Shown here: positions 1 to 64,000 of the stretch, piece by piece
Position numbering within the stretch: the first letter of the stretch is position 1
How the letters are laid out: every line of letters begins with the position of its first letter
NCBI GenBank assembly: GCA_035578155.1
Contig: JAPWDM010000007.1
Location: forward strand, 32,772,413 to 32,836,412
Reading direction: 5' to 3'
Origin: Brachynemurus nebulosus
Taxonomy: Eukaryota > Arthropoda > Insecta > Neuroptera > Myrmeleontidae
DNA length: 64,000 nt
Notes under the pieces: model-generated
Database searches by the model: none
Told to the model about the DNA's origin: nothing
The model's input: the letters and a program-made list of their open reading frames with translations, nothing else
Program-made: the position numbers and the translations under genes

Positions 1-190
1 AGCTTTCGAGTAGTTACACACAAAGATTTTCAGTTGTATTATACCTGATGATGAGTTAACTACTCGAGAGTTAGCTAGTAACCAAAGAATCTGTTTTTAG
101 TTTTTAGTGAAAAATGGTAAAAACAATTATGGTCATATTTTGTAATATGGATTTTCACAACGTGAATCGTTCAAGTATTAATTATCTAAA
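1..190 (+). repeat. Interspersed repeat 'CTGATGATGAG' family, copy 1
   Basis: One of four copies in the window (others near 19240, 25047 and 52378). The shared core reads CTGATGATGAGTTAA, followed by a stretch containing TTTAGTGAAAAAT and then ATATGGATTTTCACAACGT. The copy probably begins outside the window. No coding potential is visible. The CTGATGA string followed by a short GAG...CTC dyad recalls Penelope-type terminal sequence, but class is not settled. Confidence 0.6.
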
Positions 191-968
191 AAATTTTGAT
201 CTCACAAACTATATGTTAGAAAGAACTGATTCAAATTTTCAAATTTCTTAATCTCTAATGCGCTAACCACCTTTTAAATGATAGGTTTTCGATTTAATGC
301 TCTCTAAAGTTTCAAAACTATATTAATTAATTTTACTAATTTAAGATCATTATAAAATTAGTACCTAATATCTAATAAATAAAATACATTTACAAATAAA
401 CAAAAGATTTCTTTTATAAAAATTAGAATATTATAATGTCGATACTTCATTACGGAAATCACATTTCTTTTGATAATTAAGGTAACCTTTTTGACTTTTT
501 CAATGTTTTCTAGAATTTTTTTTAAAAATTATAACAGTTCGCTTCTCAAAAATTATTTGTACTAGTAGATTGTTAGAATGTTTTTTTTTTCAGTTTTAAA
601 TAACTCAATATGTGTTTTATTTGTGTGTTAGCATCTCAAAAATGTAAAAAAAAATTAAAAACTAATAAAATACAAAAGCAAGTACTGTTTTTTTCATTAA
701 ATCAAATAGTTTCAGGATAAAATTTGTTTACAAAGCCAATTTGAACTCTTAAAATGAGTACGGTTGAAAGCAAGATATGAATCTCCCTTTTTCAAAATCG
801 TCAATTTTTATTATTTTCCTTAAATTAAAAAATTGGGAGTAGGAGCTCCCAATAATTTCAAATTTTTCCAGTAAGGGTATAAAATTCTTTAAAAAACTTA
901 TACCTACACTCTAATTCTAGGTTCTTCATCGTCACATTACGTTTTACTCCTTCTGAGAATGGGTCATA
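191..968. other. Intergenic, nothing recognised
   Basis: AT-rich sequence with poly-A and poly-T runs. I see no ORF, RNA gene or paired repeat ends. Confidence 0.5.
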
Positions 969-1102
969 CACAATCAATGAAATAAGGAATAAGAAGTATG
1001 CTATCTAGTGAGCAGTTACGTTAAAGTTCCACTCAACGTCACTAGATGGCATACTTCTTATTCCTTATTTCTTATTTCTTATTCCTTATTTCATTAATTG
1101 TG
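969..1102. mobile_element. Small hairpin MITE with TA flanks
   Basis: Two inverted arms carry GAATAAGAAGTATGC near the left and GCATACTTCTTATTC on the right, extended outward to CACAAT / ATTGTG. A TA dinucleotide sits immediately outside each end (967-968 and 1103-1104), as expected for Tc1/mariner-type insertion. The right arm has an extra internal duplication of the TTATTTCTTATTCC block. The element is about 134 bp with no coding capacity. Confidence 0.65.
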
Positions 1103-2622
1103 TAGACACCCTAATTCCACCGTTTAAAAGCTGTTTGTCTCATGGCATTATTCAAAAGGAGAAATTCAAATACGTATTCGAAACGAAATTCCGTAAATAT
1201 GTAAATCACCGTTGCATTTCGTAGCACTCCTCCTGAATAACGATGCCAACAATTAAAATGAACAACTTTTTGTGTTCAATATTTCAAAATTTTAAAGACG
1301 TTTTTATTTAACGTATTAATGTATGCCTGCACTTAGAAACCACACAGATGTCTACATCTATCGAAAATTTACGAAACTACAGAACGGTAAATAAGCAAAG
1401 ACACCAACCAAGCAAATACAATCTCGCCTATTCGGTCGGATTCACCTGCCTGTGCAAAGATGACACTAAAAATATCTACTCTACAATAAATTTTTCAAAA
1501 AAAAGTAGGGTGAAAGCACCACCAGCCGACCAATAGAATCGTTTGCGTAATTACTAAATCTGTTTACTTTTTCGCGAAATCGGCCATATTCTATCTAACT
1601 TCGGACATTTTTGATCCTAAAATCGATCTACGTCAAAAAACATTGGTTTAATTCTGGTCCTAAAATGTGATTTGGTAAATGTAACTTAAGTGTTGTTGAA
1701 GTCAAAAGTAATATTTTTTAATGCCCCCGCCCCCATAAATAATACCCCTAACTAAACTAATTGAAATAGTTTGAATACATTTTCTAAACAAAACGCCTTA
1801 AAAATCCAGTTGTTAGCCTAACCATCACTAAGCTGACCATAAGTTACGAAAATTTTTAATTAGTGTTGAACAGTCGTCAAAAGTCCACGAGTTTTATCGT
1901 TTCACCCAAATCGTTTAACCAAATATTAACTCAAATAGAAACTCTCTAGCCAAATACTCGTTAAAATTCAAGTCAGTTCTCACATATAGATATATAAATT
2001 GCAATATTATTAATTAAACTATAAAAAGTGCAGTTAAATAAGTTTTGCTTTCAATTAACATTCTTTTGTAAGAATTTCATAATTAATAAAAATTTTCAAA
2101 TGTAATATTAAAATTTTGTAAAATTTAAATTTTTTGTCTTTTTCTCAGTTACTTAGACATACCTATATACATATATTCGTGTTAAGTCGGTTAAAATGTA
2201 TAATTCTGTTTCTGCAACATGTGCCGGAAATGAAATAGCATTTGCCAGTACAGTAATCGAAGAAAATGATTGAATACTTTCATAAATCAATCTGTACAAA
2301 CTCAGCTGTAGCTAAAAAGAACATCAGTAATTTTCGAAAATACATCTAAATTCTAATTCCTGTTGCTAATAACAAGTATTAATTGGTTTCTCAATGGTAG
2401 TTAAGTCCCGATCCAACCAGTTTGTACGGCTATACCATTGCCCGCAATGATTGTAAAATTTAATTGCACTTTCTAACCCAGATTCAAGCTTAAGTGAGGC
2501 ATAATTTTGATTTTTTAAATACTTCAGTTTTTATCTAGTTGATTTCAAATGTAACTGCAGTTTAAAGAGGAGTTTCTCTAGTGAATATCGACGGATATTT
2601 TCGATTAACCTCCTTGCCCAAA
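1103..2622. other. Intergenic, nothing recognised
   Basis: AT-rich. A 62-codon frame at 1348-1536 on the plus strand has no recognisable domain and no sign of splice sites, so I do not call it a gene. Nothing else structured was seen. Confidence 0.5.
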
Positions 2623-2974
2623 ATACCCCTGTCGCAGCATCCTGCATAATATGGCGAATTTCCGTTTACAAAAATTAGTTTTTCTTGGAAACTAGTTGAC
2701 ATAAAATAACAGTTTAACGACCTTTCTATGTAATTTTTTTTCCTCTTTTCAATGGTGTAAAAAATTGTAGCAAAAATTTTTGAATAAGGGGAAACATTGG
2801 CAAAAACTAATTTCTTTCACGAAAAATGCCCCAAAAACCATGTTCCGGGCCTCGGACGTGTCTGACTAACGAGCTTGTCCAACGGTTTGGGACTTCCAAC
2901 ACTTTCACCAAATTTTGTAAAAGTAGGACATTTCGTTCGAGAGTTATCGTGCGGACACACACACACACACACAT

Positions 2975-3052
<78 letters not shown>

Positions 3053-3155
3053 GGTTTCTAGAGACCTCAAAACAAATTTCTGTCATAGTCTCGGGCTGAA
3101 GTCGTGTCATGACAGTGGCCGTAATAGCTGACTTTTCGATTCGAAAATTCCCTAA
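2623..3155 (+). mobile_element. Helentron-like non-autonomous element with central (TA)n, copy A
   Basis: The copy starts ATACCCCTGTCGCAGCATCC and ends at a CTAA after TTCGAAAATTC. An inverted motif (GCGAATTTCC near the left, GAAAATTC at the right end) lies about 25 nt inside the left end but at the very right end, so the inverted repeats are asymmetric. An (AC)n then (TA)n tract at 2955-3050 sits at the same internal point as in every other copy, between GTGCGGAC and TTTCTAG. The asymmetric inverted repeats, 3' CTAA and internal microsatellite fit Helentron/HINE architecture; that class call is inference. The repeated-YI frames across it are artefacts of the TA tract. Confidence 0.75.
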
Positions 3156-5445
3156 TACCAAAAAATATTGAAAATGATTAAATACGTCGACATATTTTTT
3201 TTAACTAGTGTATTTATACAGACAATACACTGAATATTGTAATACTGCTCTGAATTCAGTTTCCTTTCTCTTTCACGTAACTGTAACACGAATTTATTGT
3301 GTCCTTTTCATAGATCAATCAATTGGTAATAAAAATTTGTTAGCCGATTTTATCTCTAAAAACCGATCACCTGATATATCTTTGTTTCTCCTCTCTCGCC
3401 CCTTAAACAGTAGGTTTCAATAAGTATAATTAAATTAAGCTGATTGAGTTTAAGATTTTTAATCGGTAAATTGGAAATAAAAATAATGGACAATATAGGT
3501 ATATGGAATAATTCGAAAAATTATTTTTCAGATATCGTTTTCATAATTTCGTACTGAAAACATTAAAGCTTCCTGAAGGGTTTATCATTTTTATTTCTTA
3601 CAATACCGATATAATACATATTTTAATATAAAATCTGACAGTGTTAATATTAATTACTAATTAAATAGATAAAAATATTGTAATTTTATTGTCGATATTT
3701 GTAAGAGATTAAGTTACTTTGCATAAATTTCCAAGAAATTTACATGATACAACTTTTATCAGCGTGTAAATAGATCAATTAAGTAATTAATAAGAAAAAA
3801 AGATATTTAAAAGATACTCTTGTTTTACTTTACGATTTCAATAGAATATAAAAATAATTCTAATTTATTTAGAAATAGTTCGAAAAAAATATTTGATAAT
3901 TTGATCGGAAACTTAGACGTTACCAGATTCCAAATACTCGAATAATTACTTTTTTTTAATAACGTTTCTGTTTAATTTCTCTTGGTTGACATGGAAAGTA
4001 ATAATATAAAGTATATTTGACTTGAATTTCAAGAAATTCAATCGAGTAGTTTTTGAATGAGAACGTCAACGAATTGTAAAAATGTTGTTTCGATAAAAAC
4101 GTGTTTGAAGATTTAAAGCAGGTATACAAAACAGGCCACATTTTTTTGAAATTTCTAAATGTATTTCTTCCCTTAACTCGCGATTTCCCATTATCACCTC
4201 TAGATGACAGTGATTTGTGAATTTTTTTTTTACAGACAATATAACAAATTTTAAAAATAAATGTGTTACGACTAAAATGTTAATACTTAGTAGTATTCAT
4301 GGTTTTAATTTGGCCACACTGAAGTTATGTTAACGGTCAAATTAATTCTGTTGTTTCAAACGATTTGCTATTTTATTGCGTGTGAGTGTATCTTGTGGTA
4401 ATTTCGCTGTTGTAAAAATGTCTAAAGAGCCGGTATTGTTATTACTGTTATAACAAATTATTATTTAGAAATCAAGCTTATAATGAAAGTGATTTTTTAC
4501 CGGTAATTTCATACCGTTTTACTCAGTTCATACTACAAATAACGTCCAGTATCTAAAGGGTGTTTTTTTTTGATTATTTATTTTTAATATGTTGAGTACC
4601 TAAAGATAAAAACTAGCACAAAATAAGGATGTTTTGTCGATAGATCGCGGCTTGGGAATTTGCGAGTTAATCAATGTGCAACTTCAGACAAATTTTGTTG
4701 GAATCAACAGGTTCTCGCAACTTTTTCCCCTAAAGACTCAACATCCTTAACAGTTCGAACAATATAAATGATTTTATTTTGACAAAAATTGATTTGAATC
4801 GAATCAAGAGAATTTGTTTATAAATTCAATCATTTTGTTTGTATAATACAAATATAGCTATGAATAAATATGTATGATAATTTGAATTGAGATCAAGTTC
4901 TGTCGCTTTGCGAACGGTCATCACTGGTCAGTGTTTGCGAATATGACAAATACAATTAAGGTGGAGTTTACTTCATGTTTTAATATTGTCACGCAATTAC
5001 TGGACATTAGATTGACCTAATTCGAACTAATGTTGGCTTGTATAAAATTGAATGACGATCCGTTACAGATAAGACAATTTAATCTTTCTAATCTTAAACG
5101 TACAGTAATAGTTTCGGATTTGAGATTATTGAGATACCGAATTATTTTATGAGTCGTGTGTTATACAAACCTGGCACGGTTAAATCGATCGATTCCAAAG
5201 TTTATAGTTTTTTTTCTCTACACCCGACGAAAACTTTTTATGTGTTACTTCTTTCACAAAGACAAAGGTTAGATGATTTACGAAAATCTACGTACTTAAT
5301 TTGAATAACGTATTCAAAATTCATCTATAAATATCGAATAAATTTGTAATAAATTATAATATACAATTCACTTATGTAAAAACTGAAGCATCGTATATTT
5401 AATATGCCAGGGTTAAGATATTTTATGATGTATTGTTTAATACAG
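3156..5445. other. Intergenic, nothing recognised
   Basis: AT-rich with scattered poly-T runs. Short frames at 3208-3423 (+) and 3956-4141 (-) show no domain and look like chance. A lone GGGTGTTTTTTTTT at about 4559 resembles the end of the MITE at 21517 but has no partner. Confidence 0.5.
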
Positions 5446-5640
5446 TCAATTCTTCTATAACGCGATTAATTCGTATCGTGTTATACGGAAACCGCGTTAT
5501 AAGAAACACAGAAACAGTTTTTTTCATATTTTTCACGGAAATAAGTAAAAAATGAACAAAGAACGATGGAATTAGTAAAAAAAAATTTTTTGTATCGTGT
5601 TATATAAAGACCATTCGTGACCTTAGAAAGTAAATAAACA
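5446..5640. mobile_element. Possible one-ended pogo/mariner-like fragment
   Basis: The sequence CAGTCAATTCTTCTATAACG is followed by alternating ATAACGCG / CGCGTTAT words, a style seen at ends of pogo-type elements. No matching opposite end was found downstream, so this is at best a truncated copy. Confidence 0.3.
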
Positions 5641-5820
5641 CTCTAAATTTTAGAGTAATTTTAACACGGACTCTTATGGGAAGTTGACATATTCACAGGA
5701 TTTTTTTCAATAAAATGAAAACGTGTCAAAGGAATTGGATATAAATTTAATATGTTATAAAATACACAGTTACAAACCATATTTAACCCTAGAATCATTT
5801 TAATTTGATGATATCATTAA

Positions 5821-6740
5821 CCCTAGAAACATACGTTGGTCTACGAGAAACGTTAATCATACATCGGCGTCAATTTGACGAATGGAGTTTTTACGGATAG
5901 TTTTAGAGTTTATTTACAAAAAACATTTTTTTACATAACAATACTACAAAAGCGGACAAAATATTTAAAAAAATAGCATTTGGAAAAACTTTTTAATATA
6001 AATATTTATTAATTTTTTTAATCTTTTTATGAAAGCATATTTTCATTATAAAAATTAAAAAATAGATAAATACATCAATTGTATCATAAGAAATGTCTTT
6101 CAAATAATTAATTTATGAACTATTATGAGTCGGTGGACATGTGTGACTTTACGGAATGTGAAATTTCTCGGTCACAAATGTTCCTGTAGATATGTAGTTA
6201 TTTCCTCATTGGCACATTTGTAAATTTTCTAAAAGTTCTTAGTAGTTTTTCCAATTAGATCTCAAAAAATAATAACAATTAAAATATTTTCCACAAAATA
6301 AATTGTTAATTTTTTATTAAGACACTTGACACGCATTCTTGAGTTTTCGATTCAATATATTAAAACTTCAGTATTATGTCGTCTCGGTAAGTCAAACAGC
6401 TGTAATCATTTTTCACATTATCATTATCATTCAATAAAATAATTGTAACATCCATAGCTTTAATAAATTTTAGAAAAATTAGGAAAACTTTTATATGTGA
6501 AGTACAAAATCTTTAAAAAAAAGCATACGTTAATCATACATCGTCGTCAAATTGAGGCACACTATTTTAATATAAATAAAACGGCAGCAATTATAAATAA
6601 AATTGATACGTCTGCTGTGTTATTATAACAAATAAATTAGATACCAGAAATTTTAGAACCGACAAGCAACGACAAGTTGTAGTACTGGAGCAGGTAGAGA
6701 AGTTGGGTAGTCAATTTGACGAGTACGTATGATTCTAGGG
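5821..6740. mobile_element. Non-autonomous piggyBac element
   Basis: The left end CCCTAGAAACATACGT and the inverse of the right end CCCTAGAATCATACGT differ at one of 16 positions. TTAA flanks both sides (5817-5820 and 6741-6744), the piggyBac target. A subterminal GTCAATTTGACG lies inside each end, as in piggyBac elements. A third partial copy of the subterminal block lies inside near 6525. A second CCCTAGAATCAT preceded by TTAA lies 34 bp upstream (5783-5798), suggesting an older end or a tandem insertion. There is no transposase frame, so it would need a source in trans. Confidence 0.85.
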
Positions 6741-6848
6741 TTAACACATTACTGAATTTTTGATAAAAGATAATTTTTTTCAGATATACTTTTATATCTG
6801 ACTATCTCGCACCAAATACCTTAAATAAGGCCCTGTTTACACTAGCCT

Positions 6849-6970
6849 GATACTAATCATTAGTAGTCGTTATAAGCACACAGTAAATTAGTAATGTTGA
6901 AACACATCGAACCAATACTTGAACGTAATTTTCGGCGTGCTTACAGCGACTACAAATGATTAGTATTAAG
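6849..6970. repeat. Inverted repeat, possible small MITE
   Basis: TACTAATCATTAGTAGTCG on the left is mirrored by CGACTACAAATGATTAGTA on the right, both arms also carrying an AAGCAC / GTGCTT inner step. No clear target duplication was found. Confidence 0.45.
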
Positions 6971-7320
6971 CTCTTTACAGTTATTTCGTCTAGTAATTTT
7001 TTCATCAGTAGCCGACAGAGGCTAGACAAAACACAAAGATACACAATTAATCAAGTATTTGAAACAAATTAAGTATGTACGTTCCTCATACATATATTTA
7101 ATGAATATTTTAAAATTGTCAATACCACCAACTGCTCCGATATGTATCATCAATTCATCAACGTGTATGTGTTTTACTTTTTCATATACCTAGAGTACAA
7201 TATGTACATCAAATTAAATATTTGATATGTATAACGTGGTTAGGAAAAGTAGCAAGCAGTAGGGAAATTTTTTACCTAGAAAAAAGGGAACTTCATAAGA
7301 TTTATTCATTTATACATTAG

Positions 7321-7440
7321 TTAAGGTTGTTGGTCGATAAATCGATTTTTTCAAAGGATTTTAACGAAACTTCTCTAGACAGTTATTTAATTCAATACCA
7401 ATAATATGAGCCCTTACCAAAAAAAAAATTGATCACCCCA
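7321..7440 (+). repeat. Dispersed repeat pair, copy 1
   Basis: About 120 bp closely matches 9172-9290, including the shared strings ACGAAACTTCTCTAGA, CCAATACCAATAAT and GAGCCCTTACC. Ends and class are not determined. Confidence 0.7.
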
Positions 7441-9171
7441 GTTTTGAGAAAAACGATTTCAAAAGACGTTCGTGCGCGTCCACACAACACTACAGAATAA
7501 TGTTATGTAGCTACCACAAAACACTATACCTGTATGTTATGCATACAGAGCTTGTGCCTGTTCATGTGTCATATCGTGTCGTGTATATGGGTGATTGCTA
7601 TACGTACCACCTATGTACTGATCTATGACATCAATGCATACGCAGTTGTTGATTGAAATTTAGTAGTCTGATTTGACCTTCTGAGTATATTATGTACATG
7701 TACACATCAAAATCTACCCGAATATTAATTTCAATAATTAATATTTCATTTTAACGTTCGTCAACACTATGTTTTTTGTGCAATTATATAAATTGCATAT
7801 TTCAAAGAATATTTTTAAACATTTTTTATTATGGTATCTACTCCTATAATATACTTACTATAATTTTTAAAATGAAAAAATGCTGTTTAGAATATTTTTT
7901 CCTAATAGCTCTGTGTTAAAAATTTGATTTTTAATCGTCAATTACTTTAAGAAATGATCTATGAAGGCCTTAAAATCTTTGAGGGAAGATAACTATGTGA
8001 TTGAACTTGTCAATTCTATAAAAATAAAATTTTTATCTACTATTAGGTTTGACGCACGAACGTCCCTAAGCATTAAAGAAATGTTTAAAAGTAATTCTTT
8101 AACTCTGAATCGATTTCTTGTAGCCTGGAATCATTTCGGCCATTAACTGGAATTGTATTAGGTCGTGTAATATAGGCGCCTAAAAATAAGCATGGAAAAC
8201 AGCGCAAGTTACCAGACTACCACCTTAACGTAGCTGAAGGTGGGACGAAATTTTTTTACGTACCATATCGTGTGAACATCGCCAAAAAAAGGCTCTAAAA
8301 ATGGCGTTCCTTTTACAATTTTTCATTTTGAAGGGTTATTGTGTCCAATTTGGATAATTTTAGGTGTGAAACTTTCATTTTTACTGTCCAAATAGCCAAA
8401 ATTTGTTCAGGAAATGTGATTCATTTTCCGAATGTAACATTTTTGGCTGTCCATACAATTCTGACTTTGTCTCCGAATTCAACGTTCACCATATATATGT
8501 ATATAAATATAAAAATTAAAATAATATAATCATATATTTTTATTGATTAATATTTCTTCTATAATTAATATATTCAGACCTCAGGCATCTAAAAATAATA
8601 TACCGGAATCACAATTATTGAAAGTTTTACTGTTTTAAGAGCGGGTTCTATTTTTAATAGGTAATTATAGCAGGTTTTTTTTATTATATTTTATTTTTAA
8701 AAATGAATTTATTATTGAAAATAACAATAAAATTATTTTAATTACATTTCAATACGTTCATACGAACCGATTAAAAAGACAATAATTACATAGAAAAATA
8801 AATAAATGAATGAAAAAAAAAATTAATACCGTAGACACACGTAATTTTACCACATATGTACATAATTTTCGATTCAAAGTTGAATAAAATGAAGACGAAT
8901 TTTTCCTATCAAATAAAACGAAATTAACAGAAATCAGTATTTGAATAAAATGATAATAATAATAATTAAGTTTGAATTCAGTGAATATGATATCTGTCTT
9001 TGCAGTTCAGACGAACAACTATGCAAATAATTCGATACCGCAAGTAACTGATAACTTAAGGTAATTTAAAAAAAAAATTATTATCGCAATTTATTTGTAT
9101 CAGAGAAATAATTTTTATGTTACCTAAAAGGTGGCTGTTATATTAGAACACTATAAAAATTAAGTATTGGT
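7441..9171. other. Intergenic with one repeat fragment
   Basis: AT-rich. Around 8290-8490 there is a diverged fragment of the TTCGACAGAAGTC family (see 62340), recognised by the AACTTTCATTTTTAC-type block and following GTAACATTTT. The frames at 7961-8146 and 8341-8529 are not convincing genes. Confidence 0.45.
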
Positions 9172-9290
9172 GTTAAGGTAGTTGGTAGATAAAACGATTT
9201 TTTCAAAGGAATTTAACGAAACTTCTCTAGATATTTATTTAATCCAATACCAATAATACGAGCCCTTACCGAAAAAAAAAATTAAAGAAT
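9172..9290 (+). repeat. Dispersed repeat pair, copy 2
   Basis: Partner of 7321-7440 in the same orientation. Both copies end in a poly-A run after GAGCCCTTACC, which could reflect a retroposed unit. Confidence 0.7.
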
Positions 9291-10091
9291 AAAATCAGTA
9301 AATTCTGACGCGCAGTAATACAAATTTTAGAAAAAATCAAATCGATTTTGAAGGCACGAACACGAATTCCACATTACTGACCCTTTTAGGATTTGATAGT
9401 TTAAAATGATAAAAATCAGTTAAAACCAACGGAATTTTATGTTGGTTAAGAAATTTATTATTGACGGAAATGCATTATAATGTGTAATAAAATTACAAGT
9501 ACTTTTATGGAAAGTTGAATATTTTTAGTTATATTTTAGGCAGTGAAAAATGATGCTAAAAATCTAAAATTCTGCGTGGTAAACTGGTAAATCTATTTAA
9601 ACATGTCCATATATAAAGATCAAAAATGACTAGAAAACAAATTAGTGAAAATACCATATTATTTTAAGTATAAAACTTCTGTGACATTACAGGCTACTTC
9701 AGTAATGGCGATATAAGTCGAAACGTGGCACACAAGTTTTAAATTTAAAATAAAGTAGTATCGGCAAAGTAACATTTATTTTTTTATTTTACAAAATTGT
9801 ATATCTTTAAAATCTGGCAACGTCGCGTTAAATGAACGTGCCGAGACATTCAAAAATAAATGAAATCATATATAACTTACAAAATTGTAATTCAGCACAA
9901 AAAATTTTCAATGATTGCGGAAATATTTTCAGATTGTACAAATCCAGATTCTTTAAAAATTAATCGACCGAATTCTAGTGCCTAAAAAATAAATTTGATG
10001 TTCCGAATTTCTAACCAGGCAAAGAGGGTAATTGTTGATTGTTATTATCGGATTTTGCTGACCCAGGGACAATATGTGCTCAATTCTTTAA
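9291..10091. other. Intergenic, nothing recognised
   Basis: AT-rich. No gene, RNA or paired repeat end seen. The frame starting at 9995 runs into the MITE at 10092 and is not credible as a gene. Confidence 0.5.
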
Positions 10092-10773
10092 GGGGGGAGG
10101 GTCCTCCAGACAGCAGGTTTTTTAATAATTTTTTTTTAAGAAACTGGATACATTTATTGTATCAAATAAAGTTACATAGCATAGTACATGTTATGGTGTA
10201 TTCACTGGTAAATTTTGATGCAAAAAAAGAAAAAATGGCGGCGCTACAGCTGTTCCAAGTTGACTCTTTTAATTTGCGCCGTGGAATGCCCAGCCTCTTG
10301 TAATCAACTGAATTCAATCGGACAAAAAAATTTTATTAAAATAAGTCATCACGCTTTGCATATACCTATTTCTGATGAGAAATCTTTTTTTTCACAATTT
10401 AAAATCAAAAAGAAGAAAATGTCACTTTTCTTATAAACAAATTGTTATAAACAATATTTATAGTAATAATTTATGAAAAATTTTAGGTATATGCAAAGAC
10501 CAATATCTTAAAGAATATCTGTACAAAATTTCAAGTTAATACCTTAATAACTTTTTAAGTTATGTGCCACGGCGCGGAAAAATACCTGTTTGGAGAAAAC
10601 CGCTATTAAAACGTTTTCGTTCTTGAAAAGTAGAATTAAAAGCAGTTTACCGTTATCTAAAATAATCTTTCTGTTGGGATTAAAACATTAGAAATATATT
10701 CCTTAAACTTCAAATGAACTTTCAAGCAAAATAAAAAATGAAAAATTTGAAAGTTCTGGAGGACCCTCCCCCC
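10092..10773. mobile_element. TTAA-flanked MITE with G-rich ends
   Basis: The terminal inverted repeat GGGGGGAGGGTCCTCCAGA is perfect and mirrored exactly at the right end. TTAA flanks both sides (10088-10091 and 10774-10777), consistent with piggyBac-type integration. The 682-bp interior holds no transposase; the two short frames inside are chance. A second element with related G-rich ends lies at 33699-34574. Confidence 0.85.
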
Positions 10774-11024
10774 TTAAATTATTTAATTTGACAAACTTGA
10801 ATTTTTACAGTAATTTTTACAAAATCGATCAAATAAAACAGTAACTTTTGGTTTTTCTGTATGATAACTCTTCAATAAGAACTTCTTATAAACTGTTGGT
10901 TAAACATATTTTGGTAATTTTTTTTTTCGTAAACAAACAAAAAATTTTGTTATAATTCTATATTTCGATTTTCAGAAAAAAGGAAAAAACGTCTAGACTA
11001 AAATTTATAAAAAGTACTAACTCT

Positions 11025-11512
11025 GACCCGCGGCTTCGCCCGCATTGAATTCGACCCGCTACCCCCGTTTTATGTTCCCCCCCTTCTTCCTCGGAAATAT
11101 TCAATCGGGATAGTTTTATGCCGATTAAAACTATTTAAAAATTATTACTATATATGTTCATAGTAAATAGTGTCTGCGTATTAAATTTCATCAGATTCAG
11201 TTCAGTCATCCCACAGGAACCTTTAATCGGGATAAGATTAACCTATGTGTTAACTCAGGATAAATAGTTCCCGTGTACCAAATTTCATTGAATTGACTTT
11301 AATTTTTTGGGGTGTTTGAATAATTGCTTTGTATCCCTCAGGAACTTGCAACCGGGATAAAATTTAGCCCGTGTGTTAATTGAGTGTATAAAGAGTGTGT
11401 ATATAAAATTTTATCAAAATCGGTCCAGCCGTTTCAGCGTGATTGAGCAACAAACATCCAAACATTCAAACATCCAAAACTTTCACATTTATAAAATATT
11501 AATAAGACTAAT
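11025..11512 (+). mobile_element. Insect interspersed repeat with internal near-tandem units
   Basis: The region opens with CCCGCGGCTTCGCCCGC, a motif widespread at the ends of insect repeats, and closes with TCGGTCCAGCCGTTTCAGCG, then ACATCCAAACATTC words. Between them are about three diverged units, each with an AAATTTCATC step, a CAGGAAC step and an ACCGGGATAA or AATCGGGATAA step. The same design is seen at 43651-44343. Class is uncertain. Confidence 0.6.
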
Positions 11513-11690
11513 AAATATTATTATTGTAATTACTACAAAATTTAATTAAAATGACCTTGACAACACACGATTTATAATCAATTTTTGTTGCCTAATAAAA
11601 TTTTGATATTTTACGATTAAAAAAAAAAATATAGTAACCCATTTGATAATTTCAAAAGTGATCTATTTGAATTCCGCAAATAAACTATAT

Positions 11691-12120
11691 TGAATAAAAA
11701 AGCTTTTTTAAAAAACCGACTTCAAAAAGTAAAATAATAATATAATAGACGTATTTTGAAGTCAAGCGGGGCGTCTATGAAAAATTGGGATCGGATGTGC
11801 TTACAAAATTCAAGAATTCTCAAAGATCTACATTTTTTTTATAGTACACCCCGTTTGACTTCAAAATACGTCTATTCAGAGGCGGCCCTACATAAAGGCG
11901 AACAAGGCGGCGCCTGGGGCCTCGCGCTTTTCAGGGGCCCCGCACAGCCATGAACCACGGCTTGGTAAATGAAATAACGCCAGTTTACCAATAGGAAAAA
12001 ATATATATGCCCCGCTATTGAACTTCGCCTTGGGCCCCGCAATTTCTAGGGCCGCCACTGCGTCTATTATATTATCTTTTTACTTTTTGAAGTCGGCTTT
12101 TTAAAAAAGCTTTTATTTCA
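11691..12120. mobile_element. Foldback element interrupted by a hAT MITE
   Basis: Long near-perfect inverted arms contain AAAAACCGACTTCAAAAAGT on the left and its complement on the right (ACTTTTTGAAGTCGGC). They continue inward through TATAATAGACG and TTTTGAAGTCAA. The right arm is split by the hAT element at 11877-12060. With the insertion and one target copy removed, the foldback is about 238 bp and almost entirely arm. The ACCGACTTC motif is common in insect repeats. Confidence 0.8.
11877..12060. mobile_element. hAT MITE, 184 bp
   Basis: The ends CAGAGGCGGCCCTA and TAGGGCCGCCACTG form a terminal inverted repeat of hAT type. The flanking octamer CGTCTATT is repeated exactly at 11869-11876 and 12061-12068. 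The interior is GC-rich compared with the surroundings. The insertion point is inside the right arm of the foldback at 11691-12120, so the hAT is the younger event. Confidence 0.92.
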
Positions 12121-12464
12121 TACCTTTTAGTGACAATGCTTACCAACCTTTTTAGTGATAATTGCTTAAAAGAGGAAATACGCCAAATTTCATACATTTA
12201 TGTGGAATAGAGTAGGTATACTGTTAGAAAATTATTTTTAGGATAGTTGGATCAACAAAAATTAAAAAATATGTTACTATAGTTTTTAAAGCAAATAATT
12301 TTGCAAATTATATAAATTTTAAAATTGCCGTAATTATTCATATTATTGAAGATGGTTAAAAAATTGCTCAACCAATGTCAATAAAATTTTTATAGGACCA
12401 TCTGGAGAGCATTATCTACTAACCAAAAAAAGAATGGCACAAATTGGCTCAGAAATGTGGGAGA

Positions 12465-12537
12465 AATCGGTGTGCATACATACAAAAAAAAACATACGGG
12501 TTGAACTGAGAACCTCCTCGTTTTTGAAGTCGGTTAA
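12465..12537 (+). repeat. Insect repeat end, GAAGTCGGTTAAAAA type
   Basis: The segment CATACATACAAAAAA is followed by GAGAACCTCCTCG and then TTTTTGAAGTCGGTTAAAAA. This resembles the end of a widespread insect repeat whose other end is ACCGACTTC, the motif at 11717. It may be the distal end of a larger element that includes 11691-12120. Confidence 0.5.
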
Positions 12538-12638
12538 AAATATATTCGAAATTATTATTGTCACAGCCAACTTGAGAGATAGCCTTTCTCTATTTTAATA
12601 ACAATTATCTAATATCAATTTTATATTTATTTCTTCAG

Positions 12639-12710
12639 AAAATTTAAACTTTGAGCTAACCCCTCGGTCATCCGTTATTGATGCACGCCTCACCTGTCGC
12701 AATCCGTTAA
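12639..12710 (+). CDS. Candidate 72-nt internal exon, unrecognised
   Basis: A good acceptor (TTTATATTTATTTCTTCAG) ends at 12638 and a donor-like GTGAGT starts at 12711. The 72 nt between is clearly richer in GC than the neighbourhood. It has only one open frame (entered after two bases), reading NLNFELTPRSSVIDARLTCR and two or three more residues; the other two frames have stops. The length is a multiple of three. I do not recognise the peptide, and no partner exon was found nearby. Confidence 0.3.
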
Positions 12711-13324
12711 GTGAGTGACCTTGACTGTGTACTTTTCACAAAAATTTCCTTCAAAGGAGTCAAGAATTTGTGACATTAGATACATTTTGCTTCTTGGACG
12801 CAATAGTTACATACGAGACATAACAATTTTATTGAAATAAAACCAAATAGAAAAAATCTAGTCAGTGTTTTTTGGCGAAGGCCGATGACCCACCTGGCAA
12901 CCAGACACGTATAAAACTTTCTGCACATGGTTAAGTAAACAATACAACTTTTTGCAATTAGACGAAATCCCTTCGATAAAATAGTCCACTAGCATGTTGC
13001 TATTTGCAGATGGCCAATATATTTTCAACTGACCCCCGTACTCTTTCAACATATTACAAAATTTATCTGTGTTAAGTTCAAATTTAAAAATAGATTATAA
13101 TAAAATTAGAATACAAATAATATATATGGTAAAAAAAAGAAAAAATAACAAAAAAATTACAATATTAAAAATATTGAAGTGATTTTTTTGTGGCATATAC
13201 CAGATGTTTACTTTATATCACGTATAACATAACTTTTGACCGGTTTGGACACAAACCGGTTGTATATTAATTATTTATAAATAATAAAACAAATATTTTA
13301 CTTAGCAAAAAATACCAAATTTAT
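12711..13324. other. Intergenic, nothing recognised
   Basis: AT-rich. A small hairpin ACCGGTTTGG / CCAAACCGGT-like pair occurs near 13240. The minus-strand frame at 12858-13052 has no domain and is not called. Confidence 0.45.
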
Positions 13325-14008
13325 TGCTTCCGAGACTACTAAAGTGACGGAAGCATTGTGATCACTTTTGAAAAATAAAAAATATTTTCCCTCCAATATA
13401 AAATTTTTTTAGGCACATTTTACGTTTTAGAGCTTCCTAATCAATTTTGGTTTGGTGTCTGTTCGTCTGTATGTCGCCAGTTTGCACGAAGCGGCATAAC
13501 TTCTGAACTATTCGATTGCTTTTAATGAAATTTTCAGAAATTATGCAGTTTAGTTCTTAGATGGTCCCCTATGAATTTAATCGAAATCGGAGTAACGGTA
13601 GCTACGCCGCAACCATGTCATTCCATTAATATACTAAATTGCACCAAGTGGCATAACTTCTCAACTATTCACTTCTTTTTTATGAAATTGTCAGAAATTA
13701 TGCGGTCTGGTTCCTAGATGGTCCCCTACAAATTTCATTGCATTCAGAGTAATAGTATCCACGGCGCTACTATGAAATATCATTAAATGTCAATATCTTA
13801 TTTACTGCTAGTCCCACTTCGCTCAAATTTCTAAAATATTTTGGGGGTTAGTTTCTAAAATATTTTTGCTATTATTCTATAATTTAGCCTTTAAATATTT
13901 TGAGTTACAACAATTTTTTATGAACTTTAAGGCGAAAATATAATTTCACGGTATATATATTTGATAGAATACCGTTTTAAAGTCTTACGAGTACGAGGAA
14001 GCTGTCTG
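13325..14008 (+). mobile_element. GCTTCCGAG repeat family, copy 1
   Basis: First of four copies (39746, 53341 and 59519 are the others). It opens with GCTTCCGAGACTACTAAAGT and a following CGGAAGC, which together form a 7-bp terminal hairpin. Inside are two diverged copies of a unit with GGCATAACTTCT and AGATGGTCCCCTA, about 160 bp apart. It closes near TACGAGGAAGCTGT. No coding capacity. Confidence 0.8.
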
Positions 14009-14629
14009 TTTCAAGTTCATTGTTCATTTTCAAACAAAATTATTGTTTGAAAATTGTTTGAAATTTATAACCCATTTAAGTTTTGATTTGAGCCAAGTAT
14101 TATCCTGTTACATACTGAGTTATGACGCATACAACTAGCCCATTTTGAAAAATAATCAGTGTGTTAGAAAAATAAATTTTGGTATTAGACACACGGTATT
14201 CGCTTATATAATTTGACCGGGCATTTATTGACCGACCACTGACGATCGGACCACTCCAAGATAACAAAAAATGAGCAAAAAATAACTGAACGTGATCTCG
14301 CCAATAAAAAAGATTCATCTAATAAAAAAATCAATACAGAATCATTACATAAATTCATATACGTGTGAGCTGTTTATTTTAAAAGTGATACAGATCTATT
14401 TTACTTTATTTCTAGTTATTTACAAATCGAAAATGATTTGATAAAATTCCAGCGACTAAATGTCAATTGTAACTAAAACTAGCAACAGTCTAGCGTTTTT
14501 ATTTAAGCTAATATACTAGCTTGGAGGTAAACTTAGTGGATTTTCTTTTTTCAGACTAAAAAAACAAAAGTTACTAAGTATTTTTGTACAGTTTATTTAT
14601 TAATATTTTGAGTATGCACAATAAATAAG
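14009..14629. other. Intergenic, nothing recognised
   Basis: AT-rich. The minus frame at 14100-14318 has no recognisable domain. Confidence 0.45.
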
Positions 14630-14765
14630 TTCTTAAAATTAAAAATCACAAAGTGATTGAAAAAATTATCCGGATCGGTCGGGAATCGAACCAAGGATCT
14701 CCCGGTAATTAGCCAGGTGTCTTCGCCATTGGATCAACGATCTGGTGTTCGACAGCCACCAGAGC
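14630..14765 (-). mobile_element. tRNA-derived SINE, minus-strand copy
   Basis: Read on the minus strand, a 72-nt tRNA-like head (14743 down to 14672) has an A-box-like TGATCCAATGG and a B box GGTTCGATTCC. A 5-bp anticodon stem CCTGG/CCGGG encloses the loop CTAATTA, putting AAT exactly at positions 34-36. The acceptor stem pairs at only 5 of 7 positions, so a working tRNA gene is unlikely. A tail CGGATAATTTTTTCAATCAC follows, shared with the copy at 15001. Confidence 0.7.
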
Positions 14766-14834
14766 TAGACAATCATTCAACTACCTATGTGTATTGGTAC
14801 TCTCTCTAATGCGAGAAACAGTTACAATTTTTCA

Positions 14835-15280
14835 ATTTCAAATATTATCGAGTGCTTATGAAACATTACTACGTATGACAAATTTTTGTTTGCATTTAAA
14901 CACACGCAGTATTCATATGTTCACTTATCGTTCAGCTAAATTGAAACTTTAAGCACTCGATTTCTTTGGTTAGTATGACCAAACTCCACATGTAAATTAA
15001 AAGTGGTTGGTCCAATGGCGAAGACACCTGGCTAGTTCCCGGGAGATCTTGGGTTCGATTCCCGGCCGATTCGGATAATTTTTTCAATCACTTTGTGATT
15101 TTTAATTTACATATGTGGATTTTGGTTATACTAACCAAAGAAATCGAGTGCTTAATGTTTCAGTTTAGCTGAACGATAAGTGAACATATGAATACTGCGC
15201 GTGTTTAAATGCAAACTAAAGTTTGTCATATTTAGTAATGTTTCACAAGCACTCGATAATATTTGAAATTTAAAAATAAG
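14835..15280. repeat. Large palindrome with a SINE in its loop
   Basis: The left arm (about 14835-15000) and right arm (about 15105-15280) are reverse complements over about 170 bp. Shared strings include AATATTATCGAGTGCTT, TTCACTTATCGTTCAGCTAA and AGCACTCGATTTCTTTGGTT. The plus-strand tRNA-like SINE at 15001-15115 lies exactly at the centre. Transcription of either strand would give a long hairpin. Confidence 0.85.
15001..15115 (+). mobile_element. tRNA-derived SINE, plus-strand copy
   Basis: The head at 15001-15072 has A box TGGTCCAATGG, T loop TTCGATT and B box GGTTCGATTCC. The anticodon stem CCTGG/CCCGG-type encloses CTAGTTC, so AGT falls at 15034-15036, canonical position 34 counted from 15001. 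The acceptor stem pairs at only about 4 of 7 positions, arguing against a functional tRNA. The shared tail AATCACTTTGTGATTTTTAA follows. It lies in the loop of the surrounding palindrome. Confidence 0.72.
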
Positions 15281-16028
15281 TTCTCAAAAATGGCAGGTAC
15301 CGAAAAAAAATCAATTCCTTTACCCGTTTTGTCAGTCTTCAACATTTTTTGTTTTAACAGTAAAAAAGCAGTTTTTAAAGCAGCAACAAAACTGAATAGA
15401 AGTAGTTTCGAGAAAAACGCGTGGTTAACATTTTGAAAAAAATTTCAAGTAGCCCCACAACAATCTAAGTCTTCGTTGCAAACAGCTGACGTTGAAACTG
15501 AACACTAAATTAAACTTTCTTTTAAGGACACAGTTTTAAAAATTGAAACTTTTATTTCAAATTTCTATACTAGAATACCTGATTGAAACTAGACTTATAC
15601 CTGTTTCAAAAATAAACGTCCCTCAATCAAATATTACATTAACACAAAAAAATCAATAATTTTTCGTTTGCGGAATCCATACACCGTTTCAACTCAAAAT
15701 TTTTACGTTATTTGAAAACTGTTACATAACCAATGTTCGTTCGTAGTGTCAAATGTGAATGTATACGTACATTTTAAATTTATGAAAGTCCGATTGGATT
15801 TAACCGAAGAGTACAAAGCAAATACTTGTAATTGTTTTTTGCCGTTTTTATGTGGTTATTGTATGTTTTGTGTATATTTTATAGTTTACGGATTAAACGG
15901 ATGGTCAGTCAGTGTTGTTGGTCAGACGAAATTCTCCGATAACTTTTTTTTGCGAAGGCAATAATTAAATATCTTAGCTGATATGAAAATTTATTGGAAT
16001 TTCTGAGTTCAACTACTGTTTAATGTTA
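15281..16028. other. Intergenic, nothing recognised
   Basis: AT-rich. A fragment with TTCGAGAAAAACGCG near 15403 is shared with about 40715 and 49965. The 72-codon frame at 15746-15964 has no domain. Confidence 0.45.
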
Positions 16029-16698
16029 CAGTAGAACCTCTGATTACGGACACCACAAATTTTTTATGACGGTGGCATACTATACTAAAAACCAATGTAT
16101 TCAGCACTCTCTTAAGCGAGCCATCTGTTAACCGGACCCGGGACACAATATTTTTTGGCGAAAACATATTAATTAGTACAGTATTACCTCCATTAATTGA
16201 ACGCAAGTACGTCTAGTGCGTATGTATATCTGTATGGGTTAGGTATAATTGATCATGTTTTAACTTGTTAACAATGATTCTAATGTGACGATGCCTTTAC
16301 AAACGTTATATTTTTGTATAAGTACGTAAACTCGTTCAATTCAAAAGAAATTTTGAATTAAGAAATTAGTTATGAATATAGGGTTGTCAACCGTACTTTA
16401 TAATAAAGTATCCTACTTTATTTTTCACAAACATACTTTATACTTTTGCATAAAAATAAAGTATGCTAAAATATTTTATTTTGAATCTTTACCGTGATTA
16501 CACTAAACAAAACTCTCCGATACGTAATTCCCAAACGATTTATTAAATATTAAGATGGATGATTTATCTATATTCTGAATCAATAATACTTAAAGAAATC
16601 CAGAAAAAATCTACTAATAATAACAAAAAATTTGCAAAGAAAAGTATTGCTGAAAAGCGGCAATAAATACTTAAAAATGCGTGCGATAACTTATCAAA

Positions 16699-17734
16699 TA
16701 GGGATTGTAATACCGGTAAATCGGTTTACCGGTTTACCGGTTTACCGGTAAATTACTAAAAATGCCTTAAAATTTTTATCGGTAAATCGCTGATTTTCTA
16801 CCGATAATTCGATAAATTAAAAATAATTGAAAATTTTTATAAGTTCATTTTATTCTATAGAAGAATGATCAAGTTTATTGAAAGTTTATTGTGTATCCAT
16901 AATAAATTATTCTATGGAACAATAAAATCGCATAATGCAATGGTCAATTTTAAAATTTACTTACATATTATTTAAATCAGCCGTACTTTTTCCAAAATAA
17001 TTAAACATTACGTTAAATGATTACATTGTAAGAAGCGGTAAGTAAATTTTTATTACAGGTAGGTATATATAATCGATTCATAATTTATGATTATTTAACA
17101 AATAAAATTATTTAAGTCGTAAAATCAAACAGATACAATTTTTTTTTACATAATTTTTATCTTATTTTCTATACTGTTTATCAGTGTTTTTCAACCTTTT
17201 TCATGGTGCGACCCCCCTAGTACGAAAAAATATTTCGCGACCCCCTACCCTCCGCTATTTCTAAGTTTTGTTTTTTTTTATGTCATATAAATATGGAATC
17301 CGTTTATCATTACTAATTATTTTCAGTTAGATATCGATTAAATATGTAATTGAGGACTTGAATCAGGCATATTTTTACTATTATTGAAAGTAAGGATTTA
17401 CTGTTATTGAAAATAAGCCGCAGTTATTTGTTTTGAAACTTTATCACGCGAAAGCATGAAACCATCACATTAATGTAACCTTTAATTAACCTTCTCTTTA
17501 TTAAATATTATATATTGAACTAGAGTTGTTTTATTTTTAAAGTAACTGCGACCCCGTTAAAAAGGTTGAAAAACACTGCTGTATATAATGACCTAAATAA
17601 AATAATTTTACGTTTTTATTTATTTATTTTTCTAATATTAATTCTTATATTTTACATGTTTTAAAAAATTCCGGTAAATTACCGGTAAACCGGTTTTGCT
17701 AAAAAATGAAAAAGTCGGTAGATTACAATCCCTA
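16699..17734. mobile_element. hAT element, third level of the nest
   Basis: The ends TAGGGATTGTAAT and ATTACAATCCCTA are perfect inverted repeats. The octamer TTATCAAA is exactly repeated at 16691-16698 and 17735-17742. Just inside are repeated ACCGGT words (TTTACCGGTTTACCGG on the left, TTACCGGTAAACCGG on the right). It interrupts the hAT at 16379 and is itself interrupted at 17182. No transposase is visible. Confidence 0.95.
17182..17578. mobile_element. hAT MITE, innermost level of the nest
   Basis: The ends CAGTGTTTTTCAACCTTTTT and AAAAAGGTTGAAAAACACTG are perfect 20-bp inverted repeats of the Charlie-like hAT type. The flanking octamers CTGTTTAT (17174-17181) and CTGTATAT (17579-17586) match at 7 of 8. 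A GCGACCCCCTA word next to the left end is typical of such MITEs. At 397 bp it has no coding capacity and is the youngest of the four layers by position. Confidence 0.93.
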
Positions 17735-17742
17735 TTATCAAA

Positions 17743-17914
17743 TATATATAAAAAAATTAAGTATTTCTTATTTACTGGTCCCACAACCGTAGCTTTCACT
17801 GAGAGAGTTCTTTCGGTGATGAATGTGAAGTGGCGAGCAGAGAGATATAGATCCTCCATAAATTTAATAGAAAAAAGTATTATTTATTTATTTAAATCTA
17901 AACTTAGATTGTAA
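17743..17914 (+). pseudogene. hAT transposase C-terminal relic
   Basis: The frame downstream of the third-level insertion reads through FTERVLSVMNVKWRAERY, ending at a stop at 17914. The ER-x-x-S-x-MN-x-x-W-x-x-ER pattern is the signature near the dimerisation end of hAT transposases. The upstream part of the protein is absent: the insertion at 16699 lies directly before it and sequence further left has stops in all frames. It belongs to the second-level hAT and cannot encode an active enzyme. Confidence 0.7.
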
Positions 17915-18223
17915 AACTTGCTAACTATGAAACGTTCATAGATAACAAAAATTGTTAGCGTGTGCTAAAAACACAAAAAAAAATGTATTTAAGGCAATAA
18001 AAACTTAAATTTGGAAAATACTTTTTTTTCTAATAAATACTTTATTTTTTCTTATTCAAAAGATTGATTAGATACTTTATTTTTCTCAAAAAAAGTTGGC
18101 AACCCTACATGAATACTATATCATTTAATGCTATTATTTACTCTGCCCCTGTTAAGCGGACACCTCTGTAAGCCGGACAAATTTTTGCGTGACACTGCTG
18201 TCCGATTAACAGAGATCCAACTG

Positions 18224-18735
18224 TAAAAAAAATTCCATCTCCTCAACAAATTCTGATGTCCAATCGTAGAAAATTGTGAAGTTGGCACGCTTGGTCTAGA
18301 GTAAACAGACCGTAGATTACTTATTATCTAATTTCCAAAAAAATTTCGTCCCAAAATTCCAACAATATTAATCGTAAAAATACAGTGAATTGAGAGTCGA
18401 AGTTCACACCTTTAACATTGACTCTAATGAATCAAACAATCAATCAGAATCAGTCAGATACGTAATTTAAAAAAATTATGTTTATTCGAATTAATTCAAT
18501 AGATTATTTGTTATGAATACGTTAGGATAATCAACAGGTGTACATTGAAATCAATATAACCGTCACGAAAGCCGTCACTGTGTTTTCACACTATAAATCG
18601 TATAGTATCGTATATACCGGCATACAATGTGCACAGAGTACACTGTCCGTCAAAAAAATATCATACGCTACTGGGTGCATTCATTTAAATCAGTAGTTAC
18701 ATAATTTTACAAATATGAGAATAATTTGCTTTATC
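18224..18735. other. Intergenic, nothing recognised
   Basis: AT-rich, no gene or paired repeat end seen between the nest and the next hAT MITE. Confidence 0.45.
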
Positions 18736-19209
18736 TAGTGATGAGCAAAATTAGTCTTGGTCTTGCAGTCTTGTCTTGGTCTTGTATTTTTTTGCAAGAC
18801 CAAGACCAAGACTATGTATATCAATAGCAAGACCAAGACCAAGAGTATAAGTATGGCTGCAAGACCAATACCAAGACTCAAGTGAGCAAGACCAAGACAA
18901 TAGCAAGAAAAAAGCAAGACTCTTGCTAAATTATTTAAATATAGTTTAAAAGTATAATTAATACCGTAAAGAGATAAAATTCTGATTTTAGAAGGAAAAA
19001 GTTCGCTAATAAAAAAATTCAAGAAAGTGCAAGATTCTTTAGCAATACCAAGACTAAGACCAATACCAAGACTGCATTTTGCAAGACCAAGACCAACACC
19101 GAGACTCAAACTGCTCTAGCAAGATCAAGACCAACATTCTTAATGCAAGAACAAGACCAAGACCAAGACTGCCAAGTCTTGGTCTTGGTCTTGCAATTGC
19201 TCATCACTA
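18736..19209 (+). mobile_element. hAT MITE with (TCTTGG)n interior, copy 1
   Basis: The ends TAGTGATGAGCAA and TTGCTCATCACTA are perfect inverted repeats. Flanking octamers GCTTTATC (18728-18735) and ACTTTATC (19210-19217) match at 7 of 8. Both halves are filled with degenerate TCTTGG / CCAAGA hexamers, around a unique core with TTAATACCGTAAAGAG. The 124-codon minus frame across it is a by-product of the hexamer repeats (alternating L/G/S) and not a gene. Two more copies are at 35653 and 47574. Confidence 0.92.
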
Positions 19210-19239
19210 ACTTTATCACATTTCACTAAATTTTGTTTG

Positions 19240-19400
19240 TGATTCGGAAAGGAACGTTACCTGATGATGAGTTAATTAATCAAAAGCTTACTCGTAACCG
19301 AACAATGTAATTTAATGAAAAGTAACAAAGCAAATTATTCTCATATTTGTAATATGGAATTTCACAAAATAAATCTTTCAAATGTTAATTATTTATAAAT
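19240..19400 (+). repeat. CTGATGATGAG family, copy 2
   Basis: It matches copy 1 from CTGATGATGAGTTAATTAAT through AAAGTAACAAAG, TTGTAATATGG and TTTCACAA. It lies just outside the hAT MITE at 18736. Confidence 0.6.
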
Positions 19401-19817
19401 TTGACTGTTTTACAAGAAACTTCCGACATGTAAAGTGTCCAAGCGCCTCCTAAAGGTAAATCCGGTCCTGGATGTACGCCATTTTTAAAAAAAAATGCAA
19501 GTGCGTATAGGACACGTATTAAGTTAGGGATCTTCGAGATAAAATTATGTAAGTTTATTATAAAAATGGGTAAATATATTCGACAATGTTACTAGCACTT
19601 GAGGTACTTGAGGATTAGGTGATAATTTGGTTCCTTATATCTCGAGACTTAAGCATGATATTGCATGATTACGGGAAAATACCTTCTGTGTTATACACGA
19701 ATGATCCAAAAATTATTGGAAGTGTGACAAACGAACGGATTTAAACTACAATTGCTTCCAAGTTGTTTATCTTCGTAACCCGAAAAATATTCCTGTTAAT
19801 TTTTATAACATTTCAAC

Positions 19818-20894
19818 TAGTGACGTCGGACCGAGGAGCAGTTAGTCGATTAATCGATTAAAGTTGCTTTTCAGACAACATTAGTCATTAGACGAGAATA
19901 TCGTGCATACAATAGTCGATTAATCAATTAAATTTTTAGTTGAATTCATAAATTAGTAATCTATGTATTCATCATTTGAATTTAATTACTAACTTTTAAG
20001 AAAAATGAAGATATGCCAGATCGTAATGTATTGGTCACATAAAAGTGAAAAAATGTACAAATACGTAATTTTTTAGTTTTCATTTTTATGAAGACCAATA
20101 AAACTCGTACAAAAAAATTAATAAATTTGTCGTTTTTAGTCATTTAATTATTTTAGTCATTTAGTCGAAGGTAAAATTGTCGACTAAAAAATGGCTAAAT
20201 GTAAACAAAATTAGTAGTGATCGAAGAGGTTGCGGGGCTGACAGTATTGTCTTTATTTTTTTAAGGTATTAAAAATTGTTTATTTTTTTTTAGATAAAAC
20301 ATTTTGATGCGATTTTAAATATATACAACAGGTAATTATAGATGCCTATATACGGACAATATCCTCTTATATTGATATGTTTTGAATATATTTTAGATAT
20401 GCGTGTATACATTTGTTGTCACAACTTGCTTGGTCCGATTTTAATTTTATGTATTGTGTAAGGTATGTTTTGATGTTATAAATAAATGATTTATGTGTAT
20501 CAATTGTCTTTTTTCTTCCAGTAAAATGTGAGAGAGACAACACATTATTTTGTTTTCCTAAAAATCTTTTTTTAAATGACAGCTTATTTTTTTATTAACA
20601 AGTTTTAACTTACAGTCAGTTAGTCAAATTTTCAATAATTTTAATTTAAAAAAAGTTAAAATTTTTGTACTTTTTTTAAAATAACGCTTTTTTGTAACTT
20701 GAAAGTAATTTTTATTAACAGCTGATGGTTAATAGAGAATATACCGATACAATTTTTTTTTTTTAAATGTATTTACCCCGATTTTTTAACGTTTTAAGTT
20801 TTGAAAATATAAGTACGGTCCTGTCAGCACCGCAAGATTTCGAACATTAAAAATTAGTCAACTAAACCGATTAATCGATTATTCGGCATCACTA
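19818..20894. mobile_element. hAT element with ATCGAT-rich ends
   Basis: The left end starts TAGTGACGTCGGACC and then CGATTAATCGATTAA; the right end is the complement, finishing CGGCATCACTA. The octamer ATTTCAAC is repeated exactly at 19810-19817 and 20895-20902. The terminal style resembles the hAT at 26821 (TAGAGATGTCGATT). No transposase frame was found in 1077 bp, and another inverted-repeat unit lies inside it. Confidence 0.92.
20230..20835. mobile_element. Putative MITE nested in the hAT at 19818
   Basis: TTGCGGGGCTGACAG on the left is mirrored by CTGTCAGCACCGCAA on the right, one mismatch in 15. TCGAA lies a few bases outside both ends. The 606-bp interior is AT-rich and non-coding. 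No standard target duplication is certain. Confidence 0.5.
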
Positions 20895-20902
20895 ATTTCA
20901 AC

Positions 20903-21516
20903 TTCAAGATTAACGTTGGACGTCACAAATTTTTTAACGTTCCCTGTACAAAATACGAACCAATAAAATTGTAAATAGTATCGCAGATTCATACAACATA
21001 ATCTTTTTCAAACACAGTTGAATACGGTACGTCAAACGTCAAACATATACATATCGGCATCGCATCGGGGCCCGGCAAGAGCGCAACTCAACAACAAACA
21101 ATTTCAAGTCAAGTGTTGCGAACCGAACTAGTAGAAACGGACTAAACTCAAATTGTACCATTATTATGTGTAATCATATATTATATATGTTTACAATTGA
21201 AATCATTTAAATATAAATGTTAAAAATTTTTATTCAGTGCTATTTTCAATACGTGAATCCGTAACAATACCGGCAAATCATTTAATTGTTGCATTGTTGT
21301 TACAAAACAGATGTGTTTTATTACGGATTTCAATTGTTGTGAATTGTGTACAATTTTAAACAATTGGACCAATTGTTGTTAAAACATTTAGTGTGTAAGA
21401 AAATATAGTTGAGATCAAATTTTGTTTTTGCTTTTTTTTTTTTTGGATATCTGTTTTGTACGAGTAATTGTTAAAAAAAGTATGTATCTAACCTTTTTTA
21501 ATTGTTACTACATGTA
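20903..21516. other. Intergenic with a short GC-rich patch
   Basis: The stretch at about 21050-21150 (CATCGCATCGGGGCCCGGCA and the following CAACTCAACAACAAACAA) is much less AT-rich than its surroundings and reads like a 5' untranslated leader. No ORF follows, so I do not call a promoter. Confidence 0.3.
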
Positions 21517-21700
21517 CAGGGTGTTTTTTTTTCACGTGATAGAACTTTAATTCTGTTCATTCCGCAATAAGATGAGTGTCAATTGTTGCAGAAACCTTAC
21601 ACGTACCCCTAACGAAAAAAATCTATTGGTGTCAAACGGGGCATTGTGAAGGCCAATTTCATAGAACAAAAGTTCTATCAATGTAAAAAAAAACACCCGA
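21517..21700. mobile_element. MITE with TA flanks, 184 bp
   Basis: The left end CAGGGTGTTTTTTTTTCAC, then GATAGAACTTT, is mirrored at the right by AAAGTTCTATCAATG and AAAACACCCGA. TA lies outside each end (21515-21516, 21701-21702), which suggests Tc1/mariner-type integration. The interior is non-coding. Confidence 0.75.
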
Positions 21701-22086
21701 TATTTTATTGTGTTCGCTCGGCTTTCTGCAACAATGTATACAAGAATAAGTAGTTATGTTCGTGAGTGTTTGATGAAGTAGTGTCACGGACAGTAATCTA
21801 GATGATCTTGGTTCGAATTTTGTGGTTGTATTAACTAATTTATTTATTTACTTCAGCCAATTAAACTGAATATTCACTTGTTTCCAATTTTACAATTACA
21901 GTGAGGTCTAATATATTTTTTTTGTAAGTATTGGTCACAGAGTTTAACGCAGCCATTAAGTATAAAATTTTTGGCGAGAAGTTTTTAGTATTTTCAGTAT
22001 ACTCAGGCGGTAACCACATTTAGAACTGCGGTGTCGAACCAGTACGGGCGATCGTATTATTATCCGCAGTAGTTATAAAACTAAAA

Positions 22087-23114
<1,028 letters not shown>

Positions 23115-23884
23115 TAAGTAATTAAAGTACAAACTCAGTATCTACGACCTTAGGCGTCCATAGATCTTTTCCAAAATGCCGAAAAAAAATCTGACATAAC
23201 CATACAAAATTAAGTTGTCTGAGCTATTTTCAATATATAGAAATTTCTTCAAATATGGACTATTTTTTTGTTGTTTTTTTGTTTTTTGTTTTACCACAGT
23301 GCCGGCTTCTCCTCATTACGGACAGTTCTGGATATTCTGTTCAAAATATCAAATTTCATCCGATTAAGTTAAAAATATGAGTTCAAATCCTGATATAATT
23401 AACACTTGAATTCTAAATGGTCAAACGAAAGTTTACCATTGGTAAGAATTCATTTCCGCAATGGGAAACTAAACATCTCTTACATTTCCTTCTTAAGCAG
23501 CTTCTACATAAGTTGACATAACATACCTATCACATATATTGAGAACATCGCCATAACTGTCGAACTTGATGTATTAGTTAAAAATTGTTGTTGTTGCGTT
23601 AAGTAATTTCATGAAAACTAGCAAACTGCGCATGGCTTCCTCAATCTTTACACGTCCTTATAAATTCCTAACACGTTAACCCCCGTGTGCACCAATTTGA
23701 TTCACACTAAAATTGTGACATCCACTCGAAATCTGTGCCTTGCGTGATAATTTAGAGTGGTCTGCACGAGAATATGTCTGGGAGATTGAAATTAACGGGC
23801 ATTCTAGCGCGGGTTTAGTGAATAGTCTCAACAGGACCGTATTTACGCGCAGACAGAGCCGGATTCAGTTCTCGAATTCGGGGT
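23115..23884. other. Intergenic, mixed composition
   Basis: Moderately less AT-rich around 23640-23880 (for example CGTGTGCACCAATTTG and GGGCATTCTAGCGCGGG). I found no ORF, splice-bounded exon or paired repeat end. Confidence 0.4.
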
Positions 23885-24125
23885 AACGGAATTCTTTTCA
23901 AAAGTATTATATAACTGATTCGACAGAAGTCCTCTTTCTACGGTTTACAGTTTTTTTTTTTGGGGTAATGAAAAATTTTACTGAACCTAATGACGTCGTT
24001 AGGGCGATTGGTTGAATTAGAGTGATTTGAGTCGAAACTTTTCATTTTTGCTATCAAAATAACAAAATTTCTTCTAGAAATATACTATTTCGACAGCCTA
24101 TGGGTCCACATCACAAAAAAATCTG
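23885..24125 (+). repeat. TTCGACAGAAGTC dispersed repeat
   Basis: It contains ATTCGACAGAAGTCCTCTTT, AGAGTGATTTGAGTCG and ACTTTTCATTTTTGCT blocks shared with 53031, 54380 and the 62340 array. The order suggests a head-to-tail partial pair. Confidence 0.55.
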
Positions 24126-25046
24126 AAAATAAAAAATGTCTGTTTGAGTAATGTGTTGCGACCAATCTTCTAATCATAGAAGGCGATCCTACAGTTATTT
24201 TATTTAAGTTAATCCGGTTAAACTCTAAAATTTATCCGAGAGTCAAGTCAACTGAGTGGGAAAAAAATTTTTTTGACAACTGCGGGATACAAACGAGAAT
24301 TTTTTCGACGAGAAAAGATCTGAATAGCAAAATGATATCCGTATCCAGCTTAGAATTATTTAAAATGTAGATGTCCCCAACGTTCGCGTTAAAAACAAAC
24401 CATCCTTAAATAGAAATTTGAAAAAAATTGAATTCGTTTCGTTTTAATTAAGGGTTAAAGGTGAAATTAACAGTACTAAAATTTAAAAAACATTTTATAG
24501 TAATAACAGTAATAATTTAAAAAAGTAGTTTCTTGGTAAACATGAAAGTAGATTAATTATTCAATTTTTATTTCTTATTTCATAATATGCGAAATTTGTT
24601 AGCACCGATCAAATTTTAGATCACAGTACGCCACTGTTAAAAACTTAAAAAATAAATACACTGATCAATAATCAGAAATCACCAATGACGTAAACAAATT
24701 CAATGGAACACTTACTGCAAGCCTTACATTTATAAAATTTCCCAAAAATGATTTTTTTTTTTTTTGATACAACATTAACTTCCACTTACAGGATATTTAC
24801 ATGACAAACACACTTGGCAAATAATTCCATTTTTCATAACGCCACATCATACATTGAATCCAATTATAAATTATTTAAAAAAAAATATTTATTTAGAAAA
24901 AATAGCGCATTATCTTATCTTGAATTATATTTTTAAAAAGAATTCTACAAGTTGAAATAGAATTTGAAATAAAATTATTTTATTATATTAAATTGAGCTA
25001 CATTTTTTGTTTAAATCTACTTTTAACAGTGAATTTTCTATAATAA
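24126..25046. other. Intergenic, nothing recognised
   Basis: AT-rich with poly-T runs; no gene or structured repeat seen. Confidence 0.5.
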
Positions 25047-25190
25047 TTAACATTTGAACGATTTACGTTGTGAAAATCCATATTACGAAATATGAAAATA
25101 ATTTACTTTTTCACTTTTCACTAAGTTAAACTGTTCGATTAATTATCCCATCATCAGATACAACACAATTGAAGGGTTCATTTCCGTAGC
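25047..25190 (-). repeat. CTGATGATGAG family, copy 3
   Basis: Reverse-strand copy running from CGTTGTGAAAATCCATAT through TTTTCACTAAGTTAAACTG to CCATCATCAGATACAACAC. Relative to the others it lacks about 17 bp (the GCTAGCTCG segment) after TTAATTAATCGA. Confidence 0.6.
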
Positions 25191-26437
25191 ACAATCTTTA
25201 AATAGAGCGTTAACTTATTTACGGGGAAAACCCGAGAAACTGCTCATATTTTGGCATACAGGGCTACGATACAATTGGAGCTGTTCAAACAGTTAAAAAT
25301 ATTTTATAACGGTTTATTGGGACCGTTCAATTTTTTCTTAAAACAAAATTTATATTATTGAATTCGAATTTTTTAATTTATGGATGCACAAATATTACTC
25401 TAATTTAAAATGTAAACTTCTGGTATCATAAAATTACTAACATTATTATATAAAATATTTAATTGCTTAAATTTTCCGTTATCTTGGGTAATAAAACCGG
25501 TGTACAGTGTCCCAAAAAAAGTACGTAGACACATTTTTAAAACACAGTCACGACGCAAAGTAAAATGAAAACGTTAGCACATTCAAATTAACTGGTATGA
25601 ATGATATTACAAAAGCGCCAAGGGCGTGTTGGATACCCGTAAATTCAGGGGTCCTCGGTGGCTTAACTCGGTCACAACTTTTACAGTATAATGTCAGCTA
25701 CACATGCGTTACTTGAGGATCAATTTCGGAAATGACGCTTAAAAGCGGCTTAAGAAACCTCAACTTTATGTGCCGTACGACGGAACCCGTGGGATTTTCC
25801 CGCATCTTGCTTAAAAATTTGACCTCGATCAAAAATATTTCATTTACTTAAAACCACTAATTTCTCTACTTCAAATTCCTTTTTGAATTTTCAAAAATTT
25901 AATTGCCTGCATCTTCAAAAGTTTTCAAGTTTCGTTGGAACTGTCGTTAAAAAATTACAGAGAGGGGAACAAAAATAATATCACTTTGAAACTCAATATT
26001 TTGCAAGCAAGGCTCAAAATTTTCATTCACACTTTCCAGTACGCAAAAATACTTCAAGAAATTAAGAAAATGTTAAAATATTAAACTGTAAAATTAATTA
26101 GATAACTTAAAGACTCCTATTCTTATTATTCTTTTGCAATCCGCAACTTCTTTACCCATAATTCATCATCACCGATCATAAAAAAATGACTTTCTCAATA
26201 TGTTAATTCAATTTTAATTACGCTACGATCACAGACTCAGTTCATACTTAACTGCAACACTCACTTACGAGCATATTATAATAAACAAACGCTTATTACT
26301 TAATTTCCGTTTAGTAAAAAAGGTAGATTTACTTCTTTTTATCAGTTTCACAATTACTTACTTGTTTACAATTAAACAGAAAAAATCACAGAATAGAGTA
26401 CGTGTCACAAATCTCATACACTACGTAACATAAAATA
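25191..26437. other. Intergenic, nothing firmly recognised
   Basis: A stretch at 25600-25800 is less AT-rich (for example CAGGGGTCCTCGGTGGC) but holds stops in all frames. ACAGTGTCCCAAAAAAAGT near 25506 resembles a mariner-type end without a partner. Confidence 0.4.
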
Positions 26438-26796
26438 CCGTAAAACGGAGTGAATCGTATAATATTTAAACTTTCTATTTGATTTTCATACATTTTACTT
26501 ATATGTATAGTATTATATATTATAAAAAAAAATCAATTTTGGTTGCGGTAACTTAATTTTTATTTTTATCGATTTCCTTTTTTTATTTAGCCCGAAAGTT
26601 CCTAAAATGTGCTATCAAAAACTTTAAAAAAAAAATGTTAAGTTCATATGTATATATTCTGAATAATAGTGACATTACTGAAACATTGATCACCCCTGGA
26701 GCGTCAAATATATTCATTTCTAATTTGTTTCTATTAGCCCCAGTTGCATCTCTATTAGCCGACGCCTCCGTATCTATTCACTCCAGTTTTATTGCG
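26438..26796. mobile_element. Possible MITE with AAAACGGAGTGAAT ends
   Basis: CCGTAAAACGGAGTGAATCG on the left is imperfectly mirrored by ATTCACTCCAGTTTTATTGC on the right. A TA precedes the left end. The copies have diverged, so exact ends are uncertain. Confidence 0.45.
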
Positions 26797-26820
26797 ATTT
26801 GACATATCTATCCTTCTGAC

Positions 26821-27807
26821 TAGAGATGTCGATTTTAAATCGATTAATCGAAAATCGATTTAAAATCGAAGCTTAAAAAATCGATTCTATTTTCGATTTT
26901 TTTCATTTGAATCGATTCATGAATCGATTATTAAAAGTAAGAAATCGATAACCGATTTTTTCCAAAAATAACTTCATTTTAATAGTAATTCTACAAAGAA
27001 CCATGTGTTAAAATGAAACACCAAAAACTCTATTGTTAATTGTCACTTTTTACTCGTTATATCAACGGACCCCTCCTATGGCTCTATATAAGTCAGACTA
27101 TTAATATAAAAGGAAGGAAGAGACCACCTATCTGTGCAAACGACGATCCCTTTCCCATAAAAGCGACTTATTTAGAAAACATTTTTTTGTCAATTTGTTT
27201 GAAATTTTTGAATAAACTTGGTTTAATTCGTGGTATTCGTCCTACATATTCAATTGCCTTATTTTTTATAATTATAATTGAAAAGTTAACTCATTCATCG
27301 CCTTTACAAATATAATGTAAGGCGTTTTTACACGATATTACCGATATTACCTTCGATGTTTAAGTTGTGATAGCACGTAAGTGACATTTTTTGGAAATTT
27401 TTTTTTTATGCAGATGGATAGATATTGAAAATACGCATCTATCGATCCAGAAAAAATGGTACTTTTATAAAAACTAATGAGGAAGAACAATGTTTTTGAC
27501 ACCACGTATTATGCGGAAGCTCAATTTTGTAAGGTTGACTCCGCGCATCTTAACATACGTGATGTCTCAATTTCATGTTCGTCACTTACGTGCTATCACA
27601 ACTTAAACATCGCTATGTACTATCAAGTAAGTCCCTTAAACAAAAATTATCAGCTAATTTTATTAAACTTTTCAAAATTTCGATTTTTTAGATCGATCTC
27701 ACAGAATCTATTTTTTTCAGCCGATTTTTTTTGAATCGATTTTTTTTTATTTCGATTTAAATCGATCCAAAAATCGATTCTTTTTTTTTGGAGAATCGAC
27801 ATCTCTA
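26821..27807. mobile_element. hAT element with ATCGAT-rich ends, 987 bp
   Basis: The ends TAGAGATGTCGATT and AATCGACATCTCTA are perfect inverted repeats. The octamer CTTCTGAC is exactly repeated at 26813-26820 and 27808-27815. About 100 bp at each end is built of AAATCGATT variants. The frames inside (27040-27315, 27477-27734) have no transposase motif. A 32-bp perfect inverted repeat lies inside at 27354-27612. Confidence 0.95.
27354..27612. repeat. Perfect 32-bp inverted repeat inside the hAT
   Basis: Arms at 27354-27385 and 27581-27612 are exact reverse complements, starting CGATGTTTAAGTTGTGATAG. They enclose about 195 bp. This may be a separate MITE nested in the hAT or part of the element's own interior. 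Confidence 0.75.
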
Positions 27808-27815
27808 CTTCTGAC

Positions 27816-29231
27816 CCTAAACAAAATTTAAATAAATTACGAGACAACTTTTTTTATAATCGAATTCTTTACACTTAATAGTAACTTCAGACAAACCCAA
27901 ATAATTTATAAGAATTACAAAAATAATTGTTTTTCTTTATTCATTCCCTTACTACTAACGCATTAATTGAGACTTCTATCTGTCCACAAAAAATTTCAGG
28001 CTGAGTTTCGTGTCCAATGAAATGAGGGTGTAATACTTTTTGAATGAACTGTATGTACTGATAAATTATAAATTCCGAATTACATAATTATTTTAATAAG
28101 TATTGCGTTTTGTTATTCCTCTATGATTTCTGTTAATTGTTTTTTGAGTTTCTTCTGTTTTTTTTTTCATGTGTTTATTTGTATTCGCTCGCTTCTGTGG
28201 TATGACGTGCGATCAGCTAACTACACGTTTCACCGGCCCAATCGTAATAGTAAATCGTCCTCGGACTTTAAAGTATAAAATCTGAACTTTCAATCATAAA
28301 ATATTCGTTTGTAACATGTTATTTGTAATTATATTATTCATACGTATGTAATTTTATGAATTAAATACCGTCAAAAAGTTAATGGTTAATTATACGGCCG
28401 AAAAATATTATTAAAATTGTATATTTTGGAATAGGGTTGGAAATTACTCGCAAAAGAATGAAGGTTTACAAAATAATCAACTCAGTCAGGGTTTCGTCAA
28501 GGTCAGATCATCTACCATTTTTAATTCATAAAGATAGTTTAATATATTTTTTCGGAAAAATGTTTTTCATCGCGACTTCATCCGCGAATACTTTTCAGGT
28601 ACCGTTTTCGAATTCTAAACGAACGGCAAATGCATGGTAGACACGCATTTAGACAGGATTTCGTAGTTCAGTAGTATACAGGTGAATATTTACGTGTGTA
28701 AAATTGAGAAATTATTGAAAAAATACAGTTGTCACCTAAACATAAATATCTCAGAAACGGTTCGTTTTACGCGAAAAAGTGACTGAATCGTTTCGATAGA
28801 AAAAATTACAGTGAATAATTTTCGTAATAAGGCTTTTTATTGAAAAGTCGATATTTTTCAAGATATTTGCAAAAAAAAACTTACAGAACCGACAAATTTC
28901 AACCAGTAAAAGATATTTTAAATCCAAAGCTCAAAAATAAAATTACATTCTAACCGTGGGAATTAAGTTAAAATTTATCGCAATTTAAATATACAACAGA
29001 CAAAATTGACGATATATATCACGGTAATTGATAAATACAGATATTCATCAGGTGATACGATGTAAACAGTGTGCATTTTTTTCAAAAATAAATTTTTCAA
29101 AAAAATTTTTTGTCTGACTATTAGTAATTGCCACGGGTGCAATTATCAGAAACAGCTGCCAAGTTTAGAAAAATGTAAGTAAGGTAAAGACAGATTAACT
29201 GTTCCCTATGCAAAACAACAAAAATAATAGT
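27816..29231. other. Intergenic, nothing firmly recognised
   Basis: AT-rich. The 67-codon frame at 28437-28640 has no known domain. No paired repeat ends seen. Confidence 0.45.
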
Positions 29232-29410
29232 TAAAATAAAAAGACAATTTTTTTTTACTTTACTAATACCACTTTATTTAAAGTCTTAATTGTCTGTGAC
29301 ATGTTTCGGCCCGTTTGGCCATTGACGAACTGTTCGTCAATGGCGATACAATTAAGACTTTAAATAAAGTGGTATTAGTAAAGTAAAAAAAAAATTGTCC
29401 TTTTATTTTA
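29232..29410. mobile_element. Head-to-head inverted pair of Penelope-like terminal sequence
   Basis: Arms contain TTTACTTTACTAATACCACT and its complement, then TTTAAAGTCTTAATTGT. At the centre GCCATTGACGAAC and GTTCGTCAATGGC are separated by one base (29331). The left arm alone holds about 24 nt reading, on the minus strand, GGCCGAAACATGTCACAG. This resembles Penelope-like terminal repeats, which often carry hammerhead ribozymes: the GGCC...GGCC stem and GAAAC are present but the CTGATGA core is not. Class is inference. Confidence 0.5.
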
Positions 29411-31001
29411 AAAATGGAATACCATAAAGTAACGCTCAAATCTATCAAAAAATAGTTAAACTTGCTAAATGTTTTGATGACAGTTTGCTCCGTGCAGAGT
29501 ACTTGAGTTGAAACAGTTTTTGATAAAAAAAAAAAAGTAAACGCTACGTGTCGCTAGTGTTGCACACGGAGCTTATACATTGACGTATTTTAAACTATTT
29601 TTTTTTTTTTACAATCTATAATAATTGTAACAGTGGTGAAAGTTATACAATTGACTGCCCACAACGTACTGTGTACCCAACTTTACCTTACTAAACACTA
29701 CAAATATATGTAAAAATGTAATTGATTATTCAAAAATTATCAAATAGTTGCAATTTGTATATTTCAGTAGGAACAATTACCGTTTTAATGTTTGATGAAG
29801 CCCACATGAATTTTTTGTTGTATAAAAGAAATTACTGATAAAACGGAATTACTCTTATTTTTTAATTCAGGAAGTTAATATATACGAATTAATCGAATTT
29901 GACCCTGTGCGATCGTTAAAGTTATAAAATTGGGACAGTTCGATACTGTGACACAACCGATAATACCTAAATTGTATTTGATCGAATAATATCGAATAAG
30001 TGAAGCGGATGAAGTTGCCACGGAGCGCTTCAAATTGCACTCATTATGTTCAGAATGTTGCGACCAAAAGTCTCTCGAAGCCAGAAAATGGAAAAAAATT
30101 ATTAATTGATAAATAAATCAGAATAGTTAAAAAAATATCAGTCATAGTTAACTTAAGGTGAATCGATCACTTGAAATTTTCCAAGTTTAGAAGTTGAAAT
30201 TTTTTTATATTATAGAGAAAGATATGATGCATTCACTGACATTATTTTGAATTATTTCTGACGTGTAGTTTAGAAGAAATAAATTTTCAAAGTTAGAATT
30301 TTTAACGTACGAGTAAATGCCAAAGAATGATTAGAGATGAATCAGTGGTATGTATTTAAGTAAGTTATGTCATTAAAAGCCAACTTTAAGATTTAAAAAC
30401 TGAAAATTATTTTCTTTTATGTTTTTGAATCATTAAAAAATTATTTTGTTTAATATTGGACGTTTAGTTATTGTAATAAATAGAAAAAAAACTATAATAA
30501 TGTCAATTTTTTATAAATGACACGAATACACCCATAATATATTTAGTTATGTATTAGTTATTATGTGTGCGAACACATCAACTACCAGAATCAAATTCAT
30601 TACTTATAAAATTATTAAAATTAGAAGATTGAGTAATAATCAAATATTAATACTGTTACATGTATTATAAAATTTAACTTATTTTTCTGCACATAAATTA
30701 TTATATTTATAGAGAAAAAAATCGATTTAGTAATTCATTTGTCAGTACTGATCGATTCACCTTAAGAGATAGCTTTTTTCCATTTAAATATTATATTCAT
30801 TATTTCTGTTTACACAAATTACCACTACAACTATTAAAAACAGAACAAAATTTCATTACGTAAACCAAATTATTTAATTAATGCTGGAAAATTTCTTAAA
30901 TATCGTACAGTACACCTTTAACCTGCAATAAAAGAAAAACCGGAAAAACAAAACAAAATAACTACTTTGAAAAAAGTTACATAAAAAATTTAAGACGCAT
31001 G
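29411..31001. other. Intergenic, nothing recognised
   Basis: AT-rich, with an imperfect GCTCCGTG / CACGGAGC pair at 29488-29575. No ORF of note. Confidence 0.45.
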
Positions 31002-31157
31002 TGGAGGGGTCAGTGTAAAAGTGAACCAAGTCCATAAAATTTTTTTTTTTTTTTTAAATGACTTTTTCGTTAAAGAGTTGTAATTTCTTAAACTTGAAAG
31101 GCATTTTTAGAAAAAAAAATTTTTTGGACTTGGTTCACTTTTACACTGACCCCTCCA
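31002..31157. mobile_element. Hairpin MITE, 156 bp
   Basis: TGGAGGGGTCAGTGTAAAAG on the left continues TGAACCAAGTCCA; the right end is the exact complement over at least 33 bp. The loop is poly-T and AT-rich. No clear target duplication. Confidence 0.75.
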
Positions 31158-31972
31158 TATATCGCTAAAATATGCAATAAATATCAACTTGTGTTACAAA
31201 CAATTATAAAACGAGATTATGTGTTAAACCAGTAGACCTCATTTCCTGGTCCGCGAACTAAATATGGGTCAAACGAGAGACCAGAAACATTGTCGTACGC
31301 CAAAATAACACAGATAACAACCGTGTGTATCCGTGGTTCTACACGACGCAACTAGTGCGACAGTATACACGGATGCGTGTGTAGCAGCAGGAAACGTATT
31401 ACTGCCCTCTTTCGGAACGTTTTTGAAATTTTCTGTACGTGAGGCATACATATTGGCGCCATTGTTAATTCAAAATGAAATTTAAAACAGAAAGTTGTTG
31501 AATTAAGTTGAAATTTTTTTTCGAAAAATTTATCATAAATATACCTACTTATTACACACGCATTTCGATTAGAATATTTGTCTATGATAAAAAGTGTCTA
31601 TTGATTAGATAAATTTTATTTATTTTGTTAATAAATACATAATATTAATATTAAAGAATGAAATACAGTTAACACTATGAAACTGTTACAATCAGGATTA
31701 CCCTCATCACTCTTGTGTAACAAACACAATCAAACCCGCTTTTCAAAACAACTTATGGTACGGAACACTATTTACACAAGTATGATTTACACTTGATCGA
31801 CTTTTGAAAATTGTTAACTCTTTCAAATTCAAACTGTTTCCAAGGCTGAATTATTATCACTTTAATTGGCGCATTTCACCCGAAACCATATTTTACGTTG
31901 ATATCTCAGAAACGGTACATTTTACGTACCTATATTTATTTAAAAAAGAAGTAATTCAATTTTTTTGTAGTA
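31158..31972. other. Intergenic with GC-richer patch
   Basis: 31225-31450 is less AT-rich (for example CCTGGTCCGCGAACTAAA) and contains short inverted words CGTGTGTATCCGTG / CACGGATGCGTG. The 60-codon minus frame at 31269-31451 has no recognisable domain. Confidence 0.35.
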
Positions 31973-32553
31973 ACGTAAAAGCCCCTATACCAGAATACTA
32001 TTTTTAGGTGTGTAATTGAATTGGCTTATAAAAATTGACAAATAAATTAAACACCCATTTTTTTTTCTTAATAAGCCTGAAAGAAAGTTTTTTCTTAATC
32101 CAATGAATATGTTTTTAAAAAAATACAACCCAAAAATTGTTATTTATTAATGTTTTTCTTTTACAAAATGTCGACATCTATATCCAAACAGAGAAATATT
32201 AATGACACTAGAAGTTGGGAACCGATATACAAACGGACTTGTAATATAAGTAATATGACACACAGAGTGACATCTAGACGTCAAAGTAGGAAACATCGAA
32301 TGGTTTAAGTATCAGACGTAAATAAAGGATCAAAAAAATACTGTATTCAACAAAAATTGTTTAATATATATAAATATTTCTTTAATTAAGTAAGGAAACA
32401 TTAAATCCGAGGTGAATTAAAATTGAAAAATAATCATTCTATTTATAATAATTTTTGTTATCAGGGGTTTTCTTTCAGAAATAACTTCATTAATATATGA
32501 ATGTCAAAACTGTTCGAACATATGATCGCGTTCCCGTATAGGGGCTTTGACGT
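31973..32553. mobile_element. TA-flanked element with AAAGCCCC ends, short copy
   Basis: The left end ACGTAAAAGCCCCTATAC is mirrored at the right by GTATAGGGGCTTTGACGT. TA lies outside both ends. Its two halves align with the longer copy at 55309-56466, for example TAATCCAATGAATATG and TTTCTTTAATTAAGTAA, so this is an internally deleted relative. Confidence 0.75.
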
Positions 32554-33698
32554 TAGTAATAGTTCAAAATCTTTTTTTGGAAATTTTGAACAAATAACAG
32601 ATGCTTATGGGACCGGCACTGTTCGACAAATCCACTTGTTTTAATATAGGTTTGAGAAACGGTGAATATTCAGTTTTTTCAGAATTTTTACGATGGAAAT
32701 CGAATTAAAATTCAGTCACGAATTTTTGGAGTTATGGCTTGAGGTATCTCAAAACTGTATCTATGGATTTCAGGACAAGACCGTTATAACGACAAAATCA
32801 ACACTAATATAAAAATTTTTACCGAAACCCATTTGTAAATGTAACACAAATACTCACGAACAAGAATAGAGTAGAAGAAAGCAACGCTTATGGGGAACTC
32901 CAACCACAAAAAATCGAACCTTTTTATTTTTTCAGCAATTCAGTATCTTTAATTTGTATTTAGCGTGTAAAAAATCCTAAGTCTGATTATCTCAAAACGT
33001 TTAATACTTTCAGAACTTAAACCGAAGAAATACAAAACAAATAATCGATATTTCTGGTATTTACATATACATAATCAGTATTATCATTATTCATAAAAAC
33101 GAATCCATAAAGTAAAAATTATCTGGCGATAAGGTAATGAATCAAAGTGGAATTTCCATACTGGTATTTTTACGTTTAAATAATCGGAATGACTGTTTAC
33201 CGAACAGACGAACAAAACATGATTGTAAGTGTTAATTTCGGAATTCAAATTTTGTCGAAAATGTTGAAAATTAGCTCATTAAACGCAAAATTTAACGAAT
33301 ATATGTAATTATTTTGATAGTAGCACTTATGCAATTTTTTTTCTCGAAATTTCAAAATTCAAGTGAATGATATAGATAATATTATCAAGGCCTGTATCAT
33401 CCACATTTTGATAAAATAAATTCATTATTTTTATTCCAGTTCATATCCTTTATTTATATGTATAATACAGATCTTCTTAAATTATAGGTCTTTTATAAAA
33501 TTTCATAATTTTTCGTTCATCAATTTTACGATTTGACCGCATTGTGTCACGCGCCACAGTCCGGTCAAGCTGCGGTGGTGTTACGGTTTGTCGCATCGGT
33601 CTGTTCTGTCCTTAATACGGGTAAAGTTATGTACAACTTCAGCAACCACTGCTATTGAACTTACTATAAAGTAAGGTTCCCAAATGTTCTCCCCTTAA
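32554..33698. other. Intergenic with one weak exon-like patch
   Basis: At 33577-33637 a GC-rich 61-nt stretch lies between GCGCCACAG and a strong donor-like GTAAAG, but the acceptor has no pyrimidine tract and two frames are open, so I do not call an exon. The rest is AT-rich. Confidence 0.3.
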
Positions 33699-34574
33699 GG
33701 AGAGGGTAAGGTTAATTCGTACAAAAAAAGGCATGTTTTTGTTATTTTTTTTTGTGACGACACAGTTAAAATCTCTTTATTAAAACCAGTGGTACATTAA
33801 AGTATAACGTTCGAAGAATATTGTATAAAATTTTCAGGAAGAAATATTAAAAAGTACAGTAATGGCAGCAATTATTCGAACGTGTCTCGGAAAAAAGTAG
33901 AATTGCAGTGCCCCTCATAACTTGGTGCTGGATCATCCGAAATAAAAAAATTAAAGTTCATTCGTTAGATAATAGTTTTCGTCAGGTAACGCTGGGAGGG
34001 TTTTTCGAAATTTCAGTTTGTCACTTTTTTTGGAACACTTAGAATGGAAAAACACGATTTTTGCGAAAAAAATGGGCTAATTTGTTGTTGTAAAATATAA
34101 ATTATTAACAAATGTGAAAAAAAACTCTCCAGCGTTACCTCGTAAATTATGTACAGAAATAGTATTCAAAATTTCAAATGGATCGGTGCTGTAGTTTTGA
34201 AATTATGAGGGGCACCGACTTTGAAAACGTGAGCTGTGAGGAAAACGCTTTAAAGTTTTGACCACTTAAAAATTCTTGTATAAAACTGATATAGGATACT
34301 TACTGCTAAACTAAATTTTGTACCCTACACTGACAAAATATACAGTACAAGTATAAACACGTTAGTACTTCCATTGAAATTTCTATAATATAACTGAGAG
34401 AGAGATATATATATAGAGAGAGCGAAACATCTGCCAGGTAACAACAAAAATGCTTATAACTTCGTCAATTTTGCTCCAATCAACTTGAAATTTTGAGACA
34501 ATATTCTTGAGATATTATGCATTCAGTTAAAAAAAAAAATGCAAAAAAAATTATTTTAATACCTTACCCTGCCC
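33699..34574. mobile_element. TTAA-flanked MITE, 876 bp
   Basis: GGAGAGGGTAAGGT on the left and the inverse of the right end GGGCAGGGTAAGGT match at 12 of 14. TTAA flanks both ends (33695-33698, 34575-34578). A shorter inverted pair lies inside (GGTAACGCTGG / CCAGCGTTACC). It is related in style to the element at 10092. Confidence 0.75.
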
Positions 34575-34578
34575 TTAA

Positions 34579-35652
34579 ATGAAATTTCCTTTTTTAACCA
34601 CAAAAAAAAAAAAATTGAATTCCAAACCATTAGACCATTTAAATATAATATTTTCAAACAATTTATATTTTCAACGGCGATAATGAGCATGACAGTTACT
34701 ATGTTTTTGTCCTGGCAAACGCTTGGTTACTTCCTTGAAGTGGAGTGTTTGTATTGCTTTCAACTTGAACAATTATATTAGGAAAAGAATCATTATGCAA
34801 ACAGAAATACAATCAAAAATTATTATGTTATTAAATGCAAAACGTGTGACAGACAATATGTTGTACAAAACATGATAAAATGACGTTACGTCATGGCCGA
34901 TGTATACACATACTTAATATACGTCAAGGTTAATACTATTGTATATAAGTGTTTGATATATTATGACAGAAATTTTATGCATAAATGTGTCGTATAAATA
35001 TGAGGAAATTCAATTTGCCTATTACGGGATTTGAAATTGATACGGGAATATCTGTCGAACAGATTGAAATAAAAGCATTAAAATAAGCTTAATTTTTATT
35101 ATAAACGTCAATTTTCGCTTTGAATCTACTCTTTAAATTGTTTTTTTTTCGAAACGAAAAGAAATTATTTCAAATTTCATAGCTCAACCCCGAATCAGGA
35201 TTATTAGATCATCAAACGAAACATCATGCCCGGGGTGTCCGATCTTTTTTATCATAATTTTTTGGGGATTTACTCCTTTACGTAAATAATTCTATAGAAT
35301 TTAAAGTTCTGATTTCGTCAAAAATTCAAAAAGTAGTATCGAAAATCAGTTAGTAGTTTCAAATTTTGTTTGCAATATCAAAATTACGGTTTTTGAACTT
35401 TTTCAAAAATTTGGTATACGTGACGTCACCAAGTTCAATTTTTTTTCTTTTTTAAATTAATAGCTACAAAACTGAAATAAATCTGTTCGTGAAACTTGGG
35501 TAATTTTGAGTGTTAAATTCTCATTTTTACTGCAGGAACAGGCAAATTTTTATTTTTCGAATGTAAGTTTTCTGTTAGTCTATAGGTACTCCTATTTTAA
35601 GTTTGTCAATAAAGGCAAGAAATCGATCAAAACACATTCACTGCGTTTACTC
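34579..35652. other. Intergenic with one repeat fragment
   Basis: AT-rich. A diverged TTCGACAGAAGTC-family fragment lies near 35400-35600 (AAATTCTCATTTTTACTG then TTTTTCGAATGTAAG). Confidence 0.4.
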
Positions 35653-36072
35653 TACTGATGAGTAAATGCAAGACCAAGACCAAGTCTTGGTCTTGGTTTG
35701 GCTCTTGCATTCAGAATCTTGGTCTTGGTCTTGCTAGAGCAGTTTGAGTCTTGGTCTTGGTCTTGGTCTTGCAAAATGCAGTCTTGGCCTTGGTATTGCT
35801 AAAAAATCTTGCACTTTCTTGCATTTTTTTATTAGCGAATTTTTTCCTTCTAAAATCAGAATTTTCTCTCTTTACGGTATTAATTATACTTTCAAACTAT
35901 TTAAATAGTTTTGCAAAAGTCTTGCTTTTGTCTTGGTCTTGCTCACTTGAGTCTTGGTATTGGTCTTGCAGCCATACTTATAGTCTTGGTCTTGATCTTG
36001 CTCTTGGTATACATAGTCTTGGTCTTGGTCTTGCAAAAAATGCAAGACCAAGACTAATTTTGCTCATCACTA
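35653..36072 (-). mobile_element. hAT MITE with (TCTTGG)n interior, copy 2
   Basis: The octamer GTTTACTC is exactly repeated at 35645-35652 and 36073-36080. The ends are TACTGATGAGTAA and TTGCTCATCACTA. Orientation is reversed relative to copies 1 and 3, judged from the unique core and the end that reads AGCAAAATTAGTCTTGG. The 124-codon plus frame inside is hexamer-repeat translation. Confidence 0.94.
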
Positions 36073-36080
36073 GTTTACTC

Positions 36081-36785
36081 TTATCAATACTATTTTTTTT
36101 AAAAGGGTCAAAAATGTTAAATTAACACGTTAATGGTCATGCACTTTGTACAGCGTTAAGTGAAACCTGATTAACTGCGATATAGCGCTCAATTCCATAT
36201 AAAGTGTATTAGTTATCAAAATAGTTGACTAGTTGAACGTTTCGTGTTAAGTAAAATATCCAAAAACTTTTTAACAACACAAACGCTTGACGTTGAGGAG
36301 GAGCATCGCACTTGTTGTCCCACTTTTTTCCCTTATAAACACACACTTAGAAAAAGAATACTCTTTTGTTAAAAAACACAAATTTGTATCTCTTATCATT
36401 ATTTCGCAAAAAAAGCAGTCTTTTAATACATACGAACAGACGAATACAAAATTGGCAATAACAAATCCAATTATAAAAGAATAACATTGGAATACCTATG
36501 TATAAAGTCAACGCTGCCACCAGTGTCACGGATACTACCAGCTTTGTAGTAGATGGTTGTAACTGGTAATGTATGCTGTACAATGTCCTTTGATATTTCG
36601 CTGAAATGAACCACCAGTTTGTTTTGTTTAAATACCTTGCGCTTTTTTTGTTCCATTCAGTATTCCATTACAAGAGGTATGCGTGCAATCTTGCGTATAG
36701 AGGTGATTGGTAAATGGGAGGCCATTAATTTATGATTCTCGATAGGGAATTTTTTTTGGTTTAAAGGCTTTGGTACCTACAGTCT
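36081..36785. other. Intergenic, nothing recognised
   Basis: AT-rich; overlapping short frames at 36287-36656 on both strands have no domain. Confidence 0.45.
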
Positions 36786-37206
36786 CAGGGCCGGCCTAAG
36801 ACAAAAAATGCAAGTGTGCAAGATCCACATTTTATGACCCTCCGTAATGGCTCGGCACCTGCGCGTGGCACAGTGGTGCAAAAGTCTGTCCCTAACCCTA
36901 ACGTCTTGTTCCCGCCTCCCGCCACACGGGCAGACGACTGCTCTACTGACCTTGAACCTTGGTCAAGCGCATCAAACTACTGTATTTCAAAACTCATTGG
37001 GGTAGATAATCGGCTTTACCTTGAAATTCAGCTGTAATAGTTTTGAGACAAAGTTCCTTGTAGTTTAAATATTTATGCCCAACATTTAAATCAATTTCTA
37101 AAAATTTGCAAAATTTATTTTTTTACCAAAATTGGCCAATTTTATGCCCCTTCAAAAGACTCGAATGTGCGGCTGCATACTTCGCACACCCCTTAGGTCG
37201 GCCCTG
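36786..37206. mobile_element. hAT MITE, 421 bp
   Basis: The ends CAGGGCCGGCCTAAG and CTTAGGTCGGCCCTG are inverted repeats with one mismatch. The octamer TACAGTCT is exactly repeated at 36778-36785 and 37207-37214. The left half is comparatively GC-rich and gives a 73-codon frame (36816-37037) without any transposase motif. Confidence 0.95.
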
Positions 37207-37440
37207 TACAGTCTAAATTTTTCTTCAATATTTCCTCCAGAACAGTGCAAATGTTGTTTTCTAAAAAGGTTTTCGAGAAAATTGTATTAAAAGTTTTCCG
37301 GATAGTTTATTTAGTTATTTTGTAACTTACACAGAATCCTCAATCCCAAGGTCAATGCCAGAGATAAGTATGAAATTTTGTGGAAATATTCTAAACGTGA
37401 TTTACTCAAGGAAAATGCAACAAGAAATATCCGTGTCGCG

Positions 37441-37720
37441 GAAAAATTATTTTTTCTCGAAAACCCACTTACGTATGCTAATGATTCAAAACATATGTGA
37501 CTTTTTCTGCTCTTTGCCATGGTGTAAAAAAAATTTTGATGAAAAACTTTTGAAATTTGGAAAATTTTTTACAAAAAACATATTTTTTTGAAATTTTTAC
37601 CATTGGACGTGTCTGGCTAAAGAATTCATCCAAGATTTTTGGACTTGCAATGTTTTCACTAATTTCTTAAAAATAGGATGTTTCATTCGAGAGTTATCGT
37701 GCGGATATATAAAATTTTAA
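37441..37720 (+). mobile_element. Helentron-like element, copy C, partial, almost no TA tract
   Basis: It matches the left half of the family: GCCATGGTGTAAAAAAAATT, GGACGTGTCTGGCTAA, TTCGAGAGTTATCGTGCGGA. At the place where other copies carry 56 or more bases of TA it has only ATATATAAAATT. The right half is missing or unrecognisable. Confidence 0.65.
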
Positions 37721-39745
37721 TGAAATTTCCATAGTTTTAGCAAATTTTCCATTTGAAAATTAATTTCTTGTTATCAATTAATACTCGTAGAATCTAATTT
37801 TAAGAATTTAGTTTTCTGCAGTTTAAAAAAGTAAAAGTATAGACTTAGGATAAAAGGTCAAATTTTTTAAAATGAATCGTTCCAGAAGAGAAGGAGGATT
37901 AAATCACGAATTTTCGTTAATGCTAAAAAAAAAATTACGAACCTCCGTTATTCCCAATTAGTTCAACAACTTCCTAATCATCTATATATTATAATATTTA
38001 ATGAACAAATTTCACTAAGATTTTATTATAGATAACAATATTGAATATAGAAAAGAAATGATAATTTTTTTTTTATTTTTACCATATTGAGGTTTATGAC
38101 TATTGGTGGACATCGTCAACAGGAGTTAATTCATTTGTGACCCGGTTTTACTTTATTCAACATACGCAAAGCATCTAAAACATGTATAAATATGTGCTTC
38201 GTACACTTTCGATCAAAAAACTCTGATTTCTTTTCACCGGCTTCGTATTTTCTGTAATGATTCATAATCAAAAAGCATCCCGTAAAAATTAACATATACA
38301 AAGTGTCTCAGATAGCAATTCCAAACATGGAAATTTCGTAAAAAAAATAAAATAGTCAAAGGCATCAAATATTTCTGTTCAACTTATCACGTATTCCATC
38401 GCATTTGTTCGCTTTTTGCGCAGCCGCACGGACAGTCGCAATAAGACAATTAAGGTAAATCGAATGACACCACATTTACGAGAAATAAACGTAGGCACAC
38501 AGATATTATTAAAATTGGCTCACAGTGGTCGCAAATTTTTGACGAATCGTGTAAAACGTGTACAACAGATTGTTGCAGTCAACTTATATGCAGAGACATT
38601 GTGTCGTCATCCCGTTTATGTTCGTTTGATTAAAATACTTGCTCAGACCCTACTTAGGCAACAGTGAGTAAGAATAATCCGTACTATAATATCTAAGAAA
38701 GTTCTCCTCGTACGTAAACACAACAATAAGTAACTTCTTTTTGCTGGTTTACACACAGCACTTTTATTGTATGGTATGTCTTATGATTTATTGTTGATTC
38801 TGCGCAAGTGTTAGATTGTCCCAAACGTTTTTTTTCTTCTCGTTCGTTTCAATTAGAATTTGGATAATTTAAATTTTTGAATATTAGTCCCAATTCAACC
38901 GGTACAAAATATGAAAGTGCGAGAAACGTATTCGTTAGGGCATTCAGCTGAACTGTTTTTTATGCGATCATTTTTGTGCGATTTTTTATGCGGTTTTTAA
39001 AAAAAAATGGCCATTAAAATGTATAATATAAATCAAAATCAAGAGACAGTAAGAAACTTAAGCATTTACTGTAATAACTTTCTTTGATCAAAATACTTTT
39101 TAACGGCTTTTAAGCATTTAATCAATACATTGCATAAGAACATAAGTTATTGCATCATTTATTTTTTTTACAGATGTATTATTCAAAATTTTCATAATAT
39201 TATAAAATTGACATAAAATGTTTCCACGTGTAAATTAATGCTTTATCTTGTTTATAGAAACAACTTCGAAGGAAATTTCTAATTTTTGAGGGTTTTGAGT
39301 GATATTTTTTGATGAAACTTTTTTTATGCGGTCCCAATCCACCGCATAAAAATGTTTATTAAATGTTGAATTAACAATAATACTTTACCAGTTATTTAGG
39401 CTGATAAAACTGCACAGAATAGACCTTAAAATTTTCAATTAGTTATATAAAAATTATTCAAATGCAAAACCAATGACAGCAAGACATACTATTTTATACA
39501 CACAATACATATACACTGTTTGTTTGTTTGTTTGTTTATTTGTGTTTATATGTGTAAACACCATATAAATAATATTATTGTTTATTTAATTGGTGTTCAT
39601 TGTATCTGGTAAAATTTTTTTATTATAATATTTTTATTTTGAAATTGTTCATTTTTTCATTGAATTTAAAATGTATTGGTTTTAATGTAATTGACGTAAT
39701 TTTGAAAATGGTGAACATTTGGTCAATACGAATTCAGTTCTCGTT
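37721..39745. other. Intergenic apart from one candidate ORF
   Basis: AT-rich, with a (GTTT)n-like run near 39520 and the candidate frame at 38416-38667. Repeated ATGCGGT / TTTTTATGCGG words near 38960-39350 may mark a diverged repeat. Confidence 0.4.
38416..38667 (+). CDS. Unrecognised ORF, 83 codons, doubtful
   Basis: Codon use is less AT-driven than neighbours, with many CGT/CGC arginines. It includes HSGRKFLTNRVKRVQQIV and LCRHPVYVRLIKILAQTLL. A strong acceptor-like TTTGTTCGCTTTTTGCGCAG lies at its start, so it might be a 3' exon ending at the stop at 38665. No domain is recognised. It could equally be a relic of a mobile element. Confidence 0.25.
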   Translation: MRSRTDSRNKTIKVNRMTPHLREINVGTQILLKLAHSGRKFLTNRVKRVQQIVAVNLYAETLCRHPVYVRLIKILAQTLLRQQ

Positions 39746-40340
39746 TTGCTTCCGAGACTACTAATGTAGCGGAAGCATTGTGATCACTTTTGAAAAATAA
39801 TAAATTTTATCCCTCCAAAATAAAATTTTTTACGCACATTTTACGTTTTAGATCTTCCTGAACAATTTTGGTTTGGTGTCTGTCGGTCCGTCCGTCTGTG
39901 GGTCGCCAGTTTGCACCAAGTGGCATAACTTCTGAACTACTCGATTGTTGTTAATGAATTTTTAGAAATTATGCAGTCTGGAGGGTCCCCTATGAATTTA
40001 ATCGAAATCGGGGTAACGGTAGCTATGCCGCTACCATGTCATTCCATTAATGTACTAAATTGCACCAAGTGGCATAACTTCTGAACTATTCAATTCTTTT
40101 TTATGAAATTGTCGGAAATTATATGGTCTGCTTCCTAGATGGCCCCTACAAATTTCATTGCATTCGGAGTAATAGTATCCACGTCGCTACCATGAAATCC
40201 TATTAAATGTCAATATCTTATTTACTGCTAGTCCCACTTAGCTCAAATTTTTAAAGTATTTTGGGAGTTAGTTTCTAAAATATTCTTGCTATTATTTTAT
40301 ACGAGGAAGTTGTGTGCCACACGCCACTGGCAGCGTATTT
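39746..40340 (+). mobile_element. GCTTCCGAG repeat family, copy 2
   Basis: It opens TTGCTTCCGAGACTACTAAT, carries the two internal GGCATAACTTCTGAACTA units and closes TACGAGGAAGTTGTGTGCC, ACACGCCACTGGCAGCG. It lacks the ATAATTTCACGG-type stretch present near the end of copies 1 and 4. Confidence 0.8.
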
Positions 40341-42524
40341 TTCTTTTGACGAATTTTTTTTTAAAACTATTCTTAACATTTTAGTAAGTTAACAATTAAC
40401 CAAGTAAACAATTTGGTCAATTGATAAAGGTTTCAGTGAATGAACCAGAGGACTACAGTTCTGTTAGGTGGTTCCAAAAAGTTATAACTGTGCACTAAAT
40501 CACTTTGAAATGCCAAAAAAGAAGGTTCTGTTTGCGAATTTTTTCGTCGAAACAAATAATGCAATCAGTAAAACTCAAAATGGCTCACATGGCAGTATCC
40601 TGTAAAAATTTTGTGTACCACTCTAGATATCTGTCTACGAAGTTACAGGCAAAATTTCAAATTATGCGGATAAAAATTGCTAGAGTTATCTTGCCCACCG
40701 TTTTGGAAAACGTAATTTCGAGAAAAACGTGTTTATCGTTTTATGTGTTTTTACCTATCATGAAAGCTATCTGTGAGTTATTTACGAAAATATAACTGAA
40801 TGTAGTGACAAAAAATTATCGACCTAACTAAGAGACGCTAAAATGCTACGCGCTAGCGCAACGAAGTGATGTTTTTAAACGTTGTCAAGTGCTTAAAGTC
40901 GTTGACTTGAGAGGTTATAGTTGAGTTTCACTATTTTTTTTCTGAACTAAAATTAAAACTTTATTTTAAGTGGCTAAATTAATTTTTGTTATGAAAAATA
41001 TTGAAAAATAAAAATTTTACAGTCGAAGTTCCAAAACGTTTTTTTTTCTGATGGTTTGCGATGAACATGATTTCTAAAAACCTACAATGGCTGCTGGCTC
41101 GTGATCGAAAGGTTAAGAAAAATTTTGTTGCTGATTTGAAATACAGTACTTTTACAAAAAGTCTTCAGCAGTATCAGTGGAGTCTCGTTCTGATAATGTG
41201 AACACGTCTATCCAGAAAATTTAATAGTGAGTGTTTTTCTAGAAAGGTTTTACTGTAAGTCAAAACCATCTAATGTTATCTTTTGAATAAAAGAAAGATT
41301 TTTACCTTCGTTACTTTTGTCAATCATAAAGAGCGACCATATTCAAAATTTACATAATCACCAAATAGGACTAAATAGATTATGGCCTCGTCGTTAGGCT
41401 TAAAAACATCGATATTTTATTCATAATACTAATTGACATCAACCATTAAAAAAAAATCCCAATCGAATGTTTTTACATCATAGATTTAAAACGTTTCCAT
41501 TGATCAATATCAATGTACAGTTTTAGGCCATAGTCCAAATCAAAGACATTTAAAAATTTTTTGATCGAAGATAAAACATTTATGTGTGGATTTTCCCATT
41601 AGGTGCTTACATTTTGGAAAAACTTTTCAATCACATTTGCCACATCATGATCAGGAAACAAAAAATTTATAAATATAATTTCAAAAAAAAAATTTATTTC
41701 CGTGGTTAAGATTTAGATCAATTATCAAGGTTAGTGGTCGTGTAACCAGAGTTGTCCACTTTAATTAAAATATCAATTATTGATGTTTAATTGCGTTGAT
41801 TAGAAATTAATAAATTATGAATATACGTGTATGTACAGTATTGTCAAAAAGTCTGTGCACACATATCAAAATTTACGATTCTTGAAAACAAAGTAAATTG
41901 GGATTGCAAAATAAAACATGTTCAACCTTCTTAACAACTAATATTACTAAAACAAGTATCGTATCTATTTTTCAATCTATATAAGCAGCTAGGATTTTCT
42001 TTGGATTCACCAAATTCTCCGAATTGGTTATTAAGTACCTGGTATTCAAGTATTTTGCTATTTATTATTTAAATTTATTTATTATATCAACTAAATAACT
42101 GAATTGAGTAAATAGCCTTCAGTCAGATCACTCACTTTGTATCTATCTGAAAAAAAAAATTCAAAATTCTAGAATTTAATATTCTAGAATTCTTTTTGCA
42201 TAGAGAAATATTTTTATTAAAAAACACCACTGATTTGTTTACGTTTTTATGTTTAAAGACTATAATTTATGGCTTTATAGTTCAGCTCATAACCAATCTT
42301 ATTTATGTCATGAAAAATATGTAACTAATATTATTTCCCTTTGTTTTTGTAATATTGTTCGATTTTTCACTTTTATTATACATAATTAGTAACATTTATG
42401 AACTTTAAGTTACAAACAAAGTTCTAAAATTCAACAGAGAAAAGTTGAAATTTGAATACTCTAGATTATGACATCCAAACCAATTTCTTTAACTCATACT
42501 TTATGTAATTGTTTGTTTTTTTTT
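40341..42524. other. Intergenic, nothing firmly recognised
   Basis: AT-rich. The 96-codon frame at 40505-40795 lies in sequence sharing ATTTCGAGAAAAACGTGTTT with about 49965, which suggests an old repeat. One-sided transposon-like ends occur near 41747 (CAGAGTTGTCCACT) and 41837 (ACAGTATTGTCAAAAAGTCT). Confidence 0.4.
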
Positions 42525-42646
42525 TTAGCGAATTTCCAGAATGGAAATTCAGCTATTACAGTAGGTCTCATGACGGGACTTGAGCCCGGGACTATGGCAG
42601 AAATTTGTTTTGAGGTCCCTAGAAACCGAAAATAATATTCACTAAA

Positions 42647-42708
<62 letters not shown>

Positions 42709-43051
42709 TTATGTATTTATGTATCAGCACGATAACTCTCGAACGAAACGTCCTAGGGTTACGAAATTTGGTGACAACGTTGGAAGTCCAAAAATCTTGG
42801 ATGAGTTCTTCAGCCAGACACGTCGGATGCCAGGAACATGGTTTTTGTTCTTGCAAAAAATTAGTTTTTTGCCAAAATTTCCACTTATTCAAAAATTTTT
42901 GCCAAATTTTTTTACACCATTTAAAAGAGGAGAAAAAGTTACATAAAAAAGCTCTTTAAACTATTATTCTATGTCAACTAGTTTCCGAGAAAAACTAATT
43001 TTTATAAACGGAAATTCGCTATGTTATGCAGGATGCTGCGACAGGGGTATT
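42525..43051 (-). mobile_element. Helentron-like (TA)n element, copy D
   Basis: Complete reverse-strand copy. Read on the plus strand it opens TTAGCGAATTTCCAGAATGG and closes GATGCTGCGACAGGGGTATT. The (TA)n tract is about 42650-42705, followed by imperfect TGTATTTA units. The frames across it are artefacts. Confidence 0.78.
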
Positions 43052-43650
43052 ACTAGGCATATAGCATTGATAGAATTTATAATATCTTTGTCTTAAAAAT
43101 GTATAATGTAATAATATTGTTTCTTTCTATTTCTATAAAATCCTCTTAACTTTAATGAGAAAAAAGTGACGTCACTTAACAAAACTGATGTTAACTTTAC
43201 TGAAGCTCTACTGTACTCGTCAGAATAGTACTCCTTTACGAAATTTTGCTGTTCTAGTACACACAGAATGCAAAATTCAATTCCAGAACAACACATTTTT
43301 ACAGCTGAAACCGTAAAAAGGGTAATCCAAGGGTATAGCACAAACACGAAGTTTTTCGACTGTTTTTCTCATTTTTAGATAAAATCCGAATCGTAAATTC
43401 GAAAGAAACGAATTTTTGGAGTGCAAATTAAATTTCTGATTGTTTTGCACTCACTTTGATAATCGAAACGGGAAATTTATTTTGGGTTTGTGCAATCTTG
43501 CGTGAGCGAATGTTTAAAAAAAAAACTGTTTAAAGACTTTTTTCCAGTACAGCGCTATAGGTAATTTTTTACTATTAATTGTTATGAATAGATTAACATT
43601 ATACGGTGAAAAAAAATTTATTGGTATTTCACCAAAAAAGTAGTATATCT
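43052..43650. other. Intergenic, nothing recognised
   Basis: AT-rich. The 84-codon minus frame at 43093-43347 has no recognised domain. Confidence 0.45.
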
Positions 43651-44343
43651 ATACATATAATAAAATTGTAACGAGACCATTTCTGTACATGGAATATTTT
43701 TTGAAAATTGTACTGGTACTGTAAATAGTTATCGATGTAGATACCAAAATAGCGATTTTTAGAATTTTTGTCTGTCTGTCTGTTCAAGCATCACGCAAAA
43801 ACTATTGGACGGATTTTGATGAAATTTAGTGTGATGATAACTTATTACCTGGGTCAACATCTAAAATACTTTTTACTCCGGGAAAATTTCTCATTCCCAC
43901 GGGAAAATGGAAAAATCATTTTGAGCATGTGCACACATTAGGCAAAAACTATTGGACGGATTTTAATAAAATTTGGTGTGGTGATAACCTGTTACCTAGG
44001 ACAACATTTAACATACTTTTTACTCCGGGCAAATGCCACATTCCCATGGGAAAATAGGAAAACCATTTTGTGCATCTGCACGTATTATGCAAAAACTATT
44101 GGATGAATTTTTATGAAATTTGGTGTGATGATAACTTATTACTTGGGTCAACATTTAAGATACTTTTTACTTCGGGAAAATTCCTCATTCCTACGGGAAA
44201 ATAGAAAAATCCTTTTGAGCATGTGCATGCATTACACAAAAATTATTATTCTTTGCAAGTTCTGTATAATTATTACACTTACATACTTCTCATTGAGTTT
44301 ATAACAATGGTTTGCGCGAATGACGTCGCGGGTACGGCTAGTT
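43651..44343. mobile_element. Insect repeat with exact 147-bp internal periodicity
   Basis: The right end, inverted, reads CTAGCCGTACCCGCGACGTC, a form of the CCGCGGCTTCG-type end seen at 11025. A (GTCT)n run is followed by units starting at the anchor CAAAAACTATT: positions 43796, 43943, 44090 and a partial unit at 44237, each exactly 147 bp apart. Each unit has ATTTGGTGTGATGATAAC and CCCACGGGAAAAT-like blocks. No gene content. Confidence 0.7.
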
Positions 44344-44474
44344 AATAATATGTATTCATAAATATCCATTAAATTTTAACAGGTTTCACTTTTTGCTATA
44401 TCAATTCCATATTTGTTATCATTTTCTCTCGAATAAAGAATTCAGAACAGAGTAAATATTATTCATTCTAAGTA

Positions 44475-45041
44475 CAGTAGAATTTCGATCAACCGTCACT
44501 CGATTACCCGTGAGTTGCTGTTATTCATCAACACCTAATAAATTGTAATCTCTGGTATTAGGTATACAAACCTAATGTTCAAACGCGTACATAATCCCGT
44601 AGAAAAAAAAACTTTGTTAAAAAAAGCAAAGATTATGAAATTATTTTATTATGTCATCGAAGATGACATATTAATATCGTTGTGTGACTGAATAATTATT
44701 GAGTTGTACATCCATAATGAATAAACGCAAGAGGGCTGTAGAGTTAACAACTAAAGAGTTAACAAAAAATCATAAATTAACACTTTCACTGAGATGACAT
44801 TACTTAGTGCGTGTCAAAAACACGCATTTGACGAATTTTTATTAGTAATGGAATGTAAGGGTTTTGTAATCTTTTTCTAATTGTAAGAAACGGTCAGGTC
44901 CCATGACCTACCGTAAGTGGCGCCCGGGGCAGGGTAAAAAAATGGCGCTCCTGTAGAAAAAAAAGTTTTTTTCGCCCGGGGCACGTGTCCCGCCTGTCCC
45001 CCTAGATCCGGTCCTGGAAACGATTAATCGAAGTTCTTCTG
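44475..45041. mobile_element. Pogo-like MITE with TA flanks
   Basis: The left end CAGTAGAATTTCGATCAACC is mirrored by the right end, whose inverse reads CAGAAGAACTTCGATTAATC (about 17 of 21 matching). TA lies outside both ends (44473-44474, 45042-45043). It is interrupted near its right end by a hAT MITE at 44895. Confidence 0.72.
44895..45016. mobile_element. hAT MITE, 122 bp, in the pogo-like element
   Basis: The ends CAGGTCC and GGTCCTG are short, imperfect inverted repeats. The flanking octamers GAAACGGT (44887-44894) and GAAACGAT (45017-45024) match at 7 of 8. The interior is GC-rich, with two GCGCCCGGGGC / TCGCCCGGGGC words, unlike the surroundings. Confidence 0.72.
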
Positions 45042-45043
45042 TA

Positions 45044-45993
45044 CGTTTAATTTCAAACATCACGCGTGCGAAGCCACAAATAAATGTTAGTTTCTTATAA
45101 TTTGGATTCTTTGTTACCCTCAGCTGTTTACGATCACATCACAGAGTCGACTGACCGTATTACATAATTGACACAAATTCTTATTCTTTCACCTTGTAAA
45201 AATTTAAGTCGCCTCTGTTTTTTTTAAATCCAAACAACGAATTCCAATACAGGTTCACGCAATTTGCAGATGTTTGTACCAAAATTACGTATGTGTTCAT
45301 TTGTACCGAACATCTGAATACCCACTGACAAAGAAGAATTGGCAGTTTCGTCTCGAATAAAAACATCTGCTTCTGATTGTTGATAAATAGTTACAAATCG
45401 TCTTCATTTTCACTTGAATGACTTAATTCAATTTTTTTTTTTCATTTAATTGTAGCGCAGTAGGGTGAATTCAATACGGAAATATCAATAGAAAAATGTG
45501 TTGGGGTTTTTAGAAGGTTACCACTAACGGGAAATTACTAAACGGAAAGATATAGCTTGTTAAATTTGATACAGATTCTTGAGATCGTCCTCCAATATTA
45601 ATGTTAAAAATGAAAACTGCGATAAAATACACCAATAGGGAGGGGGTACAGGTTTTCTTTTTTGCGAAGACATACATATTGATAGACCAGGAATGTTTTG
45701 AGGTCCCCTGAGTCCAAATTAGTCATTTACAAAAAATTTATGTCTGTTTGGAGAGCTATTTTGATTTCTAACTATGAAGCCACGCAAAGGATTTTAATTA
45801 AATTTGGTATGCGAACGAAGTTCATCAAAATCCACAACCTGGTGAAGTCAGTACACCGCAAAAATTGTTGTGGGTTTGAATTTTGAAAACGCCCCGAATG
45901 TATGTAGACAAATCGGCCATTTACAGATAACCGGCTCGGAAACGATTTTGATTAAATTTTAACGACATGAAAGAGAACATATTTGTGACTTAA
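45044..45993. other. Intergenic, nothing recognised
   Basis: AT-rich. Frames at 45181-45366 (-) and 45698-45886 (+) lack domains. A region at 45690-45980 has repeated AAATTTGGTATGCGAACG-like steps but no clear ends. Confidence 0.4.
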
Positions 45994-46485
45994 GATGCCA
46001 TCACAGTGTGATTTACTGAAATTTTTCACAATTTTTTTCGGATGGATAGGATGGGGGAATGGGGATGAATTTTTTTTACGATTAATACCACTATTTAACA
46101 ATACAAAAATATTTTTTTTATTTATTTTTTATAATTATTATAATTTTTTGAAAAAAGTGTCTTTAAAAAAGGTCGAAAAAAAAGCTCCCATAGGTACATA
46201 GCGGCTTGCCTACAGACTGATAATCCATTTGATTTTTTTTCGGATAAAAACTCCGGCCGCAGTCGTTGGCACCGAATTTCGGCCTTTTTAAAGACACTTT
46301 TTTCAAAAAATTATAATAATTATCAAAAAATAAAGTAAAATAAATAAAAAAAAAATATTTTTGTATTGTTAAAGAGTGGTATTAATCGTAAAAAAAAATC
46401 ATCCCCTTTCCCCCATCCTATCCATCCGAAAAAAAAAAATTGTAAAAATTGACTATTTTTCGGCTGATCACACTGTGATGGTACC
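45994..46485. mobile_element. TTAA-flanked foldback with about 180-bp arms
   Basis: GATGCCATCACAGTGTGAT on the left is mirrored by ATCACACTGTGATGGTACC on the right; TTAA flanks both ends (45990-45993, 46486-46489). Inner arms are long: GGATGGATAGGATGGGG pairs with CCCATCCTATCCATCC, and AAAGTGTCTTTAAAAAAGG pairs with CCTTTTTAAAGACACTTT. The loop is only about 105 bp. A transcript would form a very stable hairpin. Confidence 0.88.
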
Positions 46486-46503
46486 TTAACAAAACAATGC
46501 GTA

Positions 46504-47362
46504 AGGTAAAAGACCCGGTAATTGACCCTGGCCCAGTTTCTGAACTTTTCAACTTTGTTATAAATTAATAAAAAAACTATATTTTAAATAAGAAAAAAAA
46601 TAAATTCTTAATTTAAAGTAATCTATTCTGTGTCTAATGAACAGCAATTTAAAAAGTTTAGAATATATTAACTAAATAAAAAAAAAATTTTAAGTTTAAA
46701 ATGTGTGTAAACACTATTTTTTTGGTAGTTTCTTAACAGTTTATGTTACAAAGTACTCATTTTGATTTGTGCAATATTCATCATGTAAGTATGAAAACTT
46801 AATTAAAAATATATGAGCAGGTTAATATTTGTTTAAAATTTATTTTAAAATATTTATAAAATACCTTAGAATGATTTTTATTATTGAAATATGAGGGTCA
46901 GTTACTAGGCTCACTTCTAAAGTGGTATGGCCCAGTTAAATTCTAACCAGTTTTTGTTAGTTATTTTGTTATTTATAGTTATCTTCGATTAGTTTTTGTT
47001 ATTTTTCATAACGTATTACATTAAACATTCATTTTTATCAATAAAAAATTATTTATAAATTAAATTTTAAAAAACTGTATTTTTAAATTTAAGGATCAGA
47101 AACTAGGCCACTGTCAGGGTCAGAAACTGTCACATGAGAAATTTTGAAGGTCAGAAACTGGGTCCTTTTTGTCAATTTTTAAAACATTAATTTAAATTAT
47201 TAATTCAATTCAAATAATTATTTTACTTGTATGGCTTTATTTTGAAAGCCATAAACTAGTTGATAAAATTATTAATTGTCTCTTAAGTTGAAACTTATAT
47301 TTATTACTGTCGTTTAACCTCAGCCGTCACTCTTAAAAGGTCAGAAACTAGGCCCGTTACCT
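46504..47362. mobile_element. TA-flanked MITE with iterated GTCAGAAACTGGGCC
   Basis: AGGTAAAAGACCCGG and the inverse of GGCCCGTTACCT define the ends, with TA outside (46502-46503, 47363-47364). The interior repeats a GGTCAGAAACTRGGCC word in both orientations near 46530, 46897, 47093, 47118, 47150 and 47340, some degraded. No coding capacity. Confidence 0.65.
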
Positions 47363-47573
47363 TATGTCTGTGGAAAAAAAATTGAAAACTGAGATTATAG
47401 GGCGTCGAAAAATGGTGTGACCATTCCAAGGGCCAGAAATAATTTATCGCAGTAAATCTAGCCTGCCTCCGGTGGTAAAAAACTAGCGATATTTTTTTCG
47501 TTCTTAAATTGTATCCCAATTTTCAATTTACAAATAAAGAACTGCAAGGATCGTCCAAAATTCCCTCTACGAT

Positions 47574-48020
47574 TACTGATGAGCAGTCTTGTCTTGCTCT
47601 TGCATTTTTTGCAAGACCAAGACCAAGACTATGTATATCAAGAGCAAGACCAAGATCAAGACTATAAGTATGGCTGCAAGACCAATACCAAGACTCAAGT
47701 GAGCAAGACCAAGACAATACCAAGAAAAAAGCAAGACTCTTGCTAAATTATTTAAATATAGTTTAAAAGTATAATTAATACCGTAAAGAGAGAAAATTCT
47801 GATTTTAGAAGGAAAAAATTCGCTAATAAAAAAATTCAAGAAAGTGCAAGATTCTTTAGCAATACCAAGACCAAGACCAATACCAAGACTGCATTTTGCA
47901 AGATCAAGACCAAGACTCAAACTGCTCTAGCAAGACCAAGGTCAAGATTCTTAATGCAAGAACAAGACCAAGACCAAGACTGCCAAGTCTTGGTCTTGGT
48001 CTTGCATTTGCTCATCACTC
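47574..48020 (+). mobile_element. hAT MITE with (TCTTGG)n interior, copy 3
   Basis: The octamer TCTACGAT is exactly repeated at 47566-47573 and 48021-48028. The ends are TACTGATGAGCA and TTGCTCATCACTC, the last base having changed from A. It aligns with copy 1 throughout, including AGTGCAAGATTCTTTAGCAA. The minus frames are hexamer translations. Confidence 0.93.
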
Positions 48021-48028
48021 TCTACGAT

Positions 48029-48643
48029 TGACTGGTTGAACACCACTGATGATGTTATATTCTATTGTAACAGAACTGGAATTAAGTTAGCAGTACATGA
48101 GTTTATTTGCATATATTCAACGCTCGCTCAGTTCTGCACGGCATATTTCAGTTGTAAAATGATTAATATAGTAAGCAAAAGTACATAACAACAAAAAAAA
48201 AATGAATTATGAATGTCAGCTTCACCGTGTTCGTAAAATGAATTTTATTTTTTGCTAAAAATACACACACAATTAATTTGATTATGTATTTTTTAGCATG
48301 TCCATGGCCTTAACCAAATTACATATGCGACCCGTTTTAATCTTTGACATTGTAAGACACAGTTCTGGTTGAATAGCACGGTTACTACAGCTACCTGGTG
48401 AAGTAGTGAATACATTTTGTATGGTATACGAGTATGTGTGGTATTGTAATACAGTCCGTTTATTTTTAATTTAAATGACAGGTTTTTTTTTTTGAAATTT
48501 TTGAATTATTGTGTATGGGAGGTTAAAAAATATGTACAAAAAGTCTTAGACTAAGAGCTCTAGTGTACATTTCACTAAAACAATTTTTCTACTGATCGAA
48601 ATTTGGTATGTCTTTTGCAAATATCCCCAAAAATACATATTAA
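48029..48643. other. Intergenic, nothing recognised
   Basis: AT-rich; no ORF or paired repeat ends seen. Confidence 0.5.
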
Positions 48644-49068
48644 CCCTTTGTGCTTACAAGACATGTACAGCATGACAAGGTGGTTTGTCCATTAACTCTA
48701 CCATATTTAAAGGTGTTTTGTCTGTTGGATCATAAGACATGTACCACATGACACACTGAATGTTGAACTGTAATGACTGCTCATACTTCACATTACATGA
48801 ATATTTTATTTAATAACTGCAAACACATTCATTTATTAGAAAAATTGTAAATAAAATAACACAAAATCACGTTGAATTATCTTTTTAAAATTAAAAACTA
48901 ATAAAAACAGCATTGAGGACGTATTTAGCGCATTTAGTATTCAACTTTGGGGAAACAAGGTTAGAACGTCAAAAGAATCCGTCAAAAAAAGAACGTCGGT
49001 CGTTGTCATGTGCTACATGTCTTACCAGTCTATTTACAACACTTTTTTTTTTGCTTGAGTGCAAAGAG
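48644..49068. mobile_element. piggyBac-like MITE, 425 bp
   Basis: CCCTTTGTGCTTACAAG on the left and the inverse of the right end CTCTTTGCACTCAAG are related, and TTAA flanks both (48640-48643, 49069-49072). CCCTTTG next to TTAA is typical of piggyBac-like ends. A subterminal word GACATGTACAGCATGAC is repeated as GACATGTACCACATGAC inside and inverted as GTCATGTGCTACATGTC near the right end. Confidence 0.8.
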
Positions 49069-49079
49069 TTAAATTTTTA

Positions 49080-49663
49080 GGTTTGAAAGTCTCTGGTGGC
49101 TTCACATTAAGTGTAATAAAAAAATTTAAAAAAATCACCTTTTTAGAGTCCGTAATTAATTTTATGACTTATTTTGGTAAAAATTCTTTTATCCTTTTAA
49201 ATTTTTTAATATTTTTAAATTGGGCTAAAAAAAGTTTAAGTTCTATATGGATTTATATGTAACTTAACTAAAAGTTAATATTACCTATATTATAAAAATG
49301 TGTTGAAAAATGCGTTTTAAGGTTGTATGAAAAATCCGCACAAGAAATTTGCTCACACGAAAACTCCCCACAGTGATAAATGCTCACACGAAATATCCTA
49401 TGGGATGCAAAACCACTAACATAATCACATCGAAATGACTGAACCAAATTTGATGAAATTTGGTACACAGATACAATTTACCCGGAATTAACACATAGAA
49501 TTTTTTTGTCCCGACTGAAGTTTCCTGTGGGATGCAAAACCAGTTACATAATCACATCGAATTAACTCAATCGAATTAGATAAAATTTAGGATACAGACA
49601 CTAATTACCATCAACACATACAGCAATAATTGAAAATGTGAAACCACCAGAGACTTTCAAACC
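49080..49663. mobile_element. Inverted-repeat element with internal direct repeat
   Basis: GGTTTGAAAGTCTCTGGTGG at the left continues to TTCACATT, and is mirrored with one mismatch over 29 bp at 49635-49663. Inside, GGGATGCAAAACCA...ACATAATCACATCG occurs twice about 127 bp apart, in the style of the tandem-unit repeats at 11025 and 43651. Target duplication not determined. Confidence 0.75.
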
Positions 49664-51835
49664 AATTTTTATAAGAGTTATAAAGATGTATTATTTGTTG
49701 CAACACAAAACGTCCAATCAACACTTCTTTTGTTTCCAGGATTCAATCACTTTTTAAGATACTTAAAATAGGGTTAAGCTTAACGCTTCGATTTGATCAA
49801 TTTTTTCGCTCTTTGACATCCAGTAAATTCAGTTCAAGTCGATCTGTCGTAATAAAACAAACTTTATGCTGATAAAAGGGATCAGTTGTATAGATGGACC
49901 CACCAGACAAACAGAAACCTCTAGTTCAAACATATTCATCCACGTCATTTTGAAAAAAAATGATTTCGAGAAAAACGTGTTTCCAGATTTCTTCTGCTTT
50001 TTCGGGCCACATAGTAAGCCTCCTTTTTGGTCGAATTTCAACAGTGTAAAACTTTATTCGAATTTGTTATTACCTTTGGACAAATATCTTAGAAACTAGA
50101 CGTTTTTTCGCAGCAAAATTTACAAGCAACAAATTCTATAACAGTCATCTTTACTGAAAAGCCAATATTTTTTTTTAAAATAAAAAATATTAGTGTGTGA
50201 GAAAATCCTGTTTGGGCGGCTTCAGGGTATGCTTATTTTATGTTTATTGCAAAATTTGTACAATTGCAATTATTTCAACAAGCCGGCTCAACTAATTAAT
50301 TTCTAAGTTGTATTAATGTTTAAAATTCGTGGTATAAACATTTTTTATTTTGTTTTTGGGTAGGTATGTCATTGACAAATAATTGTGTATGGCCATCCAT
50401 GAATACTTTAATATGTTCGTCTATGTCGCCGATGGGGAAACACTACCGATTCATCTTCCGCGGTGTTCCGTGTCGTTAAATTGATAAATAAAATTTTGTT
50501 TATAAATGGTCTTGGTTCGTTGAACTTATTTGAAACATTTCATTTCTTTTAATATTTCTTAGAACGATTGGGTGTGCTTCTATAGTAAGCGATGTACCCA
50601 TAGTAGGGGCGTCGACGTTAAAAAATCGCCGTCATCGAGTTTCGAGTTGAATTGATTATGTTGATTTATTTCATATTTAGTACTTCTATGAAGTAATTGT
50701 CGGTCGCGGCACGTCCTGTCGGGTAATGCGTGAGAATCGAATTCCGGTGGCTTCTGGCACTGTACTATTACGTGACAGAATTACAGTTTTTTTCTTTTTA
50801 ATTTTGTAGAACTCAATGAGTATAAATGAAATCAATTTGTCGGCCATATGATTTATTGTCAGATAACTCAGGCCGACCAAATTAATGCGCAAATTATGAG
50901 TTGACTATTACGTCATCGAGTTTTGGGCTATATTGTACACCAAATTAAAGCTGAAACTACGTAGATTCCTAATATTTTTGTCGGCCAGCTTGCAGCCTGT
51001 CGGTTTTCTCAGTCCGACTGAATTTATCATTAGAAAAAGTATGTCTTTTGCCACCAATAAATGTATATAGTTTAGGTTCTATATTTTTTGTATGTGGGAA
51101 CTGGAAGGGGCTTGGTAAGAAGAAAATGTCTAGGACCTCAAAGGTTAATCCGCCCCTGGTACTGCATATTAACTTGCTGACAAGAAATATTTCCCCTAAC
51201 AATTTAGACTTAATTTTTCTAGGAATATATCTCCGAAAGTAAATAACGCGATTTAATCAAAATAATTTCAAGTAACGAAATCATATGGACCACTGATTTT
51301 TCTTCAGAACCCCACCAAGAAGAATCCTTAATTTTTAAATTAAGTATTTTTCAAAGATTTCTCAAAATTACTTCCCACTGTTTTATTTGTATAAACATTT
51401 TTTTTTCTTTTGTAAATTGTTATCCAAAAATACATCAGCTGCTGGCTACCAGCATTATTTACCAAATATTTTTATACGTTTTTGTTGCTGAGGCACAACA
51501 GCTGGCTGTTACTTTAAATAAAAAATCGAATTTTAAATTATAGTTATTGATTAATGTGTTTCCGATCAATAGCCGCATCACTTATTGGCCAAATGCATGG
51601 CCGTAGCGAGAAGCGGGGCTCGGAGCGAGCCGGCAGCTTCTTATTTCTTTTATTATAGATTTATAAACGCCTTTTTCTGTTACAATTTGGAGGGGATTTG
51701 AATCCTCAAAATCGTCTACGACCTTGGTCAAGGTTACCCGTGTTCATATTTTTGAATGGAACGACAGTGAACAATGCATGTAAGTATATAAAAAGATCAA
51801 AGAATACGAGAAATCTTTAGATAATCAGAAATATA
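49664..51835. other. Intergenic, mixed repeats, no gene
   Basis: 50600-51160 is bounded by TAGGGGCGTCGACG and AATCCGCCCCTGG, which look like hAT ends but do not match each other or share a flanking octamer. CGTCATCGAGTTTCGAG recurs in diverged form at 50910. A GC-richer patch at 51596-51640 has no ORF. Confidence 0.35.
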
Positions 51836-52142
51836 AATACCCCTGTCGCAGCATCCTGCACAGCATAGCGAATTTTCGTTTAGAAAAATTAGTTCTTCTT
51901 CAAAACTAGATGACATAGAATAATAGTTTAAAGAACTTTTTATGTGATTTTTCCTCCTCTTTCCAATGGTGTATTTCACAAAAATTTTTGAATAAAGGGA
52001 AATTTTGGCAAATAACTAATTTTTTTCACGAAACTTGCCAGAAAAACCGTTTTCCGGGCATCGGACGTGTCTGGGACCTCCAATATTTTCACCAAATTCC
52101 ATAAACTCAAAACATTTCGTTCGAGAGTTATCGCGCGGGCAC

Positions 52143-52220
<78 letters not shown>

Positions 52221-52315
52221 TTTTTAGGAACCTCAAAAGAAATTTCTGCCATAGTCCCGGGCTCAAGTCGCGTCATGACAATGGCTAGCTGAATTCCATT
52301 CTGGAAATTCGCTAA
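51836..52315 (+). mobile_element. Helentron-like (TA)n element, copy E
   Basis: Complete copy from AATACCCCTGTCGCAGCATC to CTGGAAATTCGCTAA, with its TA tract at about 52146-52219. A short hairpin GAATTCCA / TGGAAATTC ends 5 nt before the terminal CTAA, resembling a Helitron 3' hairpin. The repeated-YI frames are artefacts. Confidence 0.78.
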
Positions 52316-52377
52316 AAGCCAATTTTATATAGTATTAATAAAGCTATCACACGTGTATTATGTGACAAAATTTGGCG

Positions 52378-52505
52378 GGAACCAGGTGAAAAAAATTTAA
52401 AAATAATTTATTTTGTTACTTTTCACTAAATTAAACTGTTCGATTACGAGCTAGCGGTCGATTAATTAACCCATCATCATGTAAAACACAACTGAAGAGT
52501 TCCTT
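52378..52505 (-). repeat. CTGATGATGAG family, copy 4
   Basis: Reverse-strand copy from TTTTGTTACTTTTCACTAAA through CGATTACGAGCTAGCGGTCG to CCATCATCATG. It retains the AGCTAGCGG segment that copy 3 lacks. Confidence 0.6.
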
Positions 52506-53030
52506 CTCTGAATGTATGTAGAATCACAAAAAAGAATCTGAAACAGAAGTCAAATTTTTTGGCAAATCAAAATCTTGTTTAAATAAAATTGAAAATAATT
52601 ATGTGGTTTTTCGATAGTTTTTAAAACGTTTTGACATTTATTTTTATTCTGTATAATTTACATCATTCAATTAAGAAAACAAAATTTCTACTATAAATAA
52701 TAATACGGTAATTAACATAAGATTATAATTAGTTAAATGAATGATACGATAATATTTTCTAAATATTTAAATTAGAATTTGATAAGAAACTGATGAAAGT
52801 AAATGGGTTAGTAGATAATTAATTAATTAAGAACAAAACAGATGCTAATGATTACTGGATACTTGTAACTCTAGCAAAAGTACCGGATGTTACAGATTGA
52901 ACCAAACATGTTACTATATTCTATTAGAACATCGGTTCGTTTAATATTTCTTAGTTATTCTATGTAATATTAAACACATATCATTGTTATACAGACAAAA
53001 GCGCCCTTAGTTTTCAAATTAGGAGATGGT
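52506..53030. other. Intergenic, nothing recognised
   Basis: AT-rich; no gene, RNA or repeat end seen. Confidence 0.5.
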
Positions 53031-53330
53031 CACCTTTTTTCTTGGCGTCCCAGATGTCGCTTTTCACATAATTTTGGTGAAAATGAAAACAACGACTTCG
53101 AAAACCTACAATTCGCTTCCAGTGAAAAATTTCTGTAAACTTGATGTGAGGGCTCTCAAATCAGGCTTTATTGGAGTGATTTGAATTAGAGTAATTGGTT
53201 GAATTCGAGTATTTTGGGTGTGGACTTCTCATTTTTTTACTATTAAAATGAAGACATTTTTTCCAAAATATAAATGATTCGACAGAAGTCCTCTTTCTTA
53301 TGGTCCTACATGATTAATTTTATGAAGGTA
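53031..53330 (+). repeat. TTCGACAGAAGTC dispersed repeat
   Basis: Blocks AACGACTTCGAAAACCTACA, GAGTGATTTGAATTAGAG and GATTCGACAGAAGTCCTC occur in the same order as in the array at 62340. It ends directly at the GCTTCCGAG copy that follows. Confidence 0.55.
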
Positions 53331-53340
53331 CAAAAAAGAC

Positions 53341-54330
53341 AAAAATACGCTGTCAATGGGGTGTGGCACACAGCTTCTTCGTACTCGTAGAAGCACCTTA
53401 GTAATTTAATGCCCATTATATCTTTGTATAATTTAATATAGGTATATAAATTAATAAGAATAAATAAACAAAACGATTTATAAAAAAATGAGCGAAGTGG
53501 GACTAGCAGTAAATAAGATACTGACATTTAATGGGATTTCATAGTAGCGCCGTGGATACTATTACTCCGAATGCAATGAAATTTGTAGGGGACCATCTAG
53601 GAACCAGACCGCATAATTTCTGACAATTTCATAAAAAAGAATTGCATAGTTCAGAAGTTATGCCACTTGGTACAATTTAGTATATTAATGGAATGACATG
53701 GTAGCGGCATAGCTACCGTTACTCCGATTTCGATTAAATTCATAGGGGACCATCTAGCAACCAAACTGCATAATTTTGGAAAATTTCATTAACTCTTTTA
53801 AACAAACCATATGGTAAAATTTTTTTGTCTCAAAATGCCGGACTTTTTACTGCCAAGTGATAAGTACAATAGATAAGGCTACAAAAAAAGAAAAAGAAAA
53901 AAATCAAAGATCCCAACATTAAAAAAGTGAACCCTAGGAATTTACAAAAAATAAATTATACTAAACTATATTGATAAAATTCAACATTATTTAGAATTAT
54001 ACCGTATTGTCATAGATGGCGGCACCTGTACCAGTGAATATATACATATGACAGCATTTTGAGTCGCCATATTGCAGGACGAGTTAACTCGTCTTAATCA
54101 TTTAAAGGGTTAAAAACACTCGAATAGTTCAGAAGTTATGCCACTTGGTGCCAACTGGCGACACACAGACGGACAAACAGGCGAATGGACGGACGGACAC
54201 CAAACCAGAATTGATCAGGAAGCTCTAAAACGTAAAATGTGCGTAAAAAAATTTATTTTGGAGGGAAAAAATTTTTTATTTTTCAAAAGTGATCACAATG
54301 CTTCCGCTACTTTAGTAGTCTCGAAAGCAA
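53341..54330 (-). mobile_element. GCTTCCGAG repeat family, copy 3, with nested insertion
   Basis: Reverse-strand copy from ACGCTGTCAATGGGGTGTGG to ACTTTAGTAGTCTCGAAAGC. It is split at a TTAA by the element at 53793-54109; copy 4 shows the uninterrupted sequence (TTTCATTAAAAACAATCGAA). The plus frame at 54138-54389 spans the repeat and is not a gene. Confidence 0.8.
53793..54109. mobile_element. TTAA-flanked piggyBac-like MITE in a GCTTCCGAG repeat
   Basis: The left end CTCTTTTAAACAAACC and the inverse of the right end CCCTTTAAATGATTAAG share a short inverted repeat. TTAA occurs at 53789-53792 and 54110-54113. Other family copies have the sequence without the insert and with one TTAA, which is direct empty-site evidence. 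A perfect 16-bp palindrome GACGAGTTAACTCGTC lies near its right end (54078-54093). Confidence 0.85.
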
Positions 54331-54379
54331 AAACTTCAAACCCAGTTTTATTATTCAAGTATTTTATTTACAGTTTTGA

Positions 54380-54545
54380 AGACACTTAAACGCTTTAATA
54401 AACTTGGTTTCTGTAATCAAATTTTATCAAAGTGATTTGAATTAGGGTGCCAACTTCTCATTTTTTTTGATCAAAATGACGAAATCTCCCCTAGTAATGT
54501 GATTAATTCGACAGAAGTCTTTTTTCTGATTGCCTTATATACCCA
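54380..54545 (+). repeat. TTCGACAGAAGTC dispersed repeat, fragment
   Basis: Contains AAGTGATTTGAATTAGGG, AACTTCTCATTTTTTTTGAT and AATTCGACAGAAGTC in family order. Confidence 0.5.
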
Positions 54546-54560
54546 ATATAATGATTCTGT

Positions 54561-55308
54561 TACATGTGTTGGTAGCTAGACTTTTGAGATGAGTTAACAC
54601 CTGGGACACACTGTATCAATACTTAATAATAATATTTTGCTTAAATTGAACATTGATGGCATTACATACAAAGTTATCAGTAGTCGATCGTCTATTGCTC
54701 TAAATGTTCAACTATTATACATATAAATAAATTGTTCAGTTTTCTCTTTAACAAAACGACAAAACGGTTTCACGGCTTCACTTGTTAAAAACACCGCGCG
54801 AGTCTCACCGACCGATTCGTCATTCGTCCTCCTGATCTAAAAAAAAATGATATGATTTTATTGTTTCAAACAGTTTCACTGCACAACTGGAATCACTATC
54901 TTTATTATTTAACTTTTTAGAGAAAGGTCTCTTACTGAATCGTTTATTAATATTAAATCAAAAACTGTCACTTATATTATACAGCATGTTCGGTGAGAGT
55001 TTTGTTTGGAGTGAAATAATCTCGAAACTTTTAGTGGCGTGCTTCGGGTATACTCGATGGTAAGCCGAATCTACTCGACAGACTAATAGCCAGTACAAAG
55101 TAACAAACAAACCCTCTGCATTTATAGACAGATTTTTATTTTTTTGTAATTGTATTGAAATGTGTAAATGTAATTGTAGTAAAAGTATTTTTTGTTTGTG
55201 TTTTTTTTTTATCAGTTTATTGTTATTGTATTTCCTGTTATTATTTTTTTATTAAAAATATGTATGTTTACAAATACTGAATTATTTCGTGAATTTATTA
55301 TGTATATA
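54561..55308. other. Intergenic with short GC-rich patch
   Basis: At 54737-54840, TTCAGTTTTCTCTTTAACAA is followed by a stretch rich in CG (CACCGCGCGAGTCTCACC, GACCGATTCGTCATTCGTCC). This could be a promoter and leader, but no coding exon follows within view. Confidence 0.25.
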
Positions 55309-56466
55309 GGGTAAAAGCCCCGATTGTGGAACACTATTTTTAGGTATTTCATCAAACTTGCTTACAAAAATTAATAAATGAATTAAACACCCATTTTTTT
55401 TTCTTAATAAGCATGAAACCAAGTTTTTTTAATCCAATGAATATGTTTTTAAGAAAATATAACCCAAAAATTTTGATTTATTAATGTTTTGTTTTATAAT
55501 TTGTTGACATCTATAAAAAAACGGACAGAAAATATTAACACCCTTTCAAAAATCAGCACATTGACACCTAAAAAAGAACACGTATGTACGAACATGAGAT
55601 ACATCAGACACATCTTTTGCCATCTTTTCACTCTATGACATAGAGTGACATCTAGTAGTAAATAGAATGTCAAATTAAAAAATATAGAATGGTTTAAATA
55701 TTCGATAAAATAAACGACCAAAACCACAGAATATACCAAAATACCACAGAAAAATACTATATTTTGTTTCGCCATCTATGTATTTTGGTAAAGTTCTAAT
55801 CAATTCTAAACCTTCTAAACTAACTTATCAAAATGGCGACAATTTTTCATTATTAATAAAATTTTGCAACTTTAAATCAATATTTTTTTATTTATCAATT
55901 GACGATACGCTCCGAAATAAAAAAAATATTAAAAATTTTACGATTTTAAAGCAGTAAGTAAATATTTTAGACTCAAAAAGAAATTAAAACTATTTATAAT
56001 ATAAATTTTTAGTTATTTTACGTACATGATTTTAGTTAAATACACAGGTTATATGTGTACTCAAAGAAATACACATATATATAAATTACATTTAAACCGA
56101 ATAAAAAGATGATTTAGCTCTTATAATCTCTTAACTGGACTAATAAAAATTATTTGTATAGTTTTATTGCGCTAACTTCGAAAATTAACTGGAAAATGTT
56201 GAAATTTATAAGGCATGTGTTTCTATAAATAAGCATTGATCAAACGCAAAAGAGACACATTTAGCAAAAACTGTTTAATTTATATATGTATTTCTTTAAT
56301 TAAGTAAAGAAACATTAAATGTGAGATGAATTTAAATTGAAAAACAATCATTCTATTAATAATAATTTTTGTTATCAGACGTTTCTTTCAGAAATAACTT
56401 CATTAAGATATAAATGTCAAAACTGTTTTTCTATTGGATCGCGTTCCACAAACGGGGCTTTTACCC
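55309..56466. mobile_element. TA-flanked element with AAAGCCCC ends, long copy
   Basis: GGGTAAAAGCCCCGATTGTG on the left is mirrored by CACAAACGGGGCTTTTACCC; TA flanks both ends (55307-55308, 56467-56468). The outer 200-250 bp on each side align with 31973-32553, so the middle is what the short copy lost. The frames at 55494-55775 (-) and 56337-56567 (+) show no transposase motif. Confidence 0.78.
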
Positions 56467-56468
56467 TA

Positions 56469-57633
56469 GCATTTTTTTTTAAATTTAATTCTTTAAAAAT
56501 ATTTAAGTCCAAAGTTATTTCGTCGGTGACGGTTTCTCTTGATGCAACACAGTCGAAATTTTGCTAAGCATCCGGTATAATTTTGAATCAGAAAACTGTC
56601 ACTTTAAACATAATTATATACACACGTTTTATCGTACGAAACAAAAATGGTTAACAGCCGATCTTGAAAGTGATTAAAAATTAATTTCTTTTCTATTAAT
56701 TACTTCACTATTAACGTGAATTAATTATTTAATGGCGATAATATGAAACCTATATGAAAACAATAGGTTCATTTTCAACCCAATTATATCGATAGTGTAT
56801 CAACCAGTTATTTTATTTAGTGAAATTGAGATATCGCCTTTGGGCTTAACACAACATTACTGTTAAAATGTTTCTTATTGAAAATATTTAGAACTAGAAT
56901 AGATAGTTAACAACAGACACAAAAGGATTAAAATTCTTTGAGAATAAAACCGGTAATCATTCGCTTATGCATTTGCAACGAGGAAAAACAGTCGAATTTT
57001 GGTGGCTTTTTTTGGAGAGTGGAAAATCAGCCAAAATAAGTCACATTTTCTAAACCAACATGTCTAGTTTTACGGAAGAAATGAAAATTTAGAGTGCAAA
57101 TTACCCAAAGTTCAAAATCGGAATTGTAAAAACAACAGAAAAATTACATGTAGAAATTAAACCACATTTCATGAATGAATTTGGGAAACTTGCATATGAT
57201 ATTGAAATAGGTTTAACACCACTGATATATAAAATCTTCAGGTTGCGGGCCGTATTTGGCTCGCAGACCACACTTTGTGAACCCCTGCTTCGTGTCATTT
57301 CTTGTGCATATTATCAAGATCATACCAGATAATTTATTTAACAACCAAAAAAAAAAAGAAATAAATAATTTTACATTACAGAAAAAAAGCATTACGAACA
57401 TGAACACAGCATTACCGGTAATTATACTGTCGTCCCAACGCCCCTAACTAAAATAAAATGTAATGCAAAAATGATACGTACATATAACTGTTTCTTATGA
57501 CTTTCGTTTGTAGTGCAACTCCACCTCTTAAATAGATAAATGTAAAATAAATATAGGTATTGCAATAAATACAGTTAAACTATTCTAAAATATTTCCAAT
57601 TGAGGTTGCAGATGACTGTACGTACAAAACAGG
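56469..57633. other. Intergenic, nothing recognised
   Basis: AT-rich. Short overlapping frames at 57101-57447 have no domain. CTTTGTGAACCCCTGC near 57272 resembles a hAT-type subterminal word without a partner. Confidence 0.4.
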
Positions 57634-57720
57634 GGCGTAGCTACCGCGGTATCAGCCGTATCAATGATACGGGACCCGCGGGCTACAGAGGCCCCCCAAC
57701 TAATTTTAAAGGACGGTCTC
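57634..57720 (+). mobile_element. One-ended hAT-like terminus
   Basis: CAGGGGCGTAGCTACCGCGG followed by GGGACCCGCGGGCTACAG is a typical hAT-MITE left end. No matching CGCCCCTG end was found to the right, so it may be truncated or diverged. Confidence 0.4.
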
Positions 57721-57878
57721 AATTAAGGGAGAATTACCTTAAATGAACCATTTGTTATCGATCGACAAAGAAAGAAATTCAGAATTTGATCAGTATTGTA
57801 ACTGTTAAATACCTACTGCAGGATTATCGTTTGAGTTGCTGTATGGGTTAAGAAATCTCGTACTTATTTAGACAGTAA

Positions 57879-58124
57879 GCAGCTGCCCAAAATAAACTTT
57901 TAAATTTTCCCTCTTCTAAACGTAAATCTCTTAGCAAAGCAAAAAAAGCTAAGAAATCTGCTAGGAGTACCCAAAAAGGATATCGATACTACGAGAAGAT
58001 GCGATACAATGCAGAGACTACTGTACTTTGGAACACGCGACCTACGCCAGAATTAATGCAAAAAATTTGGGGAGACAGGTTTACCCACACTGTCAACTTC
58101 CCACTGGGTGCCCTTAAAAACTAG
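57879..58124 (+). CDS. Unrecognised coding-like frame A
   Basis: Open from just after a stop at 57876 to a stop at 58122, with a first ATG only at 57999. It begins with a lysine-rich stretch (SKRKSLSKAKKAKKSARS) and then an aromatic-rich part including YRYYEKMRYN and VLWNTRPTPELMQKIWGD. Base composition is less AT-rich than the neighbourhood and codons look used. I do not recognise the family. A weak donor GTGCCC after base 58107 would keep phase with an acceptor before 58301 in frame B. It may be a broken gene or a relic of a retroelement or virus-like insert. Confidence 0.35.
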   Translation, partial: AAAQNKLLNFPSSKRKSLSKAKKAKKSARSTQKGYRYYEKMRYNAETTVLWNTRPTPELMQKIWGDRFTHTVNFPLGALKN

Positions 58125-58260
58125 AGACTACTGTACATAGCCCTGGCATCCCGAACGAAGAAATTCGAGACGAAAAATATTTCACATAATAAAAAAGAAA
58201 CCGTTAATCCGAACTTTCCGAAAAGTTTATCGGGTCTTTATTTTTTAATTACGCACCTAA

Positions 58261-58692
58261 TGGAACTGGTTCGGATTCGATATCATCGCACACACAGGCA
58301 TCTCGCGAAAAACGTGGAGATATGTCAAATTAGCGATTCACAAAATCGGACGCATTACAATAACTTCCAATGGGAAGTATTGCTTCGAGATGCCTCAAAA
58401 TATTTTGACCCAACCAACGCAACCTCGAAAACCCATCCAAGGAAATTTGTTTCCTCGAAAGGAACGATTATCAATTTTAGTCGATCCAATTCCTTTTAAT
58501 CTTAAAACACGGGCAAAAGTACCAACCAAGACAACCATCCCCTACAATAAATCCCTCGTACTGATTGAATCCAATTCAATGCTTAATCTTCCAAGTCAAC
58601 AACCCGTTTCCAGCGATTTGATTACGCATACGACCAAATCGCAAAAGTTCGCAAACGGTCTAATTAAAAACAATCAGGAAATACTCCACTAA
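58261..58692 (+). CDS. Unrecognised coding-like frame B, 143 codons
   Basis: The longest non-repetitive open frame in the window, running from a stop at 58258 to a stop at 58690. The first ATG is at 58390, giving 100 codons from there. It reads through KTWRYVKLAIHKIG, NGKYCFEMPQNIL and a proline-rich TQPTQPRKPIQGN part. An acceptor-like CACACACAG ends at 58300 inside it, in phase with frame A. Composition is clearly less AT-rich than average here. No domain is recognised; a C-terminal exon or a mobile-element relic are both possible. Confidence 0.4.
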   Translation, partial: WNWFGFDIIAHTGISRKTWRYVKLAIHKIGRITITSNGKYCFEMPQNILTQPTQPRKPIQGNLFPRKERLSILVDPIPFNLKTRAKVPTKTTIPYNKSLVLIESNSMLNLPSQQPVSSDLITHTTKSQKFANGLIKNNQEILH

Positions 58693-59518
58693 CCACTACA
58701 CATAGTTTCATTGGTCATAGCGGATCGTCGGTCATCTGTGACCCGAAAAAATCGAAACAAAAATGAATAGATCGCGTGCATTGCGTTCATCATGTGAGCC
58801 AGCCGGTGACGGCCCAACGAGAACAGAAGACGATTTACTATACCGTATCGCTTGTTCTCATGCATCACCTGATTATGATAATAATAATATTAAATACACT
58901 ACAACGGCAAAAATATAACAATATTTAAATTAAATCAAGAGAGCGTTGTTGAAAATATGTACCTATATCAGTTCTGAAATACATGTACTTAACCATAAAA
59001 ATAAAATTTACATGTCAATAAAAATGACTTTTTAAAAAAGACTAAAACAAAAGCTCCCCTTTTTGTTAGAAACTATTTGATCCGTTGTCTGATATCAACT
59101 AATATAATTTACCCGAAACTGAAATTTTCAGTCATATTTACGATTGGAGTTGTAACGGATGTCACCACTCAAAACGCAATCAGAACATTTTTAGGCATTC
59201 AGTATTAACCTAACAAATATTCATCTGAGATACTTTTATTGTTCGTTTTAGAAGAAAAAGCGGTTAAATCTCTTTTGAATGCCACCATTTGCAAGCACTG
59301 ATAAGCCTGGGATTGTCCATGAATGAAACGTACGCTAACTTTTGACCTACTTGGAAAAATTACATTACATTTATGCCCAGTATTAAGGGGGACAAATAAA
59401 TCAACGAATTCCACTGGTAAATTAACTTTCCGAGTAAAAATCAGTAAATATATGATTACGAACTGACTTACAGTTTTTACACCATCACATCCTTGGGAAG
59501 AAAAGAATTTACAAAAAA
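58693..59518. other. Intergenic, first part GC-richer
   Basis: Up to about 58880 the composition stays like the coding-like block, with a 51-codon frame starting ATG at 58763 (MNRSRALRSSCEPAGDGPTR), unrecognised. From 58890 on it is AT-rich. The 69-codon minus frame at 59205-59414 has no domain. Confidence 0.35.
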
Positions 59519-60233
59519 AAATACACTGCCAATGGGGTGTGGCACACAGCTTCCTCGTACCCGTAAAAGACTAAAACAGTATTGTACCAAACATACACAT
59601 ATACCGTGAAATTATATTTTTGCCTTAAAGTTCATAAGAAATTGTTGTAACTCAAAATACTTAAAGGCTAAATTATAAAATAATTGCAAAAATATTTTAG
59701 AAACTAACTCCCAAAATACTTTAAAAATTTGAGCGAAGTGGGACTAGTAGTAAATAAGATATTGACATTTAATAGGATTTCATAGTAGATACTATTACTC
59801 CGAATGCAATGAAATTTGTAGCGGACCATCTAGGAATCAGAACGCATAATTTCTGACAATTTCATAAAAAAGAATTGAATAGTTCAGAAGTTATGCCACT
59901 TGGTGCAATTTAGTATATTAATGGAATAACATGGTAGCGGCGTAGCTACCGTTACTCCGATTTCGATTAAATTCATAGGGGGCGTCTAGGAACCAAGCTG
60001 CATAATTTCTGAAAATTTCATTAAAAACAATCGAATAATTCAGAAGTTATACCATTTGGTGCAAACTAGCAACATACACGTGGACGGACGGACAGACACC
60101 AGACCAAAATTGTTCAGGAAGCTCTAAAACGTAAAATGTACGTAAAAAATTTTATTTTCGAGGGAAAAAATTTTTTATTTTTCAAAAGTGATCACAATGC
60201 TTCTATTACTACTTTAGCAGTCTCGGAAGCAAA
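59519..60233 (-). mobile_element. GCTTCCGAG repeat family, copy 4
   Basis: Reverse-strand copy from ACACTGCCAATGGGGTGTGG to TAGCAGTCTCGGAAGC. It holds both internal units and the uninterrupted TTTCATTAAAAACAATCGAA segment that serves as empty site for the insertion in copy 3. Confidence 0.8.
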
Positions 60234-61133
60234 ATAACATTTGATATTATAATTTTTAAAATTTACTTGATAGAGTTTCTAGAGAATAAATGATTTGGTA
60301 GATATACTTGTTAGATAATATCACATCTTTTTAAATAAATTTATTTCACAGACTTACTTATTCGTCTTTTATAACACCAGGCGTTACTTCGGGGGGTATC
60401 AAACTTTTTAAAATGTAGTGTGTTTGCTAACATCAAATCTACACTTGATGTGTATTCTTCAGATGCACACCAAACTTTCATTTAGACTGATTACGTTGTT
60501 TTTATTTGTTTAAACAATTATCTCTCAAAAGTAAATAATTATTATACAAAAATTTGTTACAAAATGTCTAAGCAAATTAAGTAAAATAGAAAAAAAACTT
60601 TGGAAAATTACAATTTCCGCAAGAATTTTTTTTTATTTATATTACTAATTATTTTAATTATGTATGATATCCATCGTAAATTATTGTCCACCTCAGTACG
60701 GTAATTAACGTTAATTTGAGTTCAGAAGATGGAACACAAATATTCCATATATAAAAAAAAACTTTTTTAAATGTTACTAACTTACTACACCAAGAGCTGT
60801 TGAATATCTTATTTCAAAGGTCGGCAACCTACAGCTCTTTTTAAATTAGTAAATAATACATTCAGGCCTGACGAGAGTGGGGCAGCCGGGGTTCCAGCCC
60901 CGGGGCCCGGGCTAGAAGAGAGAGCTCGTAGTTGTCCGTAAACTCGTCACTATTTTTTAAATTTTTAATTGCCATAAAACGAAATTTGCTATGTCACTCG
61001 AATTTTCAACAAAAAGAGGATAATATATTTCAAGCCGATATATCAACCCCTGTTACCCCTCCTTGCACCTACATTATTCCTTTACAACCTCTCAATGGAA
61101 GGTTATTTTTGTCATTAAAAAAATTCACAATCA
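60234..61133. other. Intergenic, nothing firmly recognised
   Basis: AT-rich, with a GC-rich patch at 60870-60915 (GGGGCAGCCGGGGTTCCAGC) that resembles a hAT-MITE end without a partner. The 69-codon frame at 60932-61141 has no domain. Confidence 0.4.
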
Positions 61134-61893
61134 CACAGTGAAAAAATTTGTGTTAAAATTAACACATTTCACATGTCCAGAACGGTCCATTCAATTTTTT
61201 GTGTTATTTTAACACAAAGCATATGCGTCAAATCTTTACACAAGATTTGTGTCAATGATTTTACACACAAGAGGACATACATTTTGTGTTAATTTTTCAG
61301 ATTTATCAGAGTTAGTTGTTAAACTTTTTTATTCAATATTTAACTTTCACTGCAGCTTAAGATATTTGAAAATCGTCAAAAATTGTAACGATTTTGTTTA
61401 TATATTATTATAAATGAGACTCAAAGCATGCAAAGTCAGTGCTTTGTAAAAATTCTTATTTATTTCCATATATATCTACCAAAATATATATAATAATAGA
61501 AAAGATGAGAGTAGTTCTTATAGTTGTTAAACAAAACCGAAAAATTATTAGACATATATTCTGATATAACGTAAAAGAAAAAAAATTGGTAGACATATAT
61601 TCTGATATAATGTAAAAGACCACTAGTTTTGTGTACGTATGACACAATTTTTGTGTTGAAATATACAAAAATAGCGTACTTATAACATTACTTTGCTTTA
61701 CACAAAGATTGTGTTACTTTTTGTTGTTCAAAACAGTTTAACATTTTTATTCTGTTAAATCGAAATTTGTGTTAATATTTTCATTTAACACAAACACTAA
61801 ATGTTACATTAACGCAGGGTTGTGTTGCTTATTTAACACGAACATTGTAACCACTAGTTTTTTTTTACGCAGAACATAAATTTTTTTACTGTG
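61134..61893. mobile_element. MITE filled with TTTGTGTTAA dyads
   Basis: CACAGTGAAAAAATTTGTGT is mirrored by AATTTTTTTACTGTG, the inverse differing at few positions. The interior repeats TTGTGTTA and its complement TAACACAA at least a dozen times, often as close inverted pairs. A tandem pair of TAGACATATATTCTGATATA lies at about 61550 and 61591. No target duplication is evident. Confidence 0.65.
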
Positions 61894-61898
61894 CACTA

Positions 61899-62299
61899 AT
61901 GCCATCTGAACAGGAGGGCATCCAGACCATAATTACTGTAAAAATTACAAGTGAAACCAAAGTCAAATCCTACGCAACACTCAATCAAATGGGTATAATG
62001 ATTTTAGATCAGTTAAAAATTTGCATTGAAAATTGCACTCATAAATACGAGAGCCATAACAACGACCTTGCATAATGATTGAATTAGCATAAAATATATT
62101 ATAATTCCGTTTTCAAATGAGTTTTGTTAATGAATCTGCTTCCGAATCGTTTCTAATCAATCATATCCGTTATTTTAAAGGGGAGGCGGATAATTTTGTG
62201 GCACTCGAATTTAAAAATTTTGAGGGATTAGGATACACGGATCGATCTAAAAACACATTGAATCAGGAGCAGATCCAGCTCTCAAATTACGTGGGGTGA
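61899..62299 (+). CDS. Two short unrecognised frames, doubtful
   Basis: The frame at 61899-62075 (58 codons, from MPSEQEGIQTIITVKITSET) begins just after the MITE end. A second in a different phase at 62117-62299 (60 codons, MSFVNESASESFLINHIRYF) is followed by a poly-A-like run. Composition is somewhat less AT-rich than elsewhere. Neither is recognised, and they could be chance. Confidence 0.2.
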
Positions 62300-62339
62300 T
62301 ATTTAAAAAAAAAAAACTTTATAATCGTTCTGACATTAT

Positions 62340-62915
62340 AAATTTAAAAAAAAAATGTGCCTATGTTCGCATTAAAAGAACAACTTCGAAAACCAAGAAG
62401 TCTCTTCCACTTTTATCATTCTTTTATTTCATTAACAGTTTTTCAAGCACTGGAAAGTTTTAGTAAACTTGATGCGCATCAAATTAAAATTTATTTTTTT
62501 TTTAAATCAAGCTTTGTGAGAATCATTAATTGAATTAGGGTAATTTGAGCATGAGCTTTTCACTTTTGCTATGAAAATTACTCAATTCCTTTCATATAAT
62601 ATGTGACTGATCCAAAAGAAGACTCTTTTCTGATGACTCTATTTGCCGAATTTTGGTAAAAATAAAAAGAACGATTACAAAAACCTATAATTTGCTTCAT
62701 TTTATTTACGGTTTTAACGAAACTGAAAAATTTTAATGATCTCCATGACGCCACCAAATCAAGAAATTTTCTTTTTTCAAAGCAAACCTTATCGAAATGA
62801 TCTGATTTGGAGTGATTGGCTGAATTTGAGTAGCTTGGTTAATAAATGTAACTGTTTCGACAGAAGTCGTTTTTCTAGTGGACCAAGTAAATCAGGGTAA
62901 ACCACGATAAAATTT
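62340..62915 (+). repeat. TTCGACAGAAGTC repeat, two tandem units
   Basis: Two head-to-tail units of roughly 280 bp each contain an ACGAYTWCRAAAACC-like block, an AACAGTTTTTCAAGC or TACGGTTTTAACGAA block, a TTGAATTAGGGTAATTTG or GGAGTGATTGGCTGAATTTG block and a GAYMSAAAAGAAG / TTCGACAGAAGTCG end. Single diverged units occur at 8290, 23885, 35400, 53031 and 54380. Confidence 0.55.
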
Positions 62916-63250
62916 GAATTAATTTCTGTTCAGGGGTAATCATAATTCACATGTTCACTCCCTGTATCCCCCCTTGCATTGTATACCGATGAAAACATTT
63001 TAATTAGACACTGTACTTAAAAACAACAATAGCCCATTCCATTTTCCCTTTGGATCGAAACCCCGGAAATCATAAAGGACGAAACCACTTTTATTGACAA
63101 CCACTTTTTTTTGTATATCACGCATTCTGTGTCCCAACCTCGTATCTAAAAACTCCCAATTTTTGGGCACACAAAAAAACGTATTTAAATCTGTGTTTTC
63201 ATCGCTATGAATTTAAGGTTTATGCTAATTACACCCTTTGATGTTGGTTC

Positions 63251-63329
<79 letters not shown>

Positions 63330-63600
63330 TATATAATTATATAAATACAGTATTTTAATGTTTCTTGTGTGTCCTAAAACATGTAGTTTTTGATATACGA
63401 GTTTGGGACAGAGAACGCGCGATATGCAGCTTGTAATAAATTTTATTTCTTGAATTTCAATTTAAATCATATATTATGTACGTTTAATAAGGTCATTACT
63501 ATTAGACAAATAAAATGTTTGGATTTGTATTTGGCTTCGGGTAAAATATTCATTTACTATCACAATATGTGAAGTATAAACATGCGAACACCAGCCGATA
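62916..63600. other. Intergenic with (TA)n microsatellite
   Basis: A TA tract of about 80 bp lies at 63249-63327. Its flanks do not match the Helentron-like family, so it is an independent microsatellite. The frame at 63390-63572 has no domain. Confidence 0.6.
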
Positions 63601-63735
63601 CAGTAGAACCTCTATAGCCGGACAAATCGTTTATGATGGTGGCATGCTATACTAAAACCAATTTAGTACATTACTACCTCCATTAATCGGACGCGAGTAC
63701 GTCTAGTGCGTATATATACCTATATGGGTTAGGTA
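63601..63735 (+). mobile_element. Pogo-like MITE, left part, interrupted
   Basis: It matches 16029-16240: CAGTAGAACCTCTATAGCCG, GATGGTGGCATGCTATACTA and CGTCTAGTGCGTATATATAC. TA precedes it. After GGGTTAGGTA the match stops where the Helentron-like element begins; the copy at 16240 continues GGGTTAGGTATAATTGATCA. Confidence 0.72.

Positions 63736-64000
<265 letters not shown>

Follow-up and report, generated by a model that had tools for sequence, protein, structure and literature searches.

Can the order in which nested transposons arrived be read from their position alone? This question is raised by a locus in a 64-kb window, that is, the whole stretch of Brachynemurus nebulosus DNA that we analysed, in which a pogo-like element contains a hAT (hAT1), which contains a second (hAT2), which in turn contains a third (hAT3). 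A preliminary description, made from the letters of the window, counted four successive insertions and took their order to be fixed by position. We consider it very probable that only three cut-and-paste insertions took place at this site, the last one bringing in a ready-made hAT2+hAT3 composite, which had been built elsewhere at an earlier time.

Architecture of the nest

Direct reading of the sequence places the pogo-like element at 16029-18223, hAT1 at 16379-18107, hAT2 at 16699-17734 and hAT3 at 17182-17578, with target duplications, from the outermost layer inwards, of TA, 7/8, 8/8 and 7/8. The four layers with matched ends reported previously were exact in both coordinates and duplication scores. 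The ends are CAGTAG...CAACTG in the pogo-like element, TAGGGTTG...CAACCCTA in hAT1 (duplication TATGAATA/CATGAATA), TAGGGATTG...CAATCCCTA in hAT2 (duplication TTATCAAA/TTATCAAA) and CAGTG...CACTG in hAT3, where 20 terminal bases pair exactly (duplication CTGTTTAT/CTGTATAT). The features are as follows.

16027..16028, no strand: TA target duplication of the pogo-like element, left (sequence)
16029..18223, + strand: pogo-like non-autonomous element of 458 bp when hAT1 is discounted, with ends CAGTAGAACCTCTG.../...CAACTG and CTGTTAAnCGGAC-type repeats inside (sequence, genome copies)
16371..16378, no strand: hAT1 target duplication, left, TATGAATA, which is also the most frequent state among empty pogo copies (sequence, genome copies)
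16379..18107, + strand: hAT1, 685 bp without its insert, a hAT with an internal deletion in which the 3' part of a broken transposase gene is left
16568..16699, + strand: transposase remnant left of hAT2, aligning to P0001 residues 453-496 and containing a stop
16691..16698, no strand: hAT2 target duplication, left, TTATCAAA (sequence, blind scan)
16699..17734, + strand: hAT2+hAT3 composite, probably the unit inserted into hAT1
17174..17181, no strand: hAT3 target duplication, left, CTGTTTAT; the six other readable composites have CTGTATAT (five) or CTATATAT (one)
17182..17578, + strand: hAT3, 397-bp non-autonomous element (ends, scan, genome copies)
17579..17586, no strand: hAT3 target duplication, right, CTGTATAT
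17735..17742, no strand: hAT2 target duplication, right, TTATCAAA (sequence, blind scan)
17735..18005, + strand: transposase remnant right of hAT2, aligning as two pieces to P0001 residues 494-581 and containing stops and a frame change
18108..18115, no strand: hAT1 target duplication, right, CATGAATA (sequence, blind scan)
18224..18225, no strand: TA target duplication of the pogo-like element, right (sequence)

For the hAT layers, we scanned the window blindly for inverted ends of 12 bases (at most one mismatch) accompanied by an 8-bp duplication of at least 7/8. The scan returned 10 pairs, against 1 in total in 20 simulated windows (first-order Markov). Three of these pairs are the hATs of the nest, one lies inside the hAT2 ends, two surround a tRNA-like inverted repeat and four are further candidates. 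The mismatches in the duplications of hAT1, hAT2 and hAT3 (1/8, 0/8 and 1/8) are without trend, and their number is too small for dating.

The window contains other repeats as well. Four further hAT-like candidates with matched ends lie at 11877-12060 (8/8), 18736-19209 (7/8), 26821-27807 (8/8) and 36786-37206 (8/8), the second of which is related to 35653-36073 and 47574-48019. At 15001-15072, a tRNA-Thr (agt) is predicted inside an inverted repeat (region 14636-15277; the other arm, 14636-14738, is 93% alike), which adjoins a larger imperfect palindrome. A dispersed repeat with long (AT)n tracts occupies at least five places (2621-3164, 22577-23117, 42516-43051, 51835-52317 and 63734-64000), and a second dispersed family of approximately 83-94% identity occupies four (13311-14008, 39744-40301, 53478-54336 and 59543-60248), the first of these including, at 13482-13786, tandem units of approximately 157 bp.

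Outer layers and their empty sites

We searched the window's own assembly (960,095,421 bases, or 960 Mb, in 138 contigs), where a first look gave 2200 candidates for hAT3, 1449 for the pogo-like element, 640 for hAT2 and 587 for hAT1. Since only the best 40 candidates were scored per family, family sizes are lower bounds. Besides the window, these samples comprised 39 other places for each family: all 39 were read for hAT3, 29 for hAT1 and 20 for the pogo-like element, while the 39 of hAT2 consisted of 8 composites (see below) and 31 others, 19 of which were read. Each family proved to be dispersed separately in the genome, and the earlier claim of four distinct, physically nested families is thereby borne out.

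The outermost element, with its TA duplication, its CAGT ends and GTTAACCGGAC-like repeats, we take from these ends to be of the pogo/Tigger type of Tc1-mariner. Taken alone, a 2-bp TA duplication is weak evidence of a boundary; the boundary is backed by genome copies and by a second copy in the window (63599-63736) starting at the same base. That second copy is devoid of an internal stretch of about 73 bp and is truncated at 63736 by a repeat that bears a microsatellite. No open frame of at least 70 residues was found in the pogo parts of the window. Among the 20 other pogo copies read, 16 run unbroken through the hAT1 site with at least 20 bases on each side, and none contains hAT1 (short AT-rich matches in L210 aside); in L218, pogo sequence ends exactly at the hAT1 site, passing into non-hAT1 DNA. 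As 14 of the 18 copies with letters at the target carry TATGAATA, the left duplication in the window probably preserves the ancestral state, while the right one, CATGAATA, has since been altered.

A similar picture emerged for hAT1, in which 27 of the 29 other copies read unbroken across the hAT2 target and 15 have their own duplication of at least 7/8. None of the 29 holds hAT2 or hAT3, and none lies within a pogo element, overlaps in L181 (31 bases) and L159 (21 bases) having failed a recheck. Together with the absence of hAT1 from all 20 pogo copies, this gives no sign of all layers having been amplified together in the copies read. With its 8-bp target duplication (7/8 in the window) and short inverted ends, hAT1 belongs to the hAT superfamily, and its broken transposase remnant aligns to residues 453-581 of P0001, a protein of 581 residues that passed the threshold for PF05699, the hAT C-terminal dimerisation domain (23 vs 21.4 bits). 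The pieces flanking the hAT2 insertion belong to one transposase (residues 453-496 and 494-581). The remnant itself had no Pfam match, and a Pfam search with 10 open frames plus a PDB search returned nothing for the nest. Judging by these alignments, hAT1 is an internally deleted hAT element. In this respect it resembles nhAT-10_Hm of Heliconius, an internally deleted hAT with a short 5' and a longer 3' part kept, which is a different element in a different host, with no nesting described in the relevant passages of that report (PMC4016481).

P0001 belongs to a family of 119 proteins, itself included, of which 62 match the joined remnant. Across the hAT2 site, 46 of the 62 can be aligned, 44 with 1-3 gap columns nearby and two with 6 and 9, which provides independent evidence, at the level of protein, of an empty site. 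The family (P0001-P0119) has named members in moths and butterflies, beetles, aphids, fishes, a skate and a tortoise, and P0001 shares 83-84% identity with proteins of Manduca and Pieris; a test for horizontal transfer might be worthwhile. A search of viral contigs with P0001 gave no confirmed match.

The hAT2+hAT3 composite

In 8 of the 39 other hAT3 places read (from the best 40 of 2200), hAT2 surrounds hAT3 at the same site as in the window (L115, L116, L117, L118, L122, L123, L127 and L133); the remaining 31 have no hAT2, short AT-rich or end matches aside. A query made of the hAT2/hAT3 junction ran fully across the border in 7 places, the window included, after which the score fell from 271 to 156 bits; below the drop came L123, with a few bases across, and then hAT3-side matches. 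The eight lower matches reaching furthest into hAT2 revealed no further hAT2 (a 29-base match of opposite orientation in L227 aside). Adding L122 and L123 to the junction set gives at least 9 known composites, window included.

The match between these composites and the window stops at or inside the hAT2 ends, a few chance bases aside, as seen with query 15000-19500 for four composites and query 16020-18230 for all eight. Five of the eight have their own, differing outer duplications, namely GTAAGTAC, GTTGCATT, GTTATGTA and GTTTGAAT (8/8 each) and ACCAGAAT/ATCAGAAT (7/8); in L116, L123 and L127 the duplication is unreadable, one end being decayed, cut or not found. Because the match ends with hAT2 and five outer duplications are separate, the composites represent transpositions rather than segmental duplication, and these separate 8-bp duplications show that the composite was moved by the hAT2 ends. 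The inner duplication, on the contrary, is shared: CTGTATAT stands to the right of hAT3 in 7 of the 8 other composites and to its left in five of the six that can be read there, and among the six readable on both sides it is found on both in four and nearly so in two (in L122 the left hAT2/hAT3 border is lost). Several copies that carry their passenger at one and the same site, while their outer duplications are separate, are the mark of a composite MITE, and hAT2+hAT3 bears this mark. The preliminary description had named joint amplification as a composite repeat as the result that would speak against it; it occurred for hAT2+hAT3, in 8 further places, and not for all layers.

Both members have short inverted ends and 8-bp duplications (8/8 for hAT2 and 7/8 for hAT3 in the window), and it is by their ends only that the non-autonomous hAT2 and the 397-bp hAT3 are assigned to hAT; none of the 119 hAT1-type transposases matches wholly inside either. 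Viral contigs searched with the hAT3 end gave nothing, and the hAT2 end matched two contigs, with no hAT2 around the match in the stretches read. A 16-base hAT2 pattern, found in 111 stretches among 257 billion bases of contigs, was at about chance expectation and was not used. In the composite L127, about 400 bp beginning TAGGGATG (1705-2111) interrupt hAT3, apparently a further element making a three-deep nest.

Could hAT3 instead have struck the same hAT2 site repeatedly and independently? Elements of the hAT superfamily have weak target preferences, and many solo hAT2 copies do carry CTGTATAT, or something near it, at the site. However, in 17 of the 19 other hAT2 copies read, the left and right parts are joined at one copy of much the same target, which has stayed empty (of the two exceptions, L186 is diverged and L197 is broken by other DNA). 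Moreover, a block of about 60 bp (58-68 bp) at 17113/17114, measured in 16 of the 31 other hAT2 places, is absent from the window and from all 7 other composites readable there, and both parts of the composites differ from the window by no more than a few per cent (4.65% in hAT2 left, 3.33% in hAT3 and 2.81% in hAT2 right, over the 8 other composites). There is no space for the block in L186 either, a hAT2 copy outside the known composites; lack of the block is thus a subfamily character and not one of composites alone. Repeated targeting appears extremely improbable. We give just as little credit to an origin of the nest by assembly error or segmental duplication: every border consists of element ends plus a duplication, no sign of the assembly error against which the preliminary description had cautioned was found at the junctions, and the flanks of the copies read are unlike the window outside the elements, short AT-rich stretches aside. 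All three explanations were rejected.

The simple and most likely reading is that of a single founder, in which hAT3 entered one hAT2 that lacked the 60-bp block and the pair then spread. Could the window copy have been this founder? In that case, four successive insertions (pogo, hAT1, hAT2 and hAT3) would have occurred here, and the other composites would be later copies derived from the window locus. Such a course of events fits the nesting, and divergence does fall inwards, down to 1.3% in hAT3 vs 2.3% and 1.7% in the two hAT2 parts. Yet this last difference is not significant (p 0.46), and the inner site is common to eight other places. By a loose pattern match, furthermore, the window copy is devoid of two blocks present in 8/8 of the other composites, so these would have had to leave before the blocks were lost. 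The two missing blocks, and a divergence of the window copy that is unremarkable (1.79% vs 1.6-3.2% in the others), make the window an unlikely, although conceivable, founder, and we regard four insertions at this site as distinctly improbable. The tree of the composites, being unrooted and with low supports, leaves the founder question undecided.

Order of insertions and its implications

Compared with its family majority, the window differs at 30/453 positions (6.62%) in the pogo-like element, 27/682 (3.96%) in hAT1 and 17/948 (1.79%) in the composite; these values are rough, as the majorities come from the best-scoring copies (20, 29 and 8, respectively), columns with fewer than 5 letters or less than 60% agreement being left out. 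By Fisher's test, pogo vs hAT1 is borderline (p 0.052), and hAT1 vs composite (p 0.012) and pogo vs composite (p 9e-6) are clearer. The decrease inwards anticipated by the preliminary description is supported across three insertions, its first step being borderline, and does not extend to hAT2 vs hAT3. Its expectation of empty sites at the deduced targets held for all three inner insertions (16/20 pogo, 27/29 hAT1 and 17/19 hAT2 copies). The notion that position fixes the order, in turn, is not supported for the inner pair: since hAT2 and hAT3 most likely moved as one composite, the locus would record three insertions and not four. The entry of hAT3 into hAT2 cannot be ordered against the pogo and hAT1 insertions, and on the composite reading it most likely preceded the third insertion.

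The following scenario best accounts for the nest. Initially, a pogo-like element would have inserted into a TA, and hAT1, an internally deleted hAT, would then have entered it at TATGAATA. Elsewhere, and before the third step, hAT3 would have inserted once, at CTGTATAT, into a hAT2 copy without the 60-bp block. This ready-made composite would finally have landed in the broken transposase gene of hAT1 at TTATCAAA. Transposases of the hAT superfamily act on element ends and subterminal sites, and an insertion that spares these would leave a non-autonomous element movable by a transposase made elsewhere. As the interrupted hAT2 presumably retained working ends, hAT transposase supplied in trans could still have mobilised it, with hAT3 travelling as a passenger to at least 9 places. 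In our opinion it is highly likely, if slightly less so than the three insertions themselves, that a hAT into which another hAT had inserted kept its mobility, giving rise to a new mobile unit of two families with a small burst of its own.

Comparable cases are known. In the composite MITE MER6/MER6A, as described in the relevant part of PMC6887750, a SINE entered a MITE; here, too, the host of the inserted mobile element is a non-autonomous DNA element, and multiplication of the composite followed. The passenger of MER6/MER6A is, however, a SINE and the outer element a Tc1/mariner (PMC6887750), whereas here both are hATs with 8-bp duplications and 9 copies are known. The cadherin allele r15 of the pink bollworm likewise has nested elements (three) with target duplications and a MITE outermost, but the succession there is MITE, RTE and SINE, co-mobilisation being unmentioned in the passages concerned (PMC6522560).

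Nested elements are common (PMC2517846); in a fly region of 600 kb they made up 11 of 322 repeats, according to the pertinent section of another report (PMC3630058). The four families and the composite are ordinary repeats; what this locus offers is a well-documented and clear case of co-mobilised nesting. As outlined in the corresponding passages, TinT and REANNOTATE read insertion order from nesting, the latter using nesting level (PMC4016481, PMC2672092), and the Heliconius authors excluded DNA transposons from their nest-based analysis because cut-and-paste movement makes nesting less informative (PMC4016481). Compared with such chronologies, nesting level and insertion order part company at this locus. 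Empty sites of the three inner insertions and a junction search within one genome show here that matched ends and clean duplications in every layer are no proof that all of them arrived by a jump of their own, and before a nest of cut-and-paste elements is used as a clock, one should first ask whether its inner layers travel together. If composites of this kind are common, DNA-transposon chronologies that equate depth with order would be biased, and the assumption that the youngest element is the innermost would be unsafe.
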